Part shown: positions 1 through 64,000 of the stretch, in pieces
How positions within the stretch are numbered: position 1 is the first letter of the stretch
Layout of the letters: every line of letters begins with the position of its first letter
Virus record (IMG/VR): IMGVR_UViG_3300038441_000458
Coordinates: 1 to 64,000 of that record
Reading direction: 5' to 3' (one strand)
Length of the DNA stretch: 64,000 nucleotides
Origin: a virus
Made by a program: the position numbers and the translations under genes
The notes under the pieces: generated by a model
What the model saw: only the letters and a program-made list of their open reading frames with translations
Told to the model about the DNA's origin: nothing
Databases searched by the model: none

Positions 1-2499
1 TGGCAGGAGGACTGGTACGAGGCGTTGTTGACCGGGAGCCTGCCAGACGGGAAGGGCATGACGCCATACCTGTGGGAGGCGATACGGACACCGCTGGAAC
101 TCGGCGAGCGGGTGCTGGCCGAAGACGTGATCTACAACAATCGGCTGCTGCCCTATGTCCTGACCGGACCAGAGCAGACACGCGACCGCTACGGCGAGTT
201 TTCCCCGACGATCACGACGGACACCCGCGAGACACCAGGACGATTCGGCAACGCGTGGCAGGCCTACGACGCGAGCACGAACTACGTGCTCAACCCGCAG
301 AACTACCCCGGCGTCGGCGTGTGGGCGTCGAGCTCAGGCATCCCCGCGAACGCATGGCAGATGAGCCAGGACTTCGACACGACGGTCCCGGACCTGAACG
401 GCAACCCGATTGTGGCGGTGAAGCTCCAGGCGGTCCACCCGACCGCGATCCTGTTTTCGATGCCATTCGAGACCGGCGCGTTCACAACCGGCGACGTGGT
501 GACGTTCTCGGTCCTGATGAAGGGGAGCCGGGTCGGACAGGCATTCAACCTGCGGATGTACAGTTCCGCGACGGCGTACGTTGAGACCGCGATCAAGGTC
601 GTGACGATCACCGGAGACTGGCAGTACGTGACGTTCCAGACGATCCCGCTACCGGCGACGATCATCGGTCAGGCGTTGCGGTTCTACATCTACGGCGCAT
701 CGACACCGGATATTGGCGACACGATCTGGTTGTGCCAGCCGCAAGCGGAGAAGCAATCGATCAACCCGCGACCAACCGCGTTCATCTACGGCGAGGAGTT
801 CGGGTGGAACGGCGCAGCCGAACACAGCACGGCGACCCGCGATTACCAGATGGTGTCGATGCCAGCGGAGGACCGGGCGAACGCAGAGCACGGCACGATG
901 ATCGTGCGGTGGCGCATGGGAGACGGAACCAGTTGGGGCAATAACTACCTGACGACCATCGGCGACCACGGCGTTGCGGATACGGATTGGGCGGCGCTGA
1001 ACGGCAACGCGGCAGGGCTCGGCGGGTTCTGGCGGCAGGGCACGGCGAATCCAATCCGATCATCGGCACGGTTCGCGGTGGAGCAGGGCGAGCACTACAC
1101 CAGCGCGATGCGGTGGAACGGCTCGACCTTCCAGACGGCGCTTGACGCGAGCACCTGGAACACGACCCTGAGAGACGTCCCGCCATACGGCGTGTTTTCG
1201 GGCCCTATTCGCCTCGGAGGACTGTCGAGCGTGCTCATGCTCAACGGCGAGATTGAGCAGGTTGTCATCTTCCGGGCGGAACTGACAGACGAAGAAATCC
1301 AGGCGATCATCGACATTCCGGGAACGTGGACGTGGGAAGGATTGCAGACGATCCACACGTTCGAGGACATTGCCGATCCCGGCGACCCGGCGCAGCCTAG
1401 CACCTTCACGATCCGGCCGCGACTATGGCGAAGCGACCTGGTCCGAACCAGGATCGAGTTGCTGCCGCTGGCGTTGCCGCAGCGGTTGAACGTTGAGTTC
1501 AATGACGACATGCAGCACAAACGTTCCGCATCGGTGGACATGGTGGACCCGCACGTGCTGGACCCGCTGGCAGACTTCTTCATCCCGGAGTGGATCATGA
1601 CCAGCGCAGACGGCACGGAGACCGTGATTCCGTTGGGACACTTCGTGGTGATGCCAGCGAGAGTTTCCACCTACCCGTCGATGCAGCAGGGATCGGTTGA
1701 GGGAAAGGACGTTACGTACCTCCTGCACCGGGCGGCGGTCCTCACCAGGTACACGGTGCCGACCGGGAGCAATCCGGGAGCAGCGGCGCGCCAGGTTGCG
1801 CTCGACTTCGGCTTGCCTGCCGAAATGGTGAACATCCCAGACAGCACGAAGGTGTTGACGAAGGACATGGTGTGGGAGCCAGGCGAGGACCGGTTGACGA
1901 TCATCAACGACTTGCTCGGCGCAGGACTGATGAACAATTGCTTCACGGACGCGAACGGCGTGCTACAGACCAGGAAGTCGGAGGACCTTGCGACGGCGGC
2001 ACCGGACGCGACCTATTCCAGCGAGCGAGGACCGGTCATTATCCCGCCGATCACGGAGAACCAGCCAGACATTAGCCGGGTGCGAAACGTGGTCACGGTC
2101 CGAAAGACCACACCAGGCGAGGACGCAATTTTCTGGACCGAATCGGTGACGGACGAAACCAGCCCGATCCACCCGGAGCGGCTGGCGGAACGGATGAACG
2201 CACCCTTGCCGATCATCCTGTCCGAGACGGTGGAGGACTCGAATATCATTGATGAGGAGGACGCAGAGACGAAGGCGAAGGAACTCCTCTCGATAGGCGG
2301 CGGATTCTACCGGAGCCTCGAAATGGTGCGAACACCGGAGCCCGGATTCGACACGCATTTCATCATCGAGTTGGACGTGCGCAACGGCGAGTACGTGTAC
2401 TACGACGGCAACTGGCGGAGGCGCGTGTACCGGGCGCAGAGCATCGGCGCGCAGGCAACGGTTCGGATGGAACTGAACCGGCTAGAGAGGTGGCAATAA
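1..2499 (+). CDS. Tail hub/fibre protein with LamG-like domain (5' truncated)
   Basis: The frame is open from base 1 and runs 832 codons to TAA, so the true start lies outside the window. The N-terminal third looks like a carbohydrate-binding beta-sandwich (NYVLNPQNYPG and following). About residues 270-440 resemble a LamG/concanavalin-like lectin domain ending in GEIEQVVIFRAELTDEEIQ, typical of tail fibres that touch host surface glycans. The C-terminal half (EGKDVTYLLHRA, then GEDRLTIINDLLGAG) resembles siphophage baseplate-hub/tail-associated proteins. It follows the tape-measure region in usual tail order and its stop overlaps the next start. The tail role is well supported; exact placement is inference. 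Confidence 0.75.
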   Translation, partial: WQEDWYEALLTGSLPDGKGMTPYLWEAIRTPLELGERVLAEDVIYNNRLLPYVLTGPEQTRDRYGEFSPTITTDTRETPGRFGNAWQAYDASTNYVLNPQNYPGVGVWASSSGIPANAWQMSQDFDTTVPDLNGNPIVAVKLQAVHPTAILFSMPFETGAFTTGDVVTFSVLMKGSRVGQAFNLRMYSSATAYVETAIKVVTITGDWQYVTFQTIPLPATIIGQALRFYIYGASTPDIGDTIWLCQPQAEKQSINPRPTAFIYGEEFGWNGAAEHSTATRDYQMVSMPAEDRANAEHGTMIVRWRMGDGTSWGNNYLTTIGDHGVADTDWAALNGNAAGLGGFWRQGTANPIRSSARFAVEQGEHYTSAMRWNGSTFQTALDASTWNTTLRDVPPYGVFSGPIRLGGLSSVLMLNGEIEQVVIFRAELTDEEIQAIIDIPGTWTWEGLQTIHTFEDIADPGDPAQPSTFTIRPRLWRSDLVRTRIELLPLALPQRLNVEFNDDMQHKRSASVDMVDPHVLDPLADFFIPEWIMTSADGTETVIPLGHFVVMPARVSTYPSMQQGSVEGKDVTYLLHRAAVLTRYTVPTGSNPGAAARQVALDFGLPAEMVNIPDSTKVLTKDMVWEPGEDRLTIINDLLGAGLMNNCFTDANGVLQTRKSEDLATAAPDATYSSERGPVIIPPITENQPDISRVRNVVTVRKTTPGEDAIFWTESVTDETSPIHPERLAERMNAPLPIILSETVEDSNIIDEEDAETKAKELLSIGGGFYRSLEMVRTPEPGFDTHFIIELDVRNGEYVYYDGNWRRRVYRAQSIGAQATVRMELNRLERWQ

Positions 2500-3239
2500 T
2501 GGGCGTGGCAGGATCAGAGCCGCTATGGAACCGGTTGTCGAAAGACGTGCGGGCGGCGATCAATAACATGTGGGACCGGAAGCTGGTGGTGGAGACCGGC
2601 GACGGCTACGTTGAGGTGCGCGGCTACGACGGCGACCCATCGACCAGGAGGATCGTGAAGCAGCGGAACGCGGCGATCCGGGCGGGCGACGACGTGCTGG
2701 TGTTGCGGGCGTTCAAGACCGAAGTTGCCATTTGCGCGCTGAGCAGGATCGGCGAAGGCGACGATCCATTCTCGGGACTTGTGCCGTGGGGAGACGTGAC
2801 GGGCAAGCCGACCACCTACGCACCGCAGATCATCCCGTACCGGTTGCGGAGCGACGCACCGGCGAGCACCGCGAGCGTGTCCAGTTACGTGGTGAAGCAC
2901 ACGGAGTTGGTGACCCTGCCAGCGTACGGGAGTTGGGGATGCCTGTTCACGGCGAACGCGACCGTCTGGCGTTCGGTGGCGAGCGGCGAGAAGGAGATAC
3001 GCATGAAGGTGGGCGGCGTCTCGGCGACGCAGGCGTTCCGCACCGCAGACGGGTTGGTCATGACCACCGGGCACGGCATGACCAGCAGCGTCGCCAGGAG
3101 CGCGACCACCAGCCCGATCAACATCAGCGCGAGCAACCCGACATTCAATCTGGAGGTGGACTATCGAGGCGTTTCCACCGCAGGCACGACGAACATTTCC
3201 AACCTCGAAATCTCGGGATTCTTCTACCGTATCAGCTAG
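2499..3239 (+). CDS. Tail-associated protein, probable fibre/receptor-binding part
   Basis: This gene encodes 246 residues. The ATG overlaps the upstream TAA (TAATG) and has AGAGG 8 nt before it; an in-frame GTG at 2490 is an alternative. The first 80 residues are polar with GYVEVRGYDG. The C-terminal 130 residues are rich in Ser, Thr and Gly in short beta-strand-like runs and end in ISNLEISGFFYRIS, as in trimeric fibre heads. No family was recognised. Position directly after the hub gene and before lysis supports a virion-tip or fibre component. Confidence 0.55.
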   Translation: MGVAGSEPLWNRLSKDVRAAINNMWDRKLVVETGDGYVEVRGYDGDPSTRRIVKQRNAAIRAGDDVLVLRAFKTEVAICALSRIGEGDDPFSGLVPWGDVTGKPTTYAPQIIPYRLRSDAPASTASVSSYVVKHTELVTLPAYGSWGCLFTANATVWRSVASGEKEIRMKVGGVSATQAFRTADGLVMTTGHGMTSSVARSATTSPINISASNPTFNLEVDYRGVSTAGTTNISNLEISGFFYRIS

Positions 3240-3251
3240 GGGGCACACATC

Positions 3252-3587
3252 ATGGGACTTCTGGATCAGCACCGGTTGGCAAGCAACGCAGACTTCGTCG
3301 GGGTCGTGACAGCGGCCGTGATGAAGGCGGTCACGGACATTATCGCGGAGGACCCGGAGGCACCGCTGCACACGCAGCGCGTGGCCCTTGCCCGGTCCGT
3401 GTCGCGAGAAGTGGCAGGCCAGGACGACTCGAACTGGATCATGCGGTTCGCGTGGAAGGTTGCCGCGAATCCGACGATCCAGGCAACGCTTGTGGTCAAC
3501 GGGAACGTGGTGATCGAGAACGTGGTGGACGGCGACTTCGAGTTCGTCGTCGCATCGTATTGGAACGAAATCGCCAGTGATACCTAG
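3252..3587 (+). CDS. Small protein of the tail-lysis junction, unknown
   Basis: This gene encodes 111 residues starting at ATG behind the sequence GGGGGCACACATC. The N-terminal half is helical (VVTAAVMKAVTDIIAEDPE), the C-terminal half has alternating hydrophobics (ATLVVNGNVVIENVVDG). There is no signal peptide, membrane span or known motif. It is the last gene of the tail block and is followed by a strong hairpin. Confidence 0.5.
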   Translation: MGLLDQHRLASNADFVGVVTAAVMKAVTDIIAEDPEAPLHTQRVALARSVSREVAGQDDSNWIMRFAWKVAANPTIQATLVVNGNVVIENVVDGDFEFVVASYWNEIASDT

Positions 3588-3594
3588 ACGGTCA

Positions 3595-3627
3595 TTCTGT
3601 GCCGCGCCAGCGAGCAGCGGCACAGAA
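3595..3627 (+). terminator. Hairpin after the tail block
   Basis: Perfect 11-bp stem TTCTGTGCCGC/GCGGCACAGAA with an 11-nt loop, 8 nt after the stop at 3587. No U-tract follows, so it may be a Rho-assisted terminator or a stabiliser of the tail transcript. Confidence 0.55.
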
Positions 3628-3804
3628 CAGACCAGCGAGGCGTAGTATTGGGACACGCGACCTTGTGGTGCAGGCTAGTAACCCAACCGGTCAAACGTCG
3701 GGAACCGTTCGGTCGGCAGGTTGCAAGCCCGGCTGGAAAGCTGGGAGACGGGAAGGAATGGATGATAGAACCACGCAGGGGCATCCCATGGCGAGGAGGA
3801 CGAA
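3628..3804 (+). other. Non-coding stretch before lysis genes
   Basis: No gene is convincing here. Two segments 55 nt apart (GCGACCT at 3657 and AGGTTGC at 3718) could pair as a 7-bp acceptor-like stem, but the arms between do not form a credible tRNA. GGCGAGGAGGACGAA just before 3805 supplies a strong Shine-Dalgarno sequence for the next gene. Confidence 0.4.
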
Positions 3805-4050
3805 ATGAACCTTACCGCCACAGAAGTGCTCCTGATCCTGACCAATATTGGAGCCGGATTCAAATGGTGGCAGGAGCGCAAGGACACGCGCTCCAACTTG
3901 TCCACGGCCATGAGCGAATCGGAGAAGACGGTTCGTACCTTGCGGGAGGCGCTAGCTTCCAAGAACGAAGAACTCGAAACGAAGGATCGCCTAATCGACC
4001 GATATTTGCGGCGAATCGAGCATCTCGAATCGCTGTTGGTATCCAGGTAA
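3805..4050 (+). CDS. Membrane-anchored coiled-coil protein, spanin/holin-like
   Basis: This gene encodes 81 residues with a strong SD (GGAGGA) 6 nt before ATG. Residues 6-22 (TEVLLILTNIGAGFKWW) form one short hydrophobic segment. Residues 28-80 are a charged heptad-patterned coiled coil (TLREALASKNEELETKDRL). An N-terminal anchor plus periplasm-facing coiled coil recalls inner-membrane spanins or small antiholin-like proteins, and the gene opens the lysis cluster. Without a recognised family the role is inference. Confidence 0.5.
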   Translation: MNLTATEVLLILTNIGAGFKWWQERKDTRSNLSTAMSESEKTVRTLREALASKNEELETKDRLIDRYLRRIEHLESLLVSR

Positions 4051-4061
4051 GGATAGGGTCC

Positions 4062-4271
4062 ATGTTGGAACGATTCCGCTCCTTCATCCTGCGACCAGAC
4101 CCGCGACCAGGCGAGGCAACTGAGAAGTTCGTCCGCCAGATGCGGCGCGACCGGCGAGAGGGTATCGAGCAGAAGAAGGAATCGCAACAGGCCACACGGA
4201 GGATCAGGGCGCAGCGGATTCTCGAAGACGACGTGTATCCATCACCTCGTCACAGAGAGGGACTACCGTGA
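4062..4271 (+). CDS. Small basic protein in lysis cluster
   Basis: This gene encodes 69 residues with ATG 12 nt after the preceding stop, behind AAGGATAGGG. It is Arg/Lys-rich and probably fully helical (RQMRRDRREGIEQKKESQQA), without membrane span or Cys. Its stop overlaps the GTG start of the next gene (GTGA), indicating translational coupling with the membrane protein downstream. Function unknown. Confidence 0.45.
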   Translation: MLERFRSFILRPDPRPGEATEKFVRQMRRDRREGIEQKKESQQATRRIRAQRILEDDVYPSPRHREGLP

Positions 4272-4690
4272 AACGACTGGCATTCTGGACGCTCGTGGTC
4301 GTCATCGTGCTTCTTGCATTCATGACCACCACCAGCGACGGACTGGACGTAGAGATAACCGCATTCATCGGAGCGATCATGCTCCTCGGCTCGCTGGTCA
4401 TGCTGGCGTTCACGCGGGTTTGGACGGAGCGCGGCATCGGCCTGTTGTACGTCCTGTTGGGCGGCGCGATCCTCGAGCTCGGAAGCGTGATCCTGCTGAA
4501 GCGACCAGCGCTGATCGTGGATTGGGCAGAGCCGACCAGGGACTCGGTGAGGGCGCTGTGGCTGGTCGGAGGACCGCTGATGCTGTACGGGTTTATCCGG
4601 TACGGATGGGACATGTGGAAGACGCGGCACGGACAGCGACCGGACTGGACCGGAACCACGGAGCGCAGAGGAGAACCAGACAATGAGTGA
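4268..4690 (+). CDS. Four-span membrane protein, candidate holin
   Basis: This gene encodes 140 residues from GTG with AGAGAGGGA upstream. Hydrophobic segments lie at about 5-20, 30-49, 56-75 and 95-112, then a charged C-terminal tail (WKTRHGQRPDW). Small multi-span proteins directly upstream of an endolysin are the usual place for a holin, which permeabilises the inner membrane at lysis time. Its 3' end overlaps the endolysin by 8 nt. No holin family was recognised by motif, so the call rests on topology and context. Confidence 0.6.
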   Translation: MKRLAFWTLVVVIVLLAFMTTTSDGLDVEITAFIGAIMLLGSLVMLAFTRVWTERGIGLLYVLLGGAILELGSVILLKRPALIVDWAEPTRDSVRALWLVGGPLMLYGFIRYGWDMWKTRHGQRPDWTGTTERRGEPDNE

Positions 4691-5657
4691 CGTAATCATC
4701 AACATGAAGGCGCACCGCTTCCCCGGCATGGACAAGGATGTTTGGCTGCCAGACGACATTGAGGTGGTCTATCGTCCGATTCCGGCGAGCATGATCGGGT
4801 GGGTCCGGTCCGGCGTGAAGTCGACACGCCAGAACAAAACGCTGTTCCACGAAACCGGGAACCGCAAGCGAGGAGCGAACGCACTCGCGGAGGCGAACTA
4901 CCTACTCGGAGGACCGGAGGACGAAGACGGCAACCGCAGGCAAGTCGGCTACAACTTCGCGGTGGACGACGTTCGGATTGTCTTCCTGTGCCCGCTGAAC
5001 GAAGTGACGTGGCACGCAGGGCGGGCAGAGTGGAACGCGACCTCATGGGGCATCGAGCAGTGCGTCGGGCTCGACGTGAACCTGGCGAAGGCGCGGCGCA
5101 ACGCGGCGGCGTTGCACGCAGGGCTGTTGCAGGCAATCGGCACGACACCAGCGAAGGCGATGTGGCAGCACTGGGTTGTGTACCAGAAGAACTGTCCCGC
5201 GATCATCCGGGCGAACTCGCTGTGGGATGAGATTGAGGGCATGGCAGCGGAGGCGTCGGCGCTGGCGTATGCGGCCGCAGCCGGAGGCGGCGTGGTCAAG
5301 CCAGGCGAGCCGACCCTTGCGAAACCATCGGCGATCAAGGAACTGCAGTACACCGGCGATCCGCCGTCGTGGGCAGTGGTGAACCAGAGCGATGGCACGA
5401 AGTTGACCTACTTCTACGTGGGCGACATGGTGCAGGCGACGAAGACCACGAAGCGTTACCAGTACGCGAACCGCGACGGCGCGGTGGTTGGACCAGACAT
5501 TACGACGAAGGACGCACCGTTCCGGGTGGAGTGGGCGACGCAGTTGCCGAACGGCGAGCGGTGGTTCATCACCCCGTTCTGGACCCGCATCTTCATGGAC
5601 GACACGAAGCGCGTGTCGGACACGTACACGATCCCGGAAGGCGTCGAGACCGATTAG
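4683..5657 (+). CDS. Endolysin, N-acetylmuramoyl-L-alanine amidase
   Basis: This gene encodes 324 residues. The N-terminal domain (about 1-200) is an Amidase_2/PGRP fold: zinc ligand His56 in LFHETGN, VGYNFAVDD at 88-96, and His111 in VTWHAG. It cleaves the bond between N-acetylmuramic acid and L-alanine in peptidoglycan. About residues 225-324 (WAVVNQSDGTKLTYFYVGD) form a separate beta-rich domain, probably for cell-wall binding. It is flanked by holin-like genes on both sides, as in a lysis cassette. There is no signal peptide, so export needs a holin. Confidence 0.85.
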   Translation: MSDVIINMKAHRFPGMDKDVWLPDDIEVVYRPIPASMIGWVRSGVKSTRQNKTLFHETGNRKRGANALAEANYLLGGPEDEDGNRRQVGYNFAVDDVRIVFLCPLNEVTWHAGRAEWNATSWGIEQCVGLDVNLAKARRNAAALHAGLLQAIGTTPAKAMWQHWVVYQKNCPAIIRANSLWDEIEGMAAEASALAYAAAAGGGVVKPGEPTLAKPSAIKELQYTGDPPSWAVVNQSDGTKLTYFYVGDMVQATKTTKRYQYANRDGAVVGPDITTKDAPFRVEWATQLPNGERWFITPFWTRIFMDDTKRVSDTYTIPEGVETD

Positions 5658-5681
5658 GAACCGGAGCAGAGGAGGAGCGAC

Positions 5682-6101
5682 ATGCAAGAGCCGACACCAC
5701 TGGTCGTCGTACCAGAGAACCAGCAGTTGGCAACGGAGCCCGCGAGGACCGTTGCCGTGGAGACGAAGCAGGCGTTCGCCGGGAAGGACGACCTGAAGTT
5801 GGCCCTTGCGGCCGTCTTCGGGCTCCTCGCGGCCGCAGGAATCAATGTGGCACCCAGTGTCCCATCGAACATCGAAACGCTTGTGACGGTCCTTGTGCCG
5901 TTCCTGGTGGCCGGTTACGCCAGGTGGCAGACCGAACGCACGAAGCGCGACCAGGCGGCGACGCAGGGCGAAGCGACCAGGGAGGCGGTGTACGCACCGG
6001 CGAGCGTGGCGCAGATCGTGCAGGACGTGAAGGCGCAGGAGCCCGTACCGGCCGTGACGATCCCAGGACCAGGCGTTGTGCCGGTTCGGCCGGGGACTTG
6101 A
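5682..6101 (+). CDS. Two-span holin-like protein
   Basis: This gene encodes 139 residues with AGAGGAGCGAC before ATG. Two hydrophobic helices at about 38-60 (KLALAAVFGLLAAAG) and 67-83 (TLVTVLVPFLVAGYA) flank a short loop, followed by a charged tail (RWQTERTKRDQ) and a Pro/Val-rich C-terminus. This is the layout of class II-type holins or antiholins. Its stop codon TGA sits inside the -35 box of the tRNA promoter that follows. Confidence 0.6.
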   Translation: MQEPTPLVVVPENQQLATEPARTVAVETKQAFAGKDDLKLALAAVFGLLAAAGINVAPSVPSNIETLVTVLVPFLVAGYARWQTERTKRDQAATQGEATREAVYAPASVAQIVQDVKAQEPVPAVTIPGPGVVPVRPGT

Positions 6102-6126
6102 CAACCGGCGCAGGCGAGCATAGGAT
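6098..6126 (+). promoter_or_regulatory. Promoter of the tRNA-Met transcript
   Basis: TTGACA (6098-6103), 17-bp spacer, TAGGAT (6121-6126). It transcribes about 90 nt of leader containing the hairpin GGGTGG-GAAA-CCACCC just before the tRNA. Unlike the 13 messenger promoters its -10 is TAGGAT, not CATGAT/CATACT. Confidence 0.7.
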
Positions 6127-6220
6127 AGTGCCGTTGGAGAACGGAGCGGTTAAGACCACCGAACTTCACCGGCGATTGACCAGCGCAGGCAATCGCCGCG
6201 CGGGTGGGAAACCACCCTGT

Positions 6221-6297
6221 CGCGGGTTAGCTCAGTCCGGCAGAGCAGCGGGCTCATAACCCGATTGTCACAGGTTCAAATCCTGTACCCGCCACCA
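6221..6297 (+). tRNA. tRNA-Met(CAU) with initiator features
   Basis: 77 nt including an encoded CCA end. The anticodon loop is CTCATAA (anticodon CAU) on a stem with three consecutive G:C pairs (GGG/CCC), the hallmark of initiator tRNAs. With U8-A9 fixing the numbering, C1 faces C72, an unpaired acceptor end, which is the other initiator hallmark (C1xA72 in E. coli). The D-stem GCTC/GAGC has the elongator-type C11:G24, so the molecule is a hybrid. The T-arm ACAGG-TTCAAAT-CCTGT is canonical. It may act in formyl-Met initiation; this is inference. Confidence 0.85.
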
Positions 6298-6322
6298 CCA
6301 TCCCACTCCACACCACGCCAGA

Positions 6323-6357
6323 CGAACGCGCCAGGGAGCAATCCACTGGCGCGTTCG
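6323..6357 (+). terminator. Terminator of the tRNA-Met unit
   Basis: Perfect 12-bp stem CGAACGCGCCAG/CTGGCGCGTTCG with an 11-nt loop, 26 nt after the tRNA and just before the next promoter. The sequence after it (CATATCCGG) is not U-rich. Confidence 0.6.
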
Positions 6358-6390
6358 CATATCCGGCGAAAACAAAACACAAGAGAACAC

Positions 6391-6483
6391 TTGACAACGC
6401 AACAGATAGGCCCCATACTTCAGTTATGAGGTTGAGGCGAGACGGAAGGACCGGAACGCCAGGAACCACGAAGGGCAAGCGAC
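6391..6483 (+). promoter_or_regulatory. Repeated promoter unit 1: promoter, ANGGA hairpin, leader
   Basis: TTGACA 6391-6396, 17 bp, CATACT 6414-6419. Leader hairpin at 6436-6460 with stems GGCG/CGCC and CGG/CCG and loop AAGGA. GAAGGGCAAGC ends 3 nt before the ATG at 6484. The -35 lies 93 nt from the start codon, the spacing shared by this family. Confidence 0.8.
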
Positions 6484-6687
6484 ATGGAATGGTTCACCGC
6501 AGAGTACGTCAACACCGCAGGCGAGACCGTCCGATCACTCGAAGCGCAGGCGAAGAACCTGAAGGGTGCGGTTGCGAAGGCGCGCAACAGCCACAACTTC
6601 CTCCTGACACACGGCGAGGACACCGAAGCGGTCACCTGCAAGATCACGATGGAGACCAGCGGCGAGACGAAGACGATCACGCTCTAA
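6484..6687 (+). CDS. Small unknown early protein
   Basis: This gene encodes 67 residues, mixed alpha/beta, with no known motif (EWFTAEYVNTAGETVRSLEA). It is the first gene behind a repeated promoter unit and uses the GAAGGGCAAGC leader in place of a consensus SD. It is followed by a GNRA hairpin that separates it from the next gene in the same transcript. Confidence 0.55.
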   Translation: MEWFTAEYVNTAGETVRSLEAQAKNLKGAVAKARNSHNFLLTHGEDTEAVTCKITMETSGETKTITL

Positions 6688-6695
6688 CAGACAAC

Positions 6696-6717
6696 GGGAG
6701 CCGGGAAACCGGCTCCC
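6696..6717 (+). other. Intercistronic GNRA-loop hairpin
   Basis: GGGAGCCGG, loop GAAA, CCGGCTCCC: a perfect 9-bp stem with a GNRA tetraloop, followed after 5 nt by the GAAGGGCAAGC element of the next gene. No U-tract, so stabilisation or processing is more likely than termination. Confidence 0.7.
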
Positions 6718-6737
6718 ACCACGAAGGGCAAGCGATC

Positions 6738-6983
6738 ATGGCGACACTTCCCGATTACGCAGGCATCCGGCAGTACAACCGATCACGCGCGACTGGCACG
6801 ATGGTTGGCGTGTACCACGCAGAGGAGGCAGGACTCGACCCATACGACGGACCGTGGGCCGTCATTTGCGAAGACCACGGCGCGATCATCAACGTGGCGA
6901 CGCTGGCAGCAGCGAAGCACCACGCACCGGCACCACACGGCTGGTGCGACGAATGCCGCGAGGCGGCAGAGGAGACCACATGA
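6738..6983 (+). CDS. Small putative zinc-binding protein
   Basis: This gene encodes 81 residues starting 4 nt after the GAAGGGCAAGC leader. It has Cys/His pairs in VICEDHG and HHAPAPHGWCDEC, a plausible single metal site. The stop overlaps the next start by 4 nt (ATGA). Function unknown. Confidence 0.5.
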   Translation: MATLPDYAGIRQYNRSRATGTMVGVYHAEEAGLDPYDGPWAVICEDHGAIINVATLAAAKHHAPAPHGWCDECREAAEETT

Positions 6984-7267
6984 GCCAGCGACCAGGACCA
7001 GTGAACCAGCGACACGTCGAGCTCAGTCGATTCGTCCACCGGGCGAAGACGGTCGAGAACCAGCGAGGATCGTTCAGCACGGTAGACATCATCACCCAGG
7101 AGGAGATTGCAACGCTCAGGGAAGCGAGCGACATCATCATGGCACTGGCGACGCTGGCAGAGGCGCAGATACCACGCAAGGTGCTGATCGCCCTAGTGGG
7201 CAACGCGAGCGGCGTGCTGGCGATTGCCGACGAATTGGACAATCCAGACCAGAATTGGAAGGGCTAG
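6980..7267 (+). CDS. Unknown helical early protein
   Basis: This gene encodes 95 residues, ATG overlapping the previous stop. It is predicted helical (EEIATLREASDIIMALATLAE) with no metal site or membrane span. Translationally coupled to its neighbours, so probably the same transcript from the promoter at 6391. Confidence 0.5.
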   Translation: MSQRPGPVNQRHVELSRFVHRAKTVENQRGSFSTVDIITQEEIATLREASDIIMALATLAEAQIPRKVLIALVGNASGVLAIADELDNPDQNWKG

Positions 7268-7269
7268 AC

Positions 7270-8010
7270 ATGGAGAGCATCATTCGGGGATGCGGGACCA
7301 GGATCAAAGGCGGCGTGTATATCGAAGTCGGATTCGCAGAGGACGGCATCGGGGAGCCGTTGGAGCACTTCCTGATCTGCCCGCCAGTCCCGGTTGACAA
7401 GGAGCGCCAGGGCATCTCCCCCATCGGCGTGACCATCCTGCACGATGAGCGCAGCGGCGTGAACCACGTGCTCGACTGGATAGGGAAGGAGAACTACCCG
7501 AACGTCGCAGATTTCATCGAGGAGGCGCGGCGCTACGGCATCAGCAGGCGCGCCAGCAAGCAACTCCCATTCGAGTTGCTGACGCCAGGGAGCAGGCTGA
7601 TCCTTGCCCACGAACGGGCGATCATCCTGAACCCGGAAGACTATCGGACCGCGATCATGCAGGAGGCGGAGGACTATCTGCTGGTCGGCATCCCGGAACC
7701 TTGCCCGAACTCGAAGCACAACGCGCTCGGCAAGCACGGCACCGCGACGATGTGCCAGGCGCTCTACTACGAAGACGTGGAAGGCGAGTTGTCGCTGGAC
7801 CCGACCGATGCACCACGAAGCGTCGTGCGACGAATCGGGAGCACGGCGTACAACGCGAGGACGCGACCGCATGGCGTGACGCCGAAGTACGGGCTCGGCA
7901 TCTTCGCGAGTTTCCCGATCACGAACATTGCGGTGATCGCAGGCGACCATGAAGCGGCAGAACAGGCGGCGCGCAAGAGCACGCTGGACGTTCGCATCGA
8001 AAACGAATAG
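7270..8010 (+). CDS. Unknown 246-residue early protein
   Basis: The ATG is 3 nt after the upstream stop with GGAAGGG before it. The protein has conserved-looking Cys residues in GCGTRIKGGVY, LICPPVP, EPCPNSKHN and TATMCQALYYED, suggesting a metal site, and a mixed alpha/beta core. I do not recognise the family. It sits upstream of the ParB gene in a tightly packed early operon. Confidence 0.5.
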   Translation: MESIIRGCGTRIKGGVYIEVGFAEDGIGEPLEHFLICPPVPVDKERQGISPIGVTILHDERSGVNHVLDWIGKENYPNVADFIEEARRYGISRRASKQLPFELLTPGSRLILAHERAIILNPEDYRTAIMQEAEDYLLVGIPEPCPNSKHNALGKHGTATMCQALYYEDVEGELSLDPTDAPRSVVRRIGSTAYNARTRPHGVTPKYGLGIFASFPITNIAVIAGDHEAAEQAARKSTLDVRIENE

Positions 8011-8018
8011 AGGAGCAC

Positions 8019-8285
8019 GTGGAAGGAACAGAAGGCAAGGTGGAGACGAAGACCACCACGAAGCGCATCCCGGCTGAGGTCCAGATTCGGGAGTTCCACG
8101 GACGGGCATTCTCGTCGTTCTACACGGAGGCGGCAACGATTGACGACTGCCCGATCAATAAGATCGGCAGGAGCGAGACCAGCCCGTTCATCTTCTACCT
8201 GTTCAACAGCGGGAAGTTGGTTGCGGAAGTGGACGTCCAGCGGGCGATTATGGCGGCAGTGGCCGACCAGGAAGGGCGAGCGTAG
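8019..8285 (+). CDS. Small unknown early protein
   Basis: This gene encodes 88 residues from GTG with AGAGGAGCAC just upstream; no ATG fits. It contains EVQIREFHGRAFSSFYTEA and SPFIFYLFNSGKLVAEVD, apparently a small beta-rich domain. It immediately precedes parB and ends 4 nt before its ATG, so the two are probably co-translated. Confidence 0.5.
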   Translation: MEGTEGKVETKTTTKRIPAEVQIREFHGRAFSSFYTEAATIDDCPINKIGRSETSPFIFYLFNSGKLVAEVDVQRAIMAAVADQEGRA

Positions 8286-8289
8286 CACC

Positions 8290-9189
8290 ATGACAGACAC
8301 GACACAGCGAGACCTTGCAGACCTGTACGGCGACACCGAAGGCATGGATCGCCAGGAGACGGCAGACGTCCTCCTGCAACTGATCGAGGACCTTCCAGCG
8401 GCCGTGCCGGCCGATCTGAAGCGGAGCATCCAGACACGCGGGCAGATGGTGCCAGTGATCCTCAACGCCAGCGAGGACCGCGAGACCTACACGATCATCG
8501 ACGGGCGGCGACGCATCCGGGCGATGCGCGACCTTGGGATGGTGGCAGTGAGCGCGGTCGTGTACAACGCGCCAGACATGGTGGGGTGGGCTATGGCGGC
8601 GACCGCGAACGCGGTCCGGGGAGACAACCCGGAGAATGAGCTAGAGGCGATTGAGGCACTGACCGGCGAAGGCTACACGGAGAGCCAGATTGCGCAGGCA
8701 ACCGGCATGAGCGTCCAGACGATCAGGAAGCGCGAGCGGTTGCTGGTGCTGGCCCCGATCCTTCGGGAAGGATTGAAGACCGGCAAGCTGGCCATTGGCG
8801 TGGCAGAGCAGATCGCGAAGCTGCCAGAGGAGGCGCGAGCGCGAGCGGCCGCGATCTTTGCGGAGGACGGGAAGATCACCGGACACCAGGTGCGGGAGTT
8901 GCTGGCCGTGGAGCGCGACGAAGCGACCGCGAGCCTGTCCGAGGCGATCTTCGGGGAGCCGGTTGACGAAGCGACCCGCTGGCGCACGACCTTGCGCCAG
9001 GCGAAGGAGCGCATGGACACGGCCGCATTCGACGCGGCGATGAAGGAGTTGGGGTATGTCCGGGCAGAAGTTGCGACCAGCGAAGCGGATCAAGGTGCAG
9101 CACCGGGAGGCGAGCCCGCAGGGACGCCAGTGGCCGGTAAGCGTAAAGTTGGGCGTCCCCGAAAGAATGCTCCAGCCACAACCGGATGA
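8290..9189 (+). CDS. ParB-family DNA-binding protein
   Basis: This gene encodes 299 residues. Residues 30-115 form a ParB/Srx N-terminal domain with DGRRRIRAMRDLG (71-83), equivalent to the nucleotide-binding GERRxRA box of ParB CTPases. About 125-215 is the KorB/ParB HTH (YTESQIAQATGMSVQTIRK), followed by RERLLVLAPILREGL and GKLAIGVAEQIAKLPEE. The tail carries an AT-hook-like GRPRKNAP. Known ParB proteins load at parS and slide on DNA; a perfect parS lies 1.4 kb downstream. No ParA is visible. The 3' end overlaps the next gene by 134 nt. Confidence 0.75.
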   Translation: MTDTTQRDLADLYGDTEGMDRQETADVLLQLIEDLPAAVPADLKRSIQTRGQMVPVILNASEDRETYTIIDGRRRIRAMRDLGMVAVSAVVYNAPDMVGWAMAATANAVRGDNPENELEAIEALTGEGYTESQIAQATGMSVQTIRKRERLLVLAPILREGLKTGKLAIGVAEQIAKLPEEARARAAAIFAEDGKITGHQVRELLAVERDEATASLSEAIFGEPVDEATRWRTTLRQAKERMDTAAFDAAMKELGYVRAEVATSEADQGAAPGGEPAGTPVAGKRKVGRPRKNAPATTG

Positions 9190-9619
9190 TCTGGACTTCG
9201 GCGACGGCGTGGCCTACAACGCAGGCGAGGATGTGTTCATCCTTGCCTGCGGCACCGGAGCGCAGGCGGTGATTATGGGCGCGAAGGAATTGGCGACGAT
9301 CATCGCTCGAGGATTCGCCGGGATGCAGGACCAGGAGGAGCAGGAGACCGCTTCCGAAGCGGTGAAGTGCCCCGGCTGCGGCCGCTACATTCTCTGGGTG
9401 AAGATCGACAACAGCGAGCACCGCTGGCTTGCGCTCGACTCGATTCCGAGCCCGAACGGCACGCTGGTATTGACGGCAGACCGGACGCACGCCAGGGCGC
9501 TCATGCCAGGCACGGAGCCGACCGGTCCGACCTACAACGCACACGTGGGGTGGTGCGACTGGATGCGACAGGGAGAGCGTCGTTGGGCAGGACCAGGAGC
9601 AGAAGCGGAGGACTCGTGA
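9056..9619 (+). CDS. Zinc-ribbon-like unknown protein overlapping parB
   Basis: This gene encodes 187 residues from the ATG at 9056, which has a strong SD (AAGGAG) 8 nt upstream, so translation would begin inside parB and overlap it by 134 nt. An internal ATG at 9167 shortens the overlap to 23 nt but has only GAAAG before it. About residues 100-112 contain KCPGCGRYILWV, half a zinc ribbon, with a later GWCDWMRQG. The first 37 residues are basic and of unusual composition, as expected where two frames share DNA. Confidence 0.5.
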   Translation: MSGQKLRPAKRIKVQHREASPQGRQWPVSVKLGVPERMLQPQPDDLDFGDGVAYNAGEDVFILACGTGAQAVIMGAKELATIIARGFAGMQDQEEQETASEAVKCPGCGRYILWVKIDNSEHRWLALDSIPSPNGTLVLTADRTHARALMPGTEPTGPTYNAHVGWCDWMRQGERRWAGPGAEAEDS

Positions 9620-10122
9620 TCGACGAAAGCGATGAGAAGCGCGAGAAGCGCATAGCGTTCCGGGAGGCGGTCAGGGAGGAGCGTATCAACAGGCGAGCCA
9701 GGATCATCGGAATGACTGAGGGACGATGCTGGTACTGCGGCATCACGCCAGAGCAGGAACTCCTGACGCTGGACCACATGTTCCCGAAGTCGAAAGGCGG
9801 TAGCAGCGGAGACGGCAACCTCGTACCCGCGTGCGTCTACTGCAACAGCAAGAAGGGTGACATGCTGGTGGAGGAGTTCCGCCAGCGGTTCCACTTCACG
9901 GAGTTTTACGGAGAGGCGTTGGCGAAGGGAGCCAGACATGCAGACACCATCAGCACCGACATTGCTGCGCGTCGGCGACGCGGCGAAGCAAGCAAGCGTG
10001 AGAACGGACACGATGTATCGCTGGATTCGGGAAGGCTACCTACCGAAGGACGCGGTCGTTCGGATCGGGACCAGGACCGTCCGGCTCAACCAGGAGAAGT
10101 TCAACGCATGGCTGCGGAATAA
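9616..10122 (+). CDS. HNH endonuclease
   Basis: This gene encodes 168 residues from GTG overlapping the previous stop. Residues 37-90 form a classical HNH: GRCWYCG (zinc Cys pair), LTLDHMFPKSKGGSSGDGNL (catalytic His and Asn) and CVYCNSKKGD (second Cys pair). It probably cuts or nicks DNA. The last 60 residues are basic and overlap the next gene by 185 nt, so their function is doubtful. It is not obviously a homing insertion, since composition matches the neighbours. Confidence 0.75.
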   Translation: MIDESDEKREKRIAFREAVREERINRRARIIGMTEGRCWYCGITPEQELLTLDHMFPKSKGGSSGDGNLVPACVYCNSKKGDMLVEEFRQRFHFTEFYGEALAKGARHADTISTDIAARRRRGEASKRENGHDVSLDSGRLPTEGRGRSDRDQDRPAQPGEVQRMAAE

Positions 10123-10168
10123 CCCGACCGGCGCAACGCTTGACAACGGAACACAACAAAACGCATAA
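9938..10168 (+). CDS. Excisionase/MerR-like HTH protein
   Basis: This gene encodes 76 residues with SD AAGGGAG 9 nt before ATG, read in another frame of the HNH gene's 3' end. RVGDAAKQASVRTDTMYRW is a winged HTH of the excisionase (HTH_17) type, followed by the wing VVRIGTRTVRLNQEKF. Such proteins bend DNA or act as small regulators. No integrase is seen in the window, so a regulatory role is more likely. Its stop (10166-10168) falls within the -10 region of the promoter that follows. Confidence 0.65.
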   Translation: MQTPSAPTLLRVGDAAKQASVRTDTMYRWIREGYLPKDAVVRIGTRTVRLNQEKFNAWLRNNPTGATLDNGTQQNA

Positions 10169-10169
10169 T
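10140..10169 (+). promoter_or_regulatory. Promoter of the annealing-protein gene
   Basis: TTGACA 10140-10145, 18-bp spacer, CATAAT 10164-10169. The leader has the hairpin GGCGG-AAGA-CCGCC, lacking the ANGGA loop, and a normal SD (AAGGAG) before 10213. It is a variant outside the 13-member family. Confidence 0.65.
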
Positions 10170-10212
10170 TCAATCAGACGGCGGAAGACCGCCAGCACGA
10201 AGGAGCACGACG

Positions 10213-10857
10213 ATGGAAGGGCAAAAGGCGTTCGAGCCAGCGAAGCACCTGTCGCTGGTGAGTGGGAACGAATACCTCGAGGTGAAGTGGCGGCTGGTGT
10301 GGCTCCGCAGCGAGCACCCGGACGCCAGCATCGAGACGGAACTGGTGAAGCACGCGAACGGCGAAGCGATCTTCCGGGCGAATGTGTCGATCCCAGGAGG
10401 CGGGTCGTCAACCGGCTACGGAAGCGAAGACACGCAGTCGTTCGGGGACTACATCGAGAAGGCGGAGACGAAGGCTATCGGACGGGCGCTTGCTGCCCTC
10501 GGGTTCGGGACACAGTTCTGCATGGACTTCGACTTCGGCGCGAGTCACGGCAAGGTCGTTGACGCACCGGTCAACACCAGAGGCGGAGGCGGGTACAGTG
10601 TTTCACGTGAAACACCCGCGAGCGGAGGCGGGTACAACGGTCCGGCACCGTCGAGTACGGACCGGGCGACCGCGAAACAGATGGGCGCGATCTGGGGCGC
10701 GAAGAAACGCAACGGCATCAGCGACCAGGACTTCGGCGACCTGTGCTACGACACGGTGGGCGTTCGGGACATTGGCGACCATGACGACCGGTCCGGCGAA
10801 GTGCCGAACATTAGCAAGGCTGACGCGAGCGCGATCATCCAGGCGCTGATGGGCTAG
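10213..10857 (+). CDS. Rad52/Erf-like single-strand annealing protein
   Basis: This gene encodes 214 residues. DYIEKAETKAIGRALAALGF (about 79-98) is the signature helix of phage annealing proteins of the Rad52/Sak-Erf superfamily, preceded by a beta-rich core (LEVKWRLVWLR and ETELVKHANGEAIF). A Gly/Ser-rich linker (120-145) leads to a helical C-terminal domain (TAKQMGAIWGAKKRNGISD), typical of SSAPs that bind SSB or ssDNA. It would anneal complementary single strands in recombination-dependent replication. The linker DNA carries a perfect parS palindrome. The family call is from motif memory, not a search. Confidence 0.6.
   Translation: MEGQKAFEPAKHLSLVSGNEYLEVKWRLVWLRSEHPDASIETELVKHANGEAIFRANVSIPGGGSSTGYGSEDTQSFGDYIEKAETKAIGRALAALGFGTQFCMDFDFGASHGKVVDAPVNTRGGGGYSVSRETPASGGGYNGPAPSSTDRATAKQMGAIWGAKKRNGISDQDFGDLCYDTVGVRDIGDHDDRSGEVPNISKADASAIIQALMG
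10599..10614 (+). promoter_or_regulatory. Perfect chromosomal-type parS palindrome
   Basis: TGTTTCACGTGAAACA, a perfect 16-bp palindrome identical to the consensus centromere site of bacterial chromosomal ParB (as in Bacillus). It lies in the DNA encoding the variable Gly/Ser linker of the annealing protein (reading S-V-S-R-E-T), where protein constraint should be low. The phage encodes a ParB at 8290. Confidence 0.75.
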
Positions 10858-10860
10858 GAG

Positions 10861-10887
10861 TTGGGGAGCCACAACCAGGCTCCCCAA
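10861..10887 (+). terminator. Terminator-like hairpin TTGGGGAGCC
   Basis: Perfect 10-bp stem TTGGGGAGCC/GGCTCCCCAA with loop ACAACCA, 3 nt after the upstream stop and 20 nt before a promoter. Both stem arms match those of the hairpin at 23811. Confidence 0.65.
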
Positions 10888-10906
10888 TATCCGGTCTACA
10901 TAACAC

Positions 10907-10998
10907 TTGACAACAGGCGCAGAATACCCCATGATTCACTCAGCGGTTGAGGGTGGCCGGATGGACCGGGCAGCCGAAGACCACGAAGGGCAATCTCC
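10907..10998 (+). promoter_or_regulatory. Repeated promoter unit 2
   Basis: TTGACA 10907-10912, 17 bp, CATGAT 10930-10935. Hairpin around 10951-10975 with CCGG/CCGG closing loop ATGGA. GAAGGGCAA at 10985, ATG at 10999, 92 nt from the -35. Confidence 0.8.
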
Positions 10999-11580
10999 AT
11001 GAACCAGCACATCACCATCGGGTACGACGTCTTCCTGCTGGCCGACAAGTACGCGGCGCAGGATGCGAGCCGACCGGCGCTCTACACGGTCAACGTCAAC
11101 GCGCGGCAGCACCGGCTGGAAGCGGCTGACGGGTTCGTGCTCGGCACGATGCCGTTCTACCTCGGCGAGGAGGACAGCATCGACCACTCGATTCTGATCC
11201 CGGTCCCGGCGCTGAAGAAGGTCCAGAAGCTCACGGACAAGGGCGAGTCGGTCCACGTCTGGGAAGTGGACGGAAAGTGGCACCTCGGGAAACCAGAGGA
11301 CTACAGCATCGTCTTCAAGCCGGTTGACGCGATCTTCGCGAACGTGGACGAAATCATGGACCGGGCGAAGGATCACAAGGACCGGTTCGCAATCGGACCG
11401 AAGTACCTGAAACGGCTGGCAGAGACCGCGATTGCGGAAGGCTCACCGGTCGTGTGGTTCCAGTCGAACGGTCCGACCAGCGGCATCCGGTTCGCAATCG
11501 GAGCCGACAACGAATCGAAGCTCATCAGCGGCATGGTGATGCCGGTCGTGACACGCGGCGACATTACCCCGTTCGACTAG
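10999..11580 (+). CDS. Two-domain sliding-clamp-like protein
   Basis: This gene encodes 193 residues. The order of strands and short helices resembles two consecutive beta-clamp (DnaN/PCNA) domains: HRLEAADGFVLGTMPF, IPVPALKKVQKL, VHVWEVDGKWHL, then FAIGPKYLKRLAETA, PVVWFQSN, GIRFAIGAD and a C-terminal MPVVT. Bacterial clamps have three domains and about 370 residues, so this would need to assemble as a trimer or act on host polymerase. It has its own promoter next to the recombination and replication genes. The fold call is moderate. Confidence 0.5.
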   Translation: MNQHITIGYDVFLLADKYAAQDASRPALYTVNVNARQHRLEAADGFVLGTMPFYLGEEDSIDHSILIPVPALKKVQKLTDKGESVHVWEVDGKWHLGKPEDYSIVFKPVDAIFANVDEIMDRAKDHKDRFAIGPKYLKRLAETAIAEGSPVVWFQSNGPTSGIRFAIGADNESKLISGMVMPVVTRGDITPFD

Positions 11581-11587
11581 CACGCGA

Positions 11588-11616
11588 GGCGGGATCGGGC
11601 ACAACCCGATCCCGCC
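11588..11616 (+). other. Intercistronic hairpin, 12-bp stem
   Basis: GGCGGGATCGGG/CCCGATCCCGCC with a 5-nt loop CACAA, between the clamp-like gene and the next gene, which has a normal SD (GAGGAGTGAG). It may stabilise the upstream message. Confidence 0.6.
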
Positions 11617-11631
11617 AGCGAGGAGTGAGAC

Positions 11632-12180
11632 ATGGCGACCTGGGATGACTTGCGCAAGCAGGAGACGACGAAGCGGGTGATGGACAAGCACGGCACTGTC
11701 CCGCCAGCGGAGCGACGCGAGCAGGAAGTTCACGGCGCGATGCGACACCACTTGCACGAAGGGAGCGCCAGCCACCGGCCACTGAGCACCGGCTACGAGC
11801 AGGTGGGCATCGCAGGCGAGCAGGCGTTCGCCAGGGAGTTCGGCATCGAGTGGGACAGGGAACTGCGACCAGGTGGCAACGGCGGATCGAACTTCCGGTA
11901 TCGCGGGAAGCGGGTCAACGTCTACACCGCACGCAAGCCACTGAACCTGATCGTCGAGAAGGGCAAGGCGACCGCAGACATTTACGTGTTGGCCGGCTAC
12001 CGTGACGGGAGCGCCAGGCTGATCGGTTGGGCGACGAAGCGCATGGTGCTGGACGCACCAGTGAAGGACGTTGGAGGATTCGGGATCATGAGTCACGCGA
12101 TCCCGTTCGAGGACCTGTTCGCGATGAGCGAACTGGACAAGGCGCTGGCACCAGAGCCAGTGCAGGAGACGTTGCTATGA
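11632..12180 (+). CDS. Nuclease-fold-like protein lacking a usual catalytic pair
   Basis: This gene encodes 182 residues. GYEQVGIAGEQAFAREFGIE followed by RYRGKRVNVYTARK and ADIYVLAGYRDG resembles PD-(D/E)XK nuclease-like phage proteins, in which GExAF precedes a vDvKT strand. Here that strand reads VNVYT, so the acidic and Lys residues are both replaced, suggesting loss of cleavage or a wrong family call. The N-terminal 40 residues are charged helices. Its stop overlaps the next ATG (ATGA). Confidence 0.45.
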   Translation: MATWDDLRKQETTKRVMDKHGTVPPAERREQEVHGAMRHHLHEGSASHRPLSTGYEQVGIAGEQAFAREFGIEWDRELRPGGNGGSNFRYRGKRVNVYTARKPLNLIVEKGKATADIYVLAGYRDGSARLIGWATKRMVLDAPVKDVGGFGIMSHAIPFEDLFAMSELDKALAPEPVQETLL

Positions 12181-12470
12181 CGGAACCACGGACATCGACA
12201 AAACTCAGCGTCGCGATGCATCTGATGAACGCGAAGCGAGAGTTGCGACTGGCACGAAGGGAGGCGCACGAAGGGCTCGACCACGAAGGTGGTCCGGAAA
12301 CCTGCACCAGCGTGGCCTGCGTGGCCCTCAGCGCGTTGATAACGGCTACCCCGAACGCTGACACCTTATTCACGGATTTGGCACTCAGAGAGGCGCAGGG
12401 CGCGCGAGAGCGCGAGCGGCAAAACAAAACGGACACTGCCAGCGTGCGGAGACCGGCAGTGTCCGTCTAA
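12177..12470 (+). CDS. Small unknown helical protein
   Basis: This gene encodes 97 residues, start overlapping the previous stop. Mostly helical (SVAMHLMNAKRELRLARREA), with a CTSVACVAL segment. The last dozen codons lie within the terminator stem at 12429-12466. It is the last gene of the operon started at 10907. Confidence 0.5.
   Translation: MTEPRTSTKLSVAMHLMNAKRELRLARREAHEGLDHEGGPETCTSVACVALSALITATPNADTLFTDLALREAQGARERERQNKTDTASVRRPAVSV
12429..12466 (+). terminator. Terminator inside the gene end
   Basis: Perfect 12-bp stem ACGGACACTGCC/GGCAGTGTCCGT, loop of 14 nt, followed by CTAAAAGGG. It overlaps the last codons of the upstream gene. Confidence 0.65.
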
Positions 12471-12728
12471 AAGGGCTGGCGCGCCAGCCGCCAGGAGCGG
12501 GTCCAAGGAACAGAAACCCGACTCCCATCACGATGGTAGACCGGCGAGGAGGAGCCGACAACATCGGCGGGACAAAACGACGGCGAAGGCGCATACTTGA
12601 GAAACGGAAACCGCTCCCTGTTGGCACGTGGGAGCGGTTACCTGTTTACATTTCCACCGGCGTCTCACGACCGGGTTACTGCGTCCAGTATACCACTGAT
12701 GGTATTGGATGCACAGGAGCACTACCCC
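12471..12728 (+). other. Regulatory gap before the replication operon
   Basis: 258 nt without a convincing gene. It holds the hairpin at 12609-12639 and an imperfect inverted repeat around 12687-12711 (CCAGTATACCA / TGGTATTGG), which could be an operator or cover a promoter. No TTGACA promoter of the repeated family is present here, unlike most operon starts in this genome. Confidence 0.5.
12609..12639 (+). terminator. Hairpin/terminator upstream of GIY-YIG gene
   Basis: Perfect 10-bp stem AACCGCTCCC/GGGAGCGGTT with an 11-nt loop, followed by ACCTGTTTACATTT, the nearest thing to a U-tract in this gap. Confidence 0.6.
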
Positions 12729-13043
12729 ATGTGGCCGTTCCGCAGGAATCGACCAGCACCCGTCCGGTACGACACGCAGCAGGTTTACCTCATGCACTGC
12801 GCTGCGACCGGGCTCTACAAAATCGGCATCAGCCAGCACCCAACGAAGCGCAAGCGCCAGGTTGAGCTCAACAGCGGGCACCTTGTCACCATCATCCAGA
12901 CGTGGCTTGCCGAGGACGCGCGAGCCATTGAGGCGGCACTCCACAAGAACTTTGCAGAGAAGCGCCAGGAAGGCGAGTGGTTCGCCCTGACCCCGGAGGA
13001 CGTCTTCGCGATGGAGGCGGTTCTGGGAGGAGCGCAGGAGTGA
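12729..13043 (+). CDS. GIY-YIG family nuclease (MUG113/T5orf172 type)
   Basis: This gene encodes 104 residues from the ATG at 12729 (CAGGAGCACTACCCC upstream). VYLMHCAATGLYKIGIS (19-35) is the GIY-YIG-like first strand pair, followed by TKRKRQVEL and IEAALHKNF with EGEWFALTPED at the end, matching the MUG113/T5orf172 branch. It is probably a DNA nuclease or DNA-binding accessory of replication. Its stop overlaps the GTG of the replication initiator. Confidence 0.65.
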   Translation: MWPFRRNRPAPVRYDTQQVYLMHCAATGLYKIGISQHPTKRKRQVELNSGHLVTIIQTWLAEDARAIEAALHKNFAEKRQEGEWFALTPEDVFAMEAVLGGAQE

Positions 13044-13957
13044 GCCTGAAACTGCTGGACGTGATCGCAGACCTGACCGGCGAGAACCGGACCGTGACGT
13101 TCCCGCGCACCTACGTGGAGTGGCTGGAAGGCGACTACGTTGCGGCCGTGGTCCTGAACGAAGTCGTGTGGTGGACGAACTGGTCCCACCAGAACGGCAA
13201 GGACGGGTGGTTCTACCGCACCGAAGGCGAGTGGGTGGAGCGCACCAGGCTGACCAGGAAGCAGGTGGTCCGGGCGATCACGACGATCAACGACCGGGCA
13301 GGTAGGGCCCTGATCGAGCGCATGACGAAGCGCGCTGAGGGGAGCCCAACCATGCACTTCCGGCTGGACGACCGGGCGTTCGCCGACCTTGTCAAGGGCG
13401 AATGGAAACTGCCCAAAGGGCAAAATAGAAACGTCCCAAAGGGAACAATCCAAACAGCCGAAACGGCAAGTTCCTTAACAGATAAGACAACAGATAAGAC
13501 AACAGAGACCGGTCCTACGGACGGCGTAAACGCCGCACCTTCTCCTTCCGTTCCGGAATCGGCTCAACCCATCCCACCTGTCCGGCGCGGCGCACCGCTG
13601 CCGAACGGCCGCGAGCCAGGCCATGTCTACGCGCTGGTGGACGCCTACGCAGCGGCGAAGGGCATGAAGGCGAGCGACATTGCCGACCGCCAGCGACGCG
13701 AGGCGTTCAACGCATTCAAGAGCCTGCCCGCGTGGGTGGGACCAGAGGAGGTACGCGGGTGCGTCTCCTACCTGCGAACCGATCCATGGTGGCGCGAGCC
13801 AGGACGGCTGACCACGAAGAAACTGGTGGAGACGATAGGCGACTGGAACGCGAGCGGCAGACCGCAGGCGATAGCACCGAAACCGGGCAAGGAAGGGAGG
13901 CTCGACCTCGGGCAGATTCTCAACCAGGTGGCGGAGTACGAGAGGAGAGGCGAATGA
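13040..13957 (+). CDS. Replication initiator/organiser, winged-helix
   Basis: This gene encodes 305 residues from GTG with GGAGGAGCGCAG upstream. Residues 20-105 form the winged-helix domain of phage replication organisers (VVWWTNWSHQNGKDGWFYRT, LTRKQVVRAITTIND). A Thr/Pro-rich linker (145-195) leads to a second helical domain (DRQRREAFNAFKSLPAWVGP). It would bind the origin and recruit the helicase loader and DnaB encoded just downstream. No iteron array was found near it. Confidence 0.65.
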   Translation: MSLKLLDVIADLTGENRTVTFPRTYVEWLEGDYVAAVVLNEVVWWTNWSHQNGKDGWFYRTEGEWVERTRLTRKQVVRAITTINDRAGRALIERMTKRAEGSPTMHFRLDDRAFADLVKGEWKLPKGQNRNVPKGTIQTAETASSLTDKTTDKTTETGPTDGVNAAPSPSVPESAQPIPPVRRGAPLPNGREPGHVYALVDAYAAAKGMKASDIADRQRREAFNAFKSLPAWVGPEEVRGCVSYLRTDPWWREPGRLTTKKLVETIGDWNASGRPQAIAPKPGKEGRLDLGQILNQVAEYERRGE

Positions 13958-14160
13958 AACCCGTTGCGTTCACGACGGAGACGATGGCGGTCATGTCGCA
14001 CGACACCGGGAACCAGATCGGGAAGGCGATTGCAGACGGCGTGGCTGACGGCATGGAGCCGAAGACACCACCGATGAACCGGCACGAACGGCGCAAGCAC
14101 GAAAAGCTCGAGCGTCAGCGGGCGAAGCGCGAGCAGACGAAGGGCACGAAGGATGAATAA
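13954..14160 (+). CDS. Small basic protein between initiator and helicase loader
   Basis: This gene encodes 68 residues, start overlapping the initiator stop, SD GAGGAGAGG. The C-terminal half is very basic and helical (NRHERRKHEKLERQRAKREQ), likely nucleic-acid binding. It overlaps the next gene by 8 nt. Function unknown. Confidence 0.5.
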   Translation: MKPVAFTTETMAVMSHDTGNQIGKAIADGVADGMEPKTPPMNRHERRKHEKLERQRAKREQTKGTKDE

Positions 14161-14710
14161 GGCAGAGACCGGAAAGATCATCGCGATCCTGGTTGGCGCA
14201 GGAGGACGGTCGGACGTCACGGAAATGACGATCCCCGTCTGGCAGCAGGCGTTGGTTGACCTGCCCTACCACCTGGTCGAGCAGGCGGCGATGGAGTGGA
14301 CCAGAGACCGGAAGTACTGGCCCTACCCGGCAGAGTTGCGGGAGATAGTGGCCCGGAACCTGATCGGCCTGCCAGCGGATGCAGGCGAGGCGTGGGAGCG
14401 CATTCTGACGATGTTGCGGGAGCGGCGCGGCACGACCGCGTTGGACCCGGCGACGAAGGTGGCACTCGACCGGATCGGCGGCTACGCAGCGGTCCACCAG
14501 GCTGATGACCTGACGTGGTTGCGGAAGGAGTTCAGCCAGACGTTCGCAACGGCGAAGATCATGGCGTCGCAGCCGGAGGCGCTGGCGGAACACGCGAGGA
14601 GCCTCGGCATCGAGTGGGACATGCAGTTGACCACGCTCGGGAACGGCAAGATGAAGATGGTCGGCACCATGACGACCCGCGACCAGCGCGAGAAGGGCAA
14701 GAACCAATGA
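14153..14710 (+). CDS. Helicase loader-like protein (G39P type)
   Basis: This gene encodes 185 residues. The N-terminal helical domain (TIPVWQQALVDLPYHLVEQA, then WPYPAELREIVA) has the pattern of G39P-like loaders, which bind DnaB-type helicases and deliver them to the origin. The C-terminal half (LTWLRKEFSQTFATAKIM) is helical. Order initiator, loader, DnaB with overlapping stops strongly supports the role; no AAA+ motif is present. Confidence 0.6.
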   Translation: MNKAETGKIIAILVGAGGRSDVTEMTIPVWQQALVDLPYHLVEQAAMEWTRDRKYWPYPAELREIVARNLIGLPADAGEAWERILTMLRERRGTTALDPATKVALDRIGGYAAVHQADDLTWLRKEFSQTFATAKIMASQPEALAEHARSLGIEWDMQLTTLGNGKMKMVGTMTTRDQREKGKNQ

Positions 14711-16119
14711 CCAGGACAGCCGACCCGGTTGACGCGTTCAGCAGCGTCGAGACAGAGAACATGCTGATCGGCGCACTCCTATTCGACCGCGACGCGATTG
14801 TGACTGTCGTGGACACGTTGACACCGGAGGACTTCACCTCACCAGGAGCGCGAGCAGCCTACGAGGCGGCGCTGCGATTGTGGAACCGGCCGCAGAAGGA
14901 AGCGCCAGACATTCTCAGCATCTCCGAGGAGTTGCGCGCAGCCGGGAAGGACTACCCCGACATTGACACGCTCATGTCGTGGATGACCGGACTGAACGGC
15001 GTCGGCTACGCGATCCACGCACCCTTCTACGCAGCCCGCATCGCCCGGTTGGCAAAGCGTCGACGGTTCGTCTCGGCGATGGGCGAGCAGATCATGGCGA
15101 TGCACCAGGACCCTGACCTCGACCCGATGGACGCGCTCGGGAAGGTTGCCGAACAGATCGCAGGCGACCAGGTGGGCACGACCGATGGACCGCGATCATT
15201 CGCCGACCTTGTCCCGGAGACCGTGCAGCGGATCGAGGACGAACGGCACGGACTGATCGAGCGGCTGGTGACACCGCTCGGGTTCCATGAGATTGACGAC
15301 ATTCTGGGAGGAGGACTATCGGCGCAGGACCTGTGCATTCTGGCGGCACGGAGCAGCATGGGGAAGACGGCGCTGGCGTCAGCCATGATGTACCACGCAG
15401 CGGAGACCGGGAACGTCCTGATGTTCTCGCTGGAAATGGGGGCGGATGCCGTCGTCCGGCGCACCATCGGCCGCGAAGGCGGCGTGTCCATGACGACGAT
15501 CAAGCAAGGCACGCTGAGCCCGGAGGAGTTCGATCGGTTCATGGTTGCCAGCGAGGAGGCGAGCCGAAAGACGATCTGGATCGACGACACGCCAGGACTG
15601 ACCACGGAGCGGATGATTGCGCGAGCGCAGCGGTTGAAGGCGGCAGGGAAGTTGAGCCTTGTCGTGATCGACTACATGGAGTTGATCGGCGACGGCAACA
15701 ACAGCGACCGGGAGGTGAACCAGCAGGCGAGAATCAGCAAGATCGTGGGACAACTGAAGTTCATGGCGAGGATTTGCAACGTGCCAGTGATCGTCCTCTG
15801 CCAGGTGAGCAGGGATGTTGACTTGCGCCAGGACAAGATGCCGACCCTTGCGCACCTGCGGTGGAGCGCGATGATCGAGCAGACCGCAGACGAAGTGTTC
15901 TTCCTGACGGCGCACGACCGCTACGTGGACCTCGGCATGGAGGAGCCAGACGAAGCGAAACGCGGCGTGGTGGACGTGTTGCTGGCGAAGCACCGTAATG
16001 GGAAGATCGGGCGCTTCGAACTTTACGTAGACGCCGAAACCATGAAGTACCAGAGCGCGAGACCGGCCCAACAGTGGACCGGCAAGGCATACGACGGGTT
16101 CACTGACGACCCGTTCTAG
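14707..16119 (+). CDS. dnaB: Replicative DnaB-type helicase
   Basis: This gene encodes 470 residues. The N-terminal DnaB domain begins SSVETENMLIGALLFDRDAI. The RecA-like domain has Walker A ARSSMGKTALA (about 213-223), the DnaB motif MFSLEMGADAVVRR, Walker B LVVIDYMELI and the H3/H4 region HLRWSAMIEQTADEV, where typical DnaBs have DLRxSG. It unwinds DNA at the fork as a hexamer with ATP hydrolysis. No primase or polymerase is encoded in this window, so it presumably works with host enzymes or genes outside. Confidence 0.9.
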   Translation: MTRTADPVDAFSSVETENMLIGALLFDRDAIVTVVDTLTPEDFTSPGARAAYEAALRLWNRPQKEAPDILSISEELRAAGKDYPDIDTLMSWMTGLNGVGYAIHAPFYAARIARLAKRRRFVSAMGEQIMAMHQDPDLDPMDALGKVAEQIAGDQVGTTDGPRSFADLVPETVQRIEDERHGLIERLVTPLGFHEIDDILGGGLSAQDLCILAARSSMGKTALASAMMYHAAETGNVLMFSLEMGADAVVRRTIGREGGVSMTTIKQGTLSPEEFDRFMVASEEASRKTIWIDDTPGLTTERMIARAQRLKAAGKLSLVVIDYMELIGDGNNSDREVNQQARISKIVGQLKFMARICNVPVIVLCQVSRDVDLRQDKMPTLAHLRWSAMIEQTADEVFFLTAHDRYVDLGMEEPDEAKRGVVDVLLAKHRNGKIGRFELYVDAETMKYQSARPAQQWTGKAYDGFTDDPF

Positions 16120-16128
16120 GAGCAGTAC

Positions 16129-16335
16129 ATGGACCAGCGACCAGACCTCAACATCAACATCGGCGGCAGCGGGAACATCGGACCAGCCCTCATCTTCAGC
16201 GGATCGCTGATGATCACGACCGCGTTCGTTCTGGGTGCGGTGTTCGAGACCAGCCCGCACTCGGTGGCGCTCTCGATCTTCGGGGTAATCCTGATCCTGA
16301 GCGGATTCGGGCAGGCGAGCGGAGGAACGAAATGA
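16129..16335 (+). CDS. Small two-span membrane protein
   Basis: This gene encodes 68 residues with AGGAGCAGTAC upstream. Two hydrophobic spans, about 18-38 (PALIFSGSLMITTAFVLGA) and 44-62 (SVALSIFGVILILSGFG), separated by a short loop. Location directly after dnaB does not suggest lysis; an early membrane role is possible. Overlaps the next start. Confidence 0.55.
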   Translation: MDQRPDLNINIGGSGNIGPALIFSGSLMITTAFVLGAVFETSPHSVALSIFGVILILSGFGQASGGTK

Positions 16336-16643
16336 GCAACAGTTGGAAGGGACCATTCAGGGACAAGTATCACCAGACGCCAGCGGAGCGCCAGGCGGAG
16401 AAGGACGAAGCAGCCCGCGTCGAGCGGATCAGGAAGGAGGACCGCGAGAACCAGTTGACGCCAGGGAGCGACGAACACCTGCGGAACGTTCAGCAGCGAA
16501 ACATCAGGATCGTGAGCCAGGTGATCTACGACGCGGCGCACAAAGGAAACTTCGACCTCGAGACTGAAGTCGAAGCGTTGCTCGGGATGGTGCGAACACA
16601 CAAGCGGATCGAGCAGCGCATCGCCGGGAAGGACCAGGCATGA
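16332..16643 (+). CDS. Unknown charged helical protein
   Basis: This gene encodes 103 residues, start overlapping the previous stop. The first half is highly charged (ERQAEKDEAARVERIRKEDR), the second half helical (SQVIYDAAHKGNFDLE). No motif recognised. Coupled to the following gene through ATGA. Confidence 0.5.
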   Translation: MSNSWKGPFRDKYHQTPAERQAEKDEAARVERIRKEDRENQLTPGSDEHLRNVQQRNIRIVSQVIYDAAHKGNFDLETEVEALLGMVRTHKRIEQRIAGKDQA

Positions 16644-17482
16644 AGGCATGGATGGTGACGTCGGACGGCGACGAAGGCGCAGACGTTGTCCACGCAGAGA
16701 CCAGAGGACAGGCGAAGCAGAAGACCAGCCTGAACGGCGACTACCTCGACTTCCACGCGACGCGCTACCCGGAGTTCGACAACCGCGAGGCGACGCAATG
16801 GGCGCTGTTGCAGGAAGGGTGGAACTCCTTCTGCCATGGATGCAGCCAGGAAATCGGCTACGGCGGCTGGTGGTACGACGAAGACGGCGAGGAGCACGAA
16901 GCGGTGAAAGGACCACGCGAGACGGTGTACTGCTCGGAGGAGTGCATCGCCGACACGGAGCGACGCCAGCAGCATTCGTGCACGATCAGCTACCGTCCGG
17001 TGCTCGACCCGGCGACGCTGGAAATGACCATGATCGTCTACCCGCTGGCCGGAGCAGACCAGGAGGAGTGGGAGAAGGTGTGGTCGTTGATCCCGCTGAA
17101 CGAACACGGATTCAACCAGTTGCGGATTCGACGCGGCGAAGGAACGCGGGTGGTTCACGTCAACGACCAGATCGAGGACGCGGTGTACATCGGTCGGCCG
17201 ATGCCGAGGCGGAAGATACGCGCGAGCCCGTTCGCCAATCCGTTCAAGATCGAGCCCGGAACGACCAGGAGCCAGGCGATCAAGCAGTACCGCGAGCGGA
17301 TCATGGGACAGCCGTACTTGATGCACCGATTGCCGGAGTTGCGCGGGAAGGCGCTGGCCTGCTGGTGTCGGCACGACGGCGAAGCGTGGACCAGGGAGAA
17401 CTCCTGTCACGGAGACGTGCTCCACCACTTACTGACGGTCCTTACAGACCAGCAGTTGCAGGCATGGGGAGAAGCGGAATAG
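16640..17482 (+). CDS. DUF4326 protein with N-terminal zinc finger
   Basis: This gene encodes 280 residues. The C-terminal half is a DUF4326 domain: VYIGRPMPRRKIRASPFANP, then ELRGKALACWCRHDG and CHGDVLHHLL, with the CWC and CHGD Cys/His residues conserved in that family. The N-terminal half has CHGC (about 71-74) and CSEEC (95-99), probably a zinc finger. The biochemical role of DUF4326 is unknown to me; it is common in phages. Confidence 0.7.
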   Translation: MKAWMVTSDGDEGADVVHAETRGQAKQKTSLNGDYLDFHATRYPEFDNREATQWALLQEGWNSFCHGCSQEIGYGGWWYDEDGEEHEAVKGPRETVYCSEECIADTERRQQHSCTISYRPVLDPATLEMTMIVYPLAGADQEEWEKVWSLIPLNEHGFNQLRIRRGEGTRVVHVNDQIEDAVYIGRPMPRRKIRASPFANPFKIEPGTTRSQAIKQYRERIMGQPYLMHRLPELRGKALACWCRHDGEAWTRENSCHGDVLHHLLTVLTDQQLQAWGEAE

Positions 17483-17859
17483 TGAGGTACGACGGCATCC
17501 CAGGGAACATACGGAACGACCAGACCACGGAGGCGGAGTGGCAGGCGTCGATTGTGGAAATGGCGACGGCGCTCGGGTGGCTGACCTATCACACGCACGA
17601 CAGCCGGAGGAGCGACAAAGGCTACCCGGACCTGACGTGCAGCCACCCGTTGCACGGCGTGGTCTGGTTTGAGTGCAAGCGCCAGGCGAAACCAAAGATC
17701 ACCCGCGAGCAGCGCGACTGGATTCGGACGTTGCAGCAGAGCGGGAACCTTGCCGCGATTGTTCGACCGTCTGACGCAGATTGGGTCGAGTCGGTGTTGC
17801 GCGGCACCGAACGGTACGAGCCCATACCTCACAAGTTCATCGTCCCGGAGGATCAATAA
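17482..17859 (+). CDS. VRR-NUC endonuclease
   Basis: This gene encodes 125 residues from GTG overlapping the previous stop. EAEWQASIVEMATALGW, then RSDKGYPDLTC and VVWFECKRQAK give the PD...ExK catalytic core of VRR-NUC nucleases, followed by ITREQRDWIRTLQQSG. Phage members are stand-alone structure-selective endonucleases implicated in recombination and repair. Last gene before a new promoter unit. Confidence 0.8.
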   Translation: MRYDGIPGNIRNDQTTEAEWQASIVEMATALGWLTYHTHDSRRSDKGYPDLTCSHPLHGVVWFECKRQAKPKITREQRDWIRTLQQSGNLAAIVRPSDADWVESVLRGTERYEPIPHKFIVPEDQ

Positions 17860-17878
17860 AACCCGTTCTTGAAAACAC

Positions 17879-17969
17879 TTGACAACGGGATAGACAGGCC
17901 CCATGATTCATCTATCAGGCAGAGGCGACCGGATGGACCGGGAGCCAACAGCCGGAAGGGCAAACTCCA
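17879..17969 (+). promoter_or_regulatory. Repeated promoter unit 3
   Basis: TTGACA 17879-17884, 17 bp, CATGAT 17902-17907, preceded by the A-rich CTTGAAAACAC. Hairpin 17924-17946 with CCGG/CCGG around loop ATGGA and GGC/GCC outside. GAAGGGCAA at about 17954, ATG 17970, 91 nt from the -35. Confidence 0.8.
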
Positions 17970-18212
17970 ATGACCGCACGCATGATCCCATCCGTCACCC
18001 GCAACTATCGCACCGGCGTCTGGGTCGGTCAGGTTACTGATTCGGTGACCGGCAAGGTGGTGCTGACCACGCACTACCCGACCCGCGAGCGGTGCTGGAT
18101 CGCCGCTGATGTTGCCGCCGAATGCGCGAACGAATCCGCTGACCCGGCAGACTTCATCACCTCACTGGTCGAGGGGGCGGAGCGAGACCAGTACGACGTC
18201 TCCCCGGAGTAG
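17970..18212 (+). CDS. Small unknown protein
   Basis: This gene encodes 80 residues, beta-rich at the start (NYRTGVWVGQVTDSVTGKVV) and helical after (CWIAADVAAECANESAD). No known motif. First gene of a short accessory run behind promoter unit 3. Confidence 0.5.
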   Translation: MTARMIPSVTRNYRTGVWVGQVTDSVTGKVVLTTHYPTRERCWIAADVAAECANESADPADFITSLVEGAERDQYDVSPE

Positions 18213-18223
18213 GGAAGCACGAA

Positions 18224-18245
18224 GGGAGCCCGGAAACGGGCTCCC
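18224..18245 (+). other. Intercistronic GNRA-loop hairpin
   Basis: GGGAGCCCG, loop GAAA, CGGGCTCCC: perfect 9-bp stem, 12 nt after the upstream stop. Here GAAGGG lies immediately 5' of the hairpin, and the next gene uses GGAAGGAAC as SD. Confidence 0.7.
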
Positions 18246-18265
18246 AACAGGAAGGAACACAGGAC

Positions 18266-18676
18266 ATGGACACGAACCAGGGAATCGACCACAGCATCCC
18301 CATCGGGACACCGGCGACCATCATCGGCGGCGACGGAACGCTCATGGCGGCGACCGTCACGAACGACATTGTGAACGCACGCGGCTATCGCCAGATCACC
18401 ATCCAGTTGTGCCAGGCGACCTTCGTCGGTGTGACACCAGAAGGCGTCCAGGCGTGGGACATTCAGCCGAACACGAACGAATACATCTTCACCCTGCACT
18501 TCCGGCCGTGGCGACAATCGGACTCGCTGACGGCGCAGGAGAGCGGCAACCCGGAGGAGGCGCACTGGCGAACGCTCGACGGATTCCCGGTCCACTTCGG
18601 AACGGCCGTCGAATACAACCCGGACTTCAGCGGCCGTGCTTCCAACCAGGAGCCAGCAGAGGCGACCGCCAAATGA
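18266..18676 (+). CDS. Unknown beta-rich protein
   Basis: This gene encodes 136 residues, ATG after ACAGGAAGGAACACAGGAC. Alternating beta-strand pattern (YRQITIQLCQATFVG, NEYIFTLHFRPWR). No membrane span. Overlaps the next start by 4 nt. Not recognised. Confidence 0.5.
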   Translation: MDTNQGIDHSIPIGTPATIIGGDGTLMAATVTNDIVNARGYRQITIQLCQATFVGVTPEGVQAWDIQPNTNEYIFTLHFRPWRQSDSLTAQESGNPEEAHWRTLDGFPVHFGTAVEYNPDFSGRASNQEPAEATAK

Positions 18677-19008
18677 TGAAGGGCAAGAAGAAGGGCACTG
18701 GCCCGCTGAGTCGGGGCATCACGAATCCGACCACCATCGAGGAGGCAATCGCTGCGGTCGAGAACCGCAAGCACGACCGGATATCCAGCACGGAACTGAA
18801 GCGCCAGGCGAAGGCGATCAAGCAGAGAGGAGACCAGGTTATCGAGGACGGGCGCGAGTTGATGCGCCAGCGAGACGACATTCCCACGGACGCCTACGTT
18901 CGCATGTCGAGCGAACTGCACCGCGCGAGCAGCGCGTTGCGACGGTTCGCGGAGACCATGGCGAAGACAGACTTCGCCCTCGGAGAGGAGCCAGACGACG
19001 ATGAATAA
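18673..19008 (+). CDS. Unknown basic helical protein
   Basis: This gene encodes 111 residues from ATGATG overlapping the previous stop. N-terminal KGKKKGTGPLSRG, then charged helices (LKRQAKAIKQRGDQVIEDG) and an acidic C-terminus (EEPDDDE). Possible nucleic-acid binding; not recognised. Overlaps the next gene by 8 nt. Confidence 0.5.
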   Translation: MMKGKKKGTGPLSRGITNPTTIEEAIAAVENRKHDRISSTELKRQAKAIKQRGDQVIEDGRELMRQRDDIPTDAYVRMSSELHRASSALRRFAETMAKTDFALGEEPDDDE

Positions 19009-19231
19009 GGTCGAAGTCAAGATCAAGGCGCTGAACGGCGCGCATAAGGCGACCGCGACCTACACCGGCGAGGACGGCCGCAAGCTGGCATCCACCCGGA
19101 AAGCGGAGACCGCACGCAAGGCGTACGGCACCGCGAAGCACGACGTGCTCGACGCGCTCGAAGCACTCGGCTGGGACCAGGCGTACGTCGATTCGAGCCG
19201 GATGCTGCTGGCACCGCGAGACCAGTTATGA
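19001..19231 (+). CDS. Small unknown protein
   Basis: This gene encodes 76 residues. A short beta hairpin (VEVKIKALNGAHKATATY) precedes a helix (ARKAYGTAKHDVLDALEALG). It looks like a small double-stranded-RNA-binding-like alpha/beta module, but no signature residues confirm that. Overlaps both neighbours. Confidence 0.45.
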   Translation: MNKVEVKIKALNGAHKATATYTGEDGRKLASTRKAETARKAYGTAKHDVLDALEALGWDQAYVDSSRMLLAPRDQL

Positions 19232-19461
19232 GCGACTACCTGAACACGGAGAACGTGCTGATCGTGGCCGTCGTGTTCCTGATCGTGAGCCTCCTGTTTC
19301 CCGACAGCCGCCAGGAGTTGCGGAACCTGACGCGGGAAATGGCCGGCATCAGGAATGAGTTGCGGATACTGAACAGCCACCAGCGCGCGGCAGCGGAGCG
19401 GAGACGCAAGCGGGAAGACCAGCCACCAGGCGAGTTCCCGGACAACGAAGCGGATTACTAG
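19228..19461 (+). CDS. Small membrane-anchored coiled-coil protein
   Basis: This gene encodes 77 residues with one span (LIVAVVFLIVSLLF, about 11-24) followed by a coiled coil (RQELRNLTREMAGIRNELR) and a basic tail. Layout resembles the lysis-cluster protein at 3805, but the context is early. Role unknown. Confidence 0.5.
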   Translation: MSDYLNTENVLIVAVVFLIVSLLFPDSRQELRNLTREMAGIRNELRILNSHQRAAAERRRKREDQPPGEFPDNEADY

Positions 19462-19467
19462 CCACCA

Positions 19468-19481
19468 TCCCGGAAACGGGA
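19468..19481 (+). other. Short GNRA-loop hairpin
   Basis: TCCCG, loop GAAA, CGGGA, 6 nt after the upstream stop and before GACAAGGAACACACC. A reduced version of the intercistronic GNRA hairpins. Confidence 0.45.
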
Positions 19482-19503
19482 GCAACCAGACAAGGAACAC
19501 ACC

Positions 19504-20022
19504 ATGACCCGAATCATCACCAGCATCATCGCCCTCCTGATCGCCCTTGCCGTGGTGACCCCGGCCGCAGCGCAGATCGGAGGACCGGAGTCAGCCGACT
19601 GGCCGACCATCTCCTACGCGAACACCAGGAGCGGGCAACAGATCGTCGTGTCGGAATACGCGCACCCGAATACCACCGCAGCGAACCTCAGCCTTGCCGT
19701 GATGGACGGCGCAATGGTGCAGGAGAGTTCGGACGGGTTCGCGACCATCACCGAAGAAATGATGCTCAACAGCGGAGCGCGAGCAGACCTTGGCGTGGAC
19801 GACGGGCGGATGATGTTCTTCGTCACGAACGACACGTACACACCAGGCGTAATCCTGATCCTTCAGGACCAGGCGACCCTCTACATCATCTTCTTCGTTG
19901 GAGACGGGAGCACCGGCGACGCCGAAACCTTCGTGGAGTACGCGGCAGACGTGGTCCGTTACGGCGTGGAGACACCACCGCCAGCCGGGTTCGTCCAGAC
20001 CGGGAGCCGGAACCTCGACTAG
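19504..20022 (+). CDS. Secreted unknown protein
   Basis: This gene encodes 172 residues. Residues 1-23 form a clear signal peptide (IITSIIALLIALAVVTPAAA, cleavage after AAA). The mature part has strand patterns and LYIIFFVGDGSTGDAETFVE. No lipobox or catalytic motif. A phage protein exported early in infection could act at the envelope, for example in superinfection exclusion; that is speculation. It resembles some bacterial stress-surface proteins only loosely. Confidence 0.6.
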   Translation: MTRIITSIIALLIALAVVTPAAAQIGGPESADWPTISYANTRSGQQIVVSEYAHPNTTAANLSLAVMDGAMVQESSDGFATITEEMMLNSGARADLGVDDGRMMFFVTNDTYTPGVILILQDQATLYIIFFVGDGSTGDAETFVEYAADVVRYGVETPPPAGFVQTGSRNLD

Positions 20023-20061
20023 CACCAGGACGCGAGCGACACGACCAGCGAGGAGCGATCA

Positions 20062-20523
20062 ATGACCAACACGGAGCCGACACAACTGGTGCTGCTGGAA
20101 GACGATAACGGCAAGGCGAAGCTGACCCTGCGGCAAACGAACCGCAACGGCACCGTCGATGAGGCGGTGTTCAGCGGATACCTCGGGTCGATTGACCAGC
20201 ACATTCAGACCAGGGACAACACGGACGGCACGAAGGACGGCGTGATCGATCTGGCGATCACCTTCCTCGGACTTCACCGGGTCGAGCCGGAGCCGGAGCC
20301 AGAGCCAGAGCCGCAGGGTCCGTCGGTGTGGACCATCGGCGACCGGGTGCGAGTGCAGGACGAACGGTTCCCGGATTACCACGGCATCCCAGGGAAGATC
20401 AAGAACGTGATCGAGCGAGCCGATAACGTCTTCGCCTACACCGTCGAGTTCGAGTACACGACAGAGGACACGGCGCAAACGTGCTGCTTCCTCGGCTCGG
20501 AACTGAAGGGAGAAGGGTCGTGA
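20062..20523 (+). CDS. Unknown protein with EP repeat and SH3-like tail
   Basis: This gene encodes 153 residues with GAGGAGCGATCA upstream. The N-terminal domain (TQLVLLEDDNGKAKLTLRQT) is beta-rich. A Glu-Pro repeat (EPEPEPEPEP) forms a rigid linker to a KOW/SH3-like segment (WTIGDRVRVQDERFPDYHG). Such tails often bind nucleic acid or protein. Its stop overlaps the helicase start, suggesting a partner of it. Confidence 0.5.
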   Translation: MTNTEPTQLVLLEDDNGKAKLTLRQTNRNGTVDEAVFSGYLGSIDQHIQTRDNTDGTKDGVIDLAITFLGLHRVEPEPEPEPEPQGPSVWTIGDRVRVQDERFPDYHGIPGKIKNVIERADNVFAYTVEFEYTTEDTAQTCCFLGSELKGEGS

Positions 20524-22112
20524 GCGAGCGAAGCGCGATCCACCTTCGCCCCTACCAGGAGGATTGCCTGAAGGCGATCACGACCGCATTCATCGGTGGC
20601 AAGCAGCGCGTGCTTGCCACCATGCCAACCGGAGGCGGGAAGACCATCGTATTCGCCAACCTGATCGACCGGATGAAGACCGGACGCGCACTGGTGCTGG
20701 CGCACCGCGACGAACTGATCCACCAGACGGTCCAGAAGATCAAGATGGTGACACCGGATGCAGACGTTGGCGTGGTGAAGGCGAGCGAGAACCAGTACTG
20801 GACCAGGATCGTCGTCGCCAGCGTGCAGACGGTCCAGCGCGAGGCGCGACTGAGCCAACTCGGGCAATTCGACCTGATCGTGGTGGACGAAGCGCACCAT
20901 GCCGCAGCAGAGACGTGGACCGAAATACTGGTCCAACTCGGCGCGTTCCGGGACGGAGGACCGATGGTCTGCGGATTCACCGCGACGCCAGACCGGGCAG
21001 ACAAGGTCGGTCTGGACGTGGTGTTCGAGGAAATCGTCTTCGAAATGCCGACCCTCGACCTGATTCGCCAGAACTACCTGTGCGACATTGTGCCGTTGCA
21101 GGTGAAGGTTGAGGGCATGGACCTGAGCCGCGTCAAAAAGGTGGCCGGAGACTTCGCGGCGAACGCGAGCGGCAAGGCGTTGCTCGACGCAGACGCACCA
21201 GGCTACGTGGCGCGAGCCCTTCAGGAGTACGCGCCAGGGAGGAGGAGCATCGTCTTCACGCCGACCGTTGCCACCGCAGCGGCCATGGCAGAAGCGATCA
21301 ACGCAGCCGGGATACCAGCGGCATCGCTCGATGCGAAGACGAAGACGGAGGACCGGCGACGCATCATTGCTGACCTGCACAGCGGGAAGATTATGAGCGT
21401 TGCCAATTGCGCGGTGCTGACGGAAGGCACGGACATTCCCCCGGTCGATTGCATCGTGATCGCCAGGCCTACCATGAGCCGGAGCCTGTACCAGCAGATG
21501 GTAGGCAGAGGACTCCGGCCCTACCCCGGTAAGGAAGATTGCGTTGTGCTGGACATGGTGGGCGTGACCGGGAGGCATAAGCTCCAGACGGCCGCGACCC
21601 TGTTCGGGATCAGACCGCAATTCCTGAAAAAAGGCGAAGGCATCCTTCAGGCGGCAACGGAACAGGCGCGCCAGGAGGCGATTGCGGCAGAGGCGACCGG
21701 GAAGCTGGTGGCCGTTGGCGTCATGGCATTCGAGGGAGCGCGAGCGCATTGGGTGGCGAGCGGCACCGGGAAGTTCCTGCTGAGCACCGGCGACGGCATG
21801 ATTATGTTGCAGCCCTCGGAAGACGACGCGGCGTTCTGGGATGCTATCGAGCGACCATCGAACGGCTGGGAGCCACACAAGATCATCGCCAGGAAGCTAT
21901 CGCTGGAATACGCACAGGGCGTTGCAGAGGACCGCGCACGCGAAAAGGGAGCGGGAGCCCTTATCGACCCGAACGCTCCGTGGCGAGCCCGTGACGCGTC
22001 CGAGAAGCAGATTGCGTTGTTGCGGCGGCTGAACGTTGACACGACACACATCATCACCGCAGGCCAGGCAAGCGACGCGATCAGCGCGGCGAAGGCGGGA
22101 AGGCACGCATGA
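20520..22112 (+). CDS. SF2 DEAH/DEAD-type DNA helicase
   Basis: This gene encodes 530 residues from GTG overlapping the previous stop (SD GGGAGAAGGG). Motif Ia region follows MPTGGGKT (motif I, 35-42); DEAHH (123-127), FTATPDRAD (motif III) and QQMVGRGLRPYPGK (motif VI) complete an SF2 ATPase of the UvrB/Ssl2-like branch seen in phages. It probably remodels forks, D-loops or displaced strands. The C-terminal 130 residues are not assigned. Confidence 0.85.
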   Translation: MSERSAIHLRPYQEDCLKAITTAFIGGKQRVLATMPTGGGKTIVFANLIDRMKTGRALVLAHRDELIHQTVQKIKMVTPDADVGVVKASENQYWTRIVVASVQTVQREARLSQLGQFDLIVVDEAHHAAAETWTEILVQLGAFRDGGPMVCGFTATPDRADKVGLDVVFEEIVFEMPTLDLIRQNYLCDIVPLQVKVEGMDLSRVKKVAGDFAANASGKALLDADAPGYVARALQEYAPGRRSIVFTPTVATAAAMAEAINAAGIPAASLDAKTKTEDRRRIIADLHSGKIMSVANCAVLTEGTDIPPVDCIVIARPTMSRSLYQQMVGRGLRPYPGKEDCVVLDMVGVTGRHKLQTAATLFGIRPQFLKKGEGILQAATEQARQEAIAAEATGKLVAVGVMAFEGARAHWVASGTGKFLLSTGDGMIMLQPSEDDAAFWDAIERPSNGWEPHKIIARKLSLEYAQGVAEDRAREKGAGALIDPNAPWRARDASEKQIALLRRLNVDTTHIITAGQASDAISAAKAGRHA

Positions 22113-22663
22113 CCTACGATCCACACGACTACCTGAGCCAGGCTGACCGGCGAGCCCGCGAGCACCCAACGTTGGAGGAGATACGCCAGCGAGCGGCAGC
22201 GGCGACGCCAGGACCGTGGTATTGGGCAGGGAATACGGACATTCAGAGCCTGTTCCTTGCGACCAGGCTACCAGGAGCCGGACGCTGCACCATCATGGAC
22301 TTCGCCAGGTGGGGTATGCAGCGAGCGAGACCGCGATTCGCGCACCGCGAGCGCAGGAACAATGCCTACCAGGGCGGGCTGATGGAGAACGGCGACGCCG
22401 AAGTGATCTACGAAGTCGCACCGGAGGCGCAGGACCGCGACGATCCGCGCGTGTACCGGGGAGACGTGATCGGCATTCGCAACCCGGATGCGGCGTTCAT
22501 CGCGCACGCACGCCAGGACATAGCGTTCTTGCTATCGCTGGTCTGGGAGCAACAGGAGACCATCGAGCGATACCAGGCGGCACACGACCGGATGGTGGCA
22601 CACGACGAATGGGTGCGGTCCGAGCATTTCGGACCGCCAGAGGAGGACCAGGACAATGGTTAA
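22109..22663 (+). CDS. Ead/Ea22-like protein
   Basis: This gene encodes 184 residues. TLEEIRQRAAAATPGPWYWA and NPDAAFIAHARQDIAFLLSL match the paired signatures of the Ead/Ea22-like phage family (ATPGPW and FIAxAR). Lambda Ea22 is an early protein of poorly known function. Start overlaps the helicase stop; end overlaps the next gene. Confidence 0.65.
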   Translation: MTYDPHDYLSQADRRAREHPTLEEIRQRAAAATPGPWYWAGNTDIQSLFLATRLPGAGRCTIMDFARWGMQRARPRFAHRERRNNAYQGGLMENGDAEVIYEVAPEAQDRDDPRVYRGDVIGIRNPDAAFIAHARQDIAFLLSLVWEQQETIERYQAAHDRMVAHDEWVRSEHFGPPEEDQDNG

Positions 22664-23099
22664 GGCATGGATTCTGACGGCAGAGGATAACGAGAGCGAC
22701 TACCTGTACACGCAGGCGGTGTTCACGGACACGGAGGAGCGCACCGGCGAGCACGCGGCGAAGGAAATGGCGGATGAGATACGGGCACGGTTCCCGGCGA
22801 CCGTCGTGTACACCATCGCGTTCGAGCTCAACCCGGAACCACTCGAGCCCGCAGACGGGCGGCGCTGGTACGGCGTGGAGTTCGACCTGGACGGCGGTGC
22901 CGAAGCATCCATCCTGCACCTGAGCGACTGGGGCGATGAGGCGGTGTACGACGTGCGAATGTTACGCATCGCCAGGACCGGCGAGGACGGCGTCGGTTTG
23001 CCGTGGAGAGCAGACGTGGTGGTCTTCGCGACCAGCGCAGAGGAGGCGGTAGTAGCGGCACGGACCAGGTTGGAGGCGCGCGGTGAAGAAACATCTTGA
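22656..23099 (+). CDS. Unknown acidic protein
   Basis: This gene encodes 147 residues, overlapping neighbours at both ends. Contains KAWILTAEDNESDYLYTQAV and a later WRADVVVFATSAEEAVVAAR, compatible with a small alpha/beta fold. The opening MVKAWILTAEDN echoes MKAWMVTSDGD of the protein at 16640, so the two may share an N-terminal domain. Confidence 0.5.
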   Translation: MVKAWILTAEDNESDYLYTQAVFTDTEERTGEHAAKEMADEIRARFPATVVYTIAFELNPEPLEPADGRRWYGVEFDLDGGAEASILHLSDWGDEAVYDVRMLRIARTGEDGVGLPWRADVVVFATSAEEAVVAARTRLEARGEETS

Positions 23100-23289
23100 C
23101 CGGACGCGGTACATCCATCACCGGGAGTACGCAGCCGGATACGACCACGGCGTTGAGGACGGGTTCGACCTTGGCTGGCTGGCGCACGAAGCGAGCATTG
23201 CCGACCAGGCGAGACCGTCGTGGCTGGTGGCATCCATCATCCGGCGCGCGCACCTTGTCCTGACGTGGATCAGGCGAGAACTCCTATAG
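23083..23289 (+). CDS. Small unknown His-rich protein
   Basis: This gene encodes 68 residues from GTG inside the previous gene's end. KKHLDRTRYIHHREYAAGYD is His- and Tyr-rich, the C-terminus helical and amphipathic (IIRRAHLVLTWIRREL), possibly membrane-associated. Not recognised. Confidence 0.45.
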   Translation: MKKHLDRTRYIHHREYAAGYDHGVEDGFDLGWLAHEASIADQARPSWLVASIIRRAHLVLTWIRRELL

Positions 23290-23314
23290 CAAACACTTGA
23301 CGAAGGCGGTACAC

Positions 23315-23341
23315 TTGACAACAGAAACGGAGGACCCATGA
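23315..23341 (+). promoter_or_regulatory. ACACTTGACAACAG element before HTH gene
   Basis: TTGACA at 23315-23320 sits 27 nt before the ATG and is preceded by a second TTGACG at 23297. GGAGG (23329-23333) is the SD. The only -10-like match, CATGAAT at 23337, would start transcription inside the gene, so this may be a remnant or a protein-binding copy of the -35 motif, not an active promoter. Confidence 0.35.
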
Positions 23342-23827
23342 ATGGCGACAATCACACCAGCAGGCAAGGCGCGAGCGACCCCGGAACTTCGGGACAGGGC
23401 TCGGGCACTCGCCGACCAGGGACACACGAAGAAAGAGATTCTGGAAGAACTGAACGTTCACGAATCGACGCTGGCACGGTGGCTACCGGCGACCAGGGAT
23501 GAGAAGCGGCGCGAGGCGATGGAGGCGCTGCGCGACCAGGGAGCGACCTACGAGACCATCGGCGCGCGGTTTGGGATCACGCGCCAGGCGGTGGCACAGA
23601 TACTCGGACCACGGCGCAAGGCGGAGCGCGGCATCCGGCGCAACATCAACCTCGGGGCGGATCGGTGGGACGGGTTGCGAGCGGCAGCGAAGGCGCTCGG
23701 GCTGATCTACGCAGACGGCACGAAGGAAGGACGCGGCAGCATCATCCTGTTGCTGGACGCTATCGGCAGAGGCGACGCAAGGGTGGAGTGGAACGGAGGA
23801 GCGCGAGGACTTGGGGAGCCCGAATAA
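23342..23827 (+). CDS. Double-HTH DNA-binding protein
   Basis: This gene encodes 161 residues. Two helix-turn-helix motifs: HTKKEILEELNVHESTLARW (about 29-48) and ATYETIGARFGITRQAVAQI (about 67-86). The first resembles terminase-small-subunit or resolvase-type HTHs, the second sigma-70 region 4. It could be a transcription regulator of the phage. The terminator at 23811 overlaps its last codons. Confidence 0.6.
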   Translation: MATITPAGKARATPELRDRARALADQGHTKKEILEELNVHESTLARWLPATRDEKRREAMEALRDQGATYETIGARFGITRQAVAQILGPRRKAERGIRRNINLGADRWDGLRAAAKALGLIYADGTKEGRGSIILLLDAIGRGDARVEWNGGARGLGEPE

Positions 23828-23837
23828 GGCTCCCCAA
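23811..23837 (+). terminator. Terminator-like hairpin TTGGGGAGCC, second copy
   Basis: Perfect 10-bp stem TTGGGGAGCC/GGCTCCCCAA, loop CGAATAA, overlapping the stop codon of the HTH gene. Same stem arms as at 10861, and again directly before a repeated promoter unit. Confidence 0.65.
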
Positions 23838-23856
23838 AATTGGCCCTTACAAACGC

Positions 23857-23947
23857 TTGACAACAGGCGCGCCAGGCCCCATGATTCAGCCATGAGGTTG
23901 AGGGAGCCGGAAGGACCGGAGCCCGAAGACCGGAAGGGCAATCGACC
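23857..23947 (+). promoter_or_regulatory. Repeated promoter unit 4
   Basis: TTGACA 23857-23862, 17 bp, CATGAT 23880-23885. Hairpin 23902-23924 with CCGG/CCGG and loop AAGGA. GAAGGGCAA about 23934, ATG 23948, 91 nt from the -35. Confidence 0.8.
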
Positions 23948-24214
23948 ATGACGACATGTACCCGATGCGACGGAACCGGCAAGACGATCTATCGCAATCG
24001 CGGCGGCGTCTGCTTCAAGTGCTGGGGCACCGGCGACAGCGCGCATCCGGGTACGCCAGACGTTATCACCAGCCGGTTCGAGTACGCCGTCTCGCAGGAC
24101 CTCATTGACCGGCACTCGGCACAGAAGGCGGAGGCAACCGCGACACTGGGATACGAGCCGAAGACCGTTGGAGAAATCGAGGCGGCGACCGGCCGGGAAA
24201 TGGACTGGTTCTAG
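23948..24214 (+). CDS. DnaJ-type zinc-finger protein
   Basis: This gene encodes 88 residues. CTRCDGTGKTIYRNRGGVC and CFKCWGTG give two CxxCxGxG-type knuckles as in the DnaJ central domain, binding one zinc. The C-terminal helix (HSAQKAEATATLGYEPKT) is unassigned. Phage versions of this module are common and of unknown role. Confidence 0.65.
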   Translation: MTTCTRCDGTGKTIYRNRGGVCFKCWGTGDSAHPGTPDVITSRFEYAVSQDLIDRHSAQKAEATATLGYEPKTVGEIEAATGREMDWF

Positions 24215-24219
24215 AGAAC

Positions 24220-24241
24220 GGGAGCCCGGTTCCGGGCTCCC
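24220..24241 (+). other. Intercistronic hairpin
   Basis: GGGAGCCCGGTTCCGGGCTCCC, a perfect 22-nt palindrome, foldable as a 9-bp stem with loop GTTC. Same stem sequence as the GNRA hairpins but with a UUC-type loop. The next gene uses SD AGGAGAGGAG. Confidence 0.65.
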
Positions 24242-24269
24242 ACCACCACGCAGGAGAGGAGCGGGATCG

Positions 24270-24530
24270 GTGACCGGACGCCAGGAAATCATCTACCTTC
24301 ACGAAAGGCTATTCAGGATGCAGAAGGAAGCGCAGCACAACGGCGTTTCGCCGCATACGCTGGAAGGCTACGTCGAGACCAGGAACGCGGCGAACGCAGC
24401 CCTCAGCAACGCGGTTGAGAGCGGCACCTTCGACTTCGAGAAGTTCAGCCAGCACATGACGACGCTGCGCCAGGACGTCTTCTCGGACGGGCGGGAGCCG
24501 GACACGAACGACGAAGGAAGCGACAACTAG
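24270..24530 (+). CDS. Unknown helical protein
   Basis: This gene encodes 86 residues from GTG with GGAGAGGAGCGG upstream. Helical throughout (IIYLHERLFRMQKEAQHNG), with an acidic C-terminus. Not recognised. Last gene before the tandem ParB-like pair. Confidence 0.45.
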   Translation: MTGRQEIIYLHERLFRMQKEAQHNGVSPHTLEGYVETRNAANAALSNAVESGTFDFEKFSQHMTTLRQDVFSDGREPDTNDEGSDN

Positions 24531-24544
24531 CCGGAAGGTTGCTA

Positions 24545-24572
24545 CCATTGCGCTACGACAACTTGTAGCGCA
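24545..24572 (+). promoter_or_regulatory. Inverted repeat/operator before ParB-like pair
   Basis: ATTGCGCTAC, 8-nt spacer GACAACTT, GTAGCGCAAT: a 10-bp inverted repeat 23 nt before the GTG at 24595. The 17-mer CATTGCGCTACGACAAC starting here recurs upstream of the portal gene at 35891, so a shared regulator is likely. Confidence 0.55.
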
Positions 24573-24594
24573 ATGTGGCATCAGGGAGCATGAC

Positions 24595-25233
24595 GTGGCA
24601 GAGAGCAGTTGGCAGAACAGGATCACCAGGACCGGCGAGGAGGACCCGCGAGACCTCCAGGCAAACCCGGCGAACTGGCGCACGCATGGCCAGGAGCAGC
24701 GAGACATTGCCGTGGCGATGATCGGCTCGACCGGGTGGGTGCGAGACGTGATCGTCAATGAGACGACCGGGCACCTGCTGGACGGGCACATGCGCGTCGC
24801 CCTTGCCGTGGAGCGCAGGATGCCAACGGTGCCCGTCTCATACGTGGCACTGACAGAGGAGGAGGAGGCGCTGGCACTGGCGACCTTCGACCCGCTGGCA
24901 GAGTTGGCGCTCACGGACACCGGGAAGCTGAGCCAGGCGATGCGGAACGGCAACGTCGAGGATTGGGCAAGCGCCTTGCTCGGCGCGATGCGCGAGCGCG
25001 CGGGAGCACCGGACGAACTGCCGACCGGAGCGGTAGCGTTCCGCGAGGAAGCGATGGACTCCTACCTGAACGGCGACCAGCGGCAGATACACGTCCCGAT
25101 GCTGGTCGAGGAGTACGTCGTGGCAGACATGGCGATGGGCGCGATCAAGACGGCGCTCGACTTCGGGCGCAACACGGACGTGCTGCTGTGGCTGATCGAG
25201 CAGGACCAGGAAGCGCAGGCGACAACGGTATGA
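24595..25233 (+). CDS. ParB-like nuclease-domain protein 1 of tandem pair
   Basis: This gene encodes 212 residues from GTG with CAGGGAGCATGAC upstream. Residues 20-110 form a ParB/Srx-type domain: LQANPANWRTHGQEQ and TGHLLDGHMRVALAVERRM, the DGHxR box of phage ParB-like proteins often linked to DNA methylases. The C-terminal region (IHVPMLVEEYVVADMAMGAI) is unassigned. It lacks the KorB HTH of the ParB at 8290. It lies just before the modification operon. Confidence 0.65.
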   Translation: MAESSWQNRITRTGEEDPRDLQANPANWRTHGQEQRDIAVAMIGSTGWVRDVIVNETTGHLLDGHMRVALAVERRMPTVPVSYVALTEEEEALALATFDPLAELALTDTGKLSQAMRNGNVEDWASALLGAMRERAGAPDELPTGAVAFREEAMDSYLNGDQRQIHVPMLVEEYVVADMAMGAIKTALDFGRNTDVLLWLIEQDQEAQATTV

Positions 25234-25916
25234 CAGAGACATGGGAGCAGCGGATTGTCGGACACGCCGAAGTTGACCCGGCGACCCTGAAGGCGCATCC
25301 GGGGAACTGGCGCGTCCACCCGACGAAGCAGCGCAGCGCGATGGGAGACGTTCTCGGTGATCTGGGGTGGATTCAGGGCATCCTGGTCAACCAGCGAAGC
25401 GGCTACGTGCTGGACGGGCACATGCGGTTGGACATGGCGGTACGCACCGGCCAGGCGACCGTGCCAGTGACCTACGTGGACCTCAGCGATGAGGAGGAAA
25501 TGCGGGTGCTGGCGACCCTGAATCCGCTCGGGGCGTTGGCCGGCACGGATGAAGGCAAGCGGGCGGCGTTGCGGGAACTGATGCACACGGAGCGCGAGAG
25601 CCTGCGGCTGTTGGCCGGGTTCGCAGCGGAGAGCCAGGAGCCAGCAGAGGACGATGACCGGGCGGCGCTGGTTCACGATCACACGGCGGCAATCGTGGCG
25701 GGCGACGATGAAGACGGCGAGGACCTTGCCGAAGACTACGGCTCATTCGAGGACCAGTACAGCGGCACGTCGATCAAGCTCATCAACTTCGTTATGACGA
25801 AGGAGGAGTTCGAGACGATCATCACGGCGCTGGAAGTAATCGGCGAGCGCGAGAATCTGGCGAGCAACGCAGACGTGGTCCTGTGGCTGTTGGAAGAATA
25901 CGAAGTCGAACGCTGA
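25230..25916 (+). CDS. ParB-like nuclease-domain protein 2 of tandem pair
   Basis: This gene encodes 228 residues, start overlapping the previous stop. LKAHPGNWRVHPTKQRSAM and SGYVLDGHMRLDMAVRTGQ parallel the upstream protein, and both end in a related LLWL(I/L)E motif (VLLWLIEQDQ, VVLWLLEEYE), so the pair arose by duplication. An acidic linker (DDEDGEDLAEDYGSFED) separates it from the tail domain. Role unknown; pairing with base-modification genes is suggestive. Confidence 0.65.
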   Translation: MTETWEQRIVGHAEVDPATLKAHPGNWRVHPTKQRSAMGDVLGDLGWIQGILVNQRSGYVLDGHMRLDMAVRTGQATVPVTYVDLSDEEEMRVLATLNPLGALAGTDEGKRAALRELMHTERESLRLLAGFAAESQEPAEDDDRAALVHDHTAAIVAGDDEDGEDLAEDYGSFEDQYSGTSIKLINFVMTKEEFETIITALEVIGERENLASNADVVLWLLEEYEVER

Positions 25917-25936
25917 ATATTCGTCGACGAAAACAC

Positions 25937-26027
25937 TTGACAACGGACGCGCCTACCCCCATACTTCACTCATCAGGTTGAGGGAGGCGGGAAGGACCCG
26001 CCACCCGACACCGGAAGGGCAAGCACA
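25937..26027 (+). promoter_or_regulatory. Repeated promoter unit 5 (modification operon)
   Basis: TTGACA 25937-25942, 17 bp, CATACT 25960-25965, preceded by ATATTCGTCGACGAAAAC. Hairpin 25982-26006: GGCGGG/CCCGCC plus GGG/CCC around loop AAGGA, a clear compensated variant of the usual stem. GAAGGGCAAGC before ATG 26028, 91 nt from the -35. Confidence 0.85.
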
Positions 26028-26321
26028 ATGTTCATGGCGCAGTTCCGATCCACCGGCGAGACCGAGTTCAAGACCTTCTACGGACCAGTCTTCACCCGCA
26101 CTCGGGCGCAGGAAGCAATCGACGACGCGGCACCATGCGGCCGCGAGTACCGGATCGTGGAGACACCGGAGTTGTTCAACATCGACATTCTCCCGGAGAC
26201 CATTCGCCACTACTACCCGGCAGAGCGACCGTGGGTCGTGGACCTTGGGCAAGAGAACAACTGGAACACCTTCGCCACCCGCGAAGCAGCCGAACAGTTC
26301 ATGGCGGAGGAGCGATCATGA
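26028..26321 (+). CDS. Unknown first protein of the modification operon
   Basis: This gene encodes 97 residues, alpha/beta (MAQFRSTGETEFKTFYGPVF, then RYYPAERPWVVDLG-like strand). No motif recognised. Its stop overlaps the methyltransferase ATG, so it is co-translated with it and might modulate it; that is inference. Confidence 0.5.
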   Translation: MFMAQFRSTGETEFKTFYGPVFTRTRAQEAIDDAAPCGREYRIVETPELFNIDILPETIRHYYPAERPWVVDLGQENNWNTFATREAAEQFMAEERS

Positions 26322-26998
26322 GACTGCTCGACCTCTTCTGCGGAGCCGGAGGAGCCGGAGAAGGCTACCGGCGAGCGGGATTCGATGTGACCGGCGTGGA
26401 CCTGAGTGCCATGCCGGAGAACCCGCACACGTTCATCCAGGCGGATGCGCTCGACTACCTGCGCGAGCACGGACACGAATACGACGCGATCCACGCCAGC
26501 CCGCCATGTCAGGCGCACAGCATCACCCGGAACATCTGGAAGGACAACGTCGCGTGGCAGGAGGCGCACACGGACATGATCGGCGCGACGCGTGACCTGT
26601 TGGAGGCGAGCGGCAAGCCCTACGTGATCGAGAACGTTCCCGGCGCACCGCTCCGCAACCCGATCACGCTGTGCGGAAACAGCTTCGGGCTCCGCGTCTA
26701 CCGGCACCGGCTGTTCGAGGCGAACTGGATGCTCATGGCGGCACCGCACGTGAAGCACGTCCATCGCGCAAGCTATGGCCGGATTCCGGTTGGCGAGGAG
26801 TTCTACACGATCAGCGGCCACTACGGCGACTTCGCCGGAGCGAGCGCGGCAATGGGCATCGACTGGATGACACATAAGCAACTGGCGCAGGCGATCCCGC
26901 CAGCCTACACGGAGCACATCGGTTTACAGTTACGGGAGTTGCTGGTAAACTTGCAAGATGAACACAAAGACATGCTCCCTGACGGGATGCGACCGTGA
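26318..26998 (+). CDS. C5-cytosine DNA methyltransferase
   Basis: This gene encodes 226 residues. Motif [21 protein letters not shown] binds S-adenosylmethionine; motif [12 protein letters not shown] carries the catalytic Cys; motif [12 protein letters not shown] has the ENV triplet. It transfers a methyl to cytosine C5. The target-recognition region is very short compared with restriction-type enzymes (300-400 residues), suggesting a short or loose recognition sequence. It overlaps the HNH gene by 41 nt, so its last dozen residues may derive from that insertion. It would make the 5mC substrate for the TET-like enzyme downstream. Confidence 0.88.
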
Positions 26999-27488
26999 AC
27001 ATTACGCGAGAGGATACTGTGCCCTTCACTATCAGCGGTGGCGCACGAAAGGCGACCCCGAACACAAAGGTGATGGACGATTCAGGCCAGGTCCCGACCC
27101 GCGTCGCCGATCAGAGCGAATGCGTTGCAGCGTTGACGAATGCGATCGAAATGTTGCAAGCAACGGCATGTGTCGGATGCATTGGGGAAGACAACAGCGC
27201 AGGGAAGCAGGAGTACCCGAGCGAAAAAAGTTCTTCGAACCAAGGAACCTCAAGAGCGGATACGTTCAGGTCCACGTTGACGGAAAATGGAAAATGGAGC
27301 ACCGGGTTGTCATGGAGAGGCACCTTGGGAGACCCCTCACACCCGAGGAGACAGTTCACCACAAAAACGGACATCGAGCCGACAACAAAATTACCAACCT
27401 CGAACTGTGGACATCAAAGCACCCTGCCGGACAACGCGCCGAGGACCTACTCGAATTCGCGCGCGAGATCATCAAGTTGTACGGATGA
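26958..27488 (+). CDS. HNH endonuclease with Cys-rich N-terminus, likely mobile
   Basis: This gene encodes 176 residues. Two related Cys/His modules ([20 protein letters not shown] and [20 protein letters not shown]) precede an HNH_3 domain: [20 protein letters not shown], then [18 protein letters not shown]. Base use is visibly more A-rich than the surrounding genes, and it sits between the methyltransferase and the rest of the operon, both signs of a homing-type insertion. It overlaps the methyltransferase 3' end. Confidence 0.8.
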
Positions 27489-27542
27489 CGATAAGCACAT
27501 CGGGAACCAACTGATGCGCATTCTGACCGAAGGAGCAAACGA

Positions 27543-28754
27543 ATGAGCAAGGAACTCAGCAAGGTTGGCGACCAGATCACCGTGGTCGATAGCGACGTTG
27601 CCGAAATGAAGGTGACGCTTCACCTCATGGACGGTTGGCTGTCGGTGACAGCAGAGCGTCCACACCACATCTTCCAGGTGCCAGTGCGGGCACCAGCGCT
27701 GATGCAGGCGAGCCCGGAGGAGTCCACGCTACGCCGGATTGCCGACCTCGAGAAGGCGGTGAAGGCGAACGCTGAGATGTGCGACGCGCGATCAACATGG
27801 GCGCACGAAGCGAATACGCAACTCATGGCAAAGATCAATGCGTTGCAGCCGGAGGCATCAGCGGAGGACCAGGAGTGGACCTGCACGGCGTGTTACGGAC
27901 GCGGCGACGCCAGAGGCGAGAACGATGAAGGGTGGGAGTGCAGCGTGTGCGACGGCACCGGCGAGCAGGAGCCGGAGCCGGAGCCGATCACGGCGCGAGG
28001 ACCGAAGGCGCACTCGCTGAAGACGCTGCGGCCGTTCTTCGAGGCGATCAAGCTGCGAGAGAAGACCTTCGAGATACGGAAGAACGACCGCGACTACCGG
28101 GTGGGAGACACGCTGATACTGTGCGAGTGGACCGGCGAGGCGTATACCGGGCGAATGCTGGACACCGAAGTGACCTACATCACGGACTACGACCAGCAGC
28201 CAGGCTACGTCGTGATGGGACTTCGCCTGTTGGAGCGAGGCGTTGACGACCAGGAAGCGTGGGAGGTGATTGCAGAGCGGGCGTGTGATGAATACTTCGA
28301 GCAGCCAATTTGGCATGCCCTCTCTTCGGCCGGGAAGGACTCTTGGCGGCAGGTGGCGCGCGCGGTCGTTGCAGAGGCGGTCAGGCGAGACATTGTGGTG
28401 TCGCACCCGCAACTGAAGCGCGAGCGCGAGAACGTTGCAGCGATCACCCGCGAGAAGACCATCGGCGAGTTCAAGCAGGCACCGTCCCAGCACGTTCCAC
28501 CCGAGGATCAGCCTGCGATGAATGCCGATGAGGCGGCAGACCTCCCCTCGCTGACGTGGGGGCACCTCACGGCCGCACACAATGCGTTCAAGGCGCATCG
28601 CCAGCAGTATCCAGACGAGAACGCAGAGTGGGGCGCGATGGGCACGGCGATCCTTGCCGCCAGGCGGTACGAGCGCAACCGGAAGACCAGCGACTACCCG
28701 ATCCCGGCCGTGTTCGCTGGCCCGTTCCGCAACCGGAAGGAGCCGACCGAATGA
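27543..28754 (+). CDS. DUF3850 (ASCH-like) protein with zinc knuckle
   Basis: This gene encodes 403 residues. Central CTACYGRGD and CSVCDGTG form a DnaJ-type zinc knuckle, then an EPEPEP linker, then DUF3850 (HSLKTLRPFFEAIKLREKTF, RKNDRDYRVGDTLILCEW), an ASCH-superfamily domain. ASCH/YTH-like folds bind RNA or modified bases, so it may recognise or protect modified DNA here; that is inference. The C-terminal 170 residues are helical and unassigned. Confidence 0.65.
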   Translation: MSKELSKVGDQITVVDSDVAEMKVTLHLMDGWLSVTAERPHHIFQVPVRAPALMQASPEESTLRRIADLEKAVKANAEMCDARSTWAHEANTQLMAKINALQPEASAEDQEWTCTACYGRGDARGENDEGWECSVCDGTGEQEPEPEPITARGPKAHSLKTLRPFFEAIKLREKTFEIRKNDRDYRVGDTLILCEWTGEAYTGRMLDTEVTYITDYDQQPGYVVMGLRLLERGVDDQEAWEVIAERACDEYFEQPIWHALSSAGKDSWRQVARAVVAEAVRRDIVVSHPQLKRERENVAAITREKTIGEFKQAPSQHVPPEDQPAMNADEAADLPSLTWGHLTAAHNAFKAHRQQYPDENAEWGAMGTAILAARRYERNRKTSDYPIPAVFAGPFRNRKEPTE

Positions 28755-29221
28755 GCGACCAGAGCAGCGGCATCATCGGATTCATCAAGGCACGCGAGCA
28801 GGCGCTCGACAACAGCAGGGCGCACACGGAGAGCCCGCTGACCAGCCACCGCGTCGACAAAATCCTTCAGGACTGCCGCATCCGGGAAGGCGAGGACGAA
28901 CTGACGATGATCGTCGTCGAAGGCATCCAGCGCGTCTACGGATTCCACCCGCAGCGGTTGGCCGCGCACCGCGAGGACATTCGGCTGATGCTCGGCGAAC
29001 TGGACGATACGTTCCAGGAGGAGAAGGGCGGCTGGTCGTTCCTGAACGCCTGCATGGACCGGCGCGGCGACCAGTGGACAGACCTGCACCCGACGATGGA
29101 GGCGCTGCTGGTGATGGGCCAGGCGCTCGACCTTGGCGCGTTCATGCCAGGACGCGAGTTGTGGCCGATCCTGCCAGGCGGGATGCCGTACTACGTTTGC
29201 GCGAAGGAATGCCGACCATGA
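28751..29221 (+). CDS. Unknown protein of the modification operon
   Basis: This gene encodes 156 residues, helical (DQSSGIIGFIKAREQALDNS, LTMIVVEGIQRVYGFHP), start and stop both overlapping neighbours by ATGA. It has no catalytic motif I recognise. Invariant coupling to the dioxygenase suggests an accessory role. Confidence 0.5.
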   Translation: MSDQSSGIIGFIKAREQALDNSRAHTESPLTSHRVDKILQDCRIREGEDELTMIVVEGIQRVYGFHPQRLAAHREDIRLMLGELDDTFQEEKGGWSFLNACMDRRGDQWTDLHPTMEALLVMGQALDLGAFMPGRELWPILPGGMPYYVCAKECRP

Positions 29222-30090
29222 GCCAGGCACCATCAGCCGTTCGCGAGCGGGTGCTGACGAAGCGCACGCTGAACCTGAAGGACTACAAGCACCGGAGTCC
29301 GGCAGAGGAGGACTACAGCGAACTCATCACGGAGCCCTCGCTGATCTTCGATGCCGAAACCAACAATCTGGAAATCGTGTATCTGGTGCTGGACGACGAC
29401 ACCACGCAGATTGCGGAGGCGTTGCAGCGCATCCGGTTCGGGAAGACGGTGAGGACCAGCGGCCTGGTGACGACCAGCCGGGTGATCGGGAACCAGCCGC
29501 GCAACCTGCCGCAGCGCGACCACTGCACGGCGAGCAGCCTTGCCACGGAGGACCCGGAGGCGCATCACGTGATCGCGTCGTATGCGGAGAAGATCAGCCA
29601 GTACTATCACGACTACAACCCGGCGCTCTACGACCGGCACCAGGAGGCGACGCAGAAGGTGCTCGACGACTGGCGGATGGAAGGGAGCGTCTTCACCAGC
29701 GGCATCATCAACCGGAACAACCCGCTGAGCTACCACTTCGACGCAGGCAACTTCAAGAACGTTTGGAGCAACATGCTGGTGCTGAAGCACGACGTGACCG
29801 GAGGCTACCTGAGCGTCCCGGAGTACGACGTTGCGTTCGCCTTGCCGAACAACAGCCTACTGATGTTCGACGGGCAGAGCCTCCTGCACGGCGTGACGCC
29901 TATCGGACGGCACAGCGAGGACGCCTACCGCTACAGCATCGTGTTCTACAGCCTGAAGCAGATGTGGCAGTGCCTTCCGGTCACGGACGAATTGATCCGC
30001 ATTCGGAAGCGGAGGACAGACCGCGAGCGAGCCCGCGCCAGGGGAGAAGTGGACCAGACGATCATCGACCAGAAGGACCGCAAGCAGTGA
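29218..30090 (+). CDS. TET/JBP-like 2OG-Fe(II) dioxygenase
   Basis: This gene encodes 290 residues. The double-stranded beta-helix core has the iron ligands His173 and Asp175 (LSYHFDAGNF), distal His224 (SLLHGVTPI) and Arg239 (YRYSIVFY) for 2-oxoglutarate. INRNNPLSYHFDAGN and SVPEYDVAFALPNNSLLMFD match TET/JBP-family phage enzymes, which oxidise 5-methyl groups of pyrimidines in DNA. With the C5-methyltransferase upstream the expected reaction is 5mC to 5hmC. A thymine-hydroxylating JBP activity is the main alternative. Translationally coupled on both sides. Confidence 0.8.
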   Translation: MSQAPSAVRERVLTKRTLNLKDYKHRSPAEEDYSELITEPSLIFDAETNNLEIVYLVLDDDTTQIAEALQRIRFGKTVRTSGLVTTSRVIGNQPRNLPQRDHCTASSLATEDPEAHHVIASYAEKISQYYHDYNPALYDRHQEATQKVLDDWRMEGSVFTSGIINRNNPLSYHFDAGNFKNVWSNMLVLKHDVTGGYLSVPEYDVAFALPNNSLLMFDGQSLLHGVTPIGRHSEDAYRYSIVFYSLKQMWQCLPVTDELIRIRKRRTDRERARARGEVDQTIIDQKDRKQ

Positions 30091-30971
30091 GGACGATAGA
30101 CCGGGTAGAACCGGCGTTCGCCGCATTCGCCCGACACCATGTCGAGACGGGCGACATCGACCCGGCGTACCCCGTCCTTCGCTCCCTGATGGATCGTTGG
30201 GGACTTGACACGGAGGAGCGGCTGTGGCTCCTGACGCTGCACCTTGCCTACTACCAGATCGGCAGCGCGATAGTGGCGTTCGACCTGACCGGAGGACGCG
30301 CACGACGGCGCTACCCAGAGGCAATGCGCGACCTTCCCTGCAACACGGAGCGGCGCGGGCTACGCGGCGGGAAGGCGGTGGACTACATCGACATTGTGAG
30401 CCAGGCGACCAGAAACCAGGAGGCGTACTGGTTCACGGACCTTCCCGGCACACCAGAGGCGGCGTTCGACCTGACGTGGGCGAGAGCAGTAGCCTTGCCG
30501 TACAACGGGCGATGGGCGGCGTTCAAGTGGATAGACCTGCTGATGCACACGATGGACGCGCCAATCGCGATGCCGGACATGCGACTCGACCAATGCACCG
30601 GACCGCGAGAAGGGCTCTCATGGCTCTACGACGATCCGACCGCAAGCACCAGCACGCTCACGCGACACGCTGAGGACGCGCGCGTACGGTTGAAGCACCA
30701 CGGCATCGACGTGCCGTGGGACCAGTTGGAGACCGTTCTGTGCGACTGGAACAGCCTCCGAAAGGGACGGTATTACGTCGGGCACGACATAGATAGCCAG
30801 TTGCACGACCTACGGATTGCGGCAGAGCACACCGGGCTCTACCTGGACAGCATGGAGGCGCGAGCAGAGACCTTCCCGGACGCCTATCTCGGCGAGCGGC
30901 ACGGATGGGACGGTCCTGACCGGGAGCGACGCCGCACCTACCGCGACACCGGAGAGGTTGTGCTGCGATGA
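30087..30971 (+). CDS. aGPT-Pplase-like DNA base-modifying transferase
   Basis: This gene encodes 294 residues from GTG overlapping the dioxygenase stop. GRWAAFKWIDLLMHTMDAP and VLCDWNSLRKGRYYVGHDID (217-236) match the alpha-glutamyl/putrescinyl thymine pyrophosphorylase group, helical DNA-glycosylase-fold relatives. Known members in Pseudomonas phages displace phosphate from activated hydroxymethyl-uracil and attach an amino acid or amine. Here the substrate is predicted to be phosphorylated 5hmC made by the neighbouring enzymes. Family call is from motif recall. Confidence 0.72.
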   Translation: MRTIDRVEPAFAAFARHHVETGDIDPAYPVLRSLMDRWGLDTEERLWLLTLHLAYYQIGSAIVAFDLTGGRARRRYPEAMRDLPCNTERRGLRGGKAVDYIDIVSQATRNQEAYWFTDLPGTPEAAFDLTWARAVALPYNGRWAAFKWIDLLMHTMDAPIAMPDMRLDQCTGPREGLSWLYDDPTASTSTLTRHAEDARVRLKHHGIDVPWDQLETVLCDWNSLRKGRYYVGHDIDSQLHDLRIAAEHTGLYLDSMEARAETFPDAYLGERHGWDGPDRERRRTYRDTGEVVLR

Positions 30972-31870
30972 ACTTGCTGGTGGTGGGAGCCGGATTCTGG
31001 GGAAGCACGGCGGCGATCATTGCCCGCGCGCACGGTCACGCGGTGACGGTGCTGGACGACGGCAACCCGCGAGGCGCGAGCCGAAACGCAGCCGGGATGG
31101 TGCATCCAGAGTGGTACAAGCACGCCAGCGGTGCAAGCTACCGGATTCCCACGCGCTGGACACCGGCACACATCTCCGAGAGCATCGGGTGGCTAGAGAC
31201 GACATGGGGCGCAACCAGTCGAGGCGAACTGTTCAGCAGTTACCATAACCCGGAAGCGTGGAGACATAAGCCAGGACTCCGCACCCTGCACAACCCGCTG
31301 GCGATCCTGGAGTCGGCAGAGCCGGAGCGGGCGAGGATTACGCACGTCGAGCCCGCGCACCAGGGATGGGCTGCAGTGGCAGAGGACGGCCGCACGTGGG
31401 AGGCACGCACGCTCCTGCTGGCGACCGGCGCATGGACCGATGCCATACTCGAGACCAGCGGGCTTCCACCAGTCGGCGTCGTGCCCTTGCGAGGACACGC
31501 GCTCATCATCACCGGAGACCTTGTAAGCGACTTGCCCATGACGCGGTATGTCGCACCGTATAGGCACTACACGATCCGGCCATGGTTGAAGCGTGGCCAG
31601 TGGCGAGCAGGCGACACCGTCGAGCGCACCATCAGCACCGAACGCGCAGCGGCAACACTCGGAACCTTGCGCGACTATTGCAAGACCATGATCCCGGAAC
31701 ACCAGGAACAGGACGTGCTCGACGGCTATCGACCGATCCGACCAGATCACGGCATGGACGTCGAGACCATCGCCCCAGGATTGCTGGTAGCCACCGGAGG
31801 ACACCGCATCGGACTCGGCGTTGCCGCTGTGGCAGCGCACGACGTACTACGACGAATGGAGACACCATGA
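30968..31870 (+). CDS. DAO-family FAD-dependent oxidoreductase (glycine-oxidase-like)
   Basis: This gene encodes 300 residues. N-terminal Rossmann NLLVVGAGFWGSTAAI with GxGxxG, then DDGNPRGASRNAAGMVHPEW, and C-terminal RPIRPDHGMDVETIAPGLLV and ATGGHRIGLG typical of DAO flavoproteins. In thymidine hypermodification a related flavoenzyme acts on a glycyl adduct in DNA to give an aminomethyl base. The same chemistry on a cytosine adduct is predicted here. Start overlaps the previous stop (ATGA). Confidence 0.78.
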   Translation: MNLLVVGAGFWGSTAAIIARAHGHAVTVLDDGNPRGASRNAAGMVHPEWYKHASGASYRIPTRWTPAHISESIGWLETTWGATSRGELFSSYHNPEAWRHKPGLRTLHNPLAILESAEPERARITHVEPAHQGWAAVAEDGRTWEARTLLLATGAWTDAILETSGLPPVGVVPLRGHALIITGDLVSDLPMTRYVAPYRHYTIRPWLKRGQWRAGDTVERTISTERAAATLGTLRDYCKTMIPEHQEQDVLDGYRPIRPDHGMDVETIAPGLLVATGGHRIGLGVAAVAAHDVLRRMETP

Positions 31871-32412
31871 CCAGGCGACCACTCCTCTACGTGATCGGTC
31901 CCAGCGGGAGCGGCAAGAGCACGCTGGTACGACACCTGCTCGGCGACCTGACCAGGGCAGAACTGAAGGACCCCATAGGCCATATCCTCTACCGCAGCGG
32001 AGCGATCCAGTTGGGAACCAATCGCACGACCTTCAGCGGCACGGACGCCTTGCCCCTGAACGTCAACCCAAAGGCGATCCGGTTCATCCAGGAGACCAGC
32101 GCACCCGCAGTGATCGCAGAAGGCGACCGGCTGGCTAATGACAAGTTCTTCGACGCAGCGATCAAAGCCGGTTGGGACCTGACCATCGTGTACCTGAGCA
32201 TCACCGACGATGAGTGCGCCAGACGGCGCTCAGAGCGTCACCACGCCATGAGCCCGTCGTTTGTGAAGGGCAGGGCAACGAAGTCCGTAAACCTCTACAG
32301 GCGCTGGCAGGCGAGCGCCAACGTCCTCATCCTCAACGCCAACCGCGCACCAGAGGACATCGCCCGCGAACTCACCAGCCACCCGGCAGTTCGTATAGCC
32401 CGTGGAGGCTAG
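31867..32412 (+). CDS. P-loop kinase, predicted hydroxymethyl-base DNA kinase
   Basis: This gene encodes 181 residues. Walker A GPSGSGKST (11-19); conserved blocks LGTNRTTFSGTDALPL and VIAEGDRLAN, and RRSERHHAMSPSFVKGRATK match the phage base-kinase group tied to DNA hypermodification. It would phosphorylate the 5-hydroxymethyl group in DNA to activate it for the transferase. Last gene of the operon. An ordinary nucleotide kinase is less likely given the GTDALP and EGDRLA blocks and the context. Confidence 0.72.
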   Translation: MTRRPLLYVIGPSGSGKSTLVRHLLGDLTRAELKDPIGHILYRSGAIQLGTNRTTFSGTDALPLNVNPKAIRFIQETSAPAVIAEGDRLANDKFFDAAIKAGWDLTIVYLSITDDECARRRSERHHAMSPSFVKGRATKSVNLYRRWQASANVLILNANRAPEDIARELTSHPAVRIARGG

Positions 32413-32420
32413 TCAGGCCG

Positions 32421-32449
32421 TTGACATAACCAGCAGAGGCGGGTAGCAT
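32421..32449 (+). promoter_or_regulatory. Promoter of the packaging operon
   Basis: TTGACA 32421-32426, 17 bp, TAGCAT 32444-32449. A second TTGACA lies at 32456-32461 (AACACTTGACAACAG), close to the SD AAGGGAG of the next gene and without a good -10; it would fall near the transcript start of the first promoter. Confidence 0.6.
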
Positions 32450-32482
32450 AAACACTTGACAACAGATAAGGGAGCCAGAGTT

Positions 32483-33157
32483 ATGGCACGCACCAGGGGC
32501 ATGGGCCCGATCTACGATGAGGACGGAAAGCAGGTATGCGGCGGCAAGTTGCGGCACCGCGAAGGCACCTGCCGCAACCCGCCAGTGCCAGGACGGAACC
32601 GTTGCAAGTGGCACGGCGGGAAGACACCGGTAGGCATCGCCAGCCCGCATTTCAAGCACGGCAGGACCAGCACGTACATGGACGCCTTGCCGGACAGGAT
32701 GCGCGGCGACTTCACCGCAGCGATGCTCGACCCGGACTTGCTGAGGCTCACGGAGCAGGTGGCCGTCGTGGACACCAGGCTACTGGACCTTATGCGCACG
32801 GCGAACGTCGGCGTGACGACGCAGTTGTGGCGCGACCTGCGAGCACAGTGGCGCGCGTTCAAGGTAGCGCAGGGAGGAGGAGACGTTCCCGGCATGAACG
32901 CGGCGATCACGGCGATGGACAGCCTGATCCAGCACGGAGCCAGCGAGGCGGCGGCATGGGACGAAATCGGGAAGCAGATCGACCGCAGCGTACGCGTCCG
33001 GGAAGCGGAGCAGAAGCGCAGGATCGCGATGGAACTCATGGTAGACATGAATAAGCTCGACAACCTGAAAGGGCAGATTCTCGGAGCGATCAAGGCTGAG
33101 GTGACAGACCGCGAGACGCTGGTGCGACTCGCCGAACGATTGTCGCAGGTGATGTGA
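32483..33157 (+). CDS. Candidate terminase small subunit (HGG-domain protein)
   Basis: This gene encodes 224 residues from ATG 9 nt after AAGGGAG. The N-terminus has CGGKLRHREGTCRNPP and RCKWHGGKTPVGIASPHFKH, the Cys/HGG motif common in proteins encoded just before large terminases. The rest is helical (DPDLLRLTEQVAVVDTRLLD). A DNA-recognition role in packaging is inferred from position, since no canonical HTH is visible. Confidence 0.55.
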   Translation: MARTRGMGPIYDEDGKQVCGGKLRHREGTCRNPPVPGRNRCKWHGGKTPVGIASPHFKHGRTSTYMDALPDRMRGDFTAAMLDPDLLRLTEQVAVVDTRLLDLMRTANVGVTTQLWRDLRAQWRAFKVAQGGGDVPGMNAAITAMDSLIQHGASEAAAWDEIGKQIDRSVRVREAEQKRRIAMELMVDMNKLDNLKGQILGAIKAEVTDRETLVRLAERLSQVM

Positions 33158-33369
33158 TGGACCAGGACGGCGAAGACACGGAGAGTTGGCAGGTGGTCTT
33201 GCACCATCGACCCGTCTGGGAGGCGCGGGTGGAGAGCCCGTTCGACCAGAGCACGCTGAGAGGCTACGGCGAGACGAAGGAAGACGCTGAGCGGCAAGTG
33301 ATGCTGAAGCTGTTCGGGAACGCAGCAGAGCACGATATTGAGCTCAGCAGGTATACGGCAGGCGAATGA
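33157..33369 (+). CDS. Small protein between terminase subunits
   Basis: This gene encodes 70 residues; ATG at 33157 overlaps the upstream TGA, and GTG at 33154 is an alternative. Acidic, alpha/beta (SWQVVLHHRPVWEARVES). Overlaps the terminase start by 4 nt. Function unknown. Confidence 0.5.
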   Translation: MDQDGEDTESWQVVLHHRPVWEARVESPFDQSTLRGYGETKEDAERQVMLKLFGNAAEHDIELSRYTAGE

Positions 33370-34931
33370 GCGTCCAGTACACCGGCCTGTCGGCCGCAGA
33401 ACGATTCTTGCAGGACATTGCGACCGGGCTCCTCGGCGAGGTAGACCCGAAGACCACGGCGCGCGAGCGGTTCCCGCGAGAAGTGCCCGCGTTCATCCGA
33501 ACGGCGCTCGGCTTCGACATGTGGCCGATCCAGGAGGAGATCGCGCAGGCGATTGAGGACCACAGCAGCATCGCCGTCCGTTCGTGCCACGCCGCAGGCA
33601 AGAGCGCGATCAGCGCACGCATTTGCCTTGCCTTCCTGCACACCAGACCGAACAGCATCGTGGTGACGACCGCTCCCACTGCACGCCAGGTGCAGAACAT
33701 TCTCTGGCGCTACATCAACACCAGCGCGAGGAGGAGCAGCATTCCGCTGATGGGACGCGCCTTGCAGACACGCTACGAAATCGAGTCGGACTGGTACGCA
33801 CTCGGGTTCAAAGGGAGCGACGACAACAGCGACGCCTTCCAGGGCTTCCACGCTGAGGACATTCTGGTGATCGCCGACGAATCGGCAGGCGTGTCGGAGA
33901 GCGTGTTCGAGGGCATGGACAGCATCCTCACCGGCGCAGGCGCGAAGCAACTCCTGATCGGCAACCCAACCAGCGTGAGCGGCACCTTCCGGCGTGCATT
34001 CCACGAAGCGCGAGCGGTCTACCACGGCATCAAGATCAGCGCCTACGACACGCCGAACTTCACGACCTTCGGCATCACCAGGGAGGACATGCTCAGCGGC
34101 GAGTGGAAGCAGAAGATCGCCGGGAAGACCTTGCCCTACCCGGCGCTGATCGACCCGCGTTGGGTGGCGAAACAGATCATCACGCACGGAGCGGAGAGCC
34201 CATACGTCAGGAGCCGGGTGGATGCGGAGTTCCCGGAAGACGACGGCACGACCCTCATCCCGCTGTCGTGGATCGAGCGAGCAGAGAACAACGTCGGCAC
34301 CTTGCACCAGGAGGACGCCGAACGGTTCGTAGGGATCGACGCGGCGCGCTTCGGCGACGATGAGACCAGCGTGCTGTTGCGGCACGGCATGGAGAGCGGC
34401 CCGCACGATAGCTGGAACGGGCTGGACACGATGGAGAGCGTCGGACGGGTGGTTGCCTTCCTGGACAAGTACGGGTACACGAAGGAGAACACCACTGAGG
34501 TTCGGGTGGACGACGTTGGCGTTGGCGCAGGCATTGCCGACCGGATGAAAGAACTCGGCTGGAAGGTGCGGCGCGTCAACGTGGGCGGCAAGAGCAGCGA
34601 CAAGGAGAAGTGGCCGAACCTTCGACACGAACTGTGGTGGCAGTTGCGGATGCGCTACCAGGAGGACCGGATTGCCCCCATGGCCGCAGGGCGATGGAAC
34701 GCATGGCAGGGCAAGTTCGACGATGAGATGAAGGGACAATTGAGCGACATCAAGTTCCGCTACGACAGCAACCACACCAGGCCACTGATCGAGCGGAAGG
34801 AGGAGGCGAAGAAACGCGGCGTCAAGAGCCCGGATAGAGCGGAGGCGCAGATGCTGGCGTTCGGGAACTACCCGCGCGGCGAAGGCGTCCCAGGCGTCAT
34901 GGCATTCGGCACGACGAAAAGTCGACGGTAG
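33366..34931 (+). CDS. Terminase large subunit
   Basis: This gene encodes 521 residues. The ATPase domain has a deviant Walker A SCHAAGKSAIS (about 73-83), Walker B ILVIADESAG (about 166-175) and coupling segment LIGNPTSVSGTF. The RNase-H-like nuclease domain has GIDAARFGDDET (about 323-334) and VDDVGVGAGIADR. It cuts concatemeric DNA and drives it into the prohead through the portal. Start overlaps the previous gene. Confidence 0.93.
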   Translation: MSVQYTGLSAAERFLQDIATGLLGEVDPKTTARERFPREVPAFIRTALGFDMWPIQEEIAQAIEDHSSIAVRSCHAAGKSAISARICLAFLHTRPNSIVVTTAPTARQVQNILWRYINTSARRSSIPLMGRALQTRYEIESDWYALGFKGSDDNSDAFQGFHAEDILVIADESAGVSESVFEGMDSILTGAGAKQLLIGNPTSVSGTFRRAFHEARAVYHGIKISAYDTPNFTTFGITREDMLSGEWKQKIAGKTLPYPALIDPRWVAKQIITHGAESPYVRSRVDAEFPEDDGTTLIPLSWIERAENNVGTLHQEDAERFVGIDAARFGDDETSVLLRHGMESGPHDSWNGLDTMESVGRVVAFLDKYGYTKENTTEVRVDDVGVGAGIADRMKELGWKVRRVNVGGKSSDKEKWPNLRHELWWQLRMRYQEDRIAPMAAGRWNAWQGKFDDEMKGQLSDIKFRYDSNHTRPLIERKEEAKKRGVKSPDRAEAQMLAFGNYPRGEGVPGVMAFGTTKSRR

Positions 34932-34948
34932 CAGCGAGGAGCGGAGAC

Positions 34949-35551
34949 ATGCTGGCACCAGGAACAGAGTGGCAGGACATTGCGATTGCGGTAGGAGCGT
35001 ACATCGTGGCCATTGCGGCGGTGACGGTGATCGGCTACACGGCAGCGGTCAGGCGCAACCAGCGAGCGGAGCGCGAGCGGGAAGCGCGCAACCGGCTCGG
35101 CACCGCGAGTCCGTCGAAGCTGCTGCTGCAGAACGCACGGCGAGACCGCGAGCGTGGCTACCAGACGCACACGGTAGACGGGCAGGAGTACGCGACCTTC
35201 CCGGACGGGCACACCACGCCGATTGGACCAGCGATGAAGCGACTGGTGGCGACCATCGACAGCGAGATACAGAGCATTGACGCCGTGTCCACCCGGTTGC
35301 GCCAGGAGGAGGACGCAGCGCGAGCGGCGCGCAAGGCGGAACTGGTTGCGTCGATCCGGGTCATGAGCAGGGATGGGAGCCTGATGCGGCTAGAGGACTA
35401 CATGTGGGCACGCAGCAAGGGTGTCCTGAAGCGACCAGAACTCTACCGGTTGACCTTCGACCCGGCACCCGGATACGACGAAGACGAAGCGGAACTCCTC
35501 ACGGAAGTTCTCAGCGAGACACGCAAGCACATAGGGGACATAGGAGCATGA
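34949..35551 (+). CDS. Membrane-anchored unknown protein
   Basis: This gene encodes 200 residues with GAGGAGCGGAGAC upstream. One span at about 11-32 (IAVGAYIVAIAAVTVIGYTA), then a basic coiled segment (RRNQRAEREREARNRLG) and a soluble domain. Odd in a packaging cluster; it may tether something at the membrane. Not recognised. Overlaps the next start. Confidence 0.5.
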   Translation: MLAPGTEWQDIAIAVGAYIVAIAAVTVIGYTAAVRRNQRAEREREARNRLGTASPSKLLLQNARRDRERGYQTHTVDGQEYATFPDGHTTPIGPAMKRLVATIDSEIQSIDAVSTRLRQEEDAARAARKAELVASIRVMSRDGSLMRLEDYMWARSKGVLKRPELYRLTFDPAPGYDEDEAELLTEVLSETRKHIGDIGA

Positions 35552-35862
35552 GCCGAACCATGATCCTCTCACCACGGAGGCGGAACGTGCTCTGCCTTCG
35601 TGCAGCCGGATTCAGCCAGGAGCAGATTGCGGCGACGCTCGGCATCACCGAAGGGTTGGTGCGGAAGGACGTTGTGGCGATCAGCAAGCTCCTCATTCCC
35701 GGCGTGACCGATGGACTCCCCGGCGAGGCGAAGGCGTACCGGCTGGTGTACGTGCTCGGGCTGCTGGACGCAGGCGTGCCCGCAGAGGAGGTAGGCGACT
35801 ACATGCGCGCCTTGGTGGACCGGGTGATGATGCGCCAGGCGCAGGAGACCGCTGAAGCGTAG
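35548..35862 (+). CDS. LuxR/GerE-type HTH regulator
   Basis: This gene encodes 104 residues. LSPRRRNVLCLRAAGFSQEQ followed by IAATLGITEGLVRKDVVAI is a GerE/sigma-70 region 4-like HTH at 7-45. The rest is helical. Candidate regulator of late genes, since the portal operon starts just after it behind a distinct motif. Confidence 0.6.
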   Translation: MSRTMILSPRRRNVLCLRAAGFSQEQIAATLGITEGLVRKDVVAISKLLIPGVTDGLPGEAKAYRLVYVLGLLDAGVPAEEVGDYMRALVDRVMMRQAQETAEA

Positions 35863-35890
35863 TCGGGACGGAACGCACCCTGCCATGCCA

Positions 35891-35930
35891 CATTGCGCTA
35901 CGACAACGTGCATAATCGTGGCACAATGGC
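35891..35930 (+). promoter_or_regulatory. Candidate operator/promoter region before portal
   Basis: CATTGCGCTACGACAAC at 35891-35907 repeats the 17-mer at 24546. CATAAT at 35911-35916 could be a -10 box but has no good -35 at 17 bp. TGCCAC/GTGGCA (from 35887 and 35917) flank the element as an inverted repeat, suggesting a regulator site. Confidence 0.45.
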
Positions 35931-35957
35931 GCATCGGCTACGAAGGCGGGGAGTGAC

Positions 35958-37715
35958 ATGACACGACGGACACCAGGCGAGCGGCAGGCAACAGTCGAGA
36001 AGTTGATCGCACGGCGCGCGGCGCATCCAGAGGAGACGCACCAGCAGACGGCGACCGCACTCGGCGTGTCGCGGCAGTGGGTGTCGAAAGAGTTGCGAGC
36101 GCGCGAGGACGTTCCGGCCGCGAGCCACCGCGAGGTAGCCATACCCGCGCACAACACCAGCAGAGCGGTCGTGGGCGTCGCACAGCGAGGCGGAGGACGC
36201 AAGACCAGCACAAACCAGTTTGGCCCGCAGGGCGGGCTCCTGACGATCCTGCCACCACCAGACGAATACAGCCGGTGGGCAGAGTTCGGGCTGGACATGA
36301 AGGATTGGGACCGCATCGGCACGGCGAAGCTGATGCGCGTGCTGCGGAACATGTCGCCCGACATGAGCAGGGCGATCTGGGACTACATGCGTCTCCTCAA
36401 CAACGGCTACGAAATCACGGCGTACAAGCCAGGCGGCACCGATCCCGACACGCGAGCGCAGGCGAGAGTTGACGAACTGACCAGCCTGATCGAGGACCTG
36501 TACGGGAGCGCGAAGGTGCAGTTCGGTCGGATGTTCATGAATAAGCTGATGCGCGGCGCGATGCTGGTCGAGCTTGTCCTGGACGACGCAGGACGGCGAG
36601 CGGTGGACCTTGTGGTTCCCGACCCGGCGACCGTCCGGTTCCGGCGCGTGGAAGACCCGGTACGCGGCATGATCTGGCAGATGGGGCAATGGCAGAACGG
36701 CACCTTCGTGATCCTCGACCAGCCGACCATTCGCTACATTGCGACCGATCCCGACCCGGACAACCCGTATGGCCAGCCGATGCTGACCAGCGCGATATTC
36801 CCGATCCTGTTCCTGATCGGCCTGTTGCAGGACCTGCGGCGCGTCGTGGCGCAGCAGGGCTACCCGCGCACGGACATTGTGGTCAAGATGGAGCAACTGC
36901 GCGACGCATTCGAGACCACCAGCGACGCAGACCTGCGCGAACTCGCTCGCGCTACGGTGCGGGAAATCACGGAATACTACGGACAACTGGAACCAGACGA
37001 TGCGTTCGCCCACACGGACTTCGTAGAGGTGAGCACGAACGGCGGCGCTATCGGGACGCAGGTGCTGGCGAGCATCCAGCCGCTGATCGAGGTGTTGGAG
37101 CGCCAGGCGATGCGGGCGCTGAAGAGCACACCGCTGATGATGGGGATGGTGTCGCAGACCAGCGAGGCGAACGCAAACCGGCAGTGGGAAATCTTCGCAG
37201 CCGGAATCAAGAGCATCCAGCAGGACGCCGAAACCTTGCTCGGGCAACTCTACGAATTGAACCTCGAAATCCAGGGCATCCAGGCGACCGTCGAAGTGCG
37301 CTTCGCAGAACTGCGAGCGGCAGAGGAGGCGCGCGACGAACAGACGTTCAAGGCGAAGCTCGAGAATGCGATTGTCGCCCGCGACCAGGGATTCTGGGAC
37401 CAGGAGCAGGCGAGCATGCACGCCATTGGCGAGCCGCCAGCGTTGGCTGAGGCACCCGCACCAGCGGCCGTCCCGACCACGGACGATGAGGACCAGACAG
37501 AGGACCAGGCGGAGCAGGAAGACGGAGACGACAGCGAGCGGCGCACGGAGATACGACGGCGCATGGCGCTGATGGGCGTGACGCGAGCGGTGGACATTAG
37601 CGACGTGGACGACGCGGCGATCATGGACGCAGCGGCGACATGGGAGGACGTGTTCGCCGACACGCGGTACGAGGACCTGATCTACGCCGACCTGATCGGA
37701 GCGACCGATGCCTAG
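35958..37715 (+). CDS. Portal protein with N-terminal HTH extension
   Basis: This gene encodes 585 residues with AGGCGGGGAGTGAC upstream. Residues 95-480 match DUF935/SPP1-like portals: IGTAKLMRVLRNMSPDMSRA, NKLMRGAMLVELVLDDAG, NPYGQPMLTSAIFPILF. It forms the dodecameric head vertex. Residues 8-47 (ATVEKLIARRAAHPEETHQQ then TATALGVSRQWVSKELRARE) form a complete HTH, unusual for a portal. The C-terminus is acidic (DDEDQTEDQAEQEDGDD). Confidence 0.82.
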   Translation: MTRRTPGERQATVEKLIARRAAHPEETHQQTATALGVSRQWVSKELRAREDVPAASHREVAIPAHNTSRAVVGVAQRGGGRKTSTNQFGPQGGLLTILPPPDEYSRWAEFGLDMKDWDRIGTAKLMRVLRNMSPDMSRAIWDYMRLLNNGYEITAYKPGGTDPDTRAQARVDELTSLIEDLYGSAKVQFGRMFMNKLMRGAMLVELVLDDAGRRAVDLVVPDPATVRFRRVEDPVRGMIWQMGQWQNGTFVILDQPTIRYIATDPDPDNPYGQPMLTSAIFPILFLIGLLQDLRRVVAQQGYPRTDIVVKMEQLRDAFETTSDADLRELARATVREITEYYGQLEPDDAFAHTDFVEVSTNGGAIGTQVLASIQPLIEVLERQAMRALKSTPLMMGMVSQTSEANANRQWEIFAAGIKSIQQDAETLLGQLYELNLEIQGIQATVEVRFAELRAAEEARDEQTFKAKLENAIVARDQGFWDQEQASMHAIGEPPALAEAPAPAAVPTTDDEDQTEDQAEQEDGDDSERRTEIRRRMALMGVTRAVDISDVDDAAIMDAAATWEDVFADTRYEDLIYADLIGATDA

Positions 37716-38385
37716 GGAGGATAGCAGTTGGGACTGGGACCGGAAGTCGCGGCGCTATCGCGGGAAGGACACCGGCCGCTACATGAGTCACGGCCAGGTG
37801 ACGAACCTGCGAGACAAATACACGGACGCGCGGCGCACGACGATCCGCAGCCTTGTCCGGGAGACCTTGCCGCTGAACGCGAAGGCTGACCCGCTGTCGT
37901 GGAACGTTGGCGTCCGGGTACTGAGGGAGAAGGGCTGGCGGGAAGTCGAGCGGAGCATGATCGCGCAGTACACGTTCGGCAGAGGCGGCACGAACGCCAT
38001 GACCAGCGCAGACCGCGTGATCGTGCAGCAGATGTTGCGCGACCAGAAGGGCTATTGGGATCGGTTCATGATGGAGGCGTTGCAGAGCCCGGACATGAGC
38101 ATGGAGTACGCGGCGAACAGGGCGACGATGTATGCCGATGCCAGCACCGCGTTCTACGAGCGAGGACGCGAGACGGCGTTCGACATTCGGTTGCCAGGGC
38201 ATCCGGGAGACGGTGGCACCGAATGCCTCAGCCGATGCCGATGCAGTTGGGAAATCGTGGAACGGAAGACGAAGGTTGAGGCGATCTGGCACGCCAACGG
38301 CGGCGACAACGTGTGCGACGGATGCCGTGGCAGAGCGGCACAATGGAGCCTGCTCACGTTCGAGCGGGTGACGGAAGGAACGTAG
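37708..38385 (+). CDS. Head-morphogenesis (minor head) protein
   Basis: This gene encodes 225 residues, overlapping the portal gene by 8 nt. The C-terminal part has IRLPGHPGDGGTECLSRCRC and VCDGCRGRA, the Cys-containing tail of Mu-F-like/SPP1 gp7-like minor head proteins. The helical middle (SADRVIVQQMLRDQKGYWDR) fits that family. Usually this gene is followed by protease or scaffold, but here a 10-kb island intervenes. Confidence 0.7.
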   Translation: MPREDSSWDWDRKSRRYRGKDTGRYMSHGQVTNLRDKYTDARRTTIRSLVRETLPLNAKADPLSWNVGVRVLREKGWREVERSMIAQYTFGRGGTNAMTSADRVIVQQMLRDQKGYWDRFMMEALQSPDMSMEYAANRATMYADASTAFYERGRETAFDIRLPGHPGDGGTECLSRCRCSWEIVERKTKVEAIWHANGGDNVCDGCRGRAAQWSLLTFERVTEGT

Positions 38386-38388
38386 ACG

Positions 38389-38562
38389 ATGTGCAGGAAC
38401 TGTTCAGGAGCCGCAGGAGCGGCAGAAGACGATCAGACGGCAGAAGATACCCGGAAGGCGGAGGAGGACGCACAGCGACCCGCTCAGACGGCCAGGCGAC
38501 CGGTTCCAGCCGACCCTCGCCAGAAGCGACCGGTTGGGAGCCGGATGCAGAAACCGCAATGA
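38389..38562 (+). CDS. Small Cys/Ala-rich protein
   Basis: This gene encodes 57 residues, ATG 3 nt after the head-morphogenesis stop with GGAAGGAACG upstream; it starts MCRNCSGAAGAAEDDQTAED and ends RMQKPQ. Its TGA overlaps the next ATG, which supports real translation. Charged and probably disordered. Function unknown. Confidence 0.45.
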   Translation: MCRNCSGAAGAAEDDQTAEDTRKAEEDAQRPAQTARRPVPADPRQKRPVGSRMQKPQ

Positions 38563-38801
38563 GCGCGAGCGCGAGCGACCTTGGCATCCGGGAAGTGGAG
38601 ATTCGGGAGGAGTGGCGAGCCCGGATTACGACGCACCCGATGCGGGCGACGGTGTACCTTCCGTGGCGCGAGGACCAGGCGACGGTGACGATGGAGGCGC
38701 GCAACCGGAAGGCGAACCATCCAGACTGGCGCGTCGAAATCGAGCGGAGGACGGTAAAGGTCTACGTGCTTGCCAGCCACCAGACCGTCACGGTAGAATG
38801 A
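38559..38801 (+). CDS. Unknown small beta-rich protein
   Basis: This gene encodes 80 residues, ATG overlapping the previous TGA. Strands RATVYLPWREDQATVTMEAR and KVYVLASHQTVTVE suggest a small beta barrel. Last gene before the strong terminator, so still part of the head transcript. Not recognised. Confidence 0.45.
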   Translation: MSASASDLGIREVEIREEWRARITTHPMRATVYLPWREDQATVTMEARNRKANHPDWRVEIERRTVKVYVLASHQTVTVE

Positions 38802-38819
38802 CCACGGACTGAGAGACCC

Positions 38820-38869
38820 ATGACCATTGGCCGGCTGCCCCGAATGCACCGGCCAATGGTCATTTTTGT
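38820..38869 (+). terminator. Strong intrinsic terminator after head block 1
   Basis: Perfect 15-bp stem ATGACCATTGGCCGG/CCGGCCAATGGTCAT with a 14-nt loop, followed by TTTTGTG. The best Rho-independent terminator in the window; it closes the terminase-portal transcript before the island. Confidence 0.9.
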
Positions 38870-38896
38870 GCCTGCAAAATTGGTTCTTGAAAACAC

Positions 38897-38986
38897 TTGA
38901 CAACAGGCGCAGCGACCCCCATACTTCAGTCAAGAGGTTGAGGCGACGGGATGGACCCGGAGCCGGAAACCAAAGGAGACTCCCAA
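38897..38986 (+). promoter_or_regulatory. Repeated promoter unit 6
   Basis: TTGACA 38897-38902, 17 bp, CATACT 38920-38925, preceded by GGTTCTTGAAAACAC. Hairpin 38942-38964 with CGGG/CCCG and GGC/GCC around loop ATGGA. This unit uses a normal SD (AAAGGAG) in place of GAAGGGCAAGC; ATG at 38987, 90 nt from the -35. Confidence 0.8.
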
Positions 38987-39172
38987 ATGTTCACAGTCCT
39001 GCTTCGATACAACTACTCGACCAACCCGAACGGTGGAGTCGTCCTCGGACGATACTCCAACCGGGAGGAGGCCGCTGAAAAGGCGGCTGAGGTCCAGAAG
39101 GACCTCACCTCCGAGTACTCGGCCGTCGTGGTCGAGAACTCGGAGGTCCTCTGGCCAGTCCACTGGCTATAG
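38987..39172 (+). CDS. Island gene 1, unknown
   Basis: This gene encodes 61 residues: FTVLLRYNYSTNPNGGVVLG then a helix (REEAAEKAAEVQKDL) and a final strand, a compact ferredoxin-like alpha/beta pattern. First gene of the island, with the strongest SD in it. Confidence 0.5.
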   Translation: MFTVLLRYNYSTNPNGGVVLGRYSNREEAAEKAAEVQKDLTSEYSAVVVENSEVLWPVHWL

Positions 39173-39179
39173 GGCTCCG

Positions 39180-39207
39180 GTCCACCGGGAGTAGCGACCC
39201 CGGTGGA
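39180..39207 (+). other. Intercistronic hairpin
   Basis: TCCACCGGG/CCCGGTGGA around 39181-39207 with an 8-9-nt loop, occupying the place of the GNRA hairpins but with an unrelated stem, immediately before the 7-bp tandem repeat. Confidence 0.5.
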
Positions 39208-39218
39208 CAACCGCAAGC

Positions 39219-39288
39219 GACCAGCGACCAGCGACCAGCGACCAGCGACCAGCGACCAGCGACCAGCGACCAGCGACCAGCGACCAGC
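39219..39288 (+). repeat. Tandem repeat (GACCAGC)x10
   Basis: Ten perfect copies of the 7-bp unit GACCAGC (70 nt) between two island genes, ending 2 nt before AGAAGGGCAAACACC. Copies are identical, so the array is recent or maintained by slippage. GACCAGC is also a common run in flanking coding DNA. Confidence 0.95.
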
Positions 39289-39305
39289 ACAGAAGGGCAA
39301 ACACC

Positions 39306-39560
39306 ATGACCAGCACGACCCGCAAGACGTGGAGCATTCGACCTACCTGCGGCCACGAAGCACTCCACAACTACACCAGCCCGCGCCTTGCGAAGGCGCA
39401 CGCGCAAGCGCACGCAGACCGCAGCGGGTGCCCGGTCCACCTGACCTTCACGGACGTTGACGGATCGCCCGTCGCCGTCAAGACCTTGCGACCACGCTTC
39501 CACGGTCCGTGGCTCCCCTGCCAGACCGCGAGGAGCGAGCGCCAGGCGTTCGACGACTAG
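39306..39560 (+). CDS. Island gene 2, unknown His/Cys-containing
   Basis: This gene encodes 84 residues with the GAAGGGCAAACACC leader. RPTCGHEALHNYTSPRLAKA with a later Cys (SGCPVHLTFTD) hints at a zinc finger (CGHEALH...C). Not recognised. Expression may be tuned by the tandem repeat upstream. Confidence 0.5.
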   Translation: MTSTTRKTWSIRPTCGHEALHNYTSPRLAKAHAQAHADRSGCPVHLTFTDVDGSPVAVKTLRPRFHGPWLPCQTARSERQAFDD

Positions 39561-39585
39561 CCCGAATATCCGTTCCCCGGAACGC

Positions 39586-39674
39586 TTGACAACGGGAGCG
39601 GCAACCCGCATGATTCACTCAACAGGCGAAGGGGAGCGGATGGACCGCTTCCCGGAGCCGGAAGGGCAAGCACC
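39586..39674 (+). promoter_or_regulatory. Repeated promoter unit 7
   Basis: TTGACA 39586-39591, 17 bp, CATGAT 39609-39614. Hairpin 39631-39653, 9-bp stem GGGGAGCGG/CCGCTTCCC (one G-U) with loop ATGGA. GAAGGGCAAGC before ATG 39675, 89 nt from the -35. Confidence 0.85.
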
Positions 39675-39989
39675 ATGTTCTACGTACACCAGCGCTGGGA
39701 CGGGCTCTCGGCACGACGCACACAGAGCCACCGCTCGTTGTTCGCAGCCATGAACCACGCTGACGAAATCGCGGCGCTGGTGAAGTCGGAACGGAATAAG
39801 GGCATCTTCGATGCGAACATCCAGCCAGACTACGTGGTCGTCGAGACCGATTCCGGCGCTGAGGTGAAGCGGGTGCGGATCGCGATTGACCCGACCTTGG
39901 AGCCGTGGTGCGGATGGGAGCCGGGTCGGCCGTGGCACGGATGCGGCAAGTGCGACCGCTGCCGGGAGCACGCAGCACGGACGGCGTAG
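39675..39989 (+). CDS. Island gene 3, putative zinc-binding
   Basis: This gene encodes 104 residues. The C-terminus has EPWCGWEPGRPWHGCGKCDR and CREHA, four or five Cys plus His, a likely zinc site. The N-terminal part (MFYVHQRWDGLSARRTQSHR) is basic. Unknown role. Confidence 0.5.
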   Translation: MFYVHQRWDGLSARRTQSHRSLFAAMNHADEIAALVKSERNKGIFDANIQPDYVVVETDSGAEVKRVRIAIDPTLEPWCGWEPGRPWHGCGKCDRCREHAARTA

Positions 39990-40001
39990 GACACACGACC
40001 A

Positions 40002-40021
40002 GGAGCCCGGAAACGGGCTCC
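40002..40021 (+). other. Intercistronic GNRA-loop hairpin
   Basis: GGAGCCCG, loop GAAA, CGGGCTCC, 12 nt after the upstream stop, then CACCACACT and GAAGGGCAAGC of the next gene. Confidence 0.7.
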
Positions 40022-40043
40022 ACCACACTGAAGGGCAAGCACG

Positions 40044-40226
40044 ATGAACATTCTGGAAACGCGGGTGAAGCTGACGTGGATCAGCCCGGAAGGCAAGCTC
40101 CTCACGATCCTGTACTTCTCCAGCGTGGAGAGCGCGAACCACTGGACACGGCAGAAGATCGGAACCTTCATCTTCGACGCGGTGCCCTACCGGACGGAAC
40201 GCCAGCGCGAGGAGTACCAGGCATGA
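40044..40226 (+). CDS. Island gene 4, unknown
   Basis: This gene encodes 60 residues: VKLTWISPEGKLLTILYFSS and a C-terminal Arg/Glu-rich helix. It is similar in size and pattern (strand, strand, helix) to several other island proteins, suggesting a shared small fold. Unknown. Confidence 0.5.
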   Translation: MNILETRVKLTWISPEGKLLTILYFSSVESANHWTRQKIGTFIFDAVPYRTERQREEYQA

Positions 40227-40304
40227 TCGACGTGCGACGCGGGTAGGATTCATCTACCACCAGGAGCCCGCCTACCGTCCCTGAAAATTGCCCTCGGAAA
40301 ACGC

Positions 40305-40394
40305 TTGACAACGGGATACGGAGCCCCCATACTTCAGTTATCAGGTTGAGGGAGCCGGATGGACCGGCTCCCAGAAACCGGAAGGGCAAACACG
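40305..40394 (+). promoter_or_regulatory. Repeated promoter unit 8
   Basis: TTGACA 40305-40310, 17 bp, CATACT 40328-40333. Hairpin 40350-40372, perfect 9-bp stem GGGAGCCGG/CCGGCTCCC, loop ATGGA: the cleanest example. GAAGGGCAAAC before ATG 40395, 90 nt from the -35. Confidence 0.88.
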
Positions 40395-40640
40395 ATGAAG
40401 GCTTCCGAACTCCAGATCACCGCCACCATGATCCACAACCGCAAGCTCGACCTCGCCGAAATGACGAACCGCGCGAGCGACCTCTACAACAATGGGAAGT
40501 TCGAACAGGCCGACGAACTCCGACCGCAGATGAACTGCGTTGGCAGCGAAATCGCCGGAATCCTCAGCCTCTGCACCCGGCTCGGCGTCCTCCAGGACGT
40601 ATGTGCCCTGCTTCCGGCGCACACGGAGCGCATCGGCTAG
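40395..40640 (+). CDS. Island gene 5, unknown helical
   Basis: This gene encodes 81 residues, helical (ASELQITATMIHNRKLDLAE, EQADELRPQMNCVGSEIAG). An in-frame AUG in the leader hairpin loop would add 12 residues, but it has no SD. Unknown. Confidence 0.5.
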   Translation: MKASELQITATMIHNRKLDLAEMTNRASDLYNNGKFEQADELRPQMNCVGSEIAGILSLCTRLGVLQDVCALLPAHTERIG

Positions 40641-40648
40641 AGTACGCA

Positions 40649-40670
40649 GGGAGCCCGGCGACGGGCTCCC
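40649..40670 (+). other. Intercistronic GNRA-loop hairpin
   Basis: GGGAGCCCG, loop GCGA, CGGGCTCCC. The loop change GAAA/GAGA to GCGA keeps the GNRA rule. Confidence 0.7.
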
Positions 40671-40693
40671 ACCACACTGAAGGGCAAGCTCCA

Positions 40694-40900
40694 ATGACCA
40701 CGCAGAAGACCATCACCATCCGCCAGTACTTCCACCCGGTGCTTCGCCGCACGATGCAGTTGCGGGAGATCGGCAACGGACTCGCTGAGGTGTACGACAG
40801 TGGCGGCTGGACCGGAGCGACGCAGCCGATCCCGGAAGCGGAGAAGAACCTGTACGGGATGGGCTACAAGCTCGACCGGCTGTTTGAGGCAACGCTCTAG
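40694..40900 (+). CDS. Island gene 6, unknown
   Basis: This gene encodes 68 residues behind GAAGGGCAAGCTCCA. Strands TITIRQYFHPVLRRTMQLRE and LAEVYDSGGWTG then a helix. No motif. Confidence 0.5.
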   Translation: MTTQKTITIRQYFHPVLRRTMQLREIGNGLAEVYDSGGWTGATQPIPEAEKNLYGMGYKLDRLFEATL

Positions 40901-40908
40901 GACACGCA

Positions 40909-40930
40909 GGGAGCCCGGAGACGGGCTCCC
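40909..40930 (+). other. Intercistronic GNRA-loop hairpin
   Basis: GGGAGCCCG, loop GAGA, CGGGCTCCC, 8 nt after the upstream stop. The next gene uses a purine-rich SD (GGAGAGGA). Confidence 0.7.
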
Positions 40931-40951
40931 ACAACGGAGAGGACCAGCACC

Positions 40952-41191
40952 ATGGCATTGCACGCACAACCGTCCCAGGAGCCCGCAGACTGCGGCCACC
41001 ACTACCCGGAGTACATCGGCACGAACGACCTCGGCGAGCCCGTTCACGTTCGGAACGTGTACGTCCACCCGGAGGACCTGACCACCACGCTGTGCCCGCA
41101 CTGCTTCGACGATGCGATGTACGCCAGGGTCCCGAAGATGAGCCAGGACCAGATCGCGGCCGCGTTCGGCGCGAACGGCATCGCCAAATAA
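40952..41191 (+). CDS. Island gene 7, putative zinc-binding
   Basis: This gene encodes 79 residues. DCGHHYPEYIGTNDLGEPV and TTLCPHCFDDAMYARVP carry C-H-H and CPHC, a plausible zinc ribbon. The C-terminus is a short helix (SQDQIAAAFGANG). Unknown role. Confidence 0.5.
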   Translation: MALHAQPSQEPADCGHHYPEYIGTNDLGEPVHVRNVYVHPEDLTTTLCPHCFDDAMYARVPKMSQDQIAAAFGANGIAK

Positions 41192-41207
41192 TCGTTCGCC
41201 GGAACAC

Positions 41208-41296
41208 TTGACAACGCGAGCGCCAGGCCCCATGATTCAGTCAACGGGTTAGGGAACCGGATGGACCGGCTCCCGACACCACGAAGGGCAAGCAGC
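41208..41296 (+). promoter_or_regulatory. Repeated promoter unit 9
   Basis: TTGACA 41208-41213, 17 bp, CATGAT 41231-41236. Hairpin 41252-41274, GGGA-A-CCGG/CCGG-C-TCCC with loop ATGGA. GAAGGGCAAGC before ATG 41297, 89 nt from the -35. Confidence 0.85.
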
Positions 41297-41533
41297 ATGT
41301 ATCAGGTTGCAGCATACGGGTACAACCGAATCACCAGCATCGCACACGGCGCAAGCATGGAGGAGGCGCGATCGGTTGCCAGGGAGTACGTGGCGAAGGA
41401 AGACGTTGGACACGTGGCGATCATCGGCGACAGCGGCATCACCGCTGAGTACTGGAAGTGCATCGACGGGAAACCGCGATCATTCGACGCTCGGGCGAAT
41501 CACATGGCCTACCGCGACATGATGTCGGCGTAG
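41297..41533 (+). CDS. Island gene 8, unknown
   Basis: This gene encodes 78 residues: YQVAAYGYNRITSIAHGASM, helix (EEARSVAREYVAKED) and strand (GHVAIIGDSGITAEYW), a small alpha/beta fold resembling the protein at 38987. Unknown. Confidence 0.5.
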   Translation: MYQVAAYGYNRITSIAHGASMEEARSVAREYVAKEDVGHVAIIGDSGITAEYWKCIDGKPRSFDARANHMAYRDMMSA

Positions 41534-41541
41534 GAGACGCA

Positions 41542-41563
41542 GGGAGCCCGGAGACGGGCTCCC
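41542..41563 (+). other. Intercistronic GNRA-loop hairpin
   Basis: GGGAGCCCG, loop GAGA, CGGGCTCCC, then GACACCAC and GAAGGGCAAGTGAC before ATG 41586. Confidence 0.7.
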
Positions 41564-41585
41564 GACACCACGAAGGGCAAGTGAC

Positions 41586-41837
41586 ATGCGAAGCTACACC
41601 ATTACCTACCGCGAGAAGGTCAACGGCACCTTCACCGTCACGCACGACCTTCACAACTGGCGACACGTCCAGAACGCAAGCGACCAGGCGAAGGCGTACA
41701 TGGAGGACACGGCGAACCACGGACCGGTTGCTTGGGCGAGGATCACGAACGATGATACCGGTGTCGTCGCCAGAGTCCTGGAATGGGACGGAGGACGCGT
41801 CCGATCCCGGAAGTGGAGCCCAACCTTCGACGCGTAG
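41586..41837 (+). CDS. Island gene 9, unknown
   Basis: This gene encodes 83 residues: SYTITYREKVNGTFTVTHDL, a helix (NASDQAKAYMEDTAN) and strands. Same strand-helix-strand plan as other island proteins. Unknown. Confidence 0.5.
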   Translation: MRSYTITYREKVNGTFTVTHDLHNWRHVQNASDQAKAYMEDTANHGPVAWARITNDDTGVVARVLEWDGGRVRSRKWSPTFDA

Positions 41838-41851
41838 GGATCGACCAGCAC

Positions 41852-41871
41852 GGAGCCCGGAGACGGGCTCC
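41852..41871 (+). other. Intercistronic GNRA-loop hairpin
   Basis: GGAGCCCG, loop GAGA, CGGGCTCC, then CACCACCGACACG and GAAGGGTAAGACC, a one-base variant of the leader. Confidence 0.7.
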
Positions 41872-41896
41872 ACCACCGACACGGAAGGGTAAGACC

Positions 41897-42055
41897 ATGA
41901 AGCGAGCCACGAAGCAGGAAATCGACGCGCTCTGGGAGAAGTTGCAACGGGTCCAGATACTCCAGGAGCCGAAGGGTCTGACTCCGAGCACCTATCGCCG
42001 GTTGCACCGGCTCGAAATGGCACTGAGCGAGAAGTTCCTCTCGCTCAACATCTAG
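41897..42055 (+). CDS. Island gene 10, short helical protein
   Basis: This gene encodes 52 residues, wholly helical (KQEIDALWEKLQRVQILQEP, LHRLEMALSEKFLSL). Supported by the conserved leader 1 nt before its ATG region. Unknown. Confidence 0.5.
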   Translation: MKRATKQEIDALWEKLQRVQILQEPKGLTPSTYRRLHRLEMALSEKFLSLNI

Positions 42056-42067
42056 CAGGAGACCAGG

Positions 42068-42505
42068 ATGGAGAAGGACCCATACACCGAACTCGGCGAG
42101 GACGCGCTTGAACTGATCCTCTTTGCTGAGAATCATGGACCACTGAACGCAGACCGCGAGCGCATCCTGCGGCTGCTGATGGGCGACTACGAACGCGGCA
42201 ACTACAGCACCTACCGCGCGAGCCTGTTGTGGAAGCAGCACCTGAACCGCCAGCGCCAGGCCTACCGCCACACCATGAAGGCTCCGATGTTCTTCGTCGC
42301 CTTGTCGGCAGAGGACCAGGAGCCGACCAGGATCGAGTTCGCGGAACTGGTCGAGTGGTTGGAGAAGCACGAACGCATCCTTATCGAAAACGGTGAGTAC
42401 GACCACCTGCGCAAGCAGCGCGGGTTCAGTGGGAGGAGGATCAAGCTACGTGCGGAGGCGCGCAAGCGCCAGGAGAAGATTCGCTGGCAACCAGTACGCA
42501 CCTGA
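42068..42505 (+). CDS. Island gene 11, unknown helical
   Basis: This gene encodes 145 residues with CAGGAGACCAGG upstream. Charged helices (DALELILFAENHGPLNADRE, WLEKHERILIENGEYDHLRK) and a basic C-terminus. Not recognised. Confidence 0.5.
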   Translation: MEKDPYTELGEDALELILFAENHGPLNADRERILRLLMGDYERGNYSTYRASLLWKQHLNRQRQAYRHTMKAPMFFVALSAEDQEPTRIEFAELVEWLEKHERILIENGEYDHLRKQRGFSGRRIKLRAEARKRQEKIRWQPVRT

Positions 42506-42518
42506 AAGGAACACACGA

Positions 42519-42881
42519 ATGGGCAAGCAGGCACGCACACTCATCCTCGCGACGATCATCACCATCACGGCCGTCTTCGGAGGATTCCAGCCCGGAGCGC
42601 CAGCCCTTGCGGCAAGCTGTAGCGGAACGCCAGTGGCCGGGAGCGGTGTGGCGATTGCGAACGTCGCCTGCACCAGCACGACCAGCGTTCGCGTCTGTCT
42701 CCACCAGGACGGCTACCTCGTCGGCTGCACCTACCGCAGCGTGATCGGATTCAAGACCGTCTCCATCGCGCCAGGCTGTTGGGCGACCAGCGCGAGTCAC
42801 CGGTTCCAATCGACCCTTGCGTTCAACGGCGTTCACTACGCGAGCAGCGGGTACAAGTACGCAGCGATGAGTTGCCGCTAG
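42519..42881 (+). CDS. Island gene 12, secreted Cys-rich protein
   Basis: This gene encodes 120 residues with AAAGGAACACACGA upstream. Signal peptide at 1-32 (ARTLILATIITITAVFGGFQ, cleavage near ALAA). The mature domain has about six Cys (SCSGTP, VACTSTT, VRVCLHQDG, VGCTYRS, PGCWATS, MSCR), probably disulphide-bonded outside the cytoplasm. Similar to small secreted proteins of high-GC bacteria. May act at the cell surface during infection. Confidence 0.6.
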   Translation: MGKQARTLILATIITITAVFGGFQPGAPALAASCSGTPVAGSGVAIANVACTSTTSVRVCLHQDGYLVGCTYRSVIGFKTVSIAPGCWATSASHRFQSTLAFNGVHYASSGYKYAAMSCR

Positions 42882-42907
42882 ACCGCGAGAACCAGGACCA
42901 GAGGACC

Positions 42908-42943
42908 AGCCCGGAAGCACAACGCTTCCGGGCTCTCTTGTGC
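42908..42943 (+). terminator. Intrinsic terminator in the island
   Basis: Perfect 11-bp stem AGCCCGGAAGC/GCTTCCGGGCT, loop ACAAC, followed by CTCTTGTG. The stem sequence recurs after the tRNA array at 48682. Confidence 0.8.
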
Positions 42944-42966
42944 CCAAAACCCGTCGACGAAAACAC

Positions 42967-43056
42967 TTGACAACAGGATACGCTACCCCCATACTTCACT
43001 CATTGGAACTGGGGAGCGGGAAGGACCTGCTGGCCGGAACCGGAAGGGCAAACACC
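42967..43056 (+). promoter_or_regulatory. Repeated promoter unit 10
   Basis: TTGACA 42967-42972, 17 bp, CATACT 42990-42995, preceded by CGTCGACGAAAAC. Hairpin 43015-43031, AGCGGG/CCTGCT (one G-U) with loop AAGGA. GAAGGGCAAAC before ATG 43057, 90 nt from the -35. Confidence 0.82.
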
Positions 43057-43371
43057 ATGAGCGAGCACCGCGATCAGGCTGAGGACCAGGACGGCGTTCG
43101 GACCGGAAGCTACCGCTGCACCTGCATGGGCGTCCTCGGCGAGTGCGAGCGATGCGGCGGCTGCGGCTACCGCACGATCACGATCCACGCCAGCGACCCG
43201 GTGAGCATCGTCGTCACCTTCCCGGATGATTCGTTCATCTCCGAGGACGTTCCGGCTGGCCGGGTACGCACGACGATCACCCGCTGGCTGGCGGAGACGA
43301 ACGCGATCCGGGCGACATGGTTCGTCGGCGACCACGGTCGAGCGGTCTACCCGGAGTGGGTCGGCCGCTAA
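43057..43371 (+). CDS. Island gene 13, DnaJ-like Cys-rich protein
   Basis: This gene encodes 104 residues. YRCTCMGVLGECERCGGCGY has CxC and CxxCxxC, a zinc knuckle like those at 23948 and 27543. The rest is alpha/beta (SIVVTFPDDSFISEDVPAGR). Unknown role. Confidence 0.5.
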   Translation: MSEHRDQAEDQDGVRTGSYRCTCMGVLGECERCGGCGYRTITIHASDPVSIVVTFPDDSFISEDVPAGRVRTTITRWLAETNAIRATWFVGDHGRAVYPEWVGR

Positions 43372-43380
43372 CACGCAACG

Positions 43381-43404
43381 GAGCCGGTCAGCGTTGGCCG
43401 GCTC
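43381..43404 (+). other. Intercistronic hairpin, large loop
   Basis: GAGCCGG/CCGGCTC with loop TCAGCGTTGG, followed by ACCACACA and GAAGGGCAAGCACG. Variant of the GNRA class; the hairpin at 46410 is its near copy. Confidence 0.65.
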
Positions 43405-43426
43405 ACCACACAGAAGGGCAAGCACG

Positions 43427-43759
43427 ATGACGACCAGGATTCAGCGACACGCACCGAAGCGCTCTGAGACGCCGCAGGATCGCCCACAGCACGTCGGAAT
43501 GAGCATGGGCAGCACATTACCCACACCAGGCGGCACGCAGGGCATCACGGTCTGCCTGCGAGACGACAACGGCGCTATGCGAACTAGTTGGTACACGGTG
43601 CCGCAGGACGAAGGCGATCAGATGCACGAAGACTTCACCCGGTGGCAGGAGGCGAACGGAGAGCACGAACCAGGCTACGGCTACATGGTGCCGATGAGCG
43701 CGGCGCAGGCATGGTTCCGCGAGCGGTTGCGGAGCGTCACGGATAAGGAGCGGTTGTGA
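43427..43759 (+). CDS. Island gene 14, unknown
   Basis: This gene encodes 110 residues with a basic N-terminus (TTRIQRHAPKRSETPQDRPQ) and a compact second half (YTVPQDEGDQMHEDFTRWQE). Stop overlaps the next GTG. Unknown. Confidence 0.5.
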   Translation: MTTRIQRHAPKRSETPQDRPQHVGMSMGSTLPTPGGTQGITVCLRDDNGAMRTSWYTVPQDEGDQMHEDFTRWQEANGEHEPGYGYMVPMSAAQAWFRERLRSVTDKERL

Positions 43760-44022
43760 TCGAGTTACGGATGAAGCGCCAGGTGAAGGGTGGCGAGCCC
43801 GTCGAGGAGACGGTGGAGACCTTGCGACACACGTGGGCGGCTGCGGCCGTCTTGACCAGGATTCAGACAGCGTTCACGATCATGGAGTACCAGACGATGC
43901 TCGACACGGAGGACATGCTCATCATGGCGAGCGAGCACGAAGTTGTCGTCGTGACCAGGAACGGAGCAGGCGACGAAACCACGCTGGAACCAGCCGAAAT
44001 ATCCGTTCTTGAAAACACTTGA
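43756..44022 (+). CDS. Island gene 15, unknown
   Basis: This gene encodes 88 residues from GTG with AAGGAGCGGTT upstream. Strand-helix-strand (IELRMKRQVKGGEPVEETVE, MIMASEHEVVVVTRNG). Its TGA stop is part of the TTGACA box of the next promoter, so coding and promoter sequence are packed together. Confidence 0.5.
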   Translation: MIELRMKRQVKGGEPVEETVETLRHTWAAAAVLTRIQTAFTIMEYQTMLDTEDMLIMASEHEVVVVTRNGAGDETTLEPAEISVLENT

Positions 44023-44150
44023 CAACTAGTACGTTAGGCCCCATGATTCATTCAACAAGTTCAGGGTGGCCGGATGGACCGGCTCCCAACACCACGCTGG
44101 CGGCGACCTTGCCGCCAGCACCACTCACTCCCGGAAAGGGGATCACCACC
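44019..44150 (+). promoter_or_regulatory. Repeated promoter unit 11 (long leader)
   Basis: TTGACA 44019-44024, 17 bp, CATGAT 44042-44047. Hairpin 44064-44087 with GCCGG/CCGGC and GGG/CCC around loop ATGGA. This leader is 42 nt longer than the others and holds a second hairpin, CTGGCGGC/GCCGCCAG (44097-44118), and a normal SD (GGAAAGGGG). Confidence 0.82.
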
Positions 44151-44453
44151 ATGATCACGCTCACCATCACCACCGCCAACGGCCACCAGTCCACCCGTAT
44201 GTACGGTGACGACCTCGACCAGGCGGAGGAGGCGTATGCCGAATTCCTGTGCCAGCGAGCGGCTGGCGCAACGGTCCTCGACCTTCGCGATGCCGAAGGC
44301 GACAAGATCGCCGGGTACGATGCCCAGAGCGGCATCCTGTCCTCTCACGAATCGTGGGAATACTTCCTGCGCAAGTGGGACCGCGAGTCCTTGGAGGCGC
44401 GCCAGAAGGTGCGCCAGGAGTTCGGGCGAGCGGTGGCCGTAGCCACCGCATAG
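44151..44453 (+). CDS. Island gene 16, unknown
   Basis: This gene encodes 100 residues: ITLTITTANGHQSTRMYGDD, helix (LDQAEEAYAEFLCQRAAG), strand (TVLDLRDAEGDKIAGYD). Unknown. The longer leader with two hairpins suggests tighter control. Confidence 0.5.
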   Translation: MITLTITTANGHQSTRMYGDDLDQAEEAYAEFLCQRAAGATVLDLRDAEGDKIAGYDAQSGILSSHESWEYFLRKWDRESLEARQKVRQEFGRAVAVATA

Positions 44454-44457
44454 CGCG

Positions 44458-44482
44458 CCAGCGAGCGCCAGCGAGCGCCAGG
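44458..44482 (+). repeat. Short tandem repeat GCGCCAGCGA
   Basis: GCGCCAGCGA is repeated twice, with a third partial GCGCCAG, between two genes, just before GGAAGGAAAC. It resembles the (GACCAGC)10 array in placement and composition. Confidence 0.6.
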
Positions 44483-44494
44483 AAGGAAACGATC

Positions 44495-45055
44495 ATGGGC
44501 TTGTGCCAGGTGACAGAAGTTCGGGCGGCGAAGAAGGATCAGGGCAAGTGCGGGAAGTGCGGCCAGGCGTTGCCAGCAGGAAGCTCGTACCGCTGGTGGA
44601 AGGGTCGGTTCGGCCCGAAGCACGTGCGGTGCGTCGGGTGCAAGGTCGAGGACTGGGAGCGCGAGACCAACCCGCTGCGAGCCGAACATATGCAGGCGGA
44701 TGAGACGCTCGGGCTGGTGGAGCGAGACGTGGACGTGGCCGATCCGAGCGGTGCGGCCGTTCACCTGCGAGACGCGATCAGCGCAACGGAGAGCATCGTT
44801 GACACGCTGACCGAACGACTGGATGGGTGGAGCGGAACCGGGCTCGAGAACAGCGAGCAGTACAGCGCAACGGAGACCACGCGCGACGAACTGCAACAGT
44901 GGATCGACGACGCAGAGAGCGCAGCCGATGAGCTCGAAGGGATGGAGCAGCCAGACAGCGCAGACGATGAGGAGGCGTGGGAGGAGTGGGAGAAGGAAAT
45001 CCGGGACGCCTACGACGCGCTGCCGGAGTATCCACCGCTGGACCTTGGCGCATGA
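44495..45055 (+). CDS. Island gene 17, zinc-ribbon coiled-coil protein
   Basis: This gene encodes 186 residues. KCGKCGQALPAGSSYRWWKG and VRCVGCKVEDWERE form a four-Cys zinc ribbon (about 22-55). The rest is acidic helix and coiled coil (SATESIVDTLTERLDGWSG, RDELQQWIDDAESAADEL). Possibly a nucleic-acid or protein-interaction factor. Overlaps the next ATG. Confidence 0.55.
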   Translation: MGLCQVTEVRAAKKDQGKCGKCGQALPAGSSYRWWKGRFGPKHVRCVGCKVEDWERETNPLRAEHMQADETLGLVERDVDVADPSGAAVHLRDAISATESIVDTLTERLDGWSGTGLENSEQYSATETTRDELQQWIDDAESAADELEGMEQPDSADDEEAWEEWEKEIRDAYDALPEYPPLDLGA

Positions 45056-45384
45056 ACCTGCACGACAGAGTCGCCTTGCAGCGGATCGTCGGGGAGTGGG
45101 CGGCTGAGACCTTCCCTGACGACACCAGAGACACCATCAGCGCGAGCATCCGCCAGGAGTCCCAGAATCTCCGCCAGGCGGTGTTGAACGCCAGGACGGC
45201 ACCAGCACCCATCGACCCGCCATTCAACACGGAGATAGCCCGCAGCGTGAGCACGATGTACCTGCTGCTGCTGCGCCTTGCCGATAAGGAAGGATTCAGC
45301 CTCCACCACGAAGCGATCCTGCGGCACGCGCTACACACAATGACGACGCCGAAACCGGCGACCACGGAGGACCAGGCGACATGA
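45052..45384 (+). CDS. Island gene 18, all-helical, distant MazG-like pattern
   Basis: This gene encodes 110 residues. IRQESQNLRQAVLNARTAPA and FNTEIARSVSTMYLLLLRLA followed by DKEGFSLHHEAILRHAL recall the helix order of MazG-like NTP pyrophosphohydrolases, but the acidic metal ligands of helix 2 and 3 are mostly missing. Treat as unknown helical bundle. Confidence 0.45.
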   Translation: MNLHDRVALQRIVGEWAAETFPDDTRDTISASIRQESQNLRQAVLNARTAPAPIDPPFNTEIARSVSTMYLLLLRLADKEGFSLHHEAILRHALHTMTTPKPATTEDQAT

Positions 45385-45617
45385 ACATCATCCTGCGAGG
45401 AGCGAAACCACCGAAGTATTCGTGGATCGGGAAGTGGCAGATCACGGACTGCCACACGGTCGTCGAGTTGACCGAAGACGACGTTGACGCGGTGAAGGAA
45501 ATCGATGGTGGCTACAACCAGCGACCAGACATGAAGATCATGTGCCCGGTCTGCGAGGAGTGGCAGTACGCCAAACGCTACTACCCGCCAGAATATGAGG
45601 ACCAGTACGGCCGCTAA
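45381..45617 (+). CDS. Island gene 19, unknown
   Basis: This gene encodes 78 residues, start overlapping the previous stop. DCHTVVELTEDDVDAVKEID and MKIMCPVCEEWQYAKRYYP with CPVC, perhaps half of a zinc site with the earlier Cys-His. Unknown. Confidence 0.5.
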   Translation: MNIILRGAKPPKYSWIGKWQITDCHTVVELTEDDVDAVKEIDGGYNQRPDMKIMCPVCEEWQYAKRYYPPEYEDQYGR

Positions 45618-45637
45618 ATATTCGTCGACGAAAACAC

Positions 45638-45730
45638 TTGACAACGGACGCGCCAGGCCCCATGATTAAGGAGTTGAAGCGAGTCGGGCCGGATGGACCG
45701 GGCGACGAAGCTCACGAAGGGCAAGCGACC
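45638..45730 (+). promoter_or_regulatory. Repeated promoter unit 12
   Basis: TTGACA 45638-45643, 17 bp, CATGAT 45661-45666, preceded by AAATATTCGTCGACGAAAAC. Hairpin 45683-45706, CCGG/CCGG and GTCG/CGAC around loop ATGGA. GAAGGGCAAGC before ATG 45731, 93 nt from the -35. Confidence 0.82.
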
Positions 45731-45973
45731 ATGACACTCATCAACAATCACATCGACAGCGAAGCGGCGAAGGCGAAGATCGAGGAACTGAAGGTTGAGC
45801 TTCAGGCGATCTACAACGCGGCAGACCGCGACTACGACATGATCTGGGCGAAGATGAGCGCCAACACGGACATGGACCCGGTCGAATGGACTGCGCTTCA
45901 GGAGCAGATGAACGCAGCGATCCAGATCATGCTCTTGGCGCAGGCGGCAGGAGCGAAGCGGTTTACGGTCTAG
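45731..45973 (+). CDS. Island gene 20, unknown helical
   Basis: This gene encodes 80 residues, wholly helical (SEAAKAKIEELKVELQAIYN, WTALQEQMNAAIQIMLLAQA). Coiled-coil-like. Unknown. Confidence 0.5.
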   Translation: MTLINNHIDSEAAKAKIEELKVELQAIYNAADRDYDMIWAKMSANTDMDPVEWTALQEQMNAAIQIMLLAQAAGAKRFTV

Positions 45974-45984
45974 AGACCACGAAG

Positions 45985-46006
45985 GGGAGCCCGGAGACGG
46001 GCTCCC
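45985..46006 (+). other. Intercistronic GNRA-loop hairpin
   Basis: GGGAGCCCG, loop GAGA, CGGGCTCCC, then TCACCAC and GAAGGGCAAACGAC before ATG 46028. Confidence 0.7.
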
Positions 46007-46027
46007 TCACCACGAAGGGCAAACGAC

Positions 46028-46399
46028 ATGTGGCACAAAAATCGGCAGTGGAACATCACGGACGCGCTGAACAGCGCGACGCTGGCATTCGACATGACCC
46101 GGATTGACTGGACGCTCTGCACGGCATGGAGGCTCCCAACGAAGGAAGGCAACCTCCTGTTCCTGAACGACAGCCTGAGCGAGGACGGCGCGGTGGAGTA
46201 CGGCGTGGTCCATGAGGAGACGCTAATCCAGATCGAGAGCCTGACCATTCGCGACCAGGAGCAGGCGGCGCGGCTGATCCAGCAGACGGTCGAGACGTTC
46301 GAGGAGAAGGGTCCACTCGGCAGCATCGTCACGGACGTTCCGCAAGTGGCACAGTGGCAACTGACGACACACGGCGAACGCTGCTACTTCTGCGCGTAG
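46028..46399 (+). CDS. Island gene 21, unknown
   Basis: This gene encodes 123 residues: IDWTLCTAWRLPTKEGNLLF, then helix (IRDQEQAARLIQQTVETFEE) and a C-terminal CYFCA. Unknown; the terminal CxxC could bind metal or be redox-active. Confidence 0.5.
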   Translation: MWHKNRQWNITDALNSATLAFDMTRIDWTLCTAWRLPTKEGNLLFLNDSLSEDGAVEYGVVHEETLIQIESLTIRDQEQAARLIQQTVETFEEKGPLGSIVTDVPQVAQWQLTTHGERCYFCA

Positions 46400-46409
46400 G
46401 ACACGACCA

Positions 46410-46432
46410 GAGCCGGTCACGTTGGCCGGCTC
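46410..46432 (+). other. Intercistronic hairpin, large loop
   Basis: GAGCCGG/CCGGCTC with loop TCACGTTGG, nearly identical to that at 43381, followed by ACCAC and GAAGGGCAAGAAC. Confidence 0.65.
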
Positions 46433-46450
46433 ACCACGAAGGGCAAGAAC

Positions 46451-46663
46451 ATGGGAGCATTAAATCGCCGGTCGGAGGAGTTGACTGACGTTCACGTTGA
46501 GTGGATCGCACCAGAGGAGCGGGATCATCCGGCCGATGAATTCCGGGTGGCGAAGGAGAGCGGAGCCATATACCTTGCGACCAGGAAGGAAGTCGAGACG
46601 TTCGCGGATTCGCTTCAGGCGTTGCTCGACATGACGAAGGACACGACCAATGGCAAGCGTTGA
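46451..46663 (+). CDS. Island gene 22, unknown
   Basis: This gene encodes 70 residues behind the conserved leader. Strand-rich (TDVHVEWIAPEERDHPADEF) then helix (RKEVETFADSLQALLDMTK). Overlaps the next gene by 14 nt. Unknown. Confidence 0.5.
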   Translation: MGALNRRSEELTDVHVEWIAPEERDHPADEFRVAKESGAIYLATRKEVETFADSLQALLDMTKDTTNGKR

Positions 46664-47027
46664 CCTGCGGCAGACCATCGAGCGCGCGTGCGTCCTCCTG
46701 GTCCGGGAAGTGGACGCGCGAGGAGAGCCGACCAGCGACCGCGAGGCGTACGCGACCAGGCACCTGCACTACCTCCTCGACGAAGGGCTCAGCTTCCTTG
46801 CCCTTGCGGAACGCGGCGCAACGAACGACACCATCATCGAGCGCGGCTGGCGCGACACGGAGGCGCACCGTATGGCATACCAGGATCGGAGCCAGGCGAC
46901 ACCAGCGGAGCGCGAGCGCGTGCGAATCATGGCCCGCAACCTGTTCCGAGCCCAACCGGTCGTCATGAAAATTGGTCCCCGTAAACACTTGACAACGCGA
47001 ACCGCAGGCCCCATACTTCGATCATAA
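46650..47027 (+). CDS. Island gene 23, helical; tail runs through next promoter
   Basis: This gene encodes 125 residues, helical (DLRQTIERACVLLVREVDAR, LLDEGLSFLALAERGATND). The last 13 codons read through the TTGACA and CATACT boxes of promoter unit 13, so the C-terminal tail GPRKHLTTRTAGPILRS is promoter sequence used as code. Unknown function. Confidence 0.5.
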   Translation: MASVDLRQTIERACVLLVREVDARGEPTSDREAYATRHLHYLLDEGLSFLALAERGATNDTIIERGWRDTEAHRMAYQDRSQATPAERERVRIMARNLFRAQPVVMKIGPRKHLTTRTAGPILRS

Positions 47028-47079
47028 GGTTGAGGCGGGAGGAGGGACCTTCCACCGAAGACCACGAAGGGCAAGCGAC
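46989..47079 (+). promoter_or_regulatory. Repeated promoter unit 13
   Basis: TTGACA 46989-46994, 17 bp, CATACT 47012-47017. Hairpin 47034-47056, GGGAGG/CCTTCC (one G-U) with loop AGGGA, and GG/CC outside. GAAGGGCAAGC before ATG 47080, 91 nt from the -35. Confidence 0.82.
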
Positions 47080-47265
47080 ATGAGCAACCAGACAGTCACC
47101 TGCGGCAAGTGCGAAGACGAAGGCATCATCGTTTGGGTCGTCCCGACCACGCTGGAGAATCCAGAAGGCATCGACTACCGCTACTGCGATTGCAAGATCG
47201 GCGAGGAGCGAGACTCGGTGGACCAGAATGACGGGTTCGACGCGTGGGACCGCACGCAGGACTAG
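47080..47265 (+). CDS. Island gene 24, small zinc-binding-like protein
   Basis: This gene encodes 61 residues: VTCGKCEDEGIIVWVVPTTL and YRYCDCKIGEERD give CxxC and CxC, a compact zinc ribbon. Acidic C-terminus. Unknown. Confidence 0.55.
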   Translation: MSNQTVTCGKCEDEGIIVWVVPTTLENPEGIDYRYCDCKIGEERDSVDQNDGFDAWDRTQD

Positions 47266-47272
47266 CAGCAAC

Positions 47273-47294
47273 GGGAGCCGGGAAACCGGCTCCC
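47273..47294 (+). other. Intercistronic GNRA-loop hairpin
   Basis: GGGAGCCGG, loop GAAA, CCGGCTCCC, identical to the hairpin at 6696 although 40 kb away; then TCACCA and GAAGGGCAAGCGAT. Confidence 0.7.
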
Positions 47295-47314
47295 TCACCA
47301 GAAGGGCAAGCGAT

Positions 47315-47809
47315 ATGACCAGAAGGGCACCAGAGGACGTTATCACCTACGCGATAGCGCGCCAGGCGGCACAACGGATGCGCGACGAATGCGAATCAGG
47401 CTCGGAGAAGCTACACGAAGACTGGCTCACCGATCTGGTGTTCCTCGGAGCGTTGACCGTCCAGACGATCATCGACGAAACGAAGCAGCGCATGGCGGAG
47501 GAGCAGGATGAGTACATGAAGGCGCTGGTCGGCGACCGCCAGATAGTCGCGAAGCTCTTCCCGCCGATGAAGGACGGCGAGACCATCGAAGGCTACGACT
47601 GGTATCACGGTACGATGCAGCCAGGCGACCGGTTCAAACCGCGAGCGATCTACGTCGAGCAGAATGTGTGGGGTGGAGACGGCGTGGCAGGCATCCAGAA
47701 GCGATGCGCCTATCGAAGCAGCGGCACATGGAAGCTGTTGCCCATAGAGGACGATCCGAACGCGTACGACGCCTACCGGCACGGCAACGGACCAGGCCAG
47801 AACGCTTGA
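47315..47809 (+). CDS. Island gene 25, unknown
   Basis: This gene encodes 164 residues. N-terminal helices (PEDVITYAIARQAAQRMRDE) precede a beta-rich half (IEGYDWYHGTMQPGDRFKPR, RCAYRSSGTWKLLPIEDD). Last protein of the island; its TGA lies in the -35 of the tRNA promoter. Unknown. Confidence 0.5.
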   Translation: MTRRAPEDVITYAIARQAAQRMRDECESGSEKLHEDWLTDLVFLGALTVQTIIDETKQRMAEEQDEYMKALVGDRQIVAKLFPPMKDGETIEGYDWYHGTMQPGDRFKPRAIYVEQNVWGGDGVAGIQKRCAYRSSGTWKLLPIEDDPNAYDAYRHGNGPGQNA

Positions 47810-47835
47810 CAACGGAGCCACCCGGAGGCGAGAAT
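47806..47835 (+). promoter_or_regulatory. Promoter of the tRNA array
   Basis: TTGACA 47806-47811, 18-bp spacer, GAGAAT 47830-47835, just upstream of the tRNA at 47845. It has no ANGGA hairpin. Confidence 0.6.
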
Positions 47836-47844
47836 GTCCGGGAT

Positions 47845-47921
47845 GCGTCTTTAGCCCAATTGGCAGAGGCGACCGCTTCAAAGGCGGTAGGTTCCAGGTT
47901 CGAATCCTGGAAGACGCACCA
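47845..47921 (+). tRNA. tRNA-Leu(CAA), short variable loop
   Basis: 77 nt with encoded CCA. Acceptor GCGTCTT/AAGACGC, anticodon stem ACCGC/GCGGT with loop TTCAAAG (anticodon CAA), T-arm CCAGG-TTCGAAT-CCTGG. The variable region is only AGGTT, whereas bacterial tRNA-Leu normally has a long variable arm, so its charging identity is uncertain. Confidence 0.8.
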
Positions 47922-47992
47922 GGTGGTTGTAGTCGGAAACGATTCCCACCGAAGACCAGCGGGGAGTTGTTTGCCCTTCGACCCGCTGGCAT
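47922..47992 (+). other. Structured spacer in tRNA array
   Basis: Two hairpins: GGTGG/CCACC (47922-47950) and CCAGCGGG/CCCGCTGG (47956-47989). No anticodon arm is identifiable. Possibly a decayed tRNA or a processing structure. Confidence 0.45.
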
Positions 47993-48075
47993 GGATGGTG
48001 ACTGGCAGGACGAAGACACCCGCTTGAAACGGGCTGGCCCACCAGGGCTCCAGGGTTCGATTCCCTGACCATCCT
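47993..48075 (+). tRNA. tRNA-Ser(TGA)
   Basis: Acceptor GGATGGT/ACCATCC, anticodon stem CCCG/CGGG with loop CTTGAAA (anticodon UGA), class II variable arm (CTGGCCCACCAGGG), T-arm CAGGG-TTCGATT-CCCTG. The D-arm is poorly formed and CCA is not fully encoded. Identity fits serine by anticodon and long arm. Confidence 0.75.
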
Positions 48076-48093
48076 CCGCTGACGAATAGGCGA

Positions 48094-48167
48094 AGTCCCG
48101 TAGCTCAACAGGGAGAGCACTGGTTGAAAGACACCAGAGGCACCAGGCTCAACACCTGGCGGGTGAT
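48094..48167 (+). tRNA. Degenerate Phe-like tRNA
   Basis: D-arm GCTC/GAGC is good, and CTGGT/ACCAG can form an anticodon stem, but its loop TGAAAGAC is 8 nt; GAA would be the anticodon. T-stem CCAGG/CCTGG has the non-canonical loop CTCAACA, and only four acceptor pairs form (CCCG/CGGG). Probably a decayed or atypical tRNA. Confidence 0.45.
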
Positions 48168-48209
48168 GCAAGTACGTCAATCCTGAATCAGCCAGGATAG
48201 TCGGCGACA

Positions 48210-48282
48210 CGGTGTCTGGCCCAATTGGCAGGGCACCCGGTTTGGGACCGGGAGATTGCAGGTTCGAGCCCTGCGACGCCGA
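48210..48282 (+). tRNA. tRNA-Pro(TGG)
   Basis: Acceptor CGGTGTC/GACGCCG (one G-U) with the C1:G72 pair typical of proline tRNAs, anticodon stem CCCGG/CCGGG with loop TTTGGGA (anticodon UGG), T-arm GCAGG-TTCGAGC-CCTGC. Confidence 0.88.
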
Positions 48283-48283
48283 C

Positions 48284-48388
48284 CGGGAAGGGTTCCATCC
48301 TCCCTTCCCACACCGCAGGCGGAACCAAGCGCCATCTGCGGCGAGCCCGGAACAGGGTAACTTGACCCTTCCCCCGGTCCGGGCTCAT
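48284..48388 (+). other. Structured spacer in tRNA array
   Basis: Three consecutive hairpins: GGGAAGGG/CCCTTCCC (48285-48309), CCGCAG/CTGCGG (48313-48341) and GAGCCCGGA/TCCGGGCTC (48343-48386) with an inner AGGGT/ACCCT stem. No tRNA core is recognisable. May guide processing or be tRNA remnants. Confidence 0.5.
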
Positions 48389-48461
48389 GCCAGTGAAGCT
48401 CATGAGGATGAGCGGCTGTTTTGTAAACAGCAGGTAGCGGGTTCGATTCCTGCGACTGGCT
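48389..48461 (+). tRNA. tRNA-Thr(TGT)
   Basis: Acceptor GCCAGT/ACTGGC with a G7-G66 mismatch, D-arm GCTC/GAGC, anticodon stem GCTGT/ACAGC with loop TTTGTAA (anticodon UGU), T-arm GCGGG-TTCGATT-CCTGC. Confidence 0.85.
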
Positions 48462-48469
48462 CCGGCGAT

Positions 48470-48593
48470 GCGCGAGGATTAGATTCGACCCTGCCTCGCG
48501 AGCAGCCGAACGGGAGCGGCAGGGATTGTTGTCATGACTTTATTTGCAGAGTTCATGGTGGGCGGCGATCCCTGCTCAACCCGTTACCCGCGA
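48470..48593 (+). other. Structured spacer, tRNA-like remnant
   Basis: Contains CGCGAGG/CCTCGCG (about 48473-48500) and an 8-bp pair GCAGGGAT (48519-48526)/ATCCCTGC (48568-48575) closing 41 nt, like an acceptor stem without recognisable arms. No gene. Confidence 0.4.
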
Positions 48594-48679
48594 GGACCGG
48601 CACACTCATTGGCGAGAGTAGCTGGCTGTAAACCAGTGGCGCACGCGCTTTGGCGGTTCGATTCCGTCCCGATCCACCA
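48594..48679 (+). tRNA. tRNA-Tyr(GTA)
   Basis: 86 nt, class II, with CCA encoded. Acceptor GGACCGG/CCGATCC (one C-A mismatch), D-arm ACTC/GAGT, anticodon loop CTGTAAA (anticodon GUA), long variable arm, T-arm GGCGG-TTCGATT-CCGTC. Confidence 0.8.
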
Positions 48680-48681
48680 CC

Positions 48682-48716
48682 GAGCCCGGAAGCATTGCTT
48701 CCGGGCTCTTTGCTTG
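48682..48716 (+). terminator. Terminator of the tRNA array
   Basis: Perfect 12-bp stem GAGCCCGGAAGC/GCTTCCGGGCTC with loop ATT, then TTTGCTTG. Stem shared with the terminator at 42908. Confidence 0.85.
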
Positions 48717-48794
48717 CCCGCCAGCGAGCGGAACCACCGCACCCTACCCAACCACCCCAAAACAGCCGAACAAACGCACCCTGGACCGCTCAGC

Positions 48795-48861
48795 GCGTTC
48801 AGGGTCATTACGTCCCGCACCTTGCCCGAACGCTAGACGGCAGGGTGCGACCGCTTATACG
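48795..48861 (+). promoter_or_regulatory. Late-operon control region with competing hairpins
   Basis: GCGTTC-A-GGG (48795-48804) can pair with CCCGAACGC (48825-48833), while CGCACCTTGCC (48816-48826) pairs with GGCAGGGTGCG (48839-48849); the two exclude each other. TAGACG (48834), 16 bp, TATACG (48856) is a possible promoter for the capsid operon. This is either an attenuator or an operator over the -35. Confidence 0.45.
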
Positions 48862-48894
48862 CTCATGGCACGTTAGCAGCGAGGAGCGGAGGCT

Positions 48895-50220
48895 ATGGGC
48901 GAAACCTACCAAATGACAGCACGGCCGCTGGAGCGGGTGAAGTTCGACCCGAACGCCGCACTCGACCGGGATGCCTTGTTGACATTGGCCCGCGAGCGGG
49001 CAGCGGATGAAACCGTTTTCGAGACGCAGAACGCCGCGTTCTGGCGCGTGGCCGCGAGCAATAACATGCTCGACTTCTACTACACGATCATGGACCAGAG
49101 CACCCTGAAGAACTTCGCCGCAGACCTGAACGACGGCGTGAGTTACCAGGACTCGCACGACGCCAGGAAGAATGGCTGGGGGCAGAGCATTCGCGGCGTG
49201 GTGGCAACACACGACGGCGCGACCGTGCCGGAGACCGGCGAGAAGTTGCTGTCGGTGGAGGGCACGTTCTTCACCCTCGAAGACCAGCAACTCGGCGCAC
49301 AGAACACGACCGCATTCCTGAACATGATCCGCGCAGGCGTCTGGAAGGACGTGTCCGTTGGCTTCTACGCCAGCGACTTCCGCTGCTCGATCTGCGGTCA
49401 GCAGAGTTTTGAGTGGTGGAAGGAAGACGGGTGTATGCACATCCCCGGATTCACCTACACCGCAGAGGAGACAGGCGGGAAGGCGACCGTTGCGTTCGCG
49501 AAGATTCACGACGGGCGGCTGTTGGAAGTCAGCCAGGTGTACGACGGCGCGACGCCAGGAGCGAGCGTGCTGAAGGCAACCCAACTGAGTGACAACGGGC
49601 GGCTGAAGGACGTGGAGCGCGCGGCAATCGAGCGACGCTACAACATTCGGCTGGCCGACCGCCAGCAGACATTTTCGATCCCGGAACTCACCAGGGCGGC
49701 GAGTGTCGCACCGGAGCCGGACACGACCAGGAGTGAAGATATGGGCATACTGGACGGCGTGACACCAGAGGACTACGAGCGGTTGACCGCACGCAGCGCG
49801 ATGCTGGACACGATCACATCGTTGTTCGGCGAGACCGCAGCAGCCGACCCGGTAGCAACGATCCGCACGACCCTTACCGACCTCGAGACCGCGAAGGCGG
49901 AAGTCGAGCGCCTGACCCCGCTGGCCGCAACCGGCGAGCGCTACCGCGAGGACCTGATCGAGGAGACGCTGAAGTCCGGCGTCCGGGCAGAGTCCGATGC
50001 ATTCAAGACAGACCGCTACAAGGCGATGCTGGAACGGCTGGACGTGGACGACATTCGGCTGATGAAGGAGGACCTGGACCGGCGAGGAGACGAACGCCTG
50101 AAGGGTTCCGGCACAACAGTCGGTGGCCGTCGCACCAGCGATACGGCAGAGCCCGAAGGTCCGAAGACCGAAGGCGACCAGAAGCGACGCCGTAGGGGAA
50201 CCAATTCGTTCAAGGCGTAG
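48895..50220 (+). CDS. Prohead protease with C-terminal scaffold
   Basis: This gene encodes 441 residues with GAGGAGCGGAGGCT upstream. The N-terminal domain resembles HK97-type capsid maturation proteases: YQDSHDARKNGWGQSIRG (candidate His) and AGVWKDVSVGFYASDF (candidate Ser in VSVG). A Cys cluster, CSICGQQSFEWWKEDGC ending HIPG, occurs in this phage protease group. From about 285 on it is coiled coil (TLTDLETAKAEVERLTPLAA), the fused scaffold, ending in a basic tail. It directs prohead assembly and processes it. Confidence 0.78.
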   Translation: MGETYQMTARPLERVKFDPNAALDRDALLTLARERAADETVFETQNAAFWRVAASNNMLDFYYTIMDQSTLKNFAADLNDGVSYQDSHDARKNGWGQSIRGVVATHDGATVPETGEKLLSVEGTFFTLEDQQLGAQNTTAFLNMIRAGVWKDVSVGFYASDFRCSICGQQSFEWWKEDGCMHIPGFTYTAEETGGKATVAFAKIHDGRLLEVSQVYDGATPGASVLKATQLSDNGRLKDVERAAIERRYNIRLADRQQTFSIPELTRAASVAPEPDTTRSEDMGILDGVTPEDYERLTARSAMLDTITSLFGETAAADPVATIRTTLTDLETAKAEVERLTPLAATGERYREDLIEETLKSGVRAESDAFKTDRYKAMLERLDVDDIRLMKEDLDRRGDERLKGSGTTVGGRRTSDTAEPEGPKTEGDQKRRRRGTNSFKA

Positions 50221-50264
50221 AGTCGGGAACCAGGAAGCGCAGAGCCGCAGAGGAGTAGAGGCAC

Positions 50265-50645
50265 ATGGCAAATCCACGAATGATCCAGAAGTTCGATGAG
50301 ATTGCTGCTCACCGGACAACGTTTGAAGCAGACGGTACGTCGCTGGTGTTCGACCGCAACCAGCCGTTCGGCACCGCACACCGCCACAAGCCCGTAAAGG
50401 TGACGGCGAACGGCACGGTCGGTTTGGCCGGCAACGATGAGAAGGTCTTCGGTTCGCTCGATCACATCGAGCCGGACGGGAGCGTCGTCGTGGTCGATGG
50501 TGGCTACGTTCGCTTCAGCGGCGCAGGCACCGTGAACCTCGGCGTGGTCGGCAACACCGGCAACATCGTGAAGGCGGCGAGCACCGGCGCGAGCACCGGC
50601 GCAGTGGTCTACGTCGGCTCCGGCTACGTGATCGCGAAGATTTAG
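50265..50645 (+). CDS. Head decoration/stabilisation protein
   Basis: This gene encodes 126 residues with AGGAGTAGAGGCAC upstream. All-beta: KPVKVTANGTVGLAGNDEKV, then GSVVVVDGGYVRFSGAGTV, as in gpD-like or short capsid decoration proteins encoded between protease and capsid. No HTH, span or Cys. Confidence 0.65.
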   Translation: MANPRMIQKFDEIAAHRTTFEADGTSLVFDRNQPFGTAHRHKPVKVTANGTVGLAGNDEKVFGSLDHIEPDGSVVVVDGGYVRFSGAGTVNLGVVGNTGNIVKAASTGASTGAVVYVGSGYVIAKI

Positions 50646-50684
50646 CACACTTAGGCGGCGACCAGGCCGAACGGAGGACCGAAC

Positions 50685-51932
50685 ATGGCAGAGCTCACAG
50701 GATTCCGACCGCGCGTCAAGGACCTGAACGAACAGATCAATTGGCGCATGATGGAGAAGGCGTACAACGACGGCATGTCGCTGGAGCGTTTTCTCGAATT
50801 GGAAGACCCAACGTCCGACTGGTCGGCAGATGACGACGAAGGCAAGCTGACCGCATTCGAGCGGCAGTTGGCGTTCATGAACATCGCGACCAATGACGAC
50901 CCGGAGAGCGGCGCGTACGCCGATCAGTTCCGCGCATTCGAGGACCACGGCGAAGCAGGACGCGTCCTGCAAGCAGAGTGGATGGCCCATCACTACCGGA
51001 AGGTGAGCCAGTCCACCCGCAAGGGCGGAGGACGCTCGATCCTCACCAGCGACTGGGGCACCCTCGGGAGCGCGCTGCGACCGTACGTTGAGGCGGCACA
51101 GCTTCGCACAGAGGAGATTGTCCCCGCGATCCCGCTGAACGAACTTGTCGCGTTCACGACACCGATTGATAGCAACGCCTACCGCGCGCTGTACCTGAAC
51201 GACACGACCGCAGACAACTACCGCATGGTGCGCGTTGGTGAAGCGGCTGAGATTCCGGGCAGCACGTTGACCGCAGGCGAGCGACCGGTTGACCTGTACA
51301 AGTACGGTCGTCGGTTGGACGTCTCCTACGAGATTCTTCGCCGGGCACCGATCCCCGTCGTGGCGTTCTTCATCGCCAGGCTGGCGGTCCAGGCGGAAGT
51401 CGATAAGGTATCGACCGTGATCGACGTGCTGGTCAACGGCGACGGCAACGCGGGCACCGCAGCCACCGTCGTCCCGCTGATCGAACTCGACCCGGCCGCG
51501 ACCGTGGCGAACGTGCTGACCCTGAAGGCGTGGCTTGCGTTCAAGCTGAAGTTCCGCAACCCGTACACGCTCACCACCGAGTTGGTGCGCGAGGACGTGC
51601 TGTTGCAGCAGATGTTGCTGAACACCGGAAGCGCCAACGTCCCATTGCTGATGATCCAGGGAACCGGCTTCGGCGGGTTCACGCCGATCAACCCGGCACT
51701 GGCCGACAACGTGCGCTACGGCATCAGCGACGAAGCGCCAGCCAACAAGATTCTTGCCTTCGACCGCCAGTTCGCCATTGAGCGCGTGACCGAAATCGGC
51801 GCGAACATCAATGAGACGCAGCGGTGGATCAAGAACCAGACCGAAATCATGACCTTCACCGAAGTCGAAGGCTACGCCGTGATCGATTCCAAGGCGGCGA
51901 AGATTCTCGACCTCACGGACGTTACCCCGTAA
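50685..51932 (+). CDS. Major capsid protein (HK97 fold)
   Basis: This gene encodes 415 residues. The N-terminal 90 residues are helical and acidic, like a delta domain removed on maturation. The rest fits HK97: VAFTTPIDSNAYRALYLND, RRLDVSYEILRRAPIPVVAF, STVIDVLVNGDGN, then FAIERVTEIGANINETQRWI and VEGYAVIDSKAAKILDLT. Position after protease and decoration genes and before a strong terminator supports the call. Confidence 0.88.
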   Translation: MAELTGFRPRVKDLNEQINWRMMEKAYNDGMSLERFLELEDPTSDWSADDDEGKLTAFERQLAFMNIATNDDPESGAYADQFRAFEDHGEAGRVLQAEWMAHHYRKVSQSTRKGGGRSILTSDWGTLGSALRPYVEAAQLRTEEIVPAIPLNELVAFTTPIDSNAYRALYLNDTTADNYRMVRVGEAAEIPGSTLTAGERPVDLYKYGRRLDVSYEILRRAPIPVVAFFIARLAVQAEVDKVSTVIDVLVNGDGNAGTAATVVPLIELDPAATVANVLTLKAWLAFKLKFRNPYTLTTELVREDVLLQQMLLNTGSANVPLLMIQGTGFGGFTPINPALADNVRYGISDEAPANKILAFDRQFAIERVTEIGANINETQRWIKNQTEIMTFTEVEGYAVIDSKAAKILDLTDVTP

Positions 51933-51961
51933 CAACCAGCCAGGGGATAAGGGATAGGGAA

Positions 51962-52000
51962 GGAGAGAGGCGTAGGCAATAGCGCCTATGCCTCTCTCCA
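51962..52000 (+). terminator. Terminator after capsid gene
   Basis: 16-bp stem GGAGAGAGGCGTAGGC/GCCTATGCCTCTCTCC (one G-U), loop of 6 nt, followed by ATTC. Likely limits transcription into the connector genes, giving the capsid its excess. Confidence 0.85.
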
Positions 52001-52020
52001 TTCACAGAAGGAGCAGCACC

Positions 52021-52482
52021 ATGAGCGAGGCACAGAAGACACCGGACCAGATGAACCGCGAGGAGTTGAACGCCTACGCAGACGGGCTCGGCATTGCGTC
52101 GGCTGACTACAGCCGCAAGGAAGACCTCCTCAACGCGGTGATGGAGCAGGAGGACCTTGCGCCAGGCGCAGACCAGGACCTGCCGAACGATCCAGCCGAC
52201 CCGGCACCGGACGCAGGCGCACCAGACCAGGACCCGTCTGCAAACGTCGTGGTGGCGAACGACAGCGCACCGATGGACCCCGAAGGCGACACCGATTCCG
52301 GGCGATCCTACATCACGGTCAAGAGCGCGAAGGAAGACGGCCGCACCGCATTCTGGGAGCGCAGCGAGGAGCAGCCGAACGGCGAAGTCTTCGTGTCCGG
52401 GAACGGGCGACCAGTGAAGGTTGCGGCGACGAATGCCGTGTACGCGGCGATCACCAGCGGGCGGCTGGTAGAGGCGAAGTAG
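52021..52482 (+). CDS. SAP/HeH-like head protein
   Basis: This gene encodes 153 residues with AGAAGGAGCAGCACC upstream. MNREELNAYADGLGIASADY and SRKEDLLNAVM form a HeH/SAP-type helix-extended-loop-helix. An acidic Asp/Pro linker (DLPNDPADPAPDAGAPDQDP) leads to a beta C-terminus (FVSGNGRPVKVAATNAVYAA). Such proteins often follow the capsid gene. Role in head completion is inferred. Confidence 0.55.
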   Translation: MSEAQKTPDQMNREELNAYADGLGIASADYSRKEDLLNAVMEQEDLAPGADQDLPNDPADPAPDAGAPDQDPSANVVVANDSAPMDPEGDTDSGRSYITVKSAKEDGRTAFWERSEEQPNGEVFVSGNGRPVKVAATNAVYAAITSGRLVEAK

Positions 52483-52483
52483 C

Positions 52484-52912
52484 ATGGTGACGATCCTCGA
52501 CGAAGGCGTGATGGACAGCGCGAGACTCCTGCTCGGGGTAACAGCAGAGCAGGTGCCGAACAGCGTCCTCGAGAATCCATTGATCGGAGGAGCCGCAGAG
52601 GCAAGCATCCGCGCATACGTCGAGCCGCCAACGTTCGAGGATCGTCCACCCGCTGAGCAGGCAATGATGGAGAACGCGGTTGCCTACCAGACGGCCGCGA
52701 ACTACCTTGCGACGCAGCGCGGGAGCATGTCGTACACCAGCGAGCAGTTCAGCCAGCAGTACCGGTACACCAGGGAGTCGGTGAACACGGACGGCTGGAT
52801 TGCGGAACTGACCAGGAAGGCGTACGAGGCGATAGCCGGGCTGATCGTGCCACCACCAGCACCCGTCACAACCGGATTCTTCATGCTGGCGAGCGGGCGA
52901 CGCGGGGAGTAA
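52484..52912 (+). CDS. Head-tail connector (gp6/adaptor-like)
   Basis: This gene encodes 142 residues. Helical pattern DSARLLLGVTAEQVPNSVLE, NAVAYQTAANYLATQRGSMS, WIAELTRKAYEAIAGL fits the adaptor family (gp6/gp15-like) that docks on the portal. Order capsid, adaptor, tail supports it. Confidence 0.65.
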   Translation: MVTILDEGVMDSARLLLGVTAEQVPNSVLENPLIGGAAEASIRAYVEPPTFEDRPPAEQAMMENAVAYQTAANYLATQRGSMSYTSEQFSQQYRYTRESVNTDGWIAELTRKAYEAIAGLIVPPPAPVTTGFFMLASGRRGE

Positions 52913-52918
52913 GCAGAC

Positions 52919-53374
52919 ATGGCAGCGGTCACAATGGAGTGGTTCACCAGTGGACCAGCGAACATCGTTGGAGGCGAGACCGGAGGCGAGGCGCATACGC
53001 TCGACTGGATCACGGACACCGTGAAGGTTGCGCTGCTGAACGCCTTGCCGAACAAGGATACTGCTGAGTTTTGGAGCGACATTTCCAGCACGGAAGTGAC
53101 CGGCACCGGATGGGCAGCCGGAGGCGTGGCCCTCACGTCGAAGGCGATCCTGCGAGACAACGCGTCGAACCGCATCGGGCTCGACGCGGCAGACGTGTCC
53201 GTGCCGACCGTGACGGTGACAGGCGTGACACACATCGCCGTCTACAAGGACACCGGCACCGCAGCGACCAGCGCGCTCCTCGGGTTCGGCACGCTGGACG
53301 TGACCAGCGGGAGCAGCGGTGGCACGTTGAGCATCCCCTGGAACACGCTCGGCATCCTCACCTTCACCTCATAG
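52919..53374 (+). CDS. Unknown beta-rich structural protein
   Basis: This gene encodes 151 residues: MEWFTSGPANIVGGETGGEA, DWITDTVKVALLNALPNKDT, TVTVTGVTHIAVYKDTGTAA, ending SIPWNTLGILTFTS. This pattern (short peptide values per step, final strand) is common in phage structural proteins near the connector. Not recognised. Confidence 0.55.
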   Translation: MAAVTMEWFTSGPANIVGGETGGEAHTLDWITDTVKVALLNALPNKDTAEFWSDISSTEVTGTGWAAGGVALTSKAILRDNASNRIGLDAADVSVPTVTVTGVTHIAVYKDTGTAATSALLGFGTLDVTSGSSGGTLSIPWNTLGILTFTS

Positions 53375-53389
53375 AGCCGGAGGCGACCA

Positions 53390-54766
53390 ATGGCTATAGC
53401 GGTCGTTGGCACGCCATACAAGGCGCAGAACGCCAGCGCAGACCCGCAGGTATTCAGCGGCATCCCAGCCACCACCGCAGGCAATGCGCTGGTGGCTGCG
53501 TTTTCGATGCGCATCGGCGCGAGCGGTAGCGTCGCCTCCGTCACGGACAGCGCAGGAAACACGTGGGTCCACCAGACCGCAGGATTCGTCAGCGGTTCCA
53601 ACAATCGCGCCGAAATATGGACGTGCGCGAACGCGGCGAGCATCACCAGCCTGACCGCAGACCTGACCGGAGCCTACGCCGTCTCGCTCATCCTCTACGA
53701 AATCAGCGGAGCCGACCCGGCCGCGTTGGTGGACACGAAGACCACAACCGGAGCGACCAGCAGCGACGCAGTGAGCGACACCGCGTGGGGCATCGGCACG
53801 CTTACGCCAACCGCAGGCGGCAACTACGTCCTGATCCACGTCGTCTCGACCTCCAACACGCTCAGCGTCACCACCTGGACACCGCCAGCCGGATACAGCA
53901 CCGGAGGACACACCAGCGGCACGGCAACCTTGCAGATGCAGGGCAGCGTCTACCAGGCGGTGACGGCCGCGAGCGGTTCCTACGGTGGGAGCGTGACGAC
54001 GAATCGCGCGACCACGAACGGCTACGCGGCGGTGGCGATCACGGAGTTGGCAGGCGGCGCGACCGGGCTCACGATCACCGCGAGCAACGCAGGCGACACC
54101 ACCACCGCAGGCCAGGCGGCGACCTTCACCGGAGGACTGACGGCGAGCGCGAGCAACGCAGGAAACACCGTTGCAGCCGGACAACCCGCGACCTTCACCA
54201 CCACCAGTGGATTGACGATCACCGCGAGCAACGCAGGCAACACGACCGCGAGCGGCCAGGCGGCAACGCTCCGAGGCGGGTTCACGGCCGTTGCAGGAGG
54301 CGCAGGCAACACCACAGCCGCAGGACAACCCGCAACGCTGCGCGGAGGATTCACGGCCGCAGCCGGGAACGCAGGGAACGTCACCGCAGCCGGTCAGCCA
54401 GCGACGCTCCGAGGAGGATTCACGGCGACCGCGACCGCAGGCAACGCGACCGCGAGCGGTTGGCCCGCGACCTTCACCAGCGGCGAATTGATCCCCGTCG
54501 TTCCGGTCAAGAGCGCGACCAGGATCAGGCGACCGCAGCCGACCGCGACCAGGACGCAGCGAGCCCTGCCAACGGCGACCAGGACACCACGCGAGACACC
54601 GGTAGCCCTCACCCGCGTCCAATGGGACAGAGGTGCCCAGGCAACGCGCGTTGCCCGCGAACACCCGATTACACTGGAACGCATCGAGCGACCAGGACCA
54701 GTAGCGGCGACCAGGATCGAGCGCGAACCACCCGTCGCCCTCACCAGGACACTGAAGGAGGACTAG
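53390..54766 (+). CDS. Repeat-containing decoration or fibre protein
   Basis: This gene encodes 458 residues. The N-terminal 215 residues are beta-sandwich-like (NALVAAFSMRIGASGSVASV, YSTGGHTSGTATLQMQGSVY), resembling surface-exposed phage or adhesin domains. Six repeats of about 23-25 residues follow (core NAGNTTAAGQPATLRGGFTA), then an Arg/Thr/Pro-rich tail (TATRTQRALPTATRTPRE). It probably decorates the virion. The repeats are near-identical at DNA level in part. Confidence 0.55.
   Translation: MAIAVVGTPYKAQNASADPQVFSGIPATTAGNALVAAFSMRIGASGSVASVTDSAGNTWVHQTAGFVSGSNNRAEIWTCANAASITSLTADLTGAYAVSLILYEISGADPAALVDTKTTTGATSSDAVSDTAWGIGTLTPTAGGNYVLIHVVSTSNTLSVTTWTPPAGYSTGGHTSGTATLQMQGSVYQAVTAASGSYGGSVTTNRATTNGYAAVAITELAGGATGLTITASNAGDTTTAGQAATFTGGLTASASNAGNTVAAGQPATFTTTSGLTITASNAGNTTASGQAATLRGGFTAVAGGAGNTTAAGQPATLRGGFTAAAGNAGNVTAAGQPATLRGGFTATATAGNATASGWPATFTSGELIPVVPVKSATRIRRPQPTATRTQRALPTATRTPRETPVALTRVQWDRGAQATRVAREHPITLERIERPGPVAATRIEREPPVALTRTLKED
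54061..54490 (+). repeat. Six in-gene repeats of about 70 nt
   Basis: Codes for six units with the core AGNxTAxGQPATxRGG; units 4 and 5 are closest (shared ACCGCAGCCGGxCAGCCxGCGACG-type runs). The variation in unit number between related phages would be expected. Confidence 0.75.
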
Positions 54767-54767
54767 C

Positions 54768-55172
54768 ATGGCAGAAGTGATACGCGGCGACACGACGATG
54801 TGGGACATTGCGATTGTGGGCGCAGACGACTTGCCACTGAACCTAACCGGGTGCTCGGTGTGGGTCACGGTGAAGACCAGCGCAGACCAGCCAGACAGCG
54901 AGGCGTTGTACCAGCACACGTTGACGGTCAGCGGCGCAGGAGCGACCACACACACGGACGGGCTCTCGGTTGGCACCGGAGGCGTGACCGCAGGGATCGT
55001 GGTCGAGGAGTTGACACCAGCAGAGAGCGCGCTGTTCGCCACCGGCGACTACGTGTACGACATTCAGGTGATGCTGGCGAACGGCCGCATCTACACACCG
55101 GTTCTCGGCGGCGAGGAGACCGTTGTAGCCGACCTGACCAGGGACATAACGAAACCTGAGGTGATCCCATGA
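54768..55172 (+). CDS. Neck/baseplate-type Ig-like protein
   Basis: This gene encodes 134 residues with GAAGGAGGACTAGC upstream. RGDTTMWDIAIVGADDLPLN, LTGCSVWVTVKTSADQPDSE, GDYVYDIQVMLANGRIYTPV is the fold pattern of BppU-N-like/neck immunoglobulin-type phage proteins. Function in head-tail joining or fibre attachment is inferred. Confidence 0.55.
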   Translation: MAEVIRGDTTMWDIAIVGADDLPLNLTGCSVWVTVKTSADQPDSEALYQHTLTVSGAGATTHTDGLSVGTGGVTAGIVVEELTPAESALFATGDYVYDIQVMLANGRIYTPVLGGEETVVADLTRDITKPEVIP

Positions 55173-55402
55173 TCCGCATCGCGAAGATGACCGGCCGCAG
55201 GACCACCCTTCAGGCGACCCGCGAGGAGTGGGAGGAGACGCTGAAGACCATGAAGCGGAAGGGCAGCACGGAGGACCGGCAACGCGCGATACGCCAGGAC
55301 GATGCGATAGCGAAGGCGATTGCAGGCGCGAACCGCGTGATCCGGGTGACGCTCACGGCAGAGGACGCGAAGAACCTCCTCGACCAGCACGAAGGGCAGT
55401 GA
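55169..55402 (+). CDS. Small helical protein, structural module
   Basis: This gene encodes 77 residues, start overlapping the previous stop. Charged helices (TREEWEETLKTMKRKGSTED, RQRAIRQDDAIAKAIAGANR). No motif. Confidence 0.45.
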   Translation: MIRIAKMTGRRTTLQATREEWEETLKTMKRKGSTEDRQRAIRQDDAIAKAIAGANRVIRVTLTAEDAKNLLDQHEGQ

Positions 55403-55404
55403 CC

Positions 55405-56061
55405 ATGTGGACAGGGACGATAGCAACCGCGAGGAGCCGGGCGACCGCGTTCCTTGCGGCGACCGCGAGCGTGGAGCGGAAGGTTGACGATCTGTGGGTC
55501 GAAGTGGCCGCAGCGTTGCCGTGTGCCGTCGAGAACCAGAACGCAGGGAGCAACCTGCCAGGCGAGCCCATCAATCGCCAGATCACGGAGACGTTGGCGT
55601 GGAAGGTGAGCTTCGCCTACGGCGCAGACGTGCGCACCGGCGACCGGATTCAGGTGGCAGGCGGAGACGGCGAGCAGGCGTTCCCGGTCATGATCGTCGG
55701 GAAGCAGATTGCCGAGAGCATGGCCGTGTTGGCGCAGGTGATCGCGACAGCAGAGGACAGCGCTGTGGAGCGGTACACCATCACGTTGGAGCGATGGAAC
55801 GATGCGACAGAGAGCAACGACGTTTCCGGTCCGTACACGATTCAGGCCGTTCTTCAGTGGGGAAGCAACAGCACCACAGTCGAGGAGAACGGAGGCGAAG
55901 CGGCGATACGCACTGGCACGATGTTCTTTGGCACCACGGAAGACGTGCAGGCGGGCGACTGGATCATGGGATTGCCGTGGGGATACGGGCGGGTGACGGC
56001 CGTGTTCCAGCCAGTCGGGAGCAGGCGAGACGTGCAGTTCCGCCTGACGACGGGAGCGTAG
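55405..56061 (+). CDS. Head closure/stopper-like protein
   Basis: This gene encodes 218 residues. GADVRTGDRIQVAGGDGEQA is the barrel turn shared by head-tail stopper/closure proteins, and a second module QAGDWIMGLPWGYGRVTAVF may be a duplicate. GAAGGGCAGTGACC precedes its ATG, a weak copy of the early leader element in a late gene. Position between adaptor and tail completion fits. Confidence 0.55.
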   Translation: MWTGTIATARSRATAFLAATASVERKVDDLWVEVAAALPCAVENQNAGSNLPGEPINRQITETLAWKVSFAYGADVRTGDRIQVAGGDGEQAFPVMIVGKQIAESMAVLAQVIATAEDSAVERYTITLERWNDATESNDVSGPYTIQAVLQWGSNSTTVEENGGEAAIRTGTMFFGTTEDVQAGDWIMGLPWGYGRVTAVFQPVGSRRDVQFRLTTGA

Positions 56062-56062
56062 C

Positions 56063-56479
56063 ATGGCACGGCGACAGACCACCGGGCACGCCAGGACCAC
56101 CGGCAAGGGATTCACCGCGAGCGGCATGGGCATGAGCCTGAAGTGGCGGGTGAGCCCGACCACCATGGCGTCGTCCTACGCAGGGTGGTGGCAGTACACC
56201 AGGCTGCGACTCTCGACCGCGTTGCGCCAGGTGGGCGACCAGGCGGTGGTGTTCATGCGCATGGCCCATCCGTGGACGAACCGCACCGGCGACGCCGAAG
56301 CGGGATTGCGGGCGGAGGTGAGCGACAACGGCAACACCCTCACGCTGGTCCTGTCGCACAGCGTGTACTACGGCGTGTACCTCGAAAACCGATGGGGCGG
56401 GAAGTGGGGCGTGTTGCCAATGACCGTCGAGCGGTTTGCCAACCAGGCAATGACGGCGATGCAAGGAGTGTTGACCTGA
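56063..56479 (+). CDS. Tail completion/neck protein (HK97 gp10-like)
   Basis: This gene encodes 138 residues. ALRQVGDQAVVFMRMAHPWT, TGDAEAGLRAEVSDNG and TLVLSHSVYYGVYLENRWGG match the gp10/Gp22-like neck family (HPW...R, S..YG..LE). It helps join the tail to the head. Basic N-terminus. Confidence 0.72.
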   Translation: MARRQTTGHARTTGKGFTASGMGMSLKWRVSPTTMASSYAGWWQYTRLRLSTALRQVGDQAVVFMRMAHPWTNRTGDAEAGLRAEVSDNGNTLTLVLSHSVYYGVYLENRWGGKWGVLPMTVERFANQAMTAMQGVLT

Positions 56480-56949
56480 TGGGCACGGATATTCTGACAG
56501 GAATCAAGAACCTGATCGAGGCGAGACCGGAGGCAATGGCACTGTTGCCAGGACTGGTCTGGACACGGTCGATCAAGCCGAATGCGCCAGGCGAGACGAA
56601 CACGCCAGGCGCGACACCGGAGGCGTTCCTGAACGGACGCATCCAGGTGTGCGCCAGCATCCAGCCATCGGCAGGATCGCAGGCGCAATTGGCCGGTCCG
56701 AAGAATGCCTACTGGATCACCCCGGAGATTGTGGTGCGGTGTATGCCGCACGCGAGCGAGAAGCTGAAGGCGGAGTACGCCTGCATCGAGATTATGAAGG
56801 CGCTCGACGATCAGGTGATTACCGGGCTCAGCGGCGAAGGATTGTGCCTCTCGCTGGCGGGACACATCGGCCCGTTTGACGACCCGATTATTGAGCCAGC
56901 GGTGCTATACATGGTGAGAGTCCAGGTTGATAGCATTTGGAAAACGTAG
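56479..56949 (+). CDS. Tail terminator-like protein
   Basis: This gene encodes 156 residues, ATG overlapping the previous stop. TGIKNLIEARPEAMALLPGL, NAYWITPEIVVRCMPHASEK and AVLYMVRVQVDSIWKT fit the alpha/beta tail-terminator (gpU-like) pattern; position just before tube genes supports it. Confidence 0.6.
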   Translation: MGTDILTGIKNLIEARPEAMALLPGLVWTRSIKPNAPGETNTPGATPEAFLNGRIQVCASIQPSAGSQAQLAGPKNAYWITPEIVVRCMPHASEKLKAEYACIEIMKALDDQVITGLSGEGLCLSLAGHIGPFDDPIIEPAVLYMVRVQVDSIWKT

Positions 56950-56967
56950 CCACAGAGGAGGACCAGC

Positions 56968-57171
56968 ATGGCAAAGGACCTGACGAAGACCGAAGCGGAT
57001 AAGGTGCTTGCGGAGTTGAAGGAGACCGGCACGGTGCCAACCGGGTACGCCGTTGACTGGTTCGCCAACCCGGTCGTGTCCCGCGTCGAGACCATGGCCG
57101 TTGCGCCAGATGCCGAGCCACCGATGAACACCACCGTTGAGGTCAAGACCGATGAAGCGCCAGCCACTTGA
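56968..57171 (+). CDS. Small tail-module protein
   Basis: This gene encodes 67 residues with AGAGGAGGACCAGC upstream, among the best SDs here. Helical start (KDLTKTEADKVLAELKETGT), acidic disordered end. Overlaps the next gene by 20 nt. Unknown. Confidence 0.5.
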   Translation: MAKDLTKTEADKVLAELKETGTVPTGYAVDWFANPVVSRVETMAVAPDAEPPMNTTVEVKTDEAPAT

Positions 57172-57736
57172 ACCAGACCTTCCATCGTGGGCGAATAGCG
57201 GCAAGCCGTTGTTCGCAGAGCCGGACATGCCGGAGCCACCGAAGGGACACGTCTGGGTAGAGTGGGTTGGCGAGGTGAGCCCGCTCGACAACCCGGTTGT
57301 CGAGTACAAGCTGGTGACGAACCAGCTTGACGCCGAAACCGCAGACATACTCCGCTCGATTGCACAGCACCGGGTGGCGCGGGTCGAAGGATTCAGTTGG
57401 CGCTCACTGCACACCGGGAACGGGCTCGGGGAAATCAACCACCTGCAAGAGCCAATCATCGTGTGGGGACCCAACGGCAGAGCCAGGCCAGGCGAAATCG
57501 GAAGCTATATCCAGGCGGTCAAGTTCGCCGACGCAGACAAGATCAAGAGCACGGAAGTTGCCCATCAATTCCGCATTTGGTGGGAGCGCGACGGACTAGC
57601 GGCGATGAACTTCTCGCTCCCCTCGCAGACCATCCTTCTTGGGAAGGAAGAACTGTTCGAGGACCTGACGAGTTTCAGGAGGGCGATGGGCTGGAACGTG
57701 AACCAGCAGCGCGCGAGCGGCGAGTTCATTCGGTAA
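57152..57736 (+). CDS. Unknown tail-module protein
   Basis: This gene encodes 194 residues. GKPLFAEPDMPEPPKGHVWV and VEWVGEVSPLDNPVVEYKLV, then INHLQEPIIVWGPNGRARPG and KIKSTEVAHQFRIWWERDGL. Not recognised; its place between terminator and tube suggests a structural or assembly role. Confidence 0.5.
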   Translation: MKRQPLEPDLPSWANSGKPLFAEPDMPEPPKGHVWVEWVGEVSPLDNPVVEYKLVTNQLDAETADILRSIAQHRVARVEGFSWRSLHTGNGLGEINHLQEPIIVWGPNGRARPGEIGSYIQAVKFADADKIKSTEVAHQFRIWWERDGLAAMNFSLPSQTILLGKEELFEDLTSFRRAMGWNVNQQRASGEFIR

Positions 57737-57823
57737 ACGAATGGTGAACCACGGCAGGCACGTAGCCTGTCGGATCACAGCAGAGACCAGACGGGCGCGT
57801 GATTCGCCCTAAGGAGCAGCACA
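57737..57823 (+). other. Leader of the tail-tube gene
   Basis: Contains the hairpin GGCAGGC-ACGTA-GCCTGTC (57754-57772), a second short stem GGGCG/CGCCC, and the SD AAGGAGC. No promoter of the TTGACA family is visible. Confidence 0.5.
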
Positions 57824-58354
57824 ATGCCATACGGTGAGATTCCTCGCGGCCTAGCCGACCTGAAGGTGTACCCGATTACGGGCGTCTCCACGGTCGGCAC
57901 TTCTGTTGACGTGCCAGGCGCACGCAGCCTCGCGTTCAACATCGACAGCACCAGCGATGAACTGGAAGGCGACAACCAGATCATCGCGAAGGCACCAGGC
58001 TCCAAGTCCATGACCGGCTCGATGGAGTTCGGCCGCATCAACCTTGCGGCGCTGGCCGTGATCTTCGGCGGCACGGTGGGCACGACCGGCACGACCCCAT
58101 CCCAGATATCGTCCCTCGATCACGACTCCGCGACCACGTTCCGGTTCTTCCAGATCGTCGGGCAGGCACCCGATGCGGAGAGTTCCACCAGCGCCTACCG
58201 CGTCACGATCTACAAGGCGAGCGCGACCGCAGGCCTCGACGAAACACTCGAGACCGGCGCATGGAACACGCCAGGCGTGAACTTCGACGGCATCGCCATT
58301 GGCGGGAACCTGCTGAAGCGCCAGCAGTACGAGACGCAGATCGCTATCGTCTAA
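57824..58354 (+). CDS. Major tail tube protein
   Basis: This gene encodes 176 residues. VYPITGVSTVGTSVDVPGAR, ELEGDNQIIAKAPGSKSMTG and SMEFGRINLAALAVIFGGTV followed by VNFDGIAIGGNLLKRQQYET fit siphophage tube subunits, which stack as hexamers along the tail. Own leader, followed by a strong hairpin, and upstream of chaperone and tape measure. Confidence 0.75.
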   Translation: MPYGEIPRGLADLKVYPITGVSTVGTSVDVPGARSLAFNIDSTSDELEGDNQIIAKAPGSKSMTGSMEFGRINLAALAVIFGGTVGTTGTTPSQISSLDHDSATTFRFFQIVGQAPDAESSTSAYRVTIYKASATAGLDETLETGAWNTPGVNFDGIAIGGNLLKRQQYETQIAIV

Positions 58355-58405
58355 GCCACTCAGTTGGCCCAGGACGCGCGAAACGTCGGCGCATGACCCA
58401 ATACA

Positions 58406-58434
58406 CCGCTGCGGAGCGAACGGCTCCGCAGCGG
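58406..58434 (+). terminator. Hairpin after tail-tube gene
   Basis: Perfect 12-bp stem CCGCTGCGGAGC/GCTCCGCAGCGG, loop GAACG, followed by CCCCCTCAAC. Probably an attenuator that keeps chaperone and tape measure below tube levels. Confidence 0.75.
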
Positions 58435-58467
58435 CCCCCTCAACGATCCACACAAAGGAACAATTCA

Positions 58468-59073
58468 ATGGCAACGCGAACTCCAACGAAGTTCACCCGC
58501 GAGGCGGCACAGCGGCGGCGCGTGAAGCAGGACGAAGGATTCGAGTTCATCCTGGAAAACACGCTCGACGAAGACGGCAACCCGTTCAGCGTCCGAGCCC
58601 GGATTCCCAGCCCGCACAACCCGGACGATCTGATGCGGGCACCAGCCGACCTGCAGCGGTACATCTTTGACGTGATGAGCAAGGCGGAGAAGGCTGGACC
58701 GGAGGCGATGAACGCGCCAGGCATTGACCCGGACGACTTTGAAGCGAACATCGAGAAGATTAACGAAGCGGAAGACGCGATCCGGTTCTACATCGTCATG
58801 GGATTCGTGGAACCGCGAGCGTACAGCACGGTCGAGGAGGCGGAGGAGCAGGGCGGCATCTGGTGGAAGGACGTTGAGTACTTCGACCGGGTAGCGTTCG
58901 TGGCGCACTGCACCAGCCAGACGAAGGCGGTGGCCGCTGCGGTGAAACCGTTTCGTGCAGGACAGGATGGAGTTGTACACAATCCACCTGCTGGCAAAGA
59001 CGTATCCGGGGATGGGCGGTCCAAGCGAAATCGCCGGACTGCGACCGTTCTTGCGAACGAAGCACCTGCCTAA
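58468..59073 (+). CDS. Tail assembly chaperone, upstream frame (G)
   Basis: This gene encodes 201 residues with CAAAGGAAC upstream. Acidic helical domain (FEANIEKINEAEDAIRFYIV) and WWKDVEYFDRVAFVAHCTSQ, as in G-type chaperones before tape measures. A shift of +1 at TTT-C (58951-58954) would join it to the second frame, skipping its last 40 residues. It binds the tape measure during tail assembly. Confidence 0.72.
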   Translation: MATRTPTKFTREAAQRRRVKQDEGFEFILENTLDEDGNPFSVRARIPSPHNPDDLMRAPADLQRYIFDVMSKAEKAGPEAMNAPGIDPDDFEANIEKINEAEDAIRFYIVMGFVEPRAYSTVEEAEEQGGIWWKDVEYFDRVAFVAHCTSQTKAVAAAVKPFRAGQDGVVHNPPAGKDVSGDGRSKRNRRTATVLANEAPA

Positions 59074-59392
59074 CGACTTCATCGAGTTGATTTGCCGCGA
59101 CTACGACCGGGCGTGCATGTGGCACGGACGGTGGGCAGAGGCGAGAGACGACGCGACGAAGACCGTCAATGCACCACGGAGGAGTAAGAACTCTCCACCG
59201 CAGATGCAAGTCAAGAAATACACCACCCTCTCAGACGTTTTGGCACTCGGAACAGAGAAGGAGCCGGAGCCGGGAGCGGAGCCCGCGACACCGAAACCAC
59301 CGAAGCTCACGAAAGCAGAACGCAAGGCGAAGGAACTCCTCAGCAACCCGGACGCCATGAACGACTTTATTCAGGGAATTGTGACGGGATAG
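58955..59392 (+). CDS. Tail assembly chaperone, frameshifted extension (T)
   Basis: This gene encodes up to 145 residues in the +1 frame, opening directly after a TGA at 58942. The only nearby start, GTG 58955, has no SD, so expression by +1 frameshift at CCG-TTT-CGT (tRNA-Phe sliding UUU to UUC) is likely, giving a GT fusion of about 308 residues. A -2 shift would reach the same frame. The end is Pro/Lys-rich (TPKPPKLTKAERKAKELLSN). Confidence 0.68.
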   Translation: MQDRMELYTIHLLAKTYPGMGGPSEIAGLRPFLRTKHLPNDFIELICRDYDRACMWHGRWAEARDDATKTVNAPRRSKNSPPQMQVKKYTTLSDVLALGTEKEPEPGAEPATPKPPKLTKAERKAKELLSNPDAMNDFIQGIVTG

Positions 59393-59396
59393 CACC

Positions 59397-62300
59397 ATGG
59401 CAGGCATTCGCTCCGCATCCGGCGACATCAACATCAACGTGGCCCAGGCGGCAGCGGCCGTCTCCCAATTGCAGGGAGGACTGGTCGGGCTCGGGAACAC
59501 ACAGATCGGTGCGCCGAATGCGGGCGGATTCAACAGTGCCATGACGAACGCGCAGAACGTGACGCGAGGATTCGGCGACCAGGTGATGGGACTCGAGCGC
59601 GAGTTGAACGTCGCCGGAGCCGGACTCATCGGGTTCGGCGGCGTGATCACCGGCGCGTTCGTTCTCGGCGGCAAGAGCGCGGCAGACTTCGAGGAGCAGA
59701 TGAGCGGGCTCGAAGCGATCATGGGCTCTGAGCAGTGGGGATCGTTCGGCGGCGAGATGCGCGACCTTGCGTTGACGCTCGGCAAGGAGACGTCGTTCGG
59801 CGCAAACGATGCAGCGCTGGCGATCACGGAATTGAGCAAGGCGGGCATCAGCGCTGAGAACATTATGAACGGCGCAGCGGAAGGCGTCGTCCTGTTGGCA
59901 GAGGCGAGCGGCACGGACCTGGTGACGGCCGCAGGAATCGCCAGTGTGGCGATGAACCAGTTCGGACTCGCTGGCGAGGACATGGGGCGGATTGCCGACA
60001 TTCTCACGAACGGTGCGAACAAATCCAGCGCGAGCGTCGAGAGTTTGGGGCAGGGACTCACCTACGTTGGTGCGACCGCGAACACGCTCGGCATCCCGTT
60101 GGAGGACACGATTGCAGCCCTGTCGGCCCTGACCGATAGAGGACTCGACGCCAGCACCGCAGGCACCAGCCTGAACCACGCACTGACCAGCATCATCAAT
60201 CCGACCGGCCAGGCGAAGACCGCCATGGACGAACTCGGGCTGAGCATGGGCCAGGCGAACTCGCTCATCAACGAAGACGGGTCATTCAAGAGCCTGACCG
60301 AGATTATCGAAAACGTCGACGCGGCGACGAAGGACCTGACCGAGACCGAACGCCAGCGGTACATCGACCAGATATTCGGCATCCAGGGCGGGCGGGCGAT
60401 CAACGCCTTGCTGGACACGCAGAGCGAGGCATCGAAGGAGGCTGGTAAAAGCTGGCAGGACTACATGGATGCGATCTATGAGACCGGCACAGCGCAGGAG
60501 CAGGCAAAGGTTCGGATGGACAACCTGAAAGGCTCCATCGAGGAGTTGAAGGGCACCATCGAAGTTATCGCGATTGAAGTCATGAGCAGGCTCCTTCCGG
60601 CACTGAAGGCGATGACAGACTTCCTCGGCGCGGCACTCGGCGTCTTCCTCGACCTTCCGGCACCGATCCAGACCACCATCGCGGCGCTGGTCGGGTTGAC
60701 CGGCGCGAGCAGCCTCCTCCTCGGCGCGTTCCTACTGGCGTTGCCGAAGATGGTGGAGTTCAGCCGAGCCCTTCGCATCCTTGCGGCCCAGGGAGGGCTG
60801 TTGGGCGCGTTCGGCAAGAGCGCGGCAGGACTGGCCCGGTTCGTGCGCATCGGCATGTTGGCGCTCACCGGATTCGGACTTGCGGCCGTCGCCTTCTACG
60901 CGGTGTACAAGACGAACCTGTTCGGCATCGGCGACATAACCAGGGACTTCGTTGACGGGTTTACGGCGAGTTGGAACACGCTGCGCGCCAACGGCATGAA
61001 CCCGGTCAGCGCAGGACTGCACAGCATCGAGCGCGCGTTGCTCACGGTGTCCCTGCGAGGAGGAGCGGTTGGCAAGGCGGCGAAGCGGCTGAGCGCAGGA
61101 TTCCGGGACGTTGCGAACGCAGCCGACTGGGTTGGCGACACCTTCGGGACGATCTGGCGCACCGGCGAGATTGTGCAGGGAACGTTCGACTTCCTTCCAG
61201 GACCGTTGGAGGACGTGGCGCACGGATTCGCGCTGGTGTTCGACTCGGTTGGCGACCTGACCAGGGCATTCCAGGCGGGAGGATTGAGAGGCGCGCTGGC
61301 GGCGCTGCCAGGCGAGTTCAGCATCATCAAGACCGGATTGCAGGAAATGGCATCCGGCCTGCTGGAAGGCGCAAAGATCGCCGCAGGCTGGATTCTGGAC
61401 GTTGGCGCGCCAGCGGTTGCGGGATGGATTGCCGACCACGCAGGAGACGCATGGGAGGCGATCAAGACAGCCGCAGGTTGGGCGCTGGAAATGGCCGGCA
61501 ACCTCGGAGCGTGGGCGCTGGACACGGCGGCACCGGCAATCGGCGGCTGGATCGCGACGGCCGCAGGCAACGTCTGGGAAGCGATCAAGACCGCAGCCGG
61601 ATGGGCATGGGGAGGACTCGCCAACCTCGGCTCGTGGATCATGAACACCGCAGCACCGAAGGTTGCTGGCTGGATCAAGACGGCGGCGAGCGGCGCGTGG
61701 GATGCGATCAAGACGGCCGCAGGCTGGTCCGGCACGATGCTGGCGAACCTCGGAAGCTGGCTGCTGAACACGGCCGCACCGAAGGTGACAGGATGGATCG
61801 CAACCGCAGCGGGCGGCGTTTGGGAAGCGCTGAAGACGATTACCGGTTGGACCTTCGACCTGTGGGTGAACGCAGGCGATTGGGCGATGAACACCACAGA
61901 GCCAGACATGATTACCGGCTGGCTCTCGGACACCGCAGGCGATACGTGGGAGGCGCTGAAGACCGCGACCGGCTGGAACTTCGACGGCACGGTGCCACTC
62001 GGAGCGTTGACCGTCACGGTGGACAGCATCGACTGGTCAGACCTGAGCACGAAGCTGGTCAGCGGCGTGCAGGCGGTGTTCGAGGGAGCGTTCAACCTCG
62101 GCGAGGGCGTCGGATCGTTGCCAGACTTCGCAGCCGACATCATGGAGTGGGTAGCCAGGGAGATTGACGACGTTGAGTGGGACGAAGTCGGCAAGGCGGT
62201 GCCGAAGCTGTTCGCCGCAGGAGTGGTCGGCGCATTCGCCGCATTGACGGCGATCCCAGGACTCGCGATTGCGTTCGGCGCAGGCGTCTTCCAGGGACTT

Positions 62301-63845
62301 GTTGACGTGGACTGGCCGAGAGTTGGCCGGGCGTTCGTGAATCTGCTGGATTCCGGGATCGGCGCAGCCAACGAACTGATCGGCGGCATCTTCGAGGGCA
62401 TCTGGGAAATGCTACCCGAAGGACTCAGCGAGGCGATTGCCAGAGTCATGGCCCAAATCCGGCAGATGGTCAACGACATCATCGTCAACCTGAACCTTGT
62501 CATATCGGGCATCAACGCCTTGTCGCCAGGAACAGCGGCAGACATTCCGCTGATCCCGTTGCTGGAAGGCGTCGGGAACAAGCTGAAGGACGTGACGGTC
62601 GGCGCGCAAGCGGCGGGGCGGGCGCTGAAGGATGCGTTCAGCTTGAAGCCGACCGTGCCGGAAACGGAGAACGGCGACGCGGGCGCACCGCGAGGCGACA
62701 ACGGCGGAGGCGGCGGCGGCGGCGGCGGGATGTTCGAGCTCGAACAGTTCATGAGCCCGACGATCTTCGAGCCATACATCGCCGGGCTGGCGAACGTGAC
62801 GACGGCCATTGGCGGTGCGAAGAACGCGCTGGTTGACCTCGGCAGCGGAGCCGGACGCGAGGCGATGGGCGCGCTGAAGGCGGCATACGACGCGAACGTG
62901 CCAGCGATCAGCCTCGGGTTCCAGCAGACACCGGCGACCTGGTCGGCTCCGAGCATCGCGGCACTGACGGCGATCAAGACGGGATTCACGACGGTCCTGC
63001 CGTCATTGGCCGCGACGGTGAGCACGCAGTTCAACGCACTGAAGACCGCAGGCGTCAGCAGCATCAACGCGCTGAAGACAGACGTCGTGACGCACACCGG
63101 CACCATGGCGAGCGGGAGCATCAAGAACGCGTCGAACATGAACAGCCAGTCGTCCCAGCAGGCGGCGGCGATGAAGACGGCGGTTGCCAATTCGTTCATG
63201 ACGATGAACACCACTGTTGCCACGCAGATGAGCATCATGAAGATCATCACGACGGCGGCGTTCACGGAAATGGCGAGCAGCAGCAGGAACGCCGCGACGG
63301 CGATCAGCAGCGCGATGCAGCAGGGAGCGGCGCGAGCGGCCGCAGGCGTACGCAGCGGGCTCTCACCGATCCCAGGCATCGTCGCCAGCGTCGGCAACTC
63401 GGCAGCGGGCGTGGCGCGAGGCATCGGCGCGAATATCGGCAACGCCTTCGCCGCAGGAATGCGGAGCGCGCTTGGCTCGATTGCCGCAGCCGCGAACGCG
63501 ATGGTGGCCGCAGCTCAGAAGGCGCTCATGGCGAAGGCGATGATCAGCAGCCCGTCGCGGCTGTTCATGGAACTCGGCATGTACACCGGCCAGGGCTACG
63601 AGCAGGGCATCCTCTCGACCGTGCCAGACGTGGCCGCAGCGGGCGCGGCGCTGGTGCAGCCGCCAACACCACCGGAGTTCTTCGGCGGGATGCGAGCAGG
63701 GTACGGAGGAGCCGGAAGCGTGACGATCATCCACGACAACCGGTCGTTCGACATTGACGTGAACGAATCGGCCACACCAGCGGCGACCACGGACGAAATC
63801 TATGACCGGCTGTACCAGGACTATGACAGCGTAGGCGGAGTGTAA
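59397..63845 (+). CDS. Tape measure protein
   Basis: This gene encodes 1482 residues. The N-terminal half has the TP901/PhageMin_Tail core: EEQMSGLEAIMGSEQWGSFG, ALTLGKETSFGANDAALAIT, ASGTDLVTAAGIASVAMNQF. Membrane-active hydrophobic segments lie about 425-520. Residues 660-870 hold about five Trp-rich repeats of roughly 42 residues (AGWIxxAAxxxWEAIKTAAGW). At the usual 1.5 A per residue the tail would be about 220 nm. A Gly-rich linker precedes a conserved C-terminus. Confidence 0.92.
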   Translation: MAGIRSASGDININVAQAAAAVSQLQGGLVGLGNTQIGAPNAGGFNSAMTNAQNVTRGFGDQVMGLERELNVAGAGLIGFGGVITGAFVLGGKSAADFEEQMSGLEAIMGSEQWGSFGGEMRDLALTLGKETSFGANDAALAITELSKAGISAENIMNGAAEGVVLLAEASGTDLVTAAGIASVAMNQFGLAGEDMGRIADILTNGANKSSASVESLGQGLTYVGATANTLGIPLEDTIAALSALTDRGLDASTAGTSLNHALTSIINPTGQAKTAMDELGLSMGQANSLINEDGSFKSLTEIIENVDAATKDLTETERQRYIDQIFGIQGGRAINALLDTQSEASKEAGKSWQDYMDAIYETGTAQEQAKVRMDNLKGSIEELKGTIEVIAIEVMSRLLPALKAMTDFLGAALGVFLDLPAPIQTTIAALVGLTGASSLLLGAFLLALPKMVEFSRALRILAAQGGLLGAFGKSAAGLARFVRIGMLALTGFGLAAVAFYAVYKTNLFGIGDITRDFVDGFTASWNTLRANGMNPVSAGLHSIERALLTVSLRGGAVGKAAKRLSAGFRDVANAADWVGDTFGTIWRTGEIVQGTFDFLPGPLEDVAHGFALVFDSVGDLTRAFQAGGLRGALAALPGEFSIIKTGLQEMASGLLEGAKIAAGWILDVGAPAVAGWIADHAGDAWEAIKTAAGWALEMAGNLGAWALDTAAPAIGGWIATAAGNVWEAIKTAAGWAWGGLANLGSWIMNTAAPKVAGWIKTAASGAWDAIKTAAGWSGTMLANLGSWLLNTAAPKVTGWIATAAGGVWEALKTITGWTFDLWVNAGDWAMNTTEPDMITGWLSDTAGDTWEALKTATGWNFDGTVPLGALTVTVDSIDWSDLSTKLVSGVQAVFEGAFNLGEGVGSLPDFAADIMEWVAREIDDVEWDEVGKAVPKLFAAGVVGAFAALTAIPGLAIAFGAGVFQGLVDVDWPRVGRAFVNLLDSGIGAANELIGGIFEGIWEMLPEGLSEAIARVMAQIRQMVNDIIVNLNLVISGINALSPGTAADIPLIPLLEGVGNKLKDVTVGAQAAGRALKDAFSLKPTVPETENGDAGAPRGDNGGGGGGGGGMFELEQFMSPTIFEPYIAGLANVTTAIGGAKNALVDLGSGAGREAMGALKAAYDANVPAISLGFQQTPATWSAPSIAALTAIKTGFTTVLPSLAATVSTQFNALKTAGVSSINALKTDVVTHTGTMASGSIKNASNMNSQSSQQAAAMKTAVANSFMTMNTTVATQMSIMKIITTAAFTEMASSSRNAATAISSAMQQGAARAAAGVRSGLSPIPGIVASVGNSAAGVARGIGANIGNAFAAGMRSALGSIAAAANAMVAAAQKALMAKAMISSPSRLFMELGMYTGQGYEQGILSTVPDVAAAGAALVQPPTPPEFFGGMRAGYGGAGSVTIIHDNRSFDIDVNESATPAATTDEIYDRLYQDYDSVGGV
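61380..61990 (+). repeat. Trp-rich repeats in tape measure
   Basis: About five degenerate 120-130-nt repeats encoding GW(I/L)xTAAxxxWEAIKTAAGW with a spacer LGSWxxNTAAPKV. Each repeat shares the codons GCGATCAAGAC. They lengthen the helix in register. Confidence 0.7.
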
Positions 63846-63846
63846 G

Positions 63847-64000
63847 ATGCCAACCCTCGGACGCAAGCCCGCACTGAATAACGATGCCGGAGTCGGCGAG
63901 ATGGGGAGCGGCACGATCCGCGCGAGCATCATGGGCTCCCTCTCGGCGGCAGGATGGGCGACGCGCATCGGTGGCCGGATGGGGAGGAGCACCGGCGCGA
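63847..64000 (+). CDS. Distal tail protein, 3' truncated by window
   Basis: ATG one base after the tape-measure stop, behind GGAGTGTAAG; 51 codons visible (PTLGRKPALNNDAGVGEMGS). Position fits the distal tail or a second tail-tip protein. Its frame does not continue into base 1, so the window ends are not adjacent. Confidence 0.6.
   Translation, partial: MPTLGRKPALNNDAGVGEMGSGTIRASIMGSLSAAGWATRIGGRMGRSTGA

Follow-up and report, generated by a model that had tools for sequence, protein, structure and literature searches.

A canonical chromosomal parS site within a tailed-phage gene, a possible mimic of the host centromere

Why should a phage gene contain a perfect copy of the bacterial chromosomal parS site, and which ParB would read it? 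The question is raised by IMG/VR record IMGVR_UViG_3300038441_000458 (68,198 bp), of which positions 1 to 64,000, hereafter the window, were analyzed (Table 1). The record encodes a terminase, a portal, a head protein, a lysin and DnaB, and is therefore that of a tailed phage; no tyrosine integrase was found in it, the record being possibly incomplete. The conserved hypothetical gene preceding the phage ParB gene has a homologue near ParB in both relatives that carry a homologous ParB (G004 and G012), and, judging from this shared arrangement, the two genes form a replication-region module common to these relatives. Contamination by host chromosome was considered as a source of the site and rejected, as parS lies in the phage replication module and the order hypothetical gene, ParB, annealing-protein gene is also found in G012. 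Other features of the window may be mentioned here. The segment 10999-11580 weakly resembles the beta sliding clamp of DNA polymerase III (PF02767, 3.3e-4, which is under the cut-off), matches a PHROG processivity factor (3e-7) and probably encodes a phage sliding clamp. Five tRNA genes (Leu, Ser, Pro, Thr, Tyr) are clustered at 47845-48679, with a separate tRNA-Met gene at 6221-6297. Genes for a DNA methyltransferase, a member of an RNA-binding protein family (PHROG_986) and a queuine tRNA-ribosyltransferase-like protein lie in a row at 26135-30087 and may together serve to modify DNA or tRNA.

Table 1. Positions of the features discussed, in window coordinates.
Feature	Position	Strand	Evidence
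Conserved hypothetical gene upstream of ParB	7267..8010	+	ORF translations
Phage ParB-like protein, 299 aa, ParB_N CTPase fold and HTH_ParB	8290..9189	+	Pfam; alignment to chromosomal ParBs
Single-strand annealing / ssDNA-binding type protein, 214 aa, weak Rad52-like fold	10213..10857	+	PHROG_27776, AF2 model, Foldseek
15-bp direct repeat GCGGAGGCGGGTACA, left of parS	10583..10597	+	Read from sequence
Exact canonical chromosomal parS TGTTTCACGTGAAACA	10599..10614	.	Sequence match
15-bp direct repeat GCGGAGGCGGGTACA, right of parS	10622..10636	+	Read from sequence; 39 bp from left copy
DnaB-like replicative helicase, module context	14716..16119	+	Pfam 1.7e-67, PHROG_19

The existence of the site is established. 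TGTTTCACGTGAAACA is a perfect 16-bp palindrome that agrees with the chromosomal parS consensus at 16 of 16 positions, and it is the sole match in the window when zero to three mismatches are allowed, as well as the only exact copy in the entire record. An exact parS is expected 2.1e-6 times per window with a mononucleotide model, 1.8e-6 times with a second-order Markov model and 2.4e-7 times with a codon model. The initial annotation had thus correctly described a perfect site that chance would hardly produce, but its estimate of one in tens of thousands of windows was too generous, the computed expectation being about 2e-6 per window. The site is spelled by the codons AGT GTT TCA CGT GAA ACA (10597-10614), each of which is a minority codon in this phage; with the codon usage of this phage (GC3 0.78), the probability that SVSRET would be written so as to spell parS is about 1e-6. 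Two copies of the direct repeat GCGGAGGCGGGTACA bracket the site. Four more perfect 16-bp palindromes, none of them repeated, are found at positions 12474, 50955, 54640 and 62731 of the window, which makes five such palindromes including parS versus about 1.4 expected.

The gene that carries the site matches PHROG_27776 (4.7e-19), and the nearest named relatives of its product are annotated as 'ssDNA binding protein' in the Thermus phage P23-45 group (36–41% identity). The corresponding regions of three phages of this group contain no parS-like site with fewer than three mismatches. In the AlphaFold (AF2) model, an ordered N-terminal domain, for which Foldseek returned weak RAD52 matches (E 0.009), is followed by a disordered linker (residues 121-146), after which the C-terminal part is helical. 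The codons of the site specify residues 129-134, which according to this model fall within the predicted disordered linker, in line with the low-constraint location proposed for the site at the outset.

In relatives of the phage the site is not found at this place. The annealing-gene linker is without parS in all of 60 viral relatives, and all of 80 genomic loci of its relatives are without a site at three mismatches or fewer. Since the site is missing from the annealing gene of these 140 relatives, its presence here is a lineage-specific gain; by the same token, the relatives give no direct sign of selection on the parS of the window. Sites with one or two mismatches are present elsewhere in 3 of 37 related viral records, in one of them as TGTTTCACGTGGAACA, read VSRGT, in another structural gene; in G012 a site with two mismatches precedes the ParB gene by about 2.9 kb, and in G034 a parS-like site (1-2 mismatches) lies in the gene following the terminase. 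Single-protein searches of viral contigs revealed no close relatives of the annealing protein or of ParB, an alignment-based ParB search returned only the two relatives already known, and a nucleotide search gave no match among isolate phages. The initial annotation had reasoned that synonymous loss of the site in relatives, together with lack of binding by either ParB, would speak against a role. Half of this is what we see, the site being absent from the linker of all 140 relatives; however, loss in relatives is not decisive and does not prove that the site is meaningless, because parS comes, goes and shifts position in other phages.

The ParB-like protein encoded in the same module is the first of the two partners proposed at the outset. 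As first noted, its gene precedes the site by 1.4 kb (1.41 kb from its 3' end), and its product shows Pfam matches over cut-off to ParB_N and HTH_ParB (2.8e-08 and 1.8e-07). A helix-turn-helix is indeed present, although it is better described as a generic HTH_ParB domain than as KorB-type, and the CTP box is there too but reads DGRRRIRA and not GERRxRA. In Caulobacter ParB, parS is contacted by Q162, G170, K171, S172, R173, N178, G201 and R204, of which R173 is absolutely conserved among ParB orthologues (PMC7383237). At these eight positions, when aligned to chromosomal ParBs, the phage protein has E, G, M, S, V, K, G and E. Five of the eight contacts are therefore changed (Q162E, K171M, R173V, N178K and R204E) and only G170, S172 and G201 are kept; R173 and N178 are likewise absent from its two closest phage homologues (G004 and G012). 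This mismatch between the phage ParB and the parS site is established, and because the parS-reading residues are missing, R173 included, the phage ParB is probably not the partner of the site. The proposal that the phage loads its own ParB on parS is thus not borne out. No ParA-type ATPase (PF13614) was detected in the 68,198-bp record, possibly incomplete, while control genomes were positive, in agreement with the initial reading that ParA is absent. A self-contained phage ParABS would call for ParA, a ParB with the CTPase fold and helix-turn-helix, and the parS-reading residues; only the second of these is found.

To what extent phages in general carry this site was examined by an exact-parS scan of 2.9 million IMG/VR contigs. 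At least 120 stretches contain it, compared with 5 and 1 for two control palindromes of equal base composition, and chance therefore explains a few percent of the viral sites at most. Among the matches listed, 76 of 80 parS-bearing records have no ParB_N match, but many of these are short fragments, in which absence of ParB is weak evidence; of the listed records of at least 30 kb, 24 of 28 have none. That host-type parS recurs in viral records mostly without a detected ParB is nonetheless established. Half of the viral sites, among the matches listed, lie within open frames and mostly read VSRET, as in the window. Several of the genes that carry them belong to PHROGs for tail fibre, endolysin, prohead protease, head-tail adaptor, scaffold, primase-helicase and tail transglycosylase. 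Fragments of oriC were considered as a source of these matches and rejected, given the records without ParB_N and the many sites in phage genes. Homologous pairs of sites (L092/L109, in primase, and L055/L084) have an identical parS with flanks that are 73–85% identical; both members of each pair were picked by the exact pattern, so that they are not independent proof of conservation. In both L055 and L084 there are two parS at matching places: an intergenic one some 2 kb ahead of terL, and another within a lytic transglycosylase gene, some 2 kb past the terL start.

One group of related phages has an exact parS 18–143 bp upstream of terL. To avoid the bias of the exact pattern, 80 loci of this terL clade, which is unrelated to the phage of the window, were sampled by protein similarity alone, regardless of parS, and the 400 bp before terL were scanned in the 72 loci with at least 150 bp upstream. 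An exact parS was found at 13 of the 72 loci and at 11 of the 26 in the closest group. One further locus has a single-mismatch site, and the others are at background, where the mismatches number at least four; of five control palindromes, none came below three mismatches. Because parS-bearing members made up the query alignment, the fraction of positive loci is tilted towards them, but the all-or-none distribution is not. The distance from the site to terL varies among these phages. Taken from sequence comparison, this pattern fits a parS that lineages acquire, preserve unaltered for as long as it is of use, and then lose. In the clade L304-L382, marine phages with a common terL have an exact parS 33-143 bp before it (in L304, for example, upstream of position 387), and in some of them another palindromic variant, TGTTCCACGTGGAACA, lies close by. 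Among isolates, Pelagibacter phage HTVC027P (MN698241), of the same terL clade, has CGTTTCACGTGAAACA, with one mismatch, in an intergenic region at 16412. With its Pelagibacter host, it offers a first culturable test case.

Could a host ParB then be the partner? Among cellular proteins, those most similar to the annealing protein come almost entirely from Chloroflexota, in the main from Thermomicrobiales and Sphaerobacter. Searching 61 genomes of the proposed host order with the phage portal gave no match, and a Chloroflexota host is therefore probable at the phylum level only. Genomes of Chloroflexia contain canonical or one-mismatch parS, mostly in one or two copies, and Ktedonobacteria contain many; a reversed control pattern is missing from all Chloroflexota genomes scanned but one. 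The variants TGTTCCACGTGAAACA and CGTTTCACGTGAAACA found in phages also occur in Chloroflexota genomes. The ParBs of Thermomicrobiales and other Chloroflexota keep the signatures 'TQ..VA.RVG(K/R)SR..V.N.LR' and 'EGHARA', so that candidate-host ParB and parS match at the level of sequence. Since the phage ParB lacks the parS contacts and the candidate-host ParBs retain the signature, we infer that host ParB is the natural partner of the site. Of the two partners initially proposed, own or host ParB, it is the latter that gains indirect support, from the canonical parS and ParB of the likely host phylum, the excess of parS in viral records and the records free of ParB.

We therefore consider it rather probable, from sequence comparisons, that the phage parS is a functional mimic of the host centromere, a parasitic centromere or a decoy, that recruits host ParB. 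In an infected cell, or in one in a carrier state, the phage parS would be the point at which host ParB loads as a CTP-bound clamp, and the loaded clamps would slide across the flanking phage DNA. This could bring the host partition machinery (ParA, SMC) onto the phage genome, or it could draw ParB off a host chromosome that has possibly no more than one or two parS. Of these putative consequences, the use of host ParA to position or segregate phage DNA is ranked slightly above titration of host ParB. Against centromere mimicry, the site is single, lies within a coding sequence and has no counterpart in the same gene of any relative.

Other explanations have to be weighed against this one. The linker may simply happen to spell parS, by chance or neutral drift, with no role for the phage. 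The lack of conservation among the 60 viral and 80 genomic relatives would suit such a coincidence, as would a fast-evolving, predicted disordered linker and the fact that scanning many windows picks out rare matches. However, the expectation of 2e-6 per window and the 1–5 control matches versus at least 120 for parS in the viral collection, by which the probability that a random match is due to chance is about 4% at most, and lower at 63% GC, make this reading unlikely. A second possibility is that the phage ParB, despite its divergence, is the partner and that parS is its loading or operator site, in a two-part ParB-parS system without ParA. Their closeness in one module, and the homologous ParB in G012 together with the two-mismatch site upstream of it, would fit. 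The five changed contacts, including one that is absolutely conserved (PMC7383237), speak against it; moreover, the record of the closest homologue, G004, has no site at two mismatches or fewer, and most of the listed parS-bearing viral records (76 of 80) lack a ParB match. We regard this alternative as distinctly unlikely.

The palindrome could also serve another DNA-binding protein that happens to recognize the same sequence as ParB, for instance a Noc-like protein or a regulator of the phage or the host. Palindromes of 16 bp are used by many phage regulators, and in the terL clade the site is often intergenic just before terL, where an operator would also sit. This does not account for the full 16/16 consensus in unrelated phages, nor for the variants shared with Chloroflexota genomes, as expected of parS, and the site of the window is inside a gene, away from a promoter; we hold this for the least probable of the three.

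Recruitment of host ParB by a parS mimic has a precedent in another mobile element. The parS-like DR elements of SGI1 hijack the ParABS system of the IncC plasmid by binding its ParB, and SGI1 thereby gains stability while displacing the plasmid (PMC10954446). In both cases a mobile element without the partner carries a mimic of another replicon's parS, and the phage, like SGI1, has its mimic on an element with no cognate ParA/ParB pair. SGI1 is, however, an integrative element with a plasmid ParB as target and with binding shown, whereas here the proposed target is a chromosomal ParB, the element is a tailed phage and the case is made from sequence. The likeness to chromosomal ParABS (Spo0J/ParB-parS) lies in the identical 16-bp parS and in host ParBs that keep the parS-reading residues; the phage differs in its single site in a coding linker, with no ParA and no parAB operon near. 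Phage-plasmids such as P1 and N15 encode their own ParA/ParB and private centromeres. Extrachromosomal cluster A mycobacteriophages also use a ParB-parS type partition for maintenance (PMC7157519). These phages share with the present one elements of the ParB-parS type, but they have their own ParA/ParB and private centromeres, whereas in this record ParA was not detected, ParB is unmatched to parS and the site is of host type. A survey of phage proteins with the ParB-CTPase fold (PMC12704722) is related in that a ParB_N-fold protein is encoded in the same genome; it treats proteins, and the portion consulted does not mention phage-borne host-type parS. Among the open-licence papers searched, none described phage-borne host-type parS without cognate ParB. 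The principle of parS hijacking is thus known from SGI1, and its use by a phage against chromosomal ParB appears to be new.

Finally, we put at about even chances the broader idea that host-type parS without cognate ParB is widespread and convergently gained in tailed phages, a single exact site in a linker or beside terL loading host ParB for positioning, for segregation or for disabling host chromosome segregation. If host ParB does load on phage DNA, 16 bp would give the phage a handle on the segregation, SMC-loading and CTP-switch machinery at no gene cost. The phage-host conflict over chromosome segregation would then be directly testable, ParB would be a natural label of incoming phage DNA, and a reason would be at hand for the varying number of parS among some hosts. 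The many unrelated phages with parS suggest a recurring way of borrowing a host segregation protein.

Follow-up and report, generated by a model that had tools for sequence, protein, structure and literature searches.

The window analysed here (64,000 nucleotides, positions 1 to 64,000 of IMG/VR virus record IMGVR_UViG_3300038441_000458) encodes a set of genes, ParB1-ParB2-TET-ADDT-DAO-kinase, that probably acts on phage DNA once it has been replicated and turns thymine into a hypermodified base, with the C5-cytosine methyltransferase encoded among them acting separately. The set forms a conserved unit to which both ParB-like genes, absent from the original prediction, belong, and the identity, order, overlap and conservation of its genes are observed directly (Table 1).

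Short overlaps couple the last four genes, as the original prediction had stated: GTGA at 30087 (TET to ADDT), ATGA at 30968 (ADDT to DAO) and ATGA at 31867 (DAO to kinase). It had also placed the methyltransferase and these four genes correctly, and the profile matches in Table 1, which for these five genes far exceed chance, bear out its assignments, including those at 29218 and 30087 for which it had proposed a profile comparison. Its inclusion of the methyltransferase in one operon with the cassette does not hold: the methyltransferase lies 2.2 kb from TET, with three genes in between (HNH, ASCH/DUF3850 and phrog_26039), and the block in which it lies follows a promoter-like site.

Table 1. 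Features of the TET locus, with positions in the window.
Feature	Position	Strand	Evidence
ParB-like protein 1	24595..25233	+	GTG start; PHROG ParB-like/DNA methyltransferase-associated families, best 8.4e-15
ParB-like protein 2	25230..25916	+	PHROG ParB-like partition protein 2.2e-14
Promoter-like site TTGACA-17-CATACT, opens inserted block	25937..25965	+	consensus scan alone, 10/12 matches
C5-cytosine DNA methyltransferase, short target-recognition region	26318..26998	+	phrog_363 8.7e-40
HNH endonuclease, in inserted block	26958..27488	+	HNH_3 5.8e-9
ASCH/DUF3850-domain protein, in inserted block	27543..28754	+	DUF3850 1.1e-24, ASCH 4.6e-5
phrog_26039 protein, overlaps TET start	28751..29221	+	phrog_26039 2.5e-27
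TET/JBP-family 2OG-Fe(II) dioxygenase (TET)	29218..30090	+	Tet_JBP 3.6e-17
Amino acid:DNA transferase (ADDT)	30087..30971	+	ADDT 1.8e-18
DAO-family flavoprotein (DAO)	30968..31870	+	DAO 8.4e-25
P-loop kinase (Ploopntkinase3)	31867..32412	+	PF18751 7.8e-26

The dioxygenase and its ParB-like partners

TET is predicted to be a thymine 5-hydroxylase acting on DNA. Its Tet_JBP domain scores 62.5 bits against a curated cut-off of 34.9, and the folds of TET and ADDT are established at the level of AlphaFold models. For TET (pLDDT 94.8) the top 26 PDB matches are all CcTet, NgTet1, TET2 or CMD1, pointing to a TET-like double-stranded beta-helix fold; the best of them (CcTet, NgTet1 and TET2) reach E-values of about 1e-12 to 1e-10. 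The metal site (H173, D175 and H224) and the 2OG-binding arginine, R238, are invariant in an alignment of 80 phage TETs. The metal ligands had been named correctly in the original prediction, but its arginine, R239, is one position off, residue 239 being a tyrosine.

An attempt to read the base specificity from an active-site residue was abandoned as not discriminating: the NgTet1 histidine ('VYFAH') aligns with L246, which is uninformative because it is nearly invariant in the group, including TETs that adjoin methyltransferases. Public phage genomes carry the label 'queuine tRNA-ribosyltransferase' for such TETs. Prophage copies were sought in bacterial genomes and none was found.

A ParB-like gene occurs at 118 of 120 TET loci and lies directly upstream of TET in 109. 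The closest relative (L005), whose TET is 73% identical to that of the window, has a homolog of ParB-like protein 1 (51% identical) adjoining TET. ParB-like protein 2 is likely the DNA-binding or recruiting partner of TET.

Transferase, flavoprotein and kinase

By sequence and modelled fold, ADDT is a homolog of PaMx11 gp46, the 5-phosphomethyl-dU glycinyltransferase. Its profile finds PDB entries 25qc (1.9e-20) and 8z2m (1.4e-14), the sole credible fold match of its AlphaFold model (pLDDT 95.8) is 8z2n/8z2m (TM 0.68-0.70, E 6.6e-6), and it matches M6 gp51 with 73 bits. DAO, judging by its sequence, is a homolog of the flavin-dependent lyase PaMx11 gp47; it matches PDB 8z2o, a flavin-dependent lyase, at 6.2e-9, and identity to gp47 is low overall (26.5% over 321 alignment columns). 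The kinase accompanies ADDT at every ADDT locus that extends far enough downstream (33 of 33), and DAO occurs only together with ADDT (11/11 loci), though such counts of TET, ADDT, kinase and DAO loci ignore kinship among records, many of which are fragments.

The kinase is predicted to be a 5-hydroxymethylpyrimidine DNA kinase. It contains the blocks GPSGSGKS, GTDALP and EGDRLA, the latter two as originally described, and shares G11, G14, G16, K17, G50, G58, D60, E85 and G86 with both M6 gp54 and PaMx11 gp49. Its Pfam family is Ploopntkinase3 and not the HMUDK_HMUD1 family of M6. The PHROGs label, terminase small subunit, suggests a DNA-packaging protein instead of a base kinase, in which case the other genes would act unlike those of PaMx11; kinase homologs indeed adjoin the terminase in phage Kikipoo, in whose genome Tet_JBP finds nothing. 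M6 gp54 and PaMx11 gp49 nonetheless share the terminase label, and gp54 matches the 5-hmdU DNA kinase in Pfam at 7.7e-18. Given also its constant presence beside ADDT, we see scarcely any chance that the kinase is a packaging protein. The matches to gp46 (sequence and fold) and gp47 (sequence) favour the earlier proposal that kinase, transferase and flavoenzyme would act as in M6 and PaMx11.

No helical kinase partner (HMUDK_hel, searched with a model built from M6 gp55 and PaMx11 gp50) was found in the window or among the ORFs of the TET loci; like the Pfam family of the kinase, this counts against the pathway favoured below. The phrog_26039 protein was considered as a diverged form of this partner and rejected: BLAST aligns a short stretch of it with M6 gp55 (6e-4, the database being tiny), but it fails in both Pfam and profile searches. 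Its matches in the named-phage collection are to proteobacterial phages, many of them jumbo.

The methyltransferase and the choice of base

The methyltransferase is motif-complete, as originally described (FCGAGG, PPC, ENV and RHR), matches phrog_363 at 26315-26965 and is the sole C5-methyltransferase found in the record of the phage. It was also considered as a CmoX-like carboxymethyltransferase (PMC12783734); no arginine is apparent by eye at the motif X position, and we think such an identity unlikely.

The original prediction had TET producing 5hmC. While a 5-hydroxymethylpyrimidine as product is supported, cytosine as its substrate is not. Along such a route the methyltransferase would make 5mC, TET would oxidise it to 5hmC in DNA, and kinase, transferase and flavoenzyme would convert this to 5-aminomethylcytosine. 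It draws on the presence of the methyltransferase upstream of TET on the same strand, and on phage TETs with reported 5mC activity: those of Burke et al. 2021, as cited in PMC12730594, reportedly use 5mC that a methyltransferase of the same phage produces. As described there, these phages resemble that of the window in encoding both enzymes, and their TET works with the methyltransferase and with glycosyltransferases. Compared with this description, the window methyltransferase differs in not being a conserved partner of TET. In two loci with TETs of the same clade as that of the window (L007 and L097) a C5-methyltransferase is directly adjacent to TET as well, but these loci have neither ADDT nor kinase.

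Several observations leave cytosine as substrate unsupported. In L005 the block is missing at the equivalent site: there the ParB2 and TET genes overlap, and no methyltransferase comes between them. Methyltransferase homologs lie near TET, ADDT, DAO or kinase in 0 of 80 cases in IMG/VR. A C5-methyltransferase is encoded in 10 of 105 TET-bearing records and absent from 95, four complete named phages included. Finally, those relatives of the downstream enzymes that have been characterised use derivatives of thymidine as substrates. Consequently we regard the cytosine route as unlikely, and it is distinctly improbable that 5-aminomethylcytosine arises here through a switch to cytosine by the kinase, the transferase and the flavin lyase, which to date are known for thymine alone.

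With kinship ignored, the methyltransferase gene is not associated with ADDT (3 of 33 ADDT loci against 3 of 87 others, Fisher p 0.34), and on the TET tree its presence is scattered, with 9 changes of which at least 8 are forced. Relatives of TerL and DnaB were sought for a background rate of C5-methyltransferases; the scans returned none for TerL and one fragment for DnaB. We judge the methyltransferase to be an accessory gene outside the core pathway.

TET-family enzymes can be promiscuous, and TET and the methyltransferase share one genome. TET might then oxidise thymine for the cassette as well as 5mC from the methyltransferase, so that phage DNA would hold both modified thymine and 5hmC. 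Neither the neighbourhoods of homologs nor the association between loci shows a functional link between the two enzymes, and we rate such dual activity as very improbable.

Proposed pathway and related phages

In the pathway that we favour, TET, probably directed to DNA sites by the ParB-like proteins, would hydroxylate thymine in DNA at its 5-methyl group, giving 5-hydroxymethyluracil (5hmU). The kinase would then phosphorylate the hydroxyl of 5hmU, ADDT would exchange the phosphate for an amino acid (probably glycine) and the flavoenzyme, as in PaMx11, would cleave the adduct to 5-aminomethyl-deoxyuridine (5-aminomethyl-dU). The inserted C5-methyltransferase would work apart, as ordinary methylation protection. 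We infer the base acted on, the role of the ParB-like proteins and every catalytic step. An end at the 5-aminomethyl base, as originally proposed from the lack of a radical SAM enzyme or decarboxylase, is reasonable because searches of the window for the M6 radical SAM enzyme, the M6 PLP enzyme and the PaMx11 acetyltransferase yielded no homolog. Thymidylate-synthase homologs are found in 0 of the 45 TET records searched (8 + 37), and PF00303 has no match in the record of this phage (G000). We propose that TET substitutes for the thymidylate-synthase homolog as the source of 5hmdU. To our knowledge a TET-started route to hypermodified thymine has no bench demonstration, although this kind of chemistry is known.

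In the PaMx11 cluster (gp46-gp51, NC_028770) the gene order gp46-gp47-(gp48)-gp49 corresponds to ADDT-DAO-kinase: first the transferase, then the flavin-dependent lyase, then the P-loop kinase. PaMx11 further encodes a separate kinase partner (helical), an acetyltransferase and a thymidylate-synthase homolog, none of which was found in the window, whereas the window has TET, standing where PaMx11 has the thymidylate-synthase homolog, and the ParB-like genes. The M6 cluster (gp51-gp58, NC_007809; 5-aminoethyl-dU) shares with the window an ADDT homolog, gp51, and a P-loop kinase, but differs in its PLP and radical SAM enzymes, its thymidylate-synthase homolog and its lack of TET.

Similar cassettes are already present in named actinophages. 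In Tonitrus, Wooper, Phelemich and MO526, TET, ADDT and kinase form a tight run with a ParB-like gene before TET, and the cassettes of Phelemich and MO526 include DAO, as in the window. The TETs of these phages group apart, as a clade of their own with 27-35% identity to the window TET, and unlike the phage studied here none of the four encodes a C5-methyltransferase. The core is shared too by Mycobacterium phage Reprobate, which like Phelemich (also a Mycobacterium phage) has DAO; Wooper is a Gordonia phage. The related set of Rhodococcus phage Tonitrus has been published as putative thymidine hypermodification (PMC11955845).

If the proposed pathway is correct, a large group of ParB-linked phage TETs would be thymine hydroxylases acting on DNA. 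5hmU could then arise after replication and not through the nucleotide pool, either entry step could feed the same tailoring enzymes, and TETs and kinases now labelled 'queuine tRNA-ribosyltransferase' and 'terminase small subunit', respectively, in public phage genomes would need new labels.

Gene layout and the intervening block

Profile searches found all five genes of the original prediction in place, with scores far above chance. TET, the amino acid:DNA transferase (ADDT), the DAO flavoenzyme and the P-loop kinase overlap by 4 bases at each junction. The C5-methyltransferase lies apart from the overlapping set: it is coupled to an ORF of small size at 26028, and the genes that follow it are HNH, ASCH/DUF3850 and phrog_26039, of which only phrog_26039 extends over the start of TET. 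In TET, the arginine that binds 2OG is R238 rather than R239.

Coordinates of the cassette and of related features
Feature	Position	Strand	Remark
ParB1	24595-25233	+	
ParB2	25230-25916	+	
C5-methyltransferase	26318-26998	+	
TET	29218-30090	+	misleading PHROGs label 'queuine tRNA-ribosyltransferase'
ADDT	30087-30971	+	
DAO	30968-31870	+	
Kinase	31867-32412	+	misleading PHROGs label 'terminase small subunit'
ParB-type protein	8140-9189		ParB_N and HTH_ParB domains; distant from cassette
Five-tRNA cluster	47845-48679		Leu, Ser, Pro, Thr, Tyr
L007, TET locus	3519-7309		with L097, only loci found with C5-methyltransferase adjoining window-type TET; no ADDT or kinase
L097, TET locus	9764-11457		as L007
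L281 (Kikipoo NC_028907)	1-567		window-kinase homolog directly upstream of large terminase; annotated terminase small subunit

The closest relative (L005, IMG/VR contig 3300012682_000229) has the order ParB1-ParB2-TET-ADDT-DAO-kinase-TerS, with identities to the window of 73% (TET), 71% (ADDT), 63% (DAO) and 51% (kinase). In L005 ParB2 runs into TET, stop codon overlapping start codon, whereas in the window the two genes stand apart: the methyltransferase, HNH, ASCH and phrog_26039 genes lie between them in 25917-29217, a segment that begins with a promoter-like TTGACA-17-CATACT (a consensus match only). Because ParB lies immediately upstream of TET in 109 of 120 loci, an insertion in the window is the simpler reading.

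Partners of TET and of the methyltransferase

Once duplicates were dropped, two scans left 165 TET loci; partners were counted in 120 of them, those with 5 kb or more of downstream sequence, and related records were treated as independent. A ParB-like gene is present in 118; ADDT and kinase occur together in 33 and ADDT without kinase in none, while DAO (11 loci) always accompanies ADDT. A C5-methyltransferase is found at 3/33 ADDT loci against 3/87 other TET loci (Fisher p 0.34, again with related records as independent). Over whole TET-bearing records, PF00145 detects one in 2/10, 2/45 and 6/50; since the window's own enzyme scores slightly under the cut-off, small methyltransferases of its type may be undercounted in 95 of these records, phrog_363 having been applied to the first ten, where it picked up the two relatives that PF00145 had detected and also the window. 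Mapped on the TET tree, the methyltransferase label must change 9 times, and well-supported branches force 8 of these changes. A 327 kb contig (L008, IMG/VR 3300028800_000001) carries two different TETs, ADDT and kinase, with a C5-methyltransferase about 35 kb away.

Seen from the methyltransferase, TET, ADDT, DAO and kinase are absent from the flanks of all 80 IMG/VR homologs (1.19 Mb); its named relatives are mainly mycobacteriophages, the best at 52-54% identity. ParB-domain genes are known companions of phage DNA methyltransferases (PMC12783734). L007 reads ParB-TET-ParB-C5-methyltransferase without ADDT. Each of six new homologs of its methyltransferase comes with a ParB of its own but no TET, so L007 has the look of two adjoining modules. 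Phage TETs working on 5mC have been reported (cited in PMC12730594). The TETs of L007 and L097 are candidate 5mC oxidisers.

Substrate base and proposed route

The AlphaFold model of TET (80 relatives, mean pLDDT 94.8) has exclusively TET-type DNA dioxygenases as top PDB matches. For the ADDT model (mean pLDDT 95.8) the only three matches below 0.001 are each PaMx11 gp46, a 5-phosphomethyl-dU glycinyltransferase, and its profile retrieves 25qc (1.9e-20) and 8z2m (1.4e-14). DAO matches 8z2o, the PaMx11 flavin-dependent lyase (6.2e-9; aligned sequence gp47). These closest solved relatives are enzymes working on thymidine derivatives. The lyase role in PaMx11 was reportedly described by Lee et al. 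in 2021, and PDB titles agree.

Phages M6 and PaMx11 have a thymidylate-synthase homolog and no TET. PF00303 is absent from the other 46 records searched (eight TET records including the window's plus Kikipoo in one search, 37 TET records in another); many of the 45 TET records are fragmentary, which makes each absence weak singly, though consistent overall. Kikipoo lacks a Tet_JBP match. One intermediate therefore appears to be reached by either of two entry steps, TET or thymidylate synthase, a pattern pointing to thymine. The pathway logic originally proposed is supported; cytosine as its substrate is not, but stays a less likely alternative.

TET would hydroxylate thymine in DNA, the kinase would phosphorylate 5hmU, ADDT would attach an amino acid, which the parallel with gp46 suggests is glycine, and the flavoenzyme would cleave it to leave 5-aminomethyl-dU. 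Weak points are the kinase, which belongs to Ploopntkinase3 and not to the M6 kinase family, and the helical partner, which was not found. Searches of window and TET-locus ORFs found no homolog of the acetyltransferase of PaMx11, nor of the PLP and radical SAM enzymes of M6.

In M6, ViI and phiW-14 the DNA contains thymines derived from 5hmdU and is refractory to many restriction enzymes (PMC6449724). Rhodococcus phage Tonitrus combines ParB, TET, aGPT-Pplase2 and kinase, a putative thymidine hypermodification from annotation alone (PMC11955845). Within the proposed group of TET-started thymine pathways the window is a divergent member, its TET belonging to another clade than the actinophage examples. 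The genome_contigs collection (84,980 bacterial and archaeal species, one genome each) yielded no relative of the window's TET clade, which suggests that its phages rarely lysogenise.
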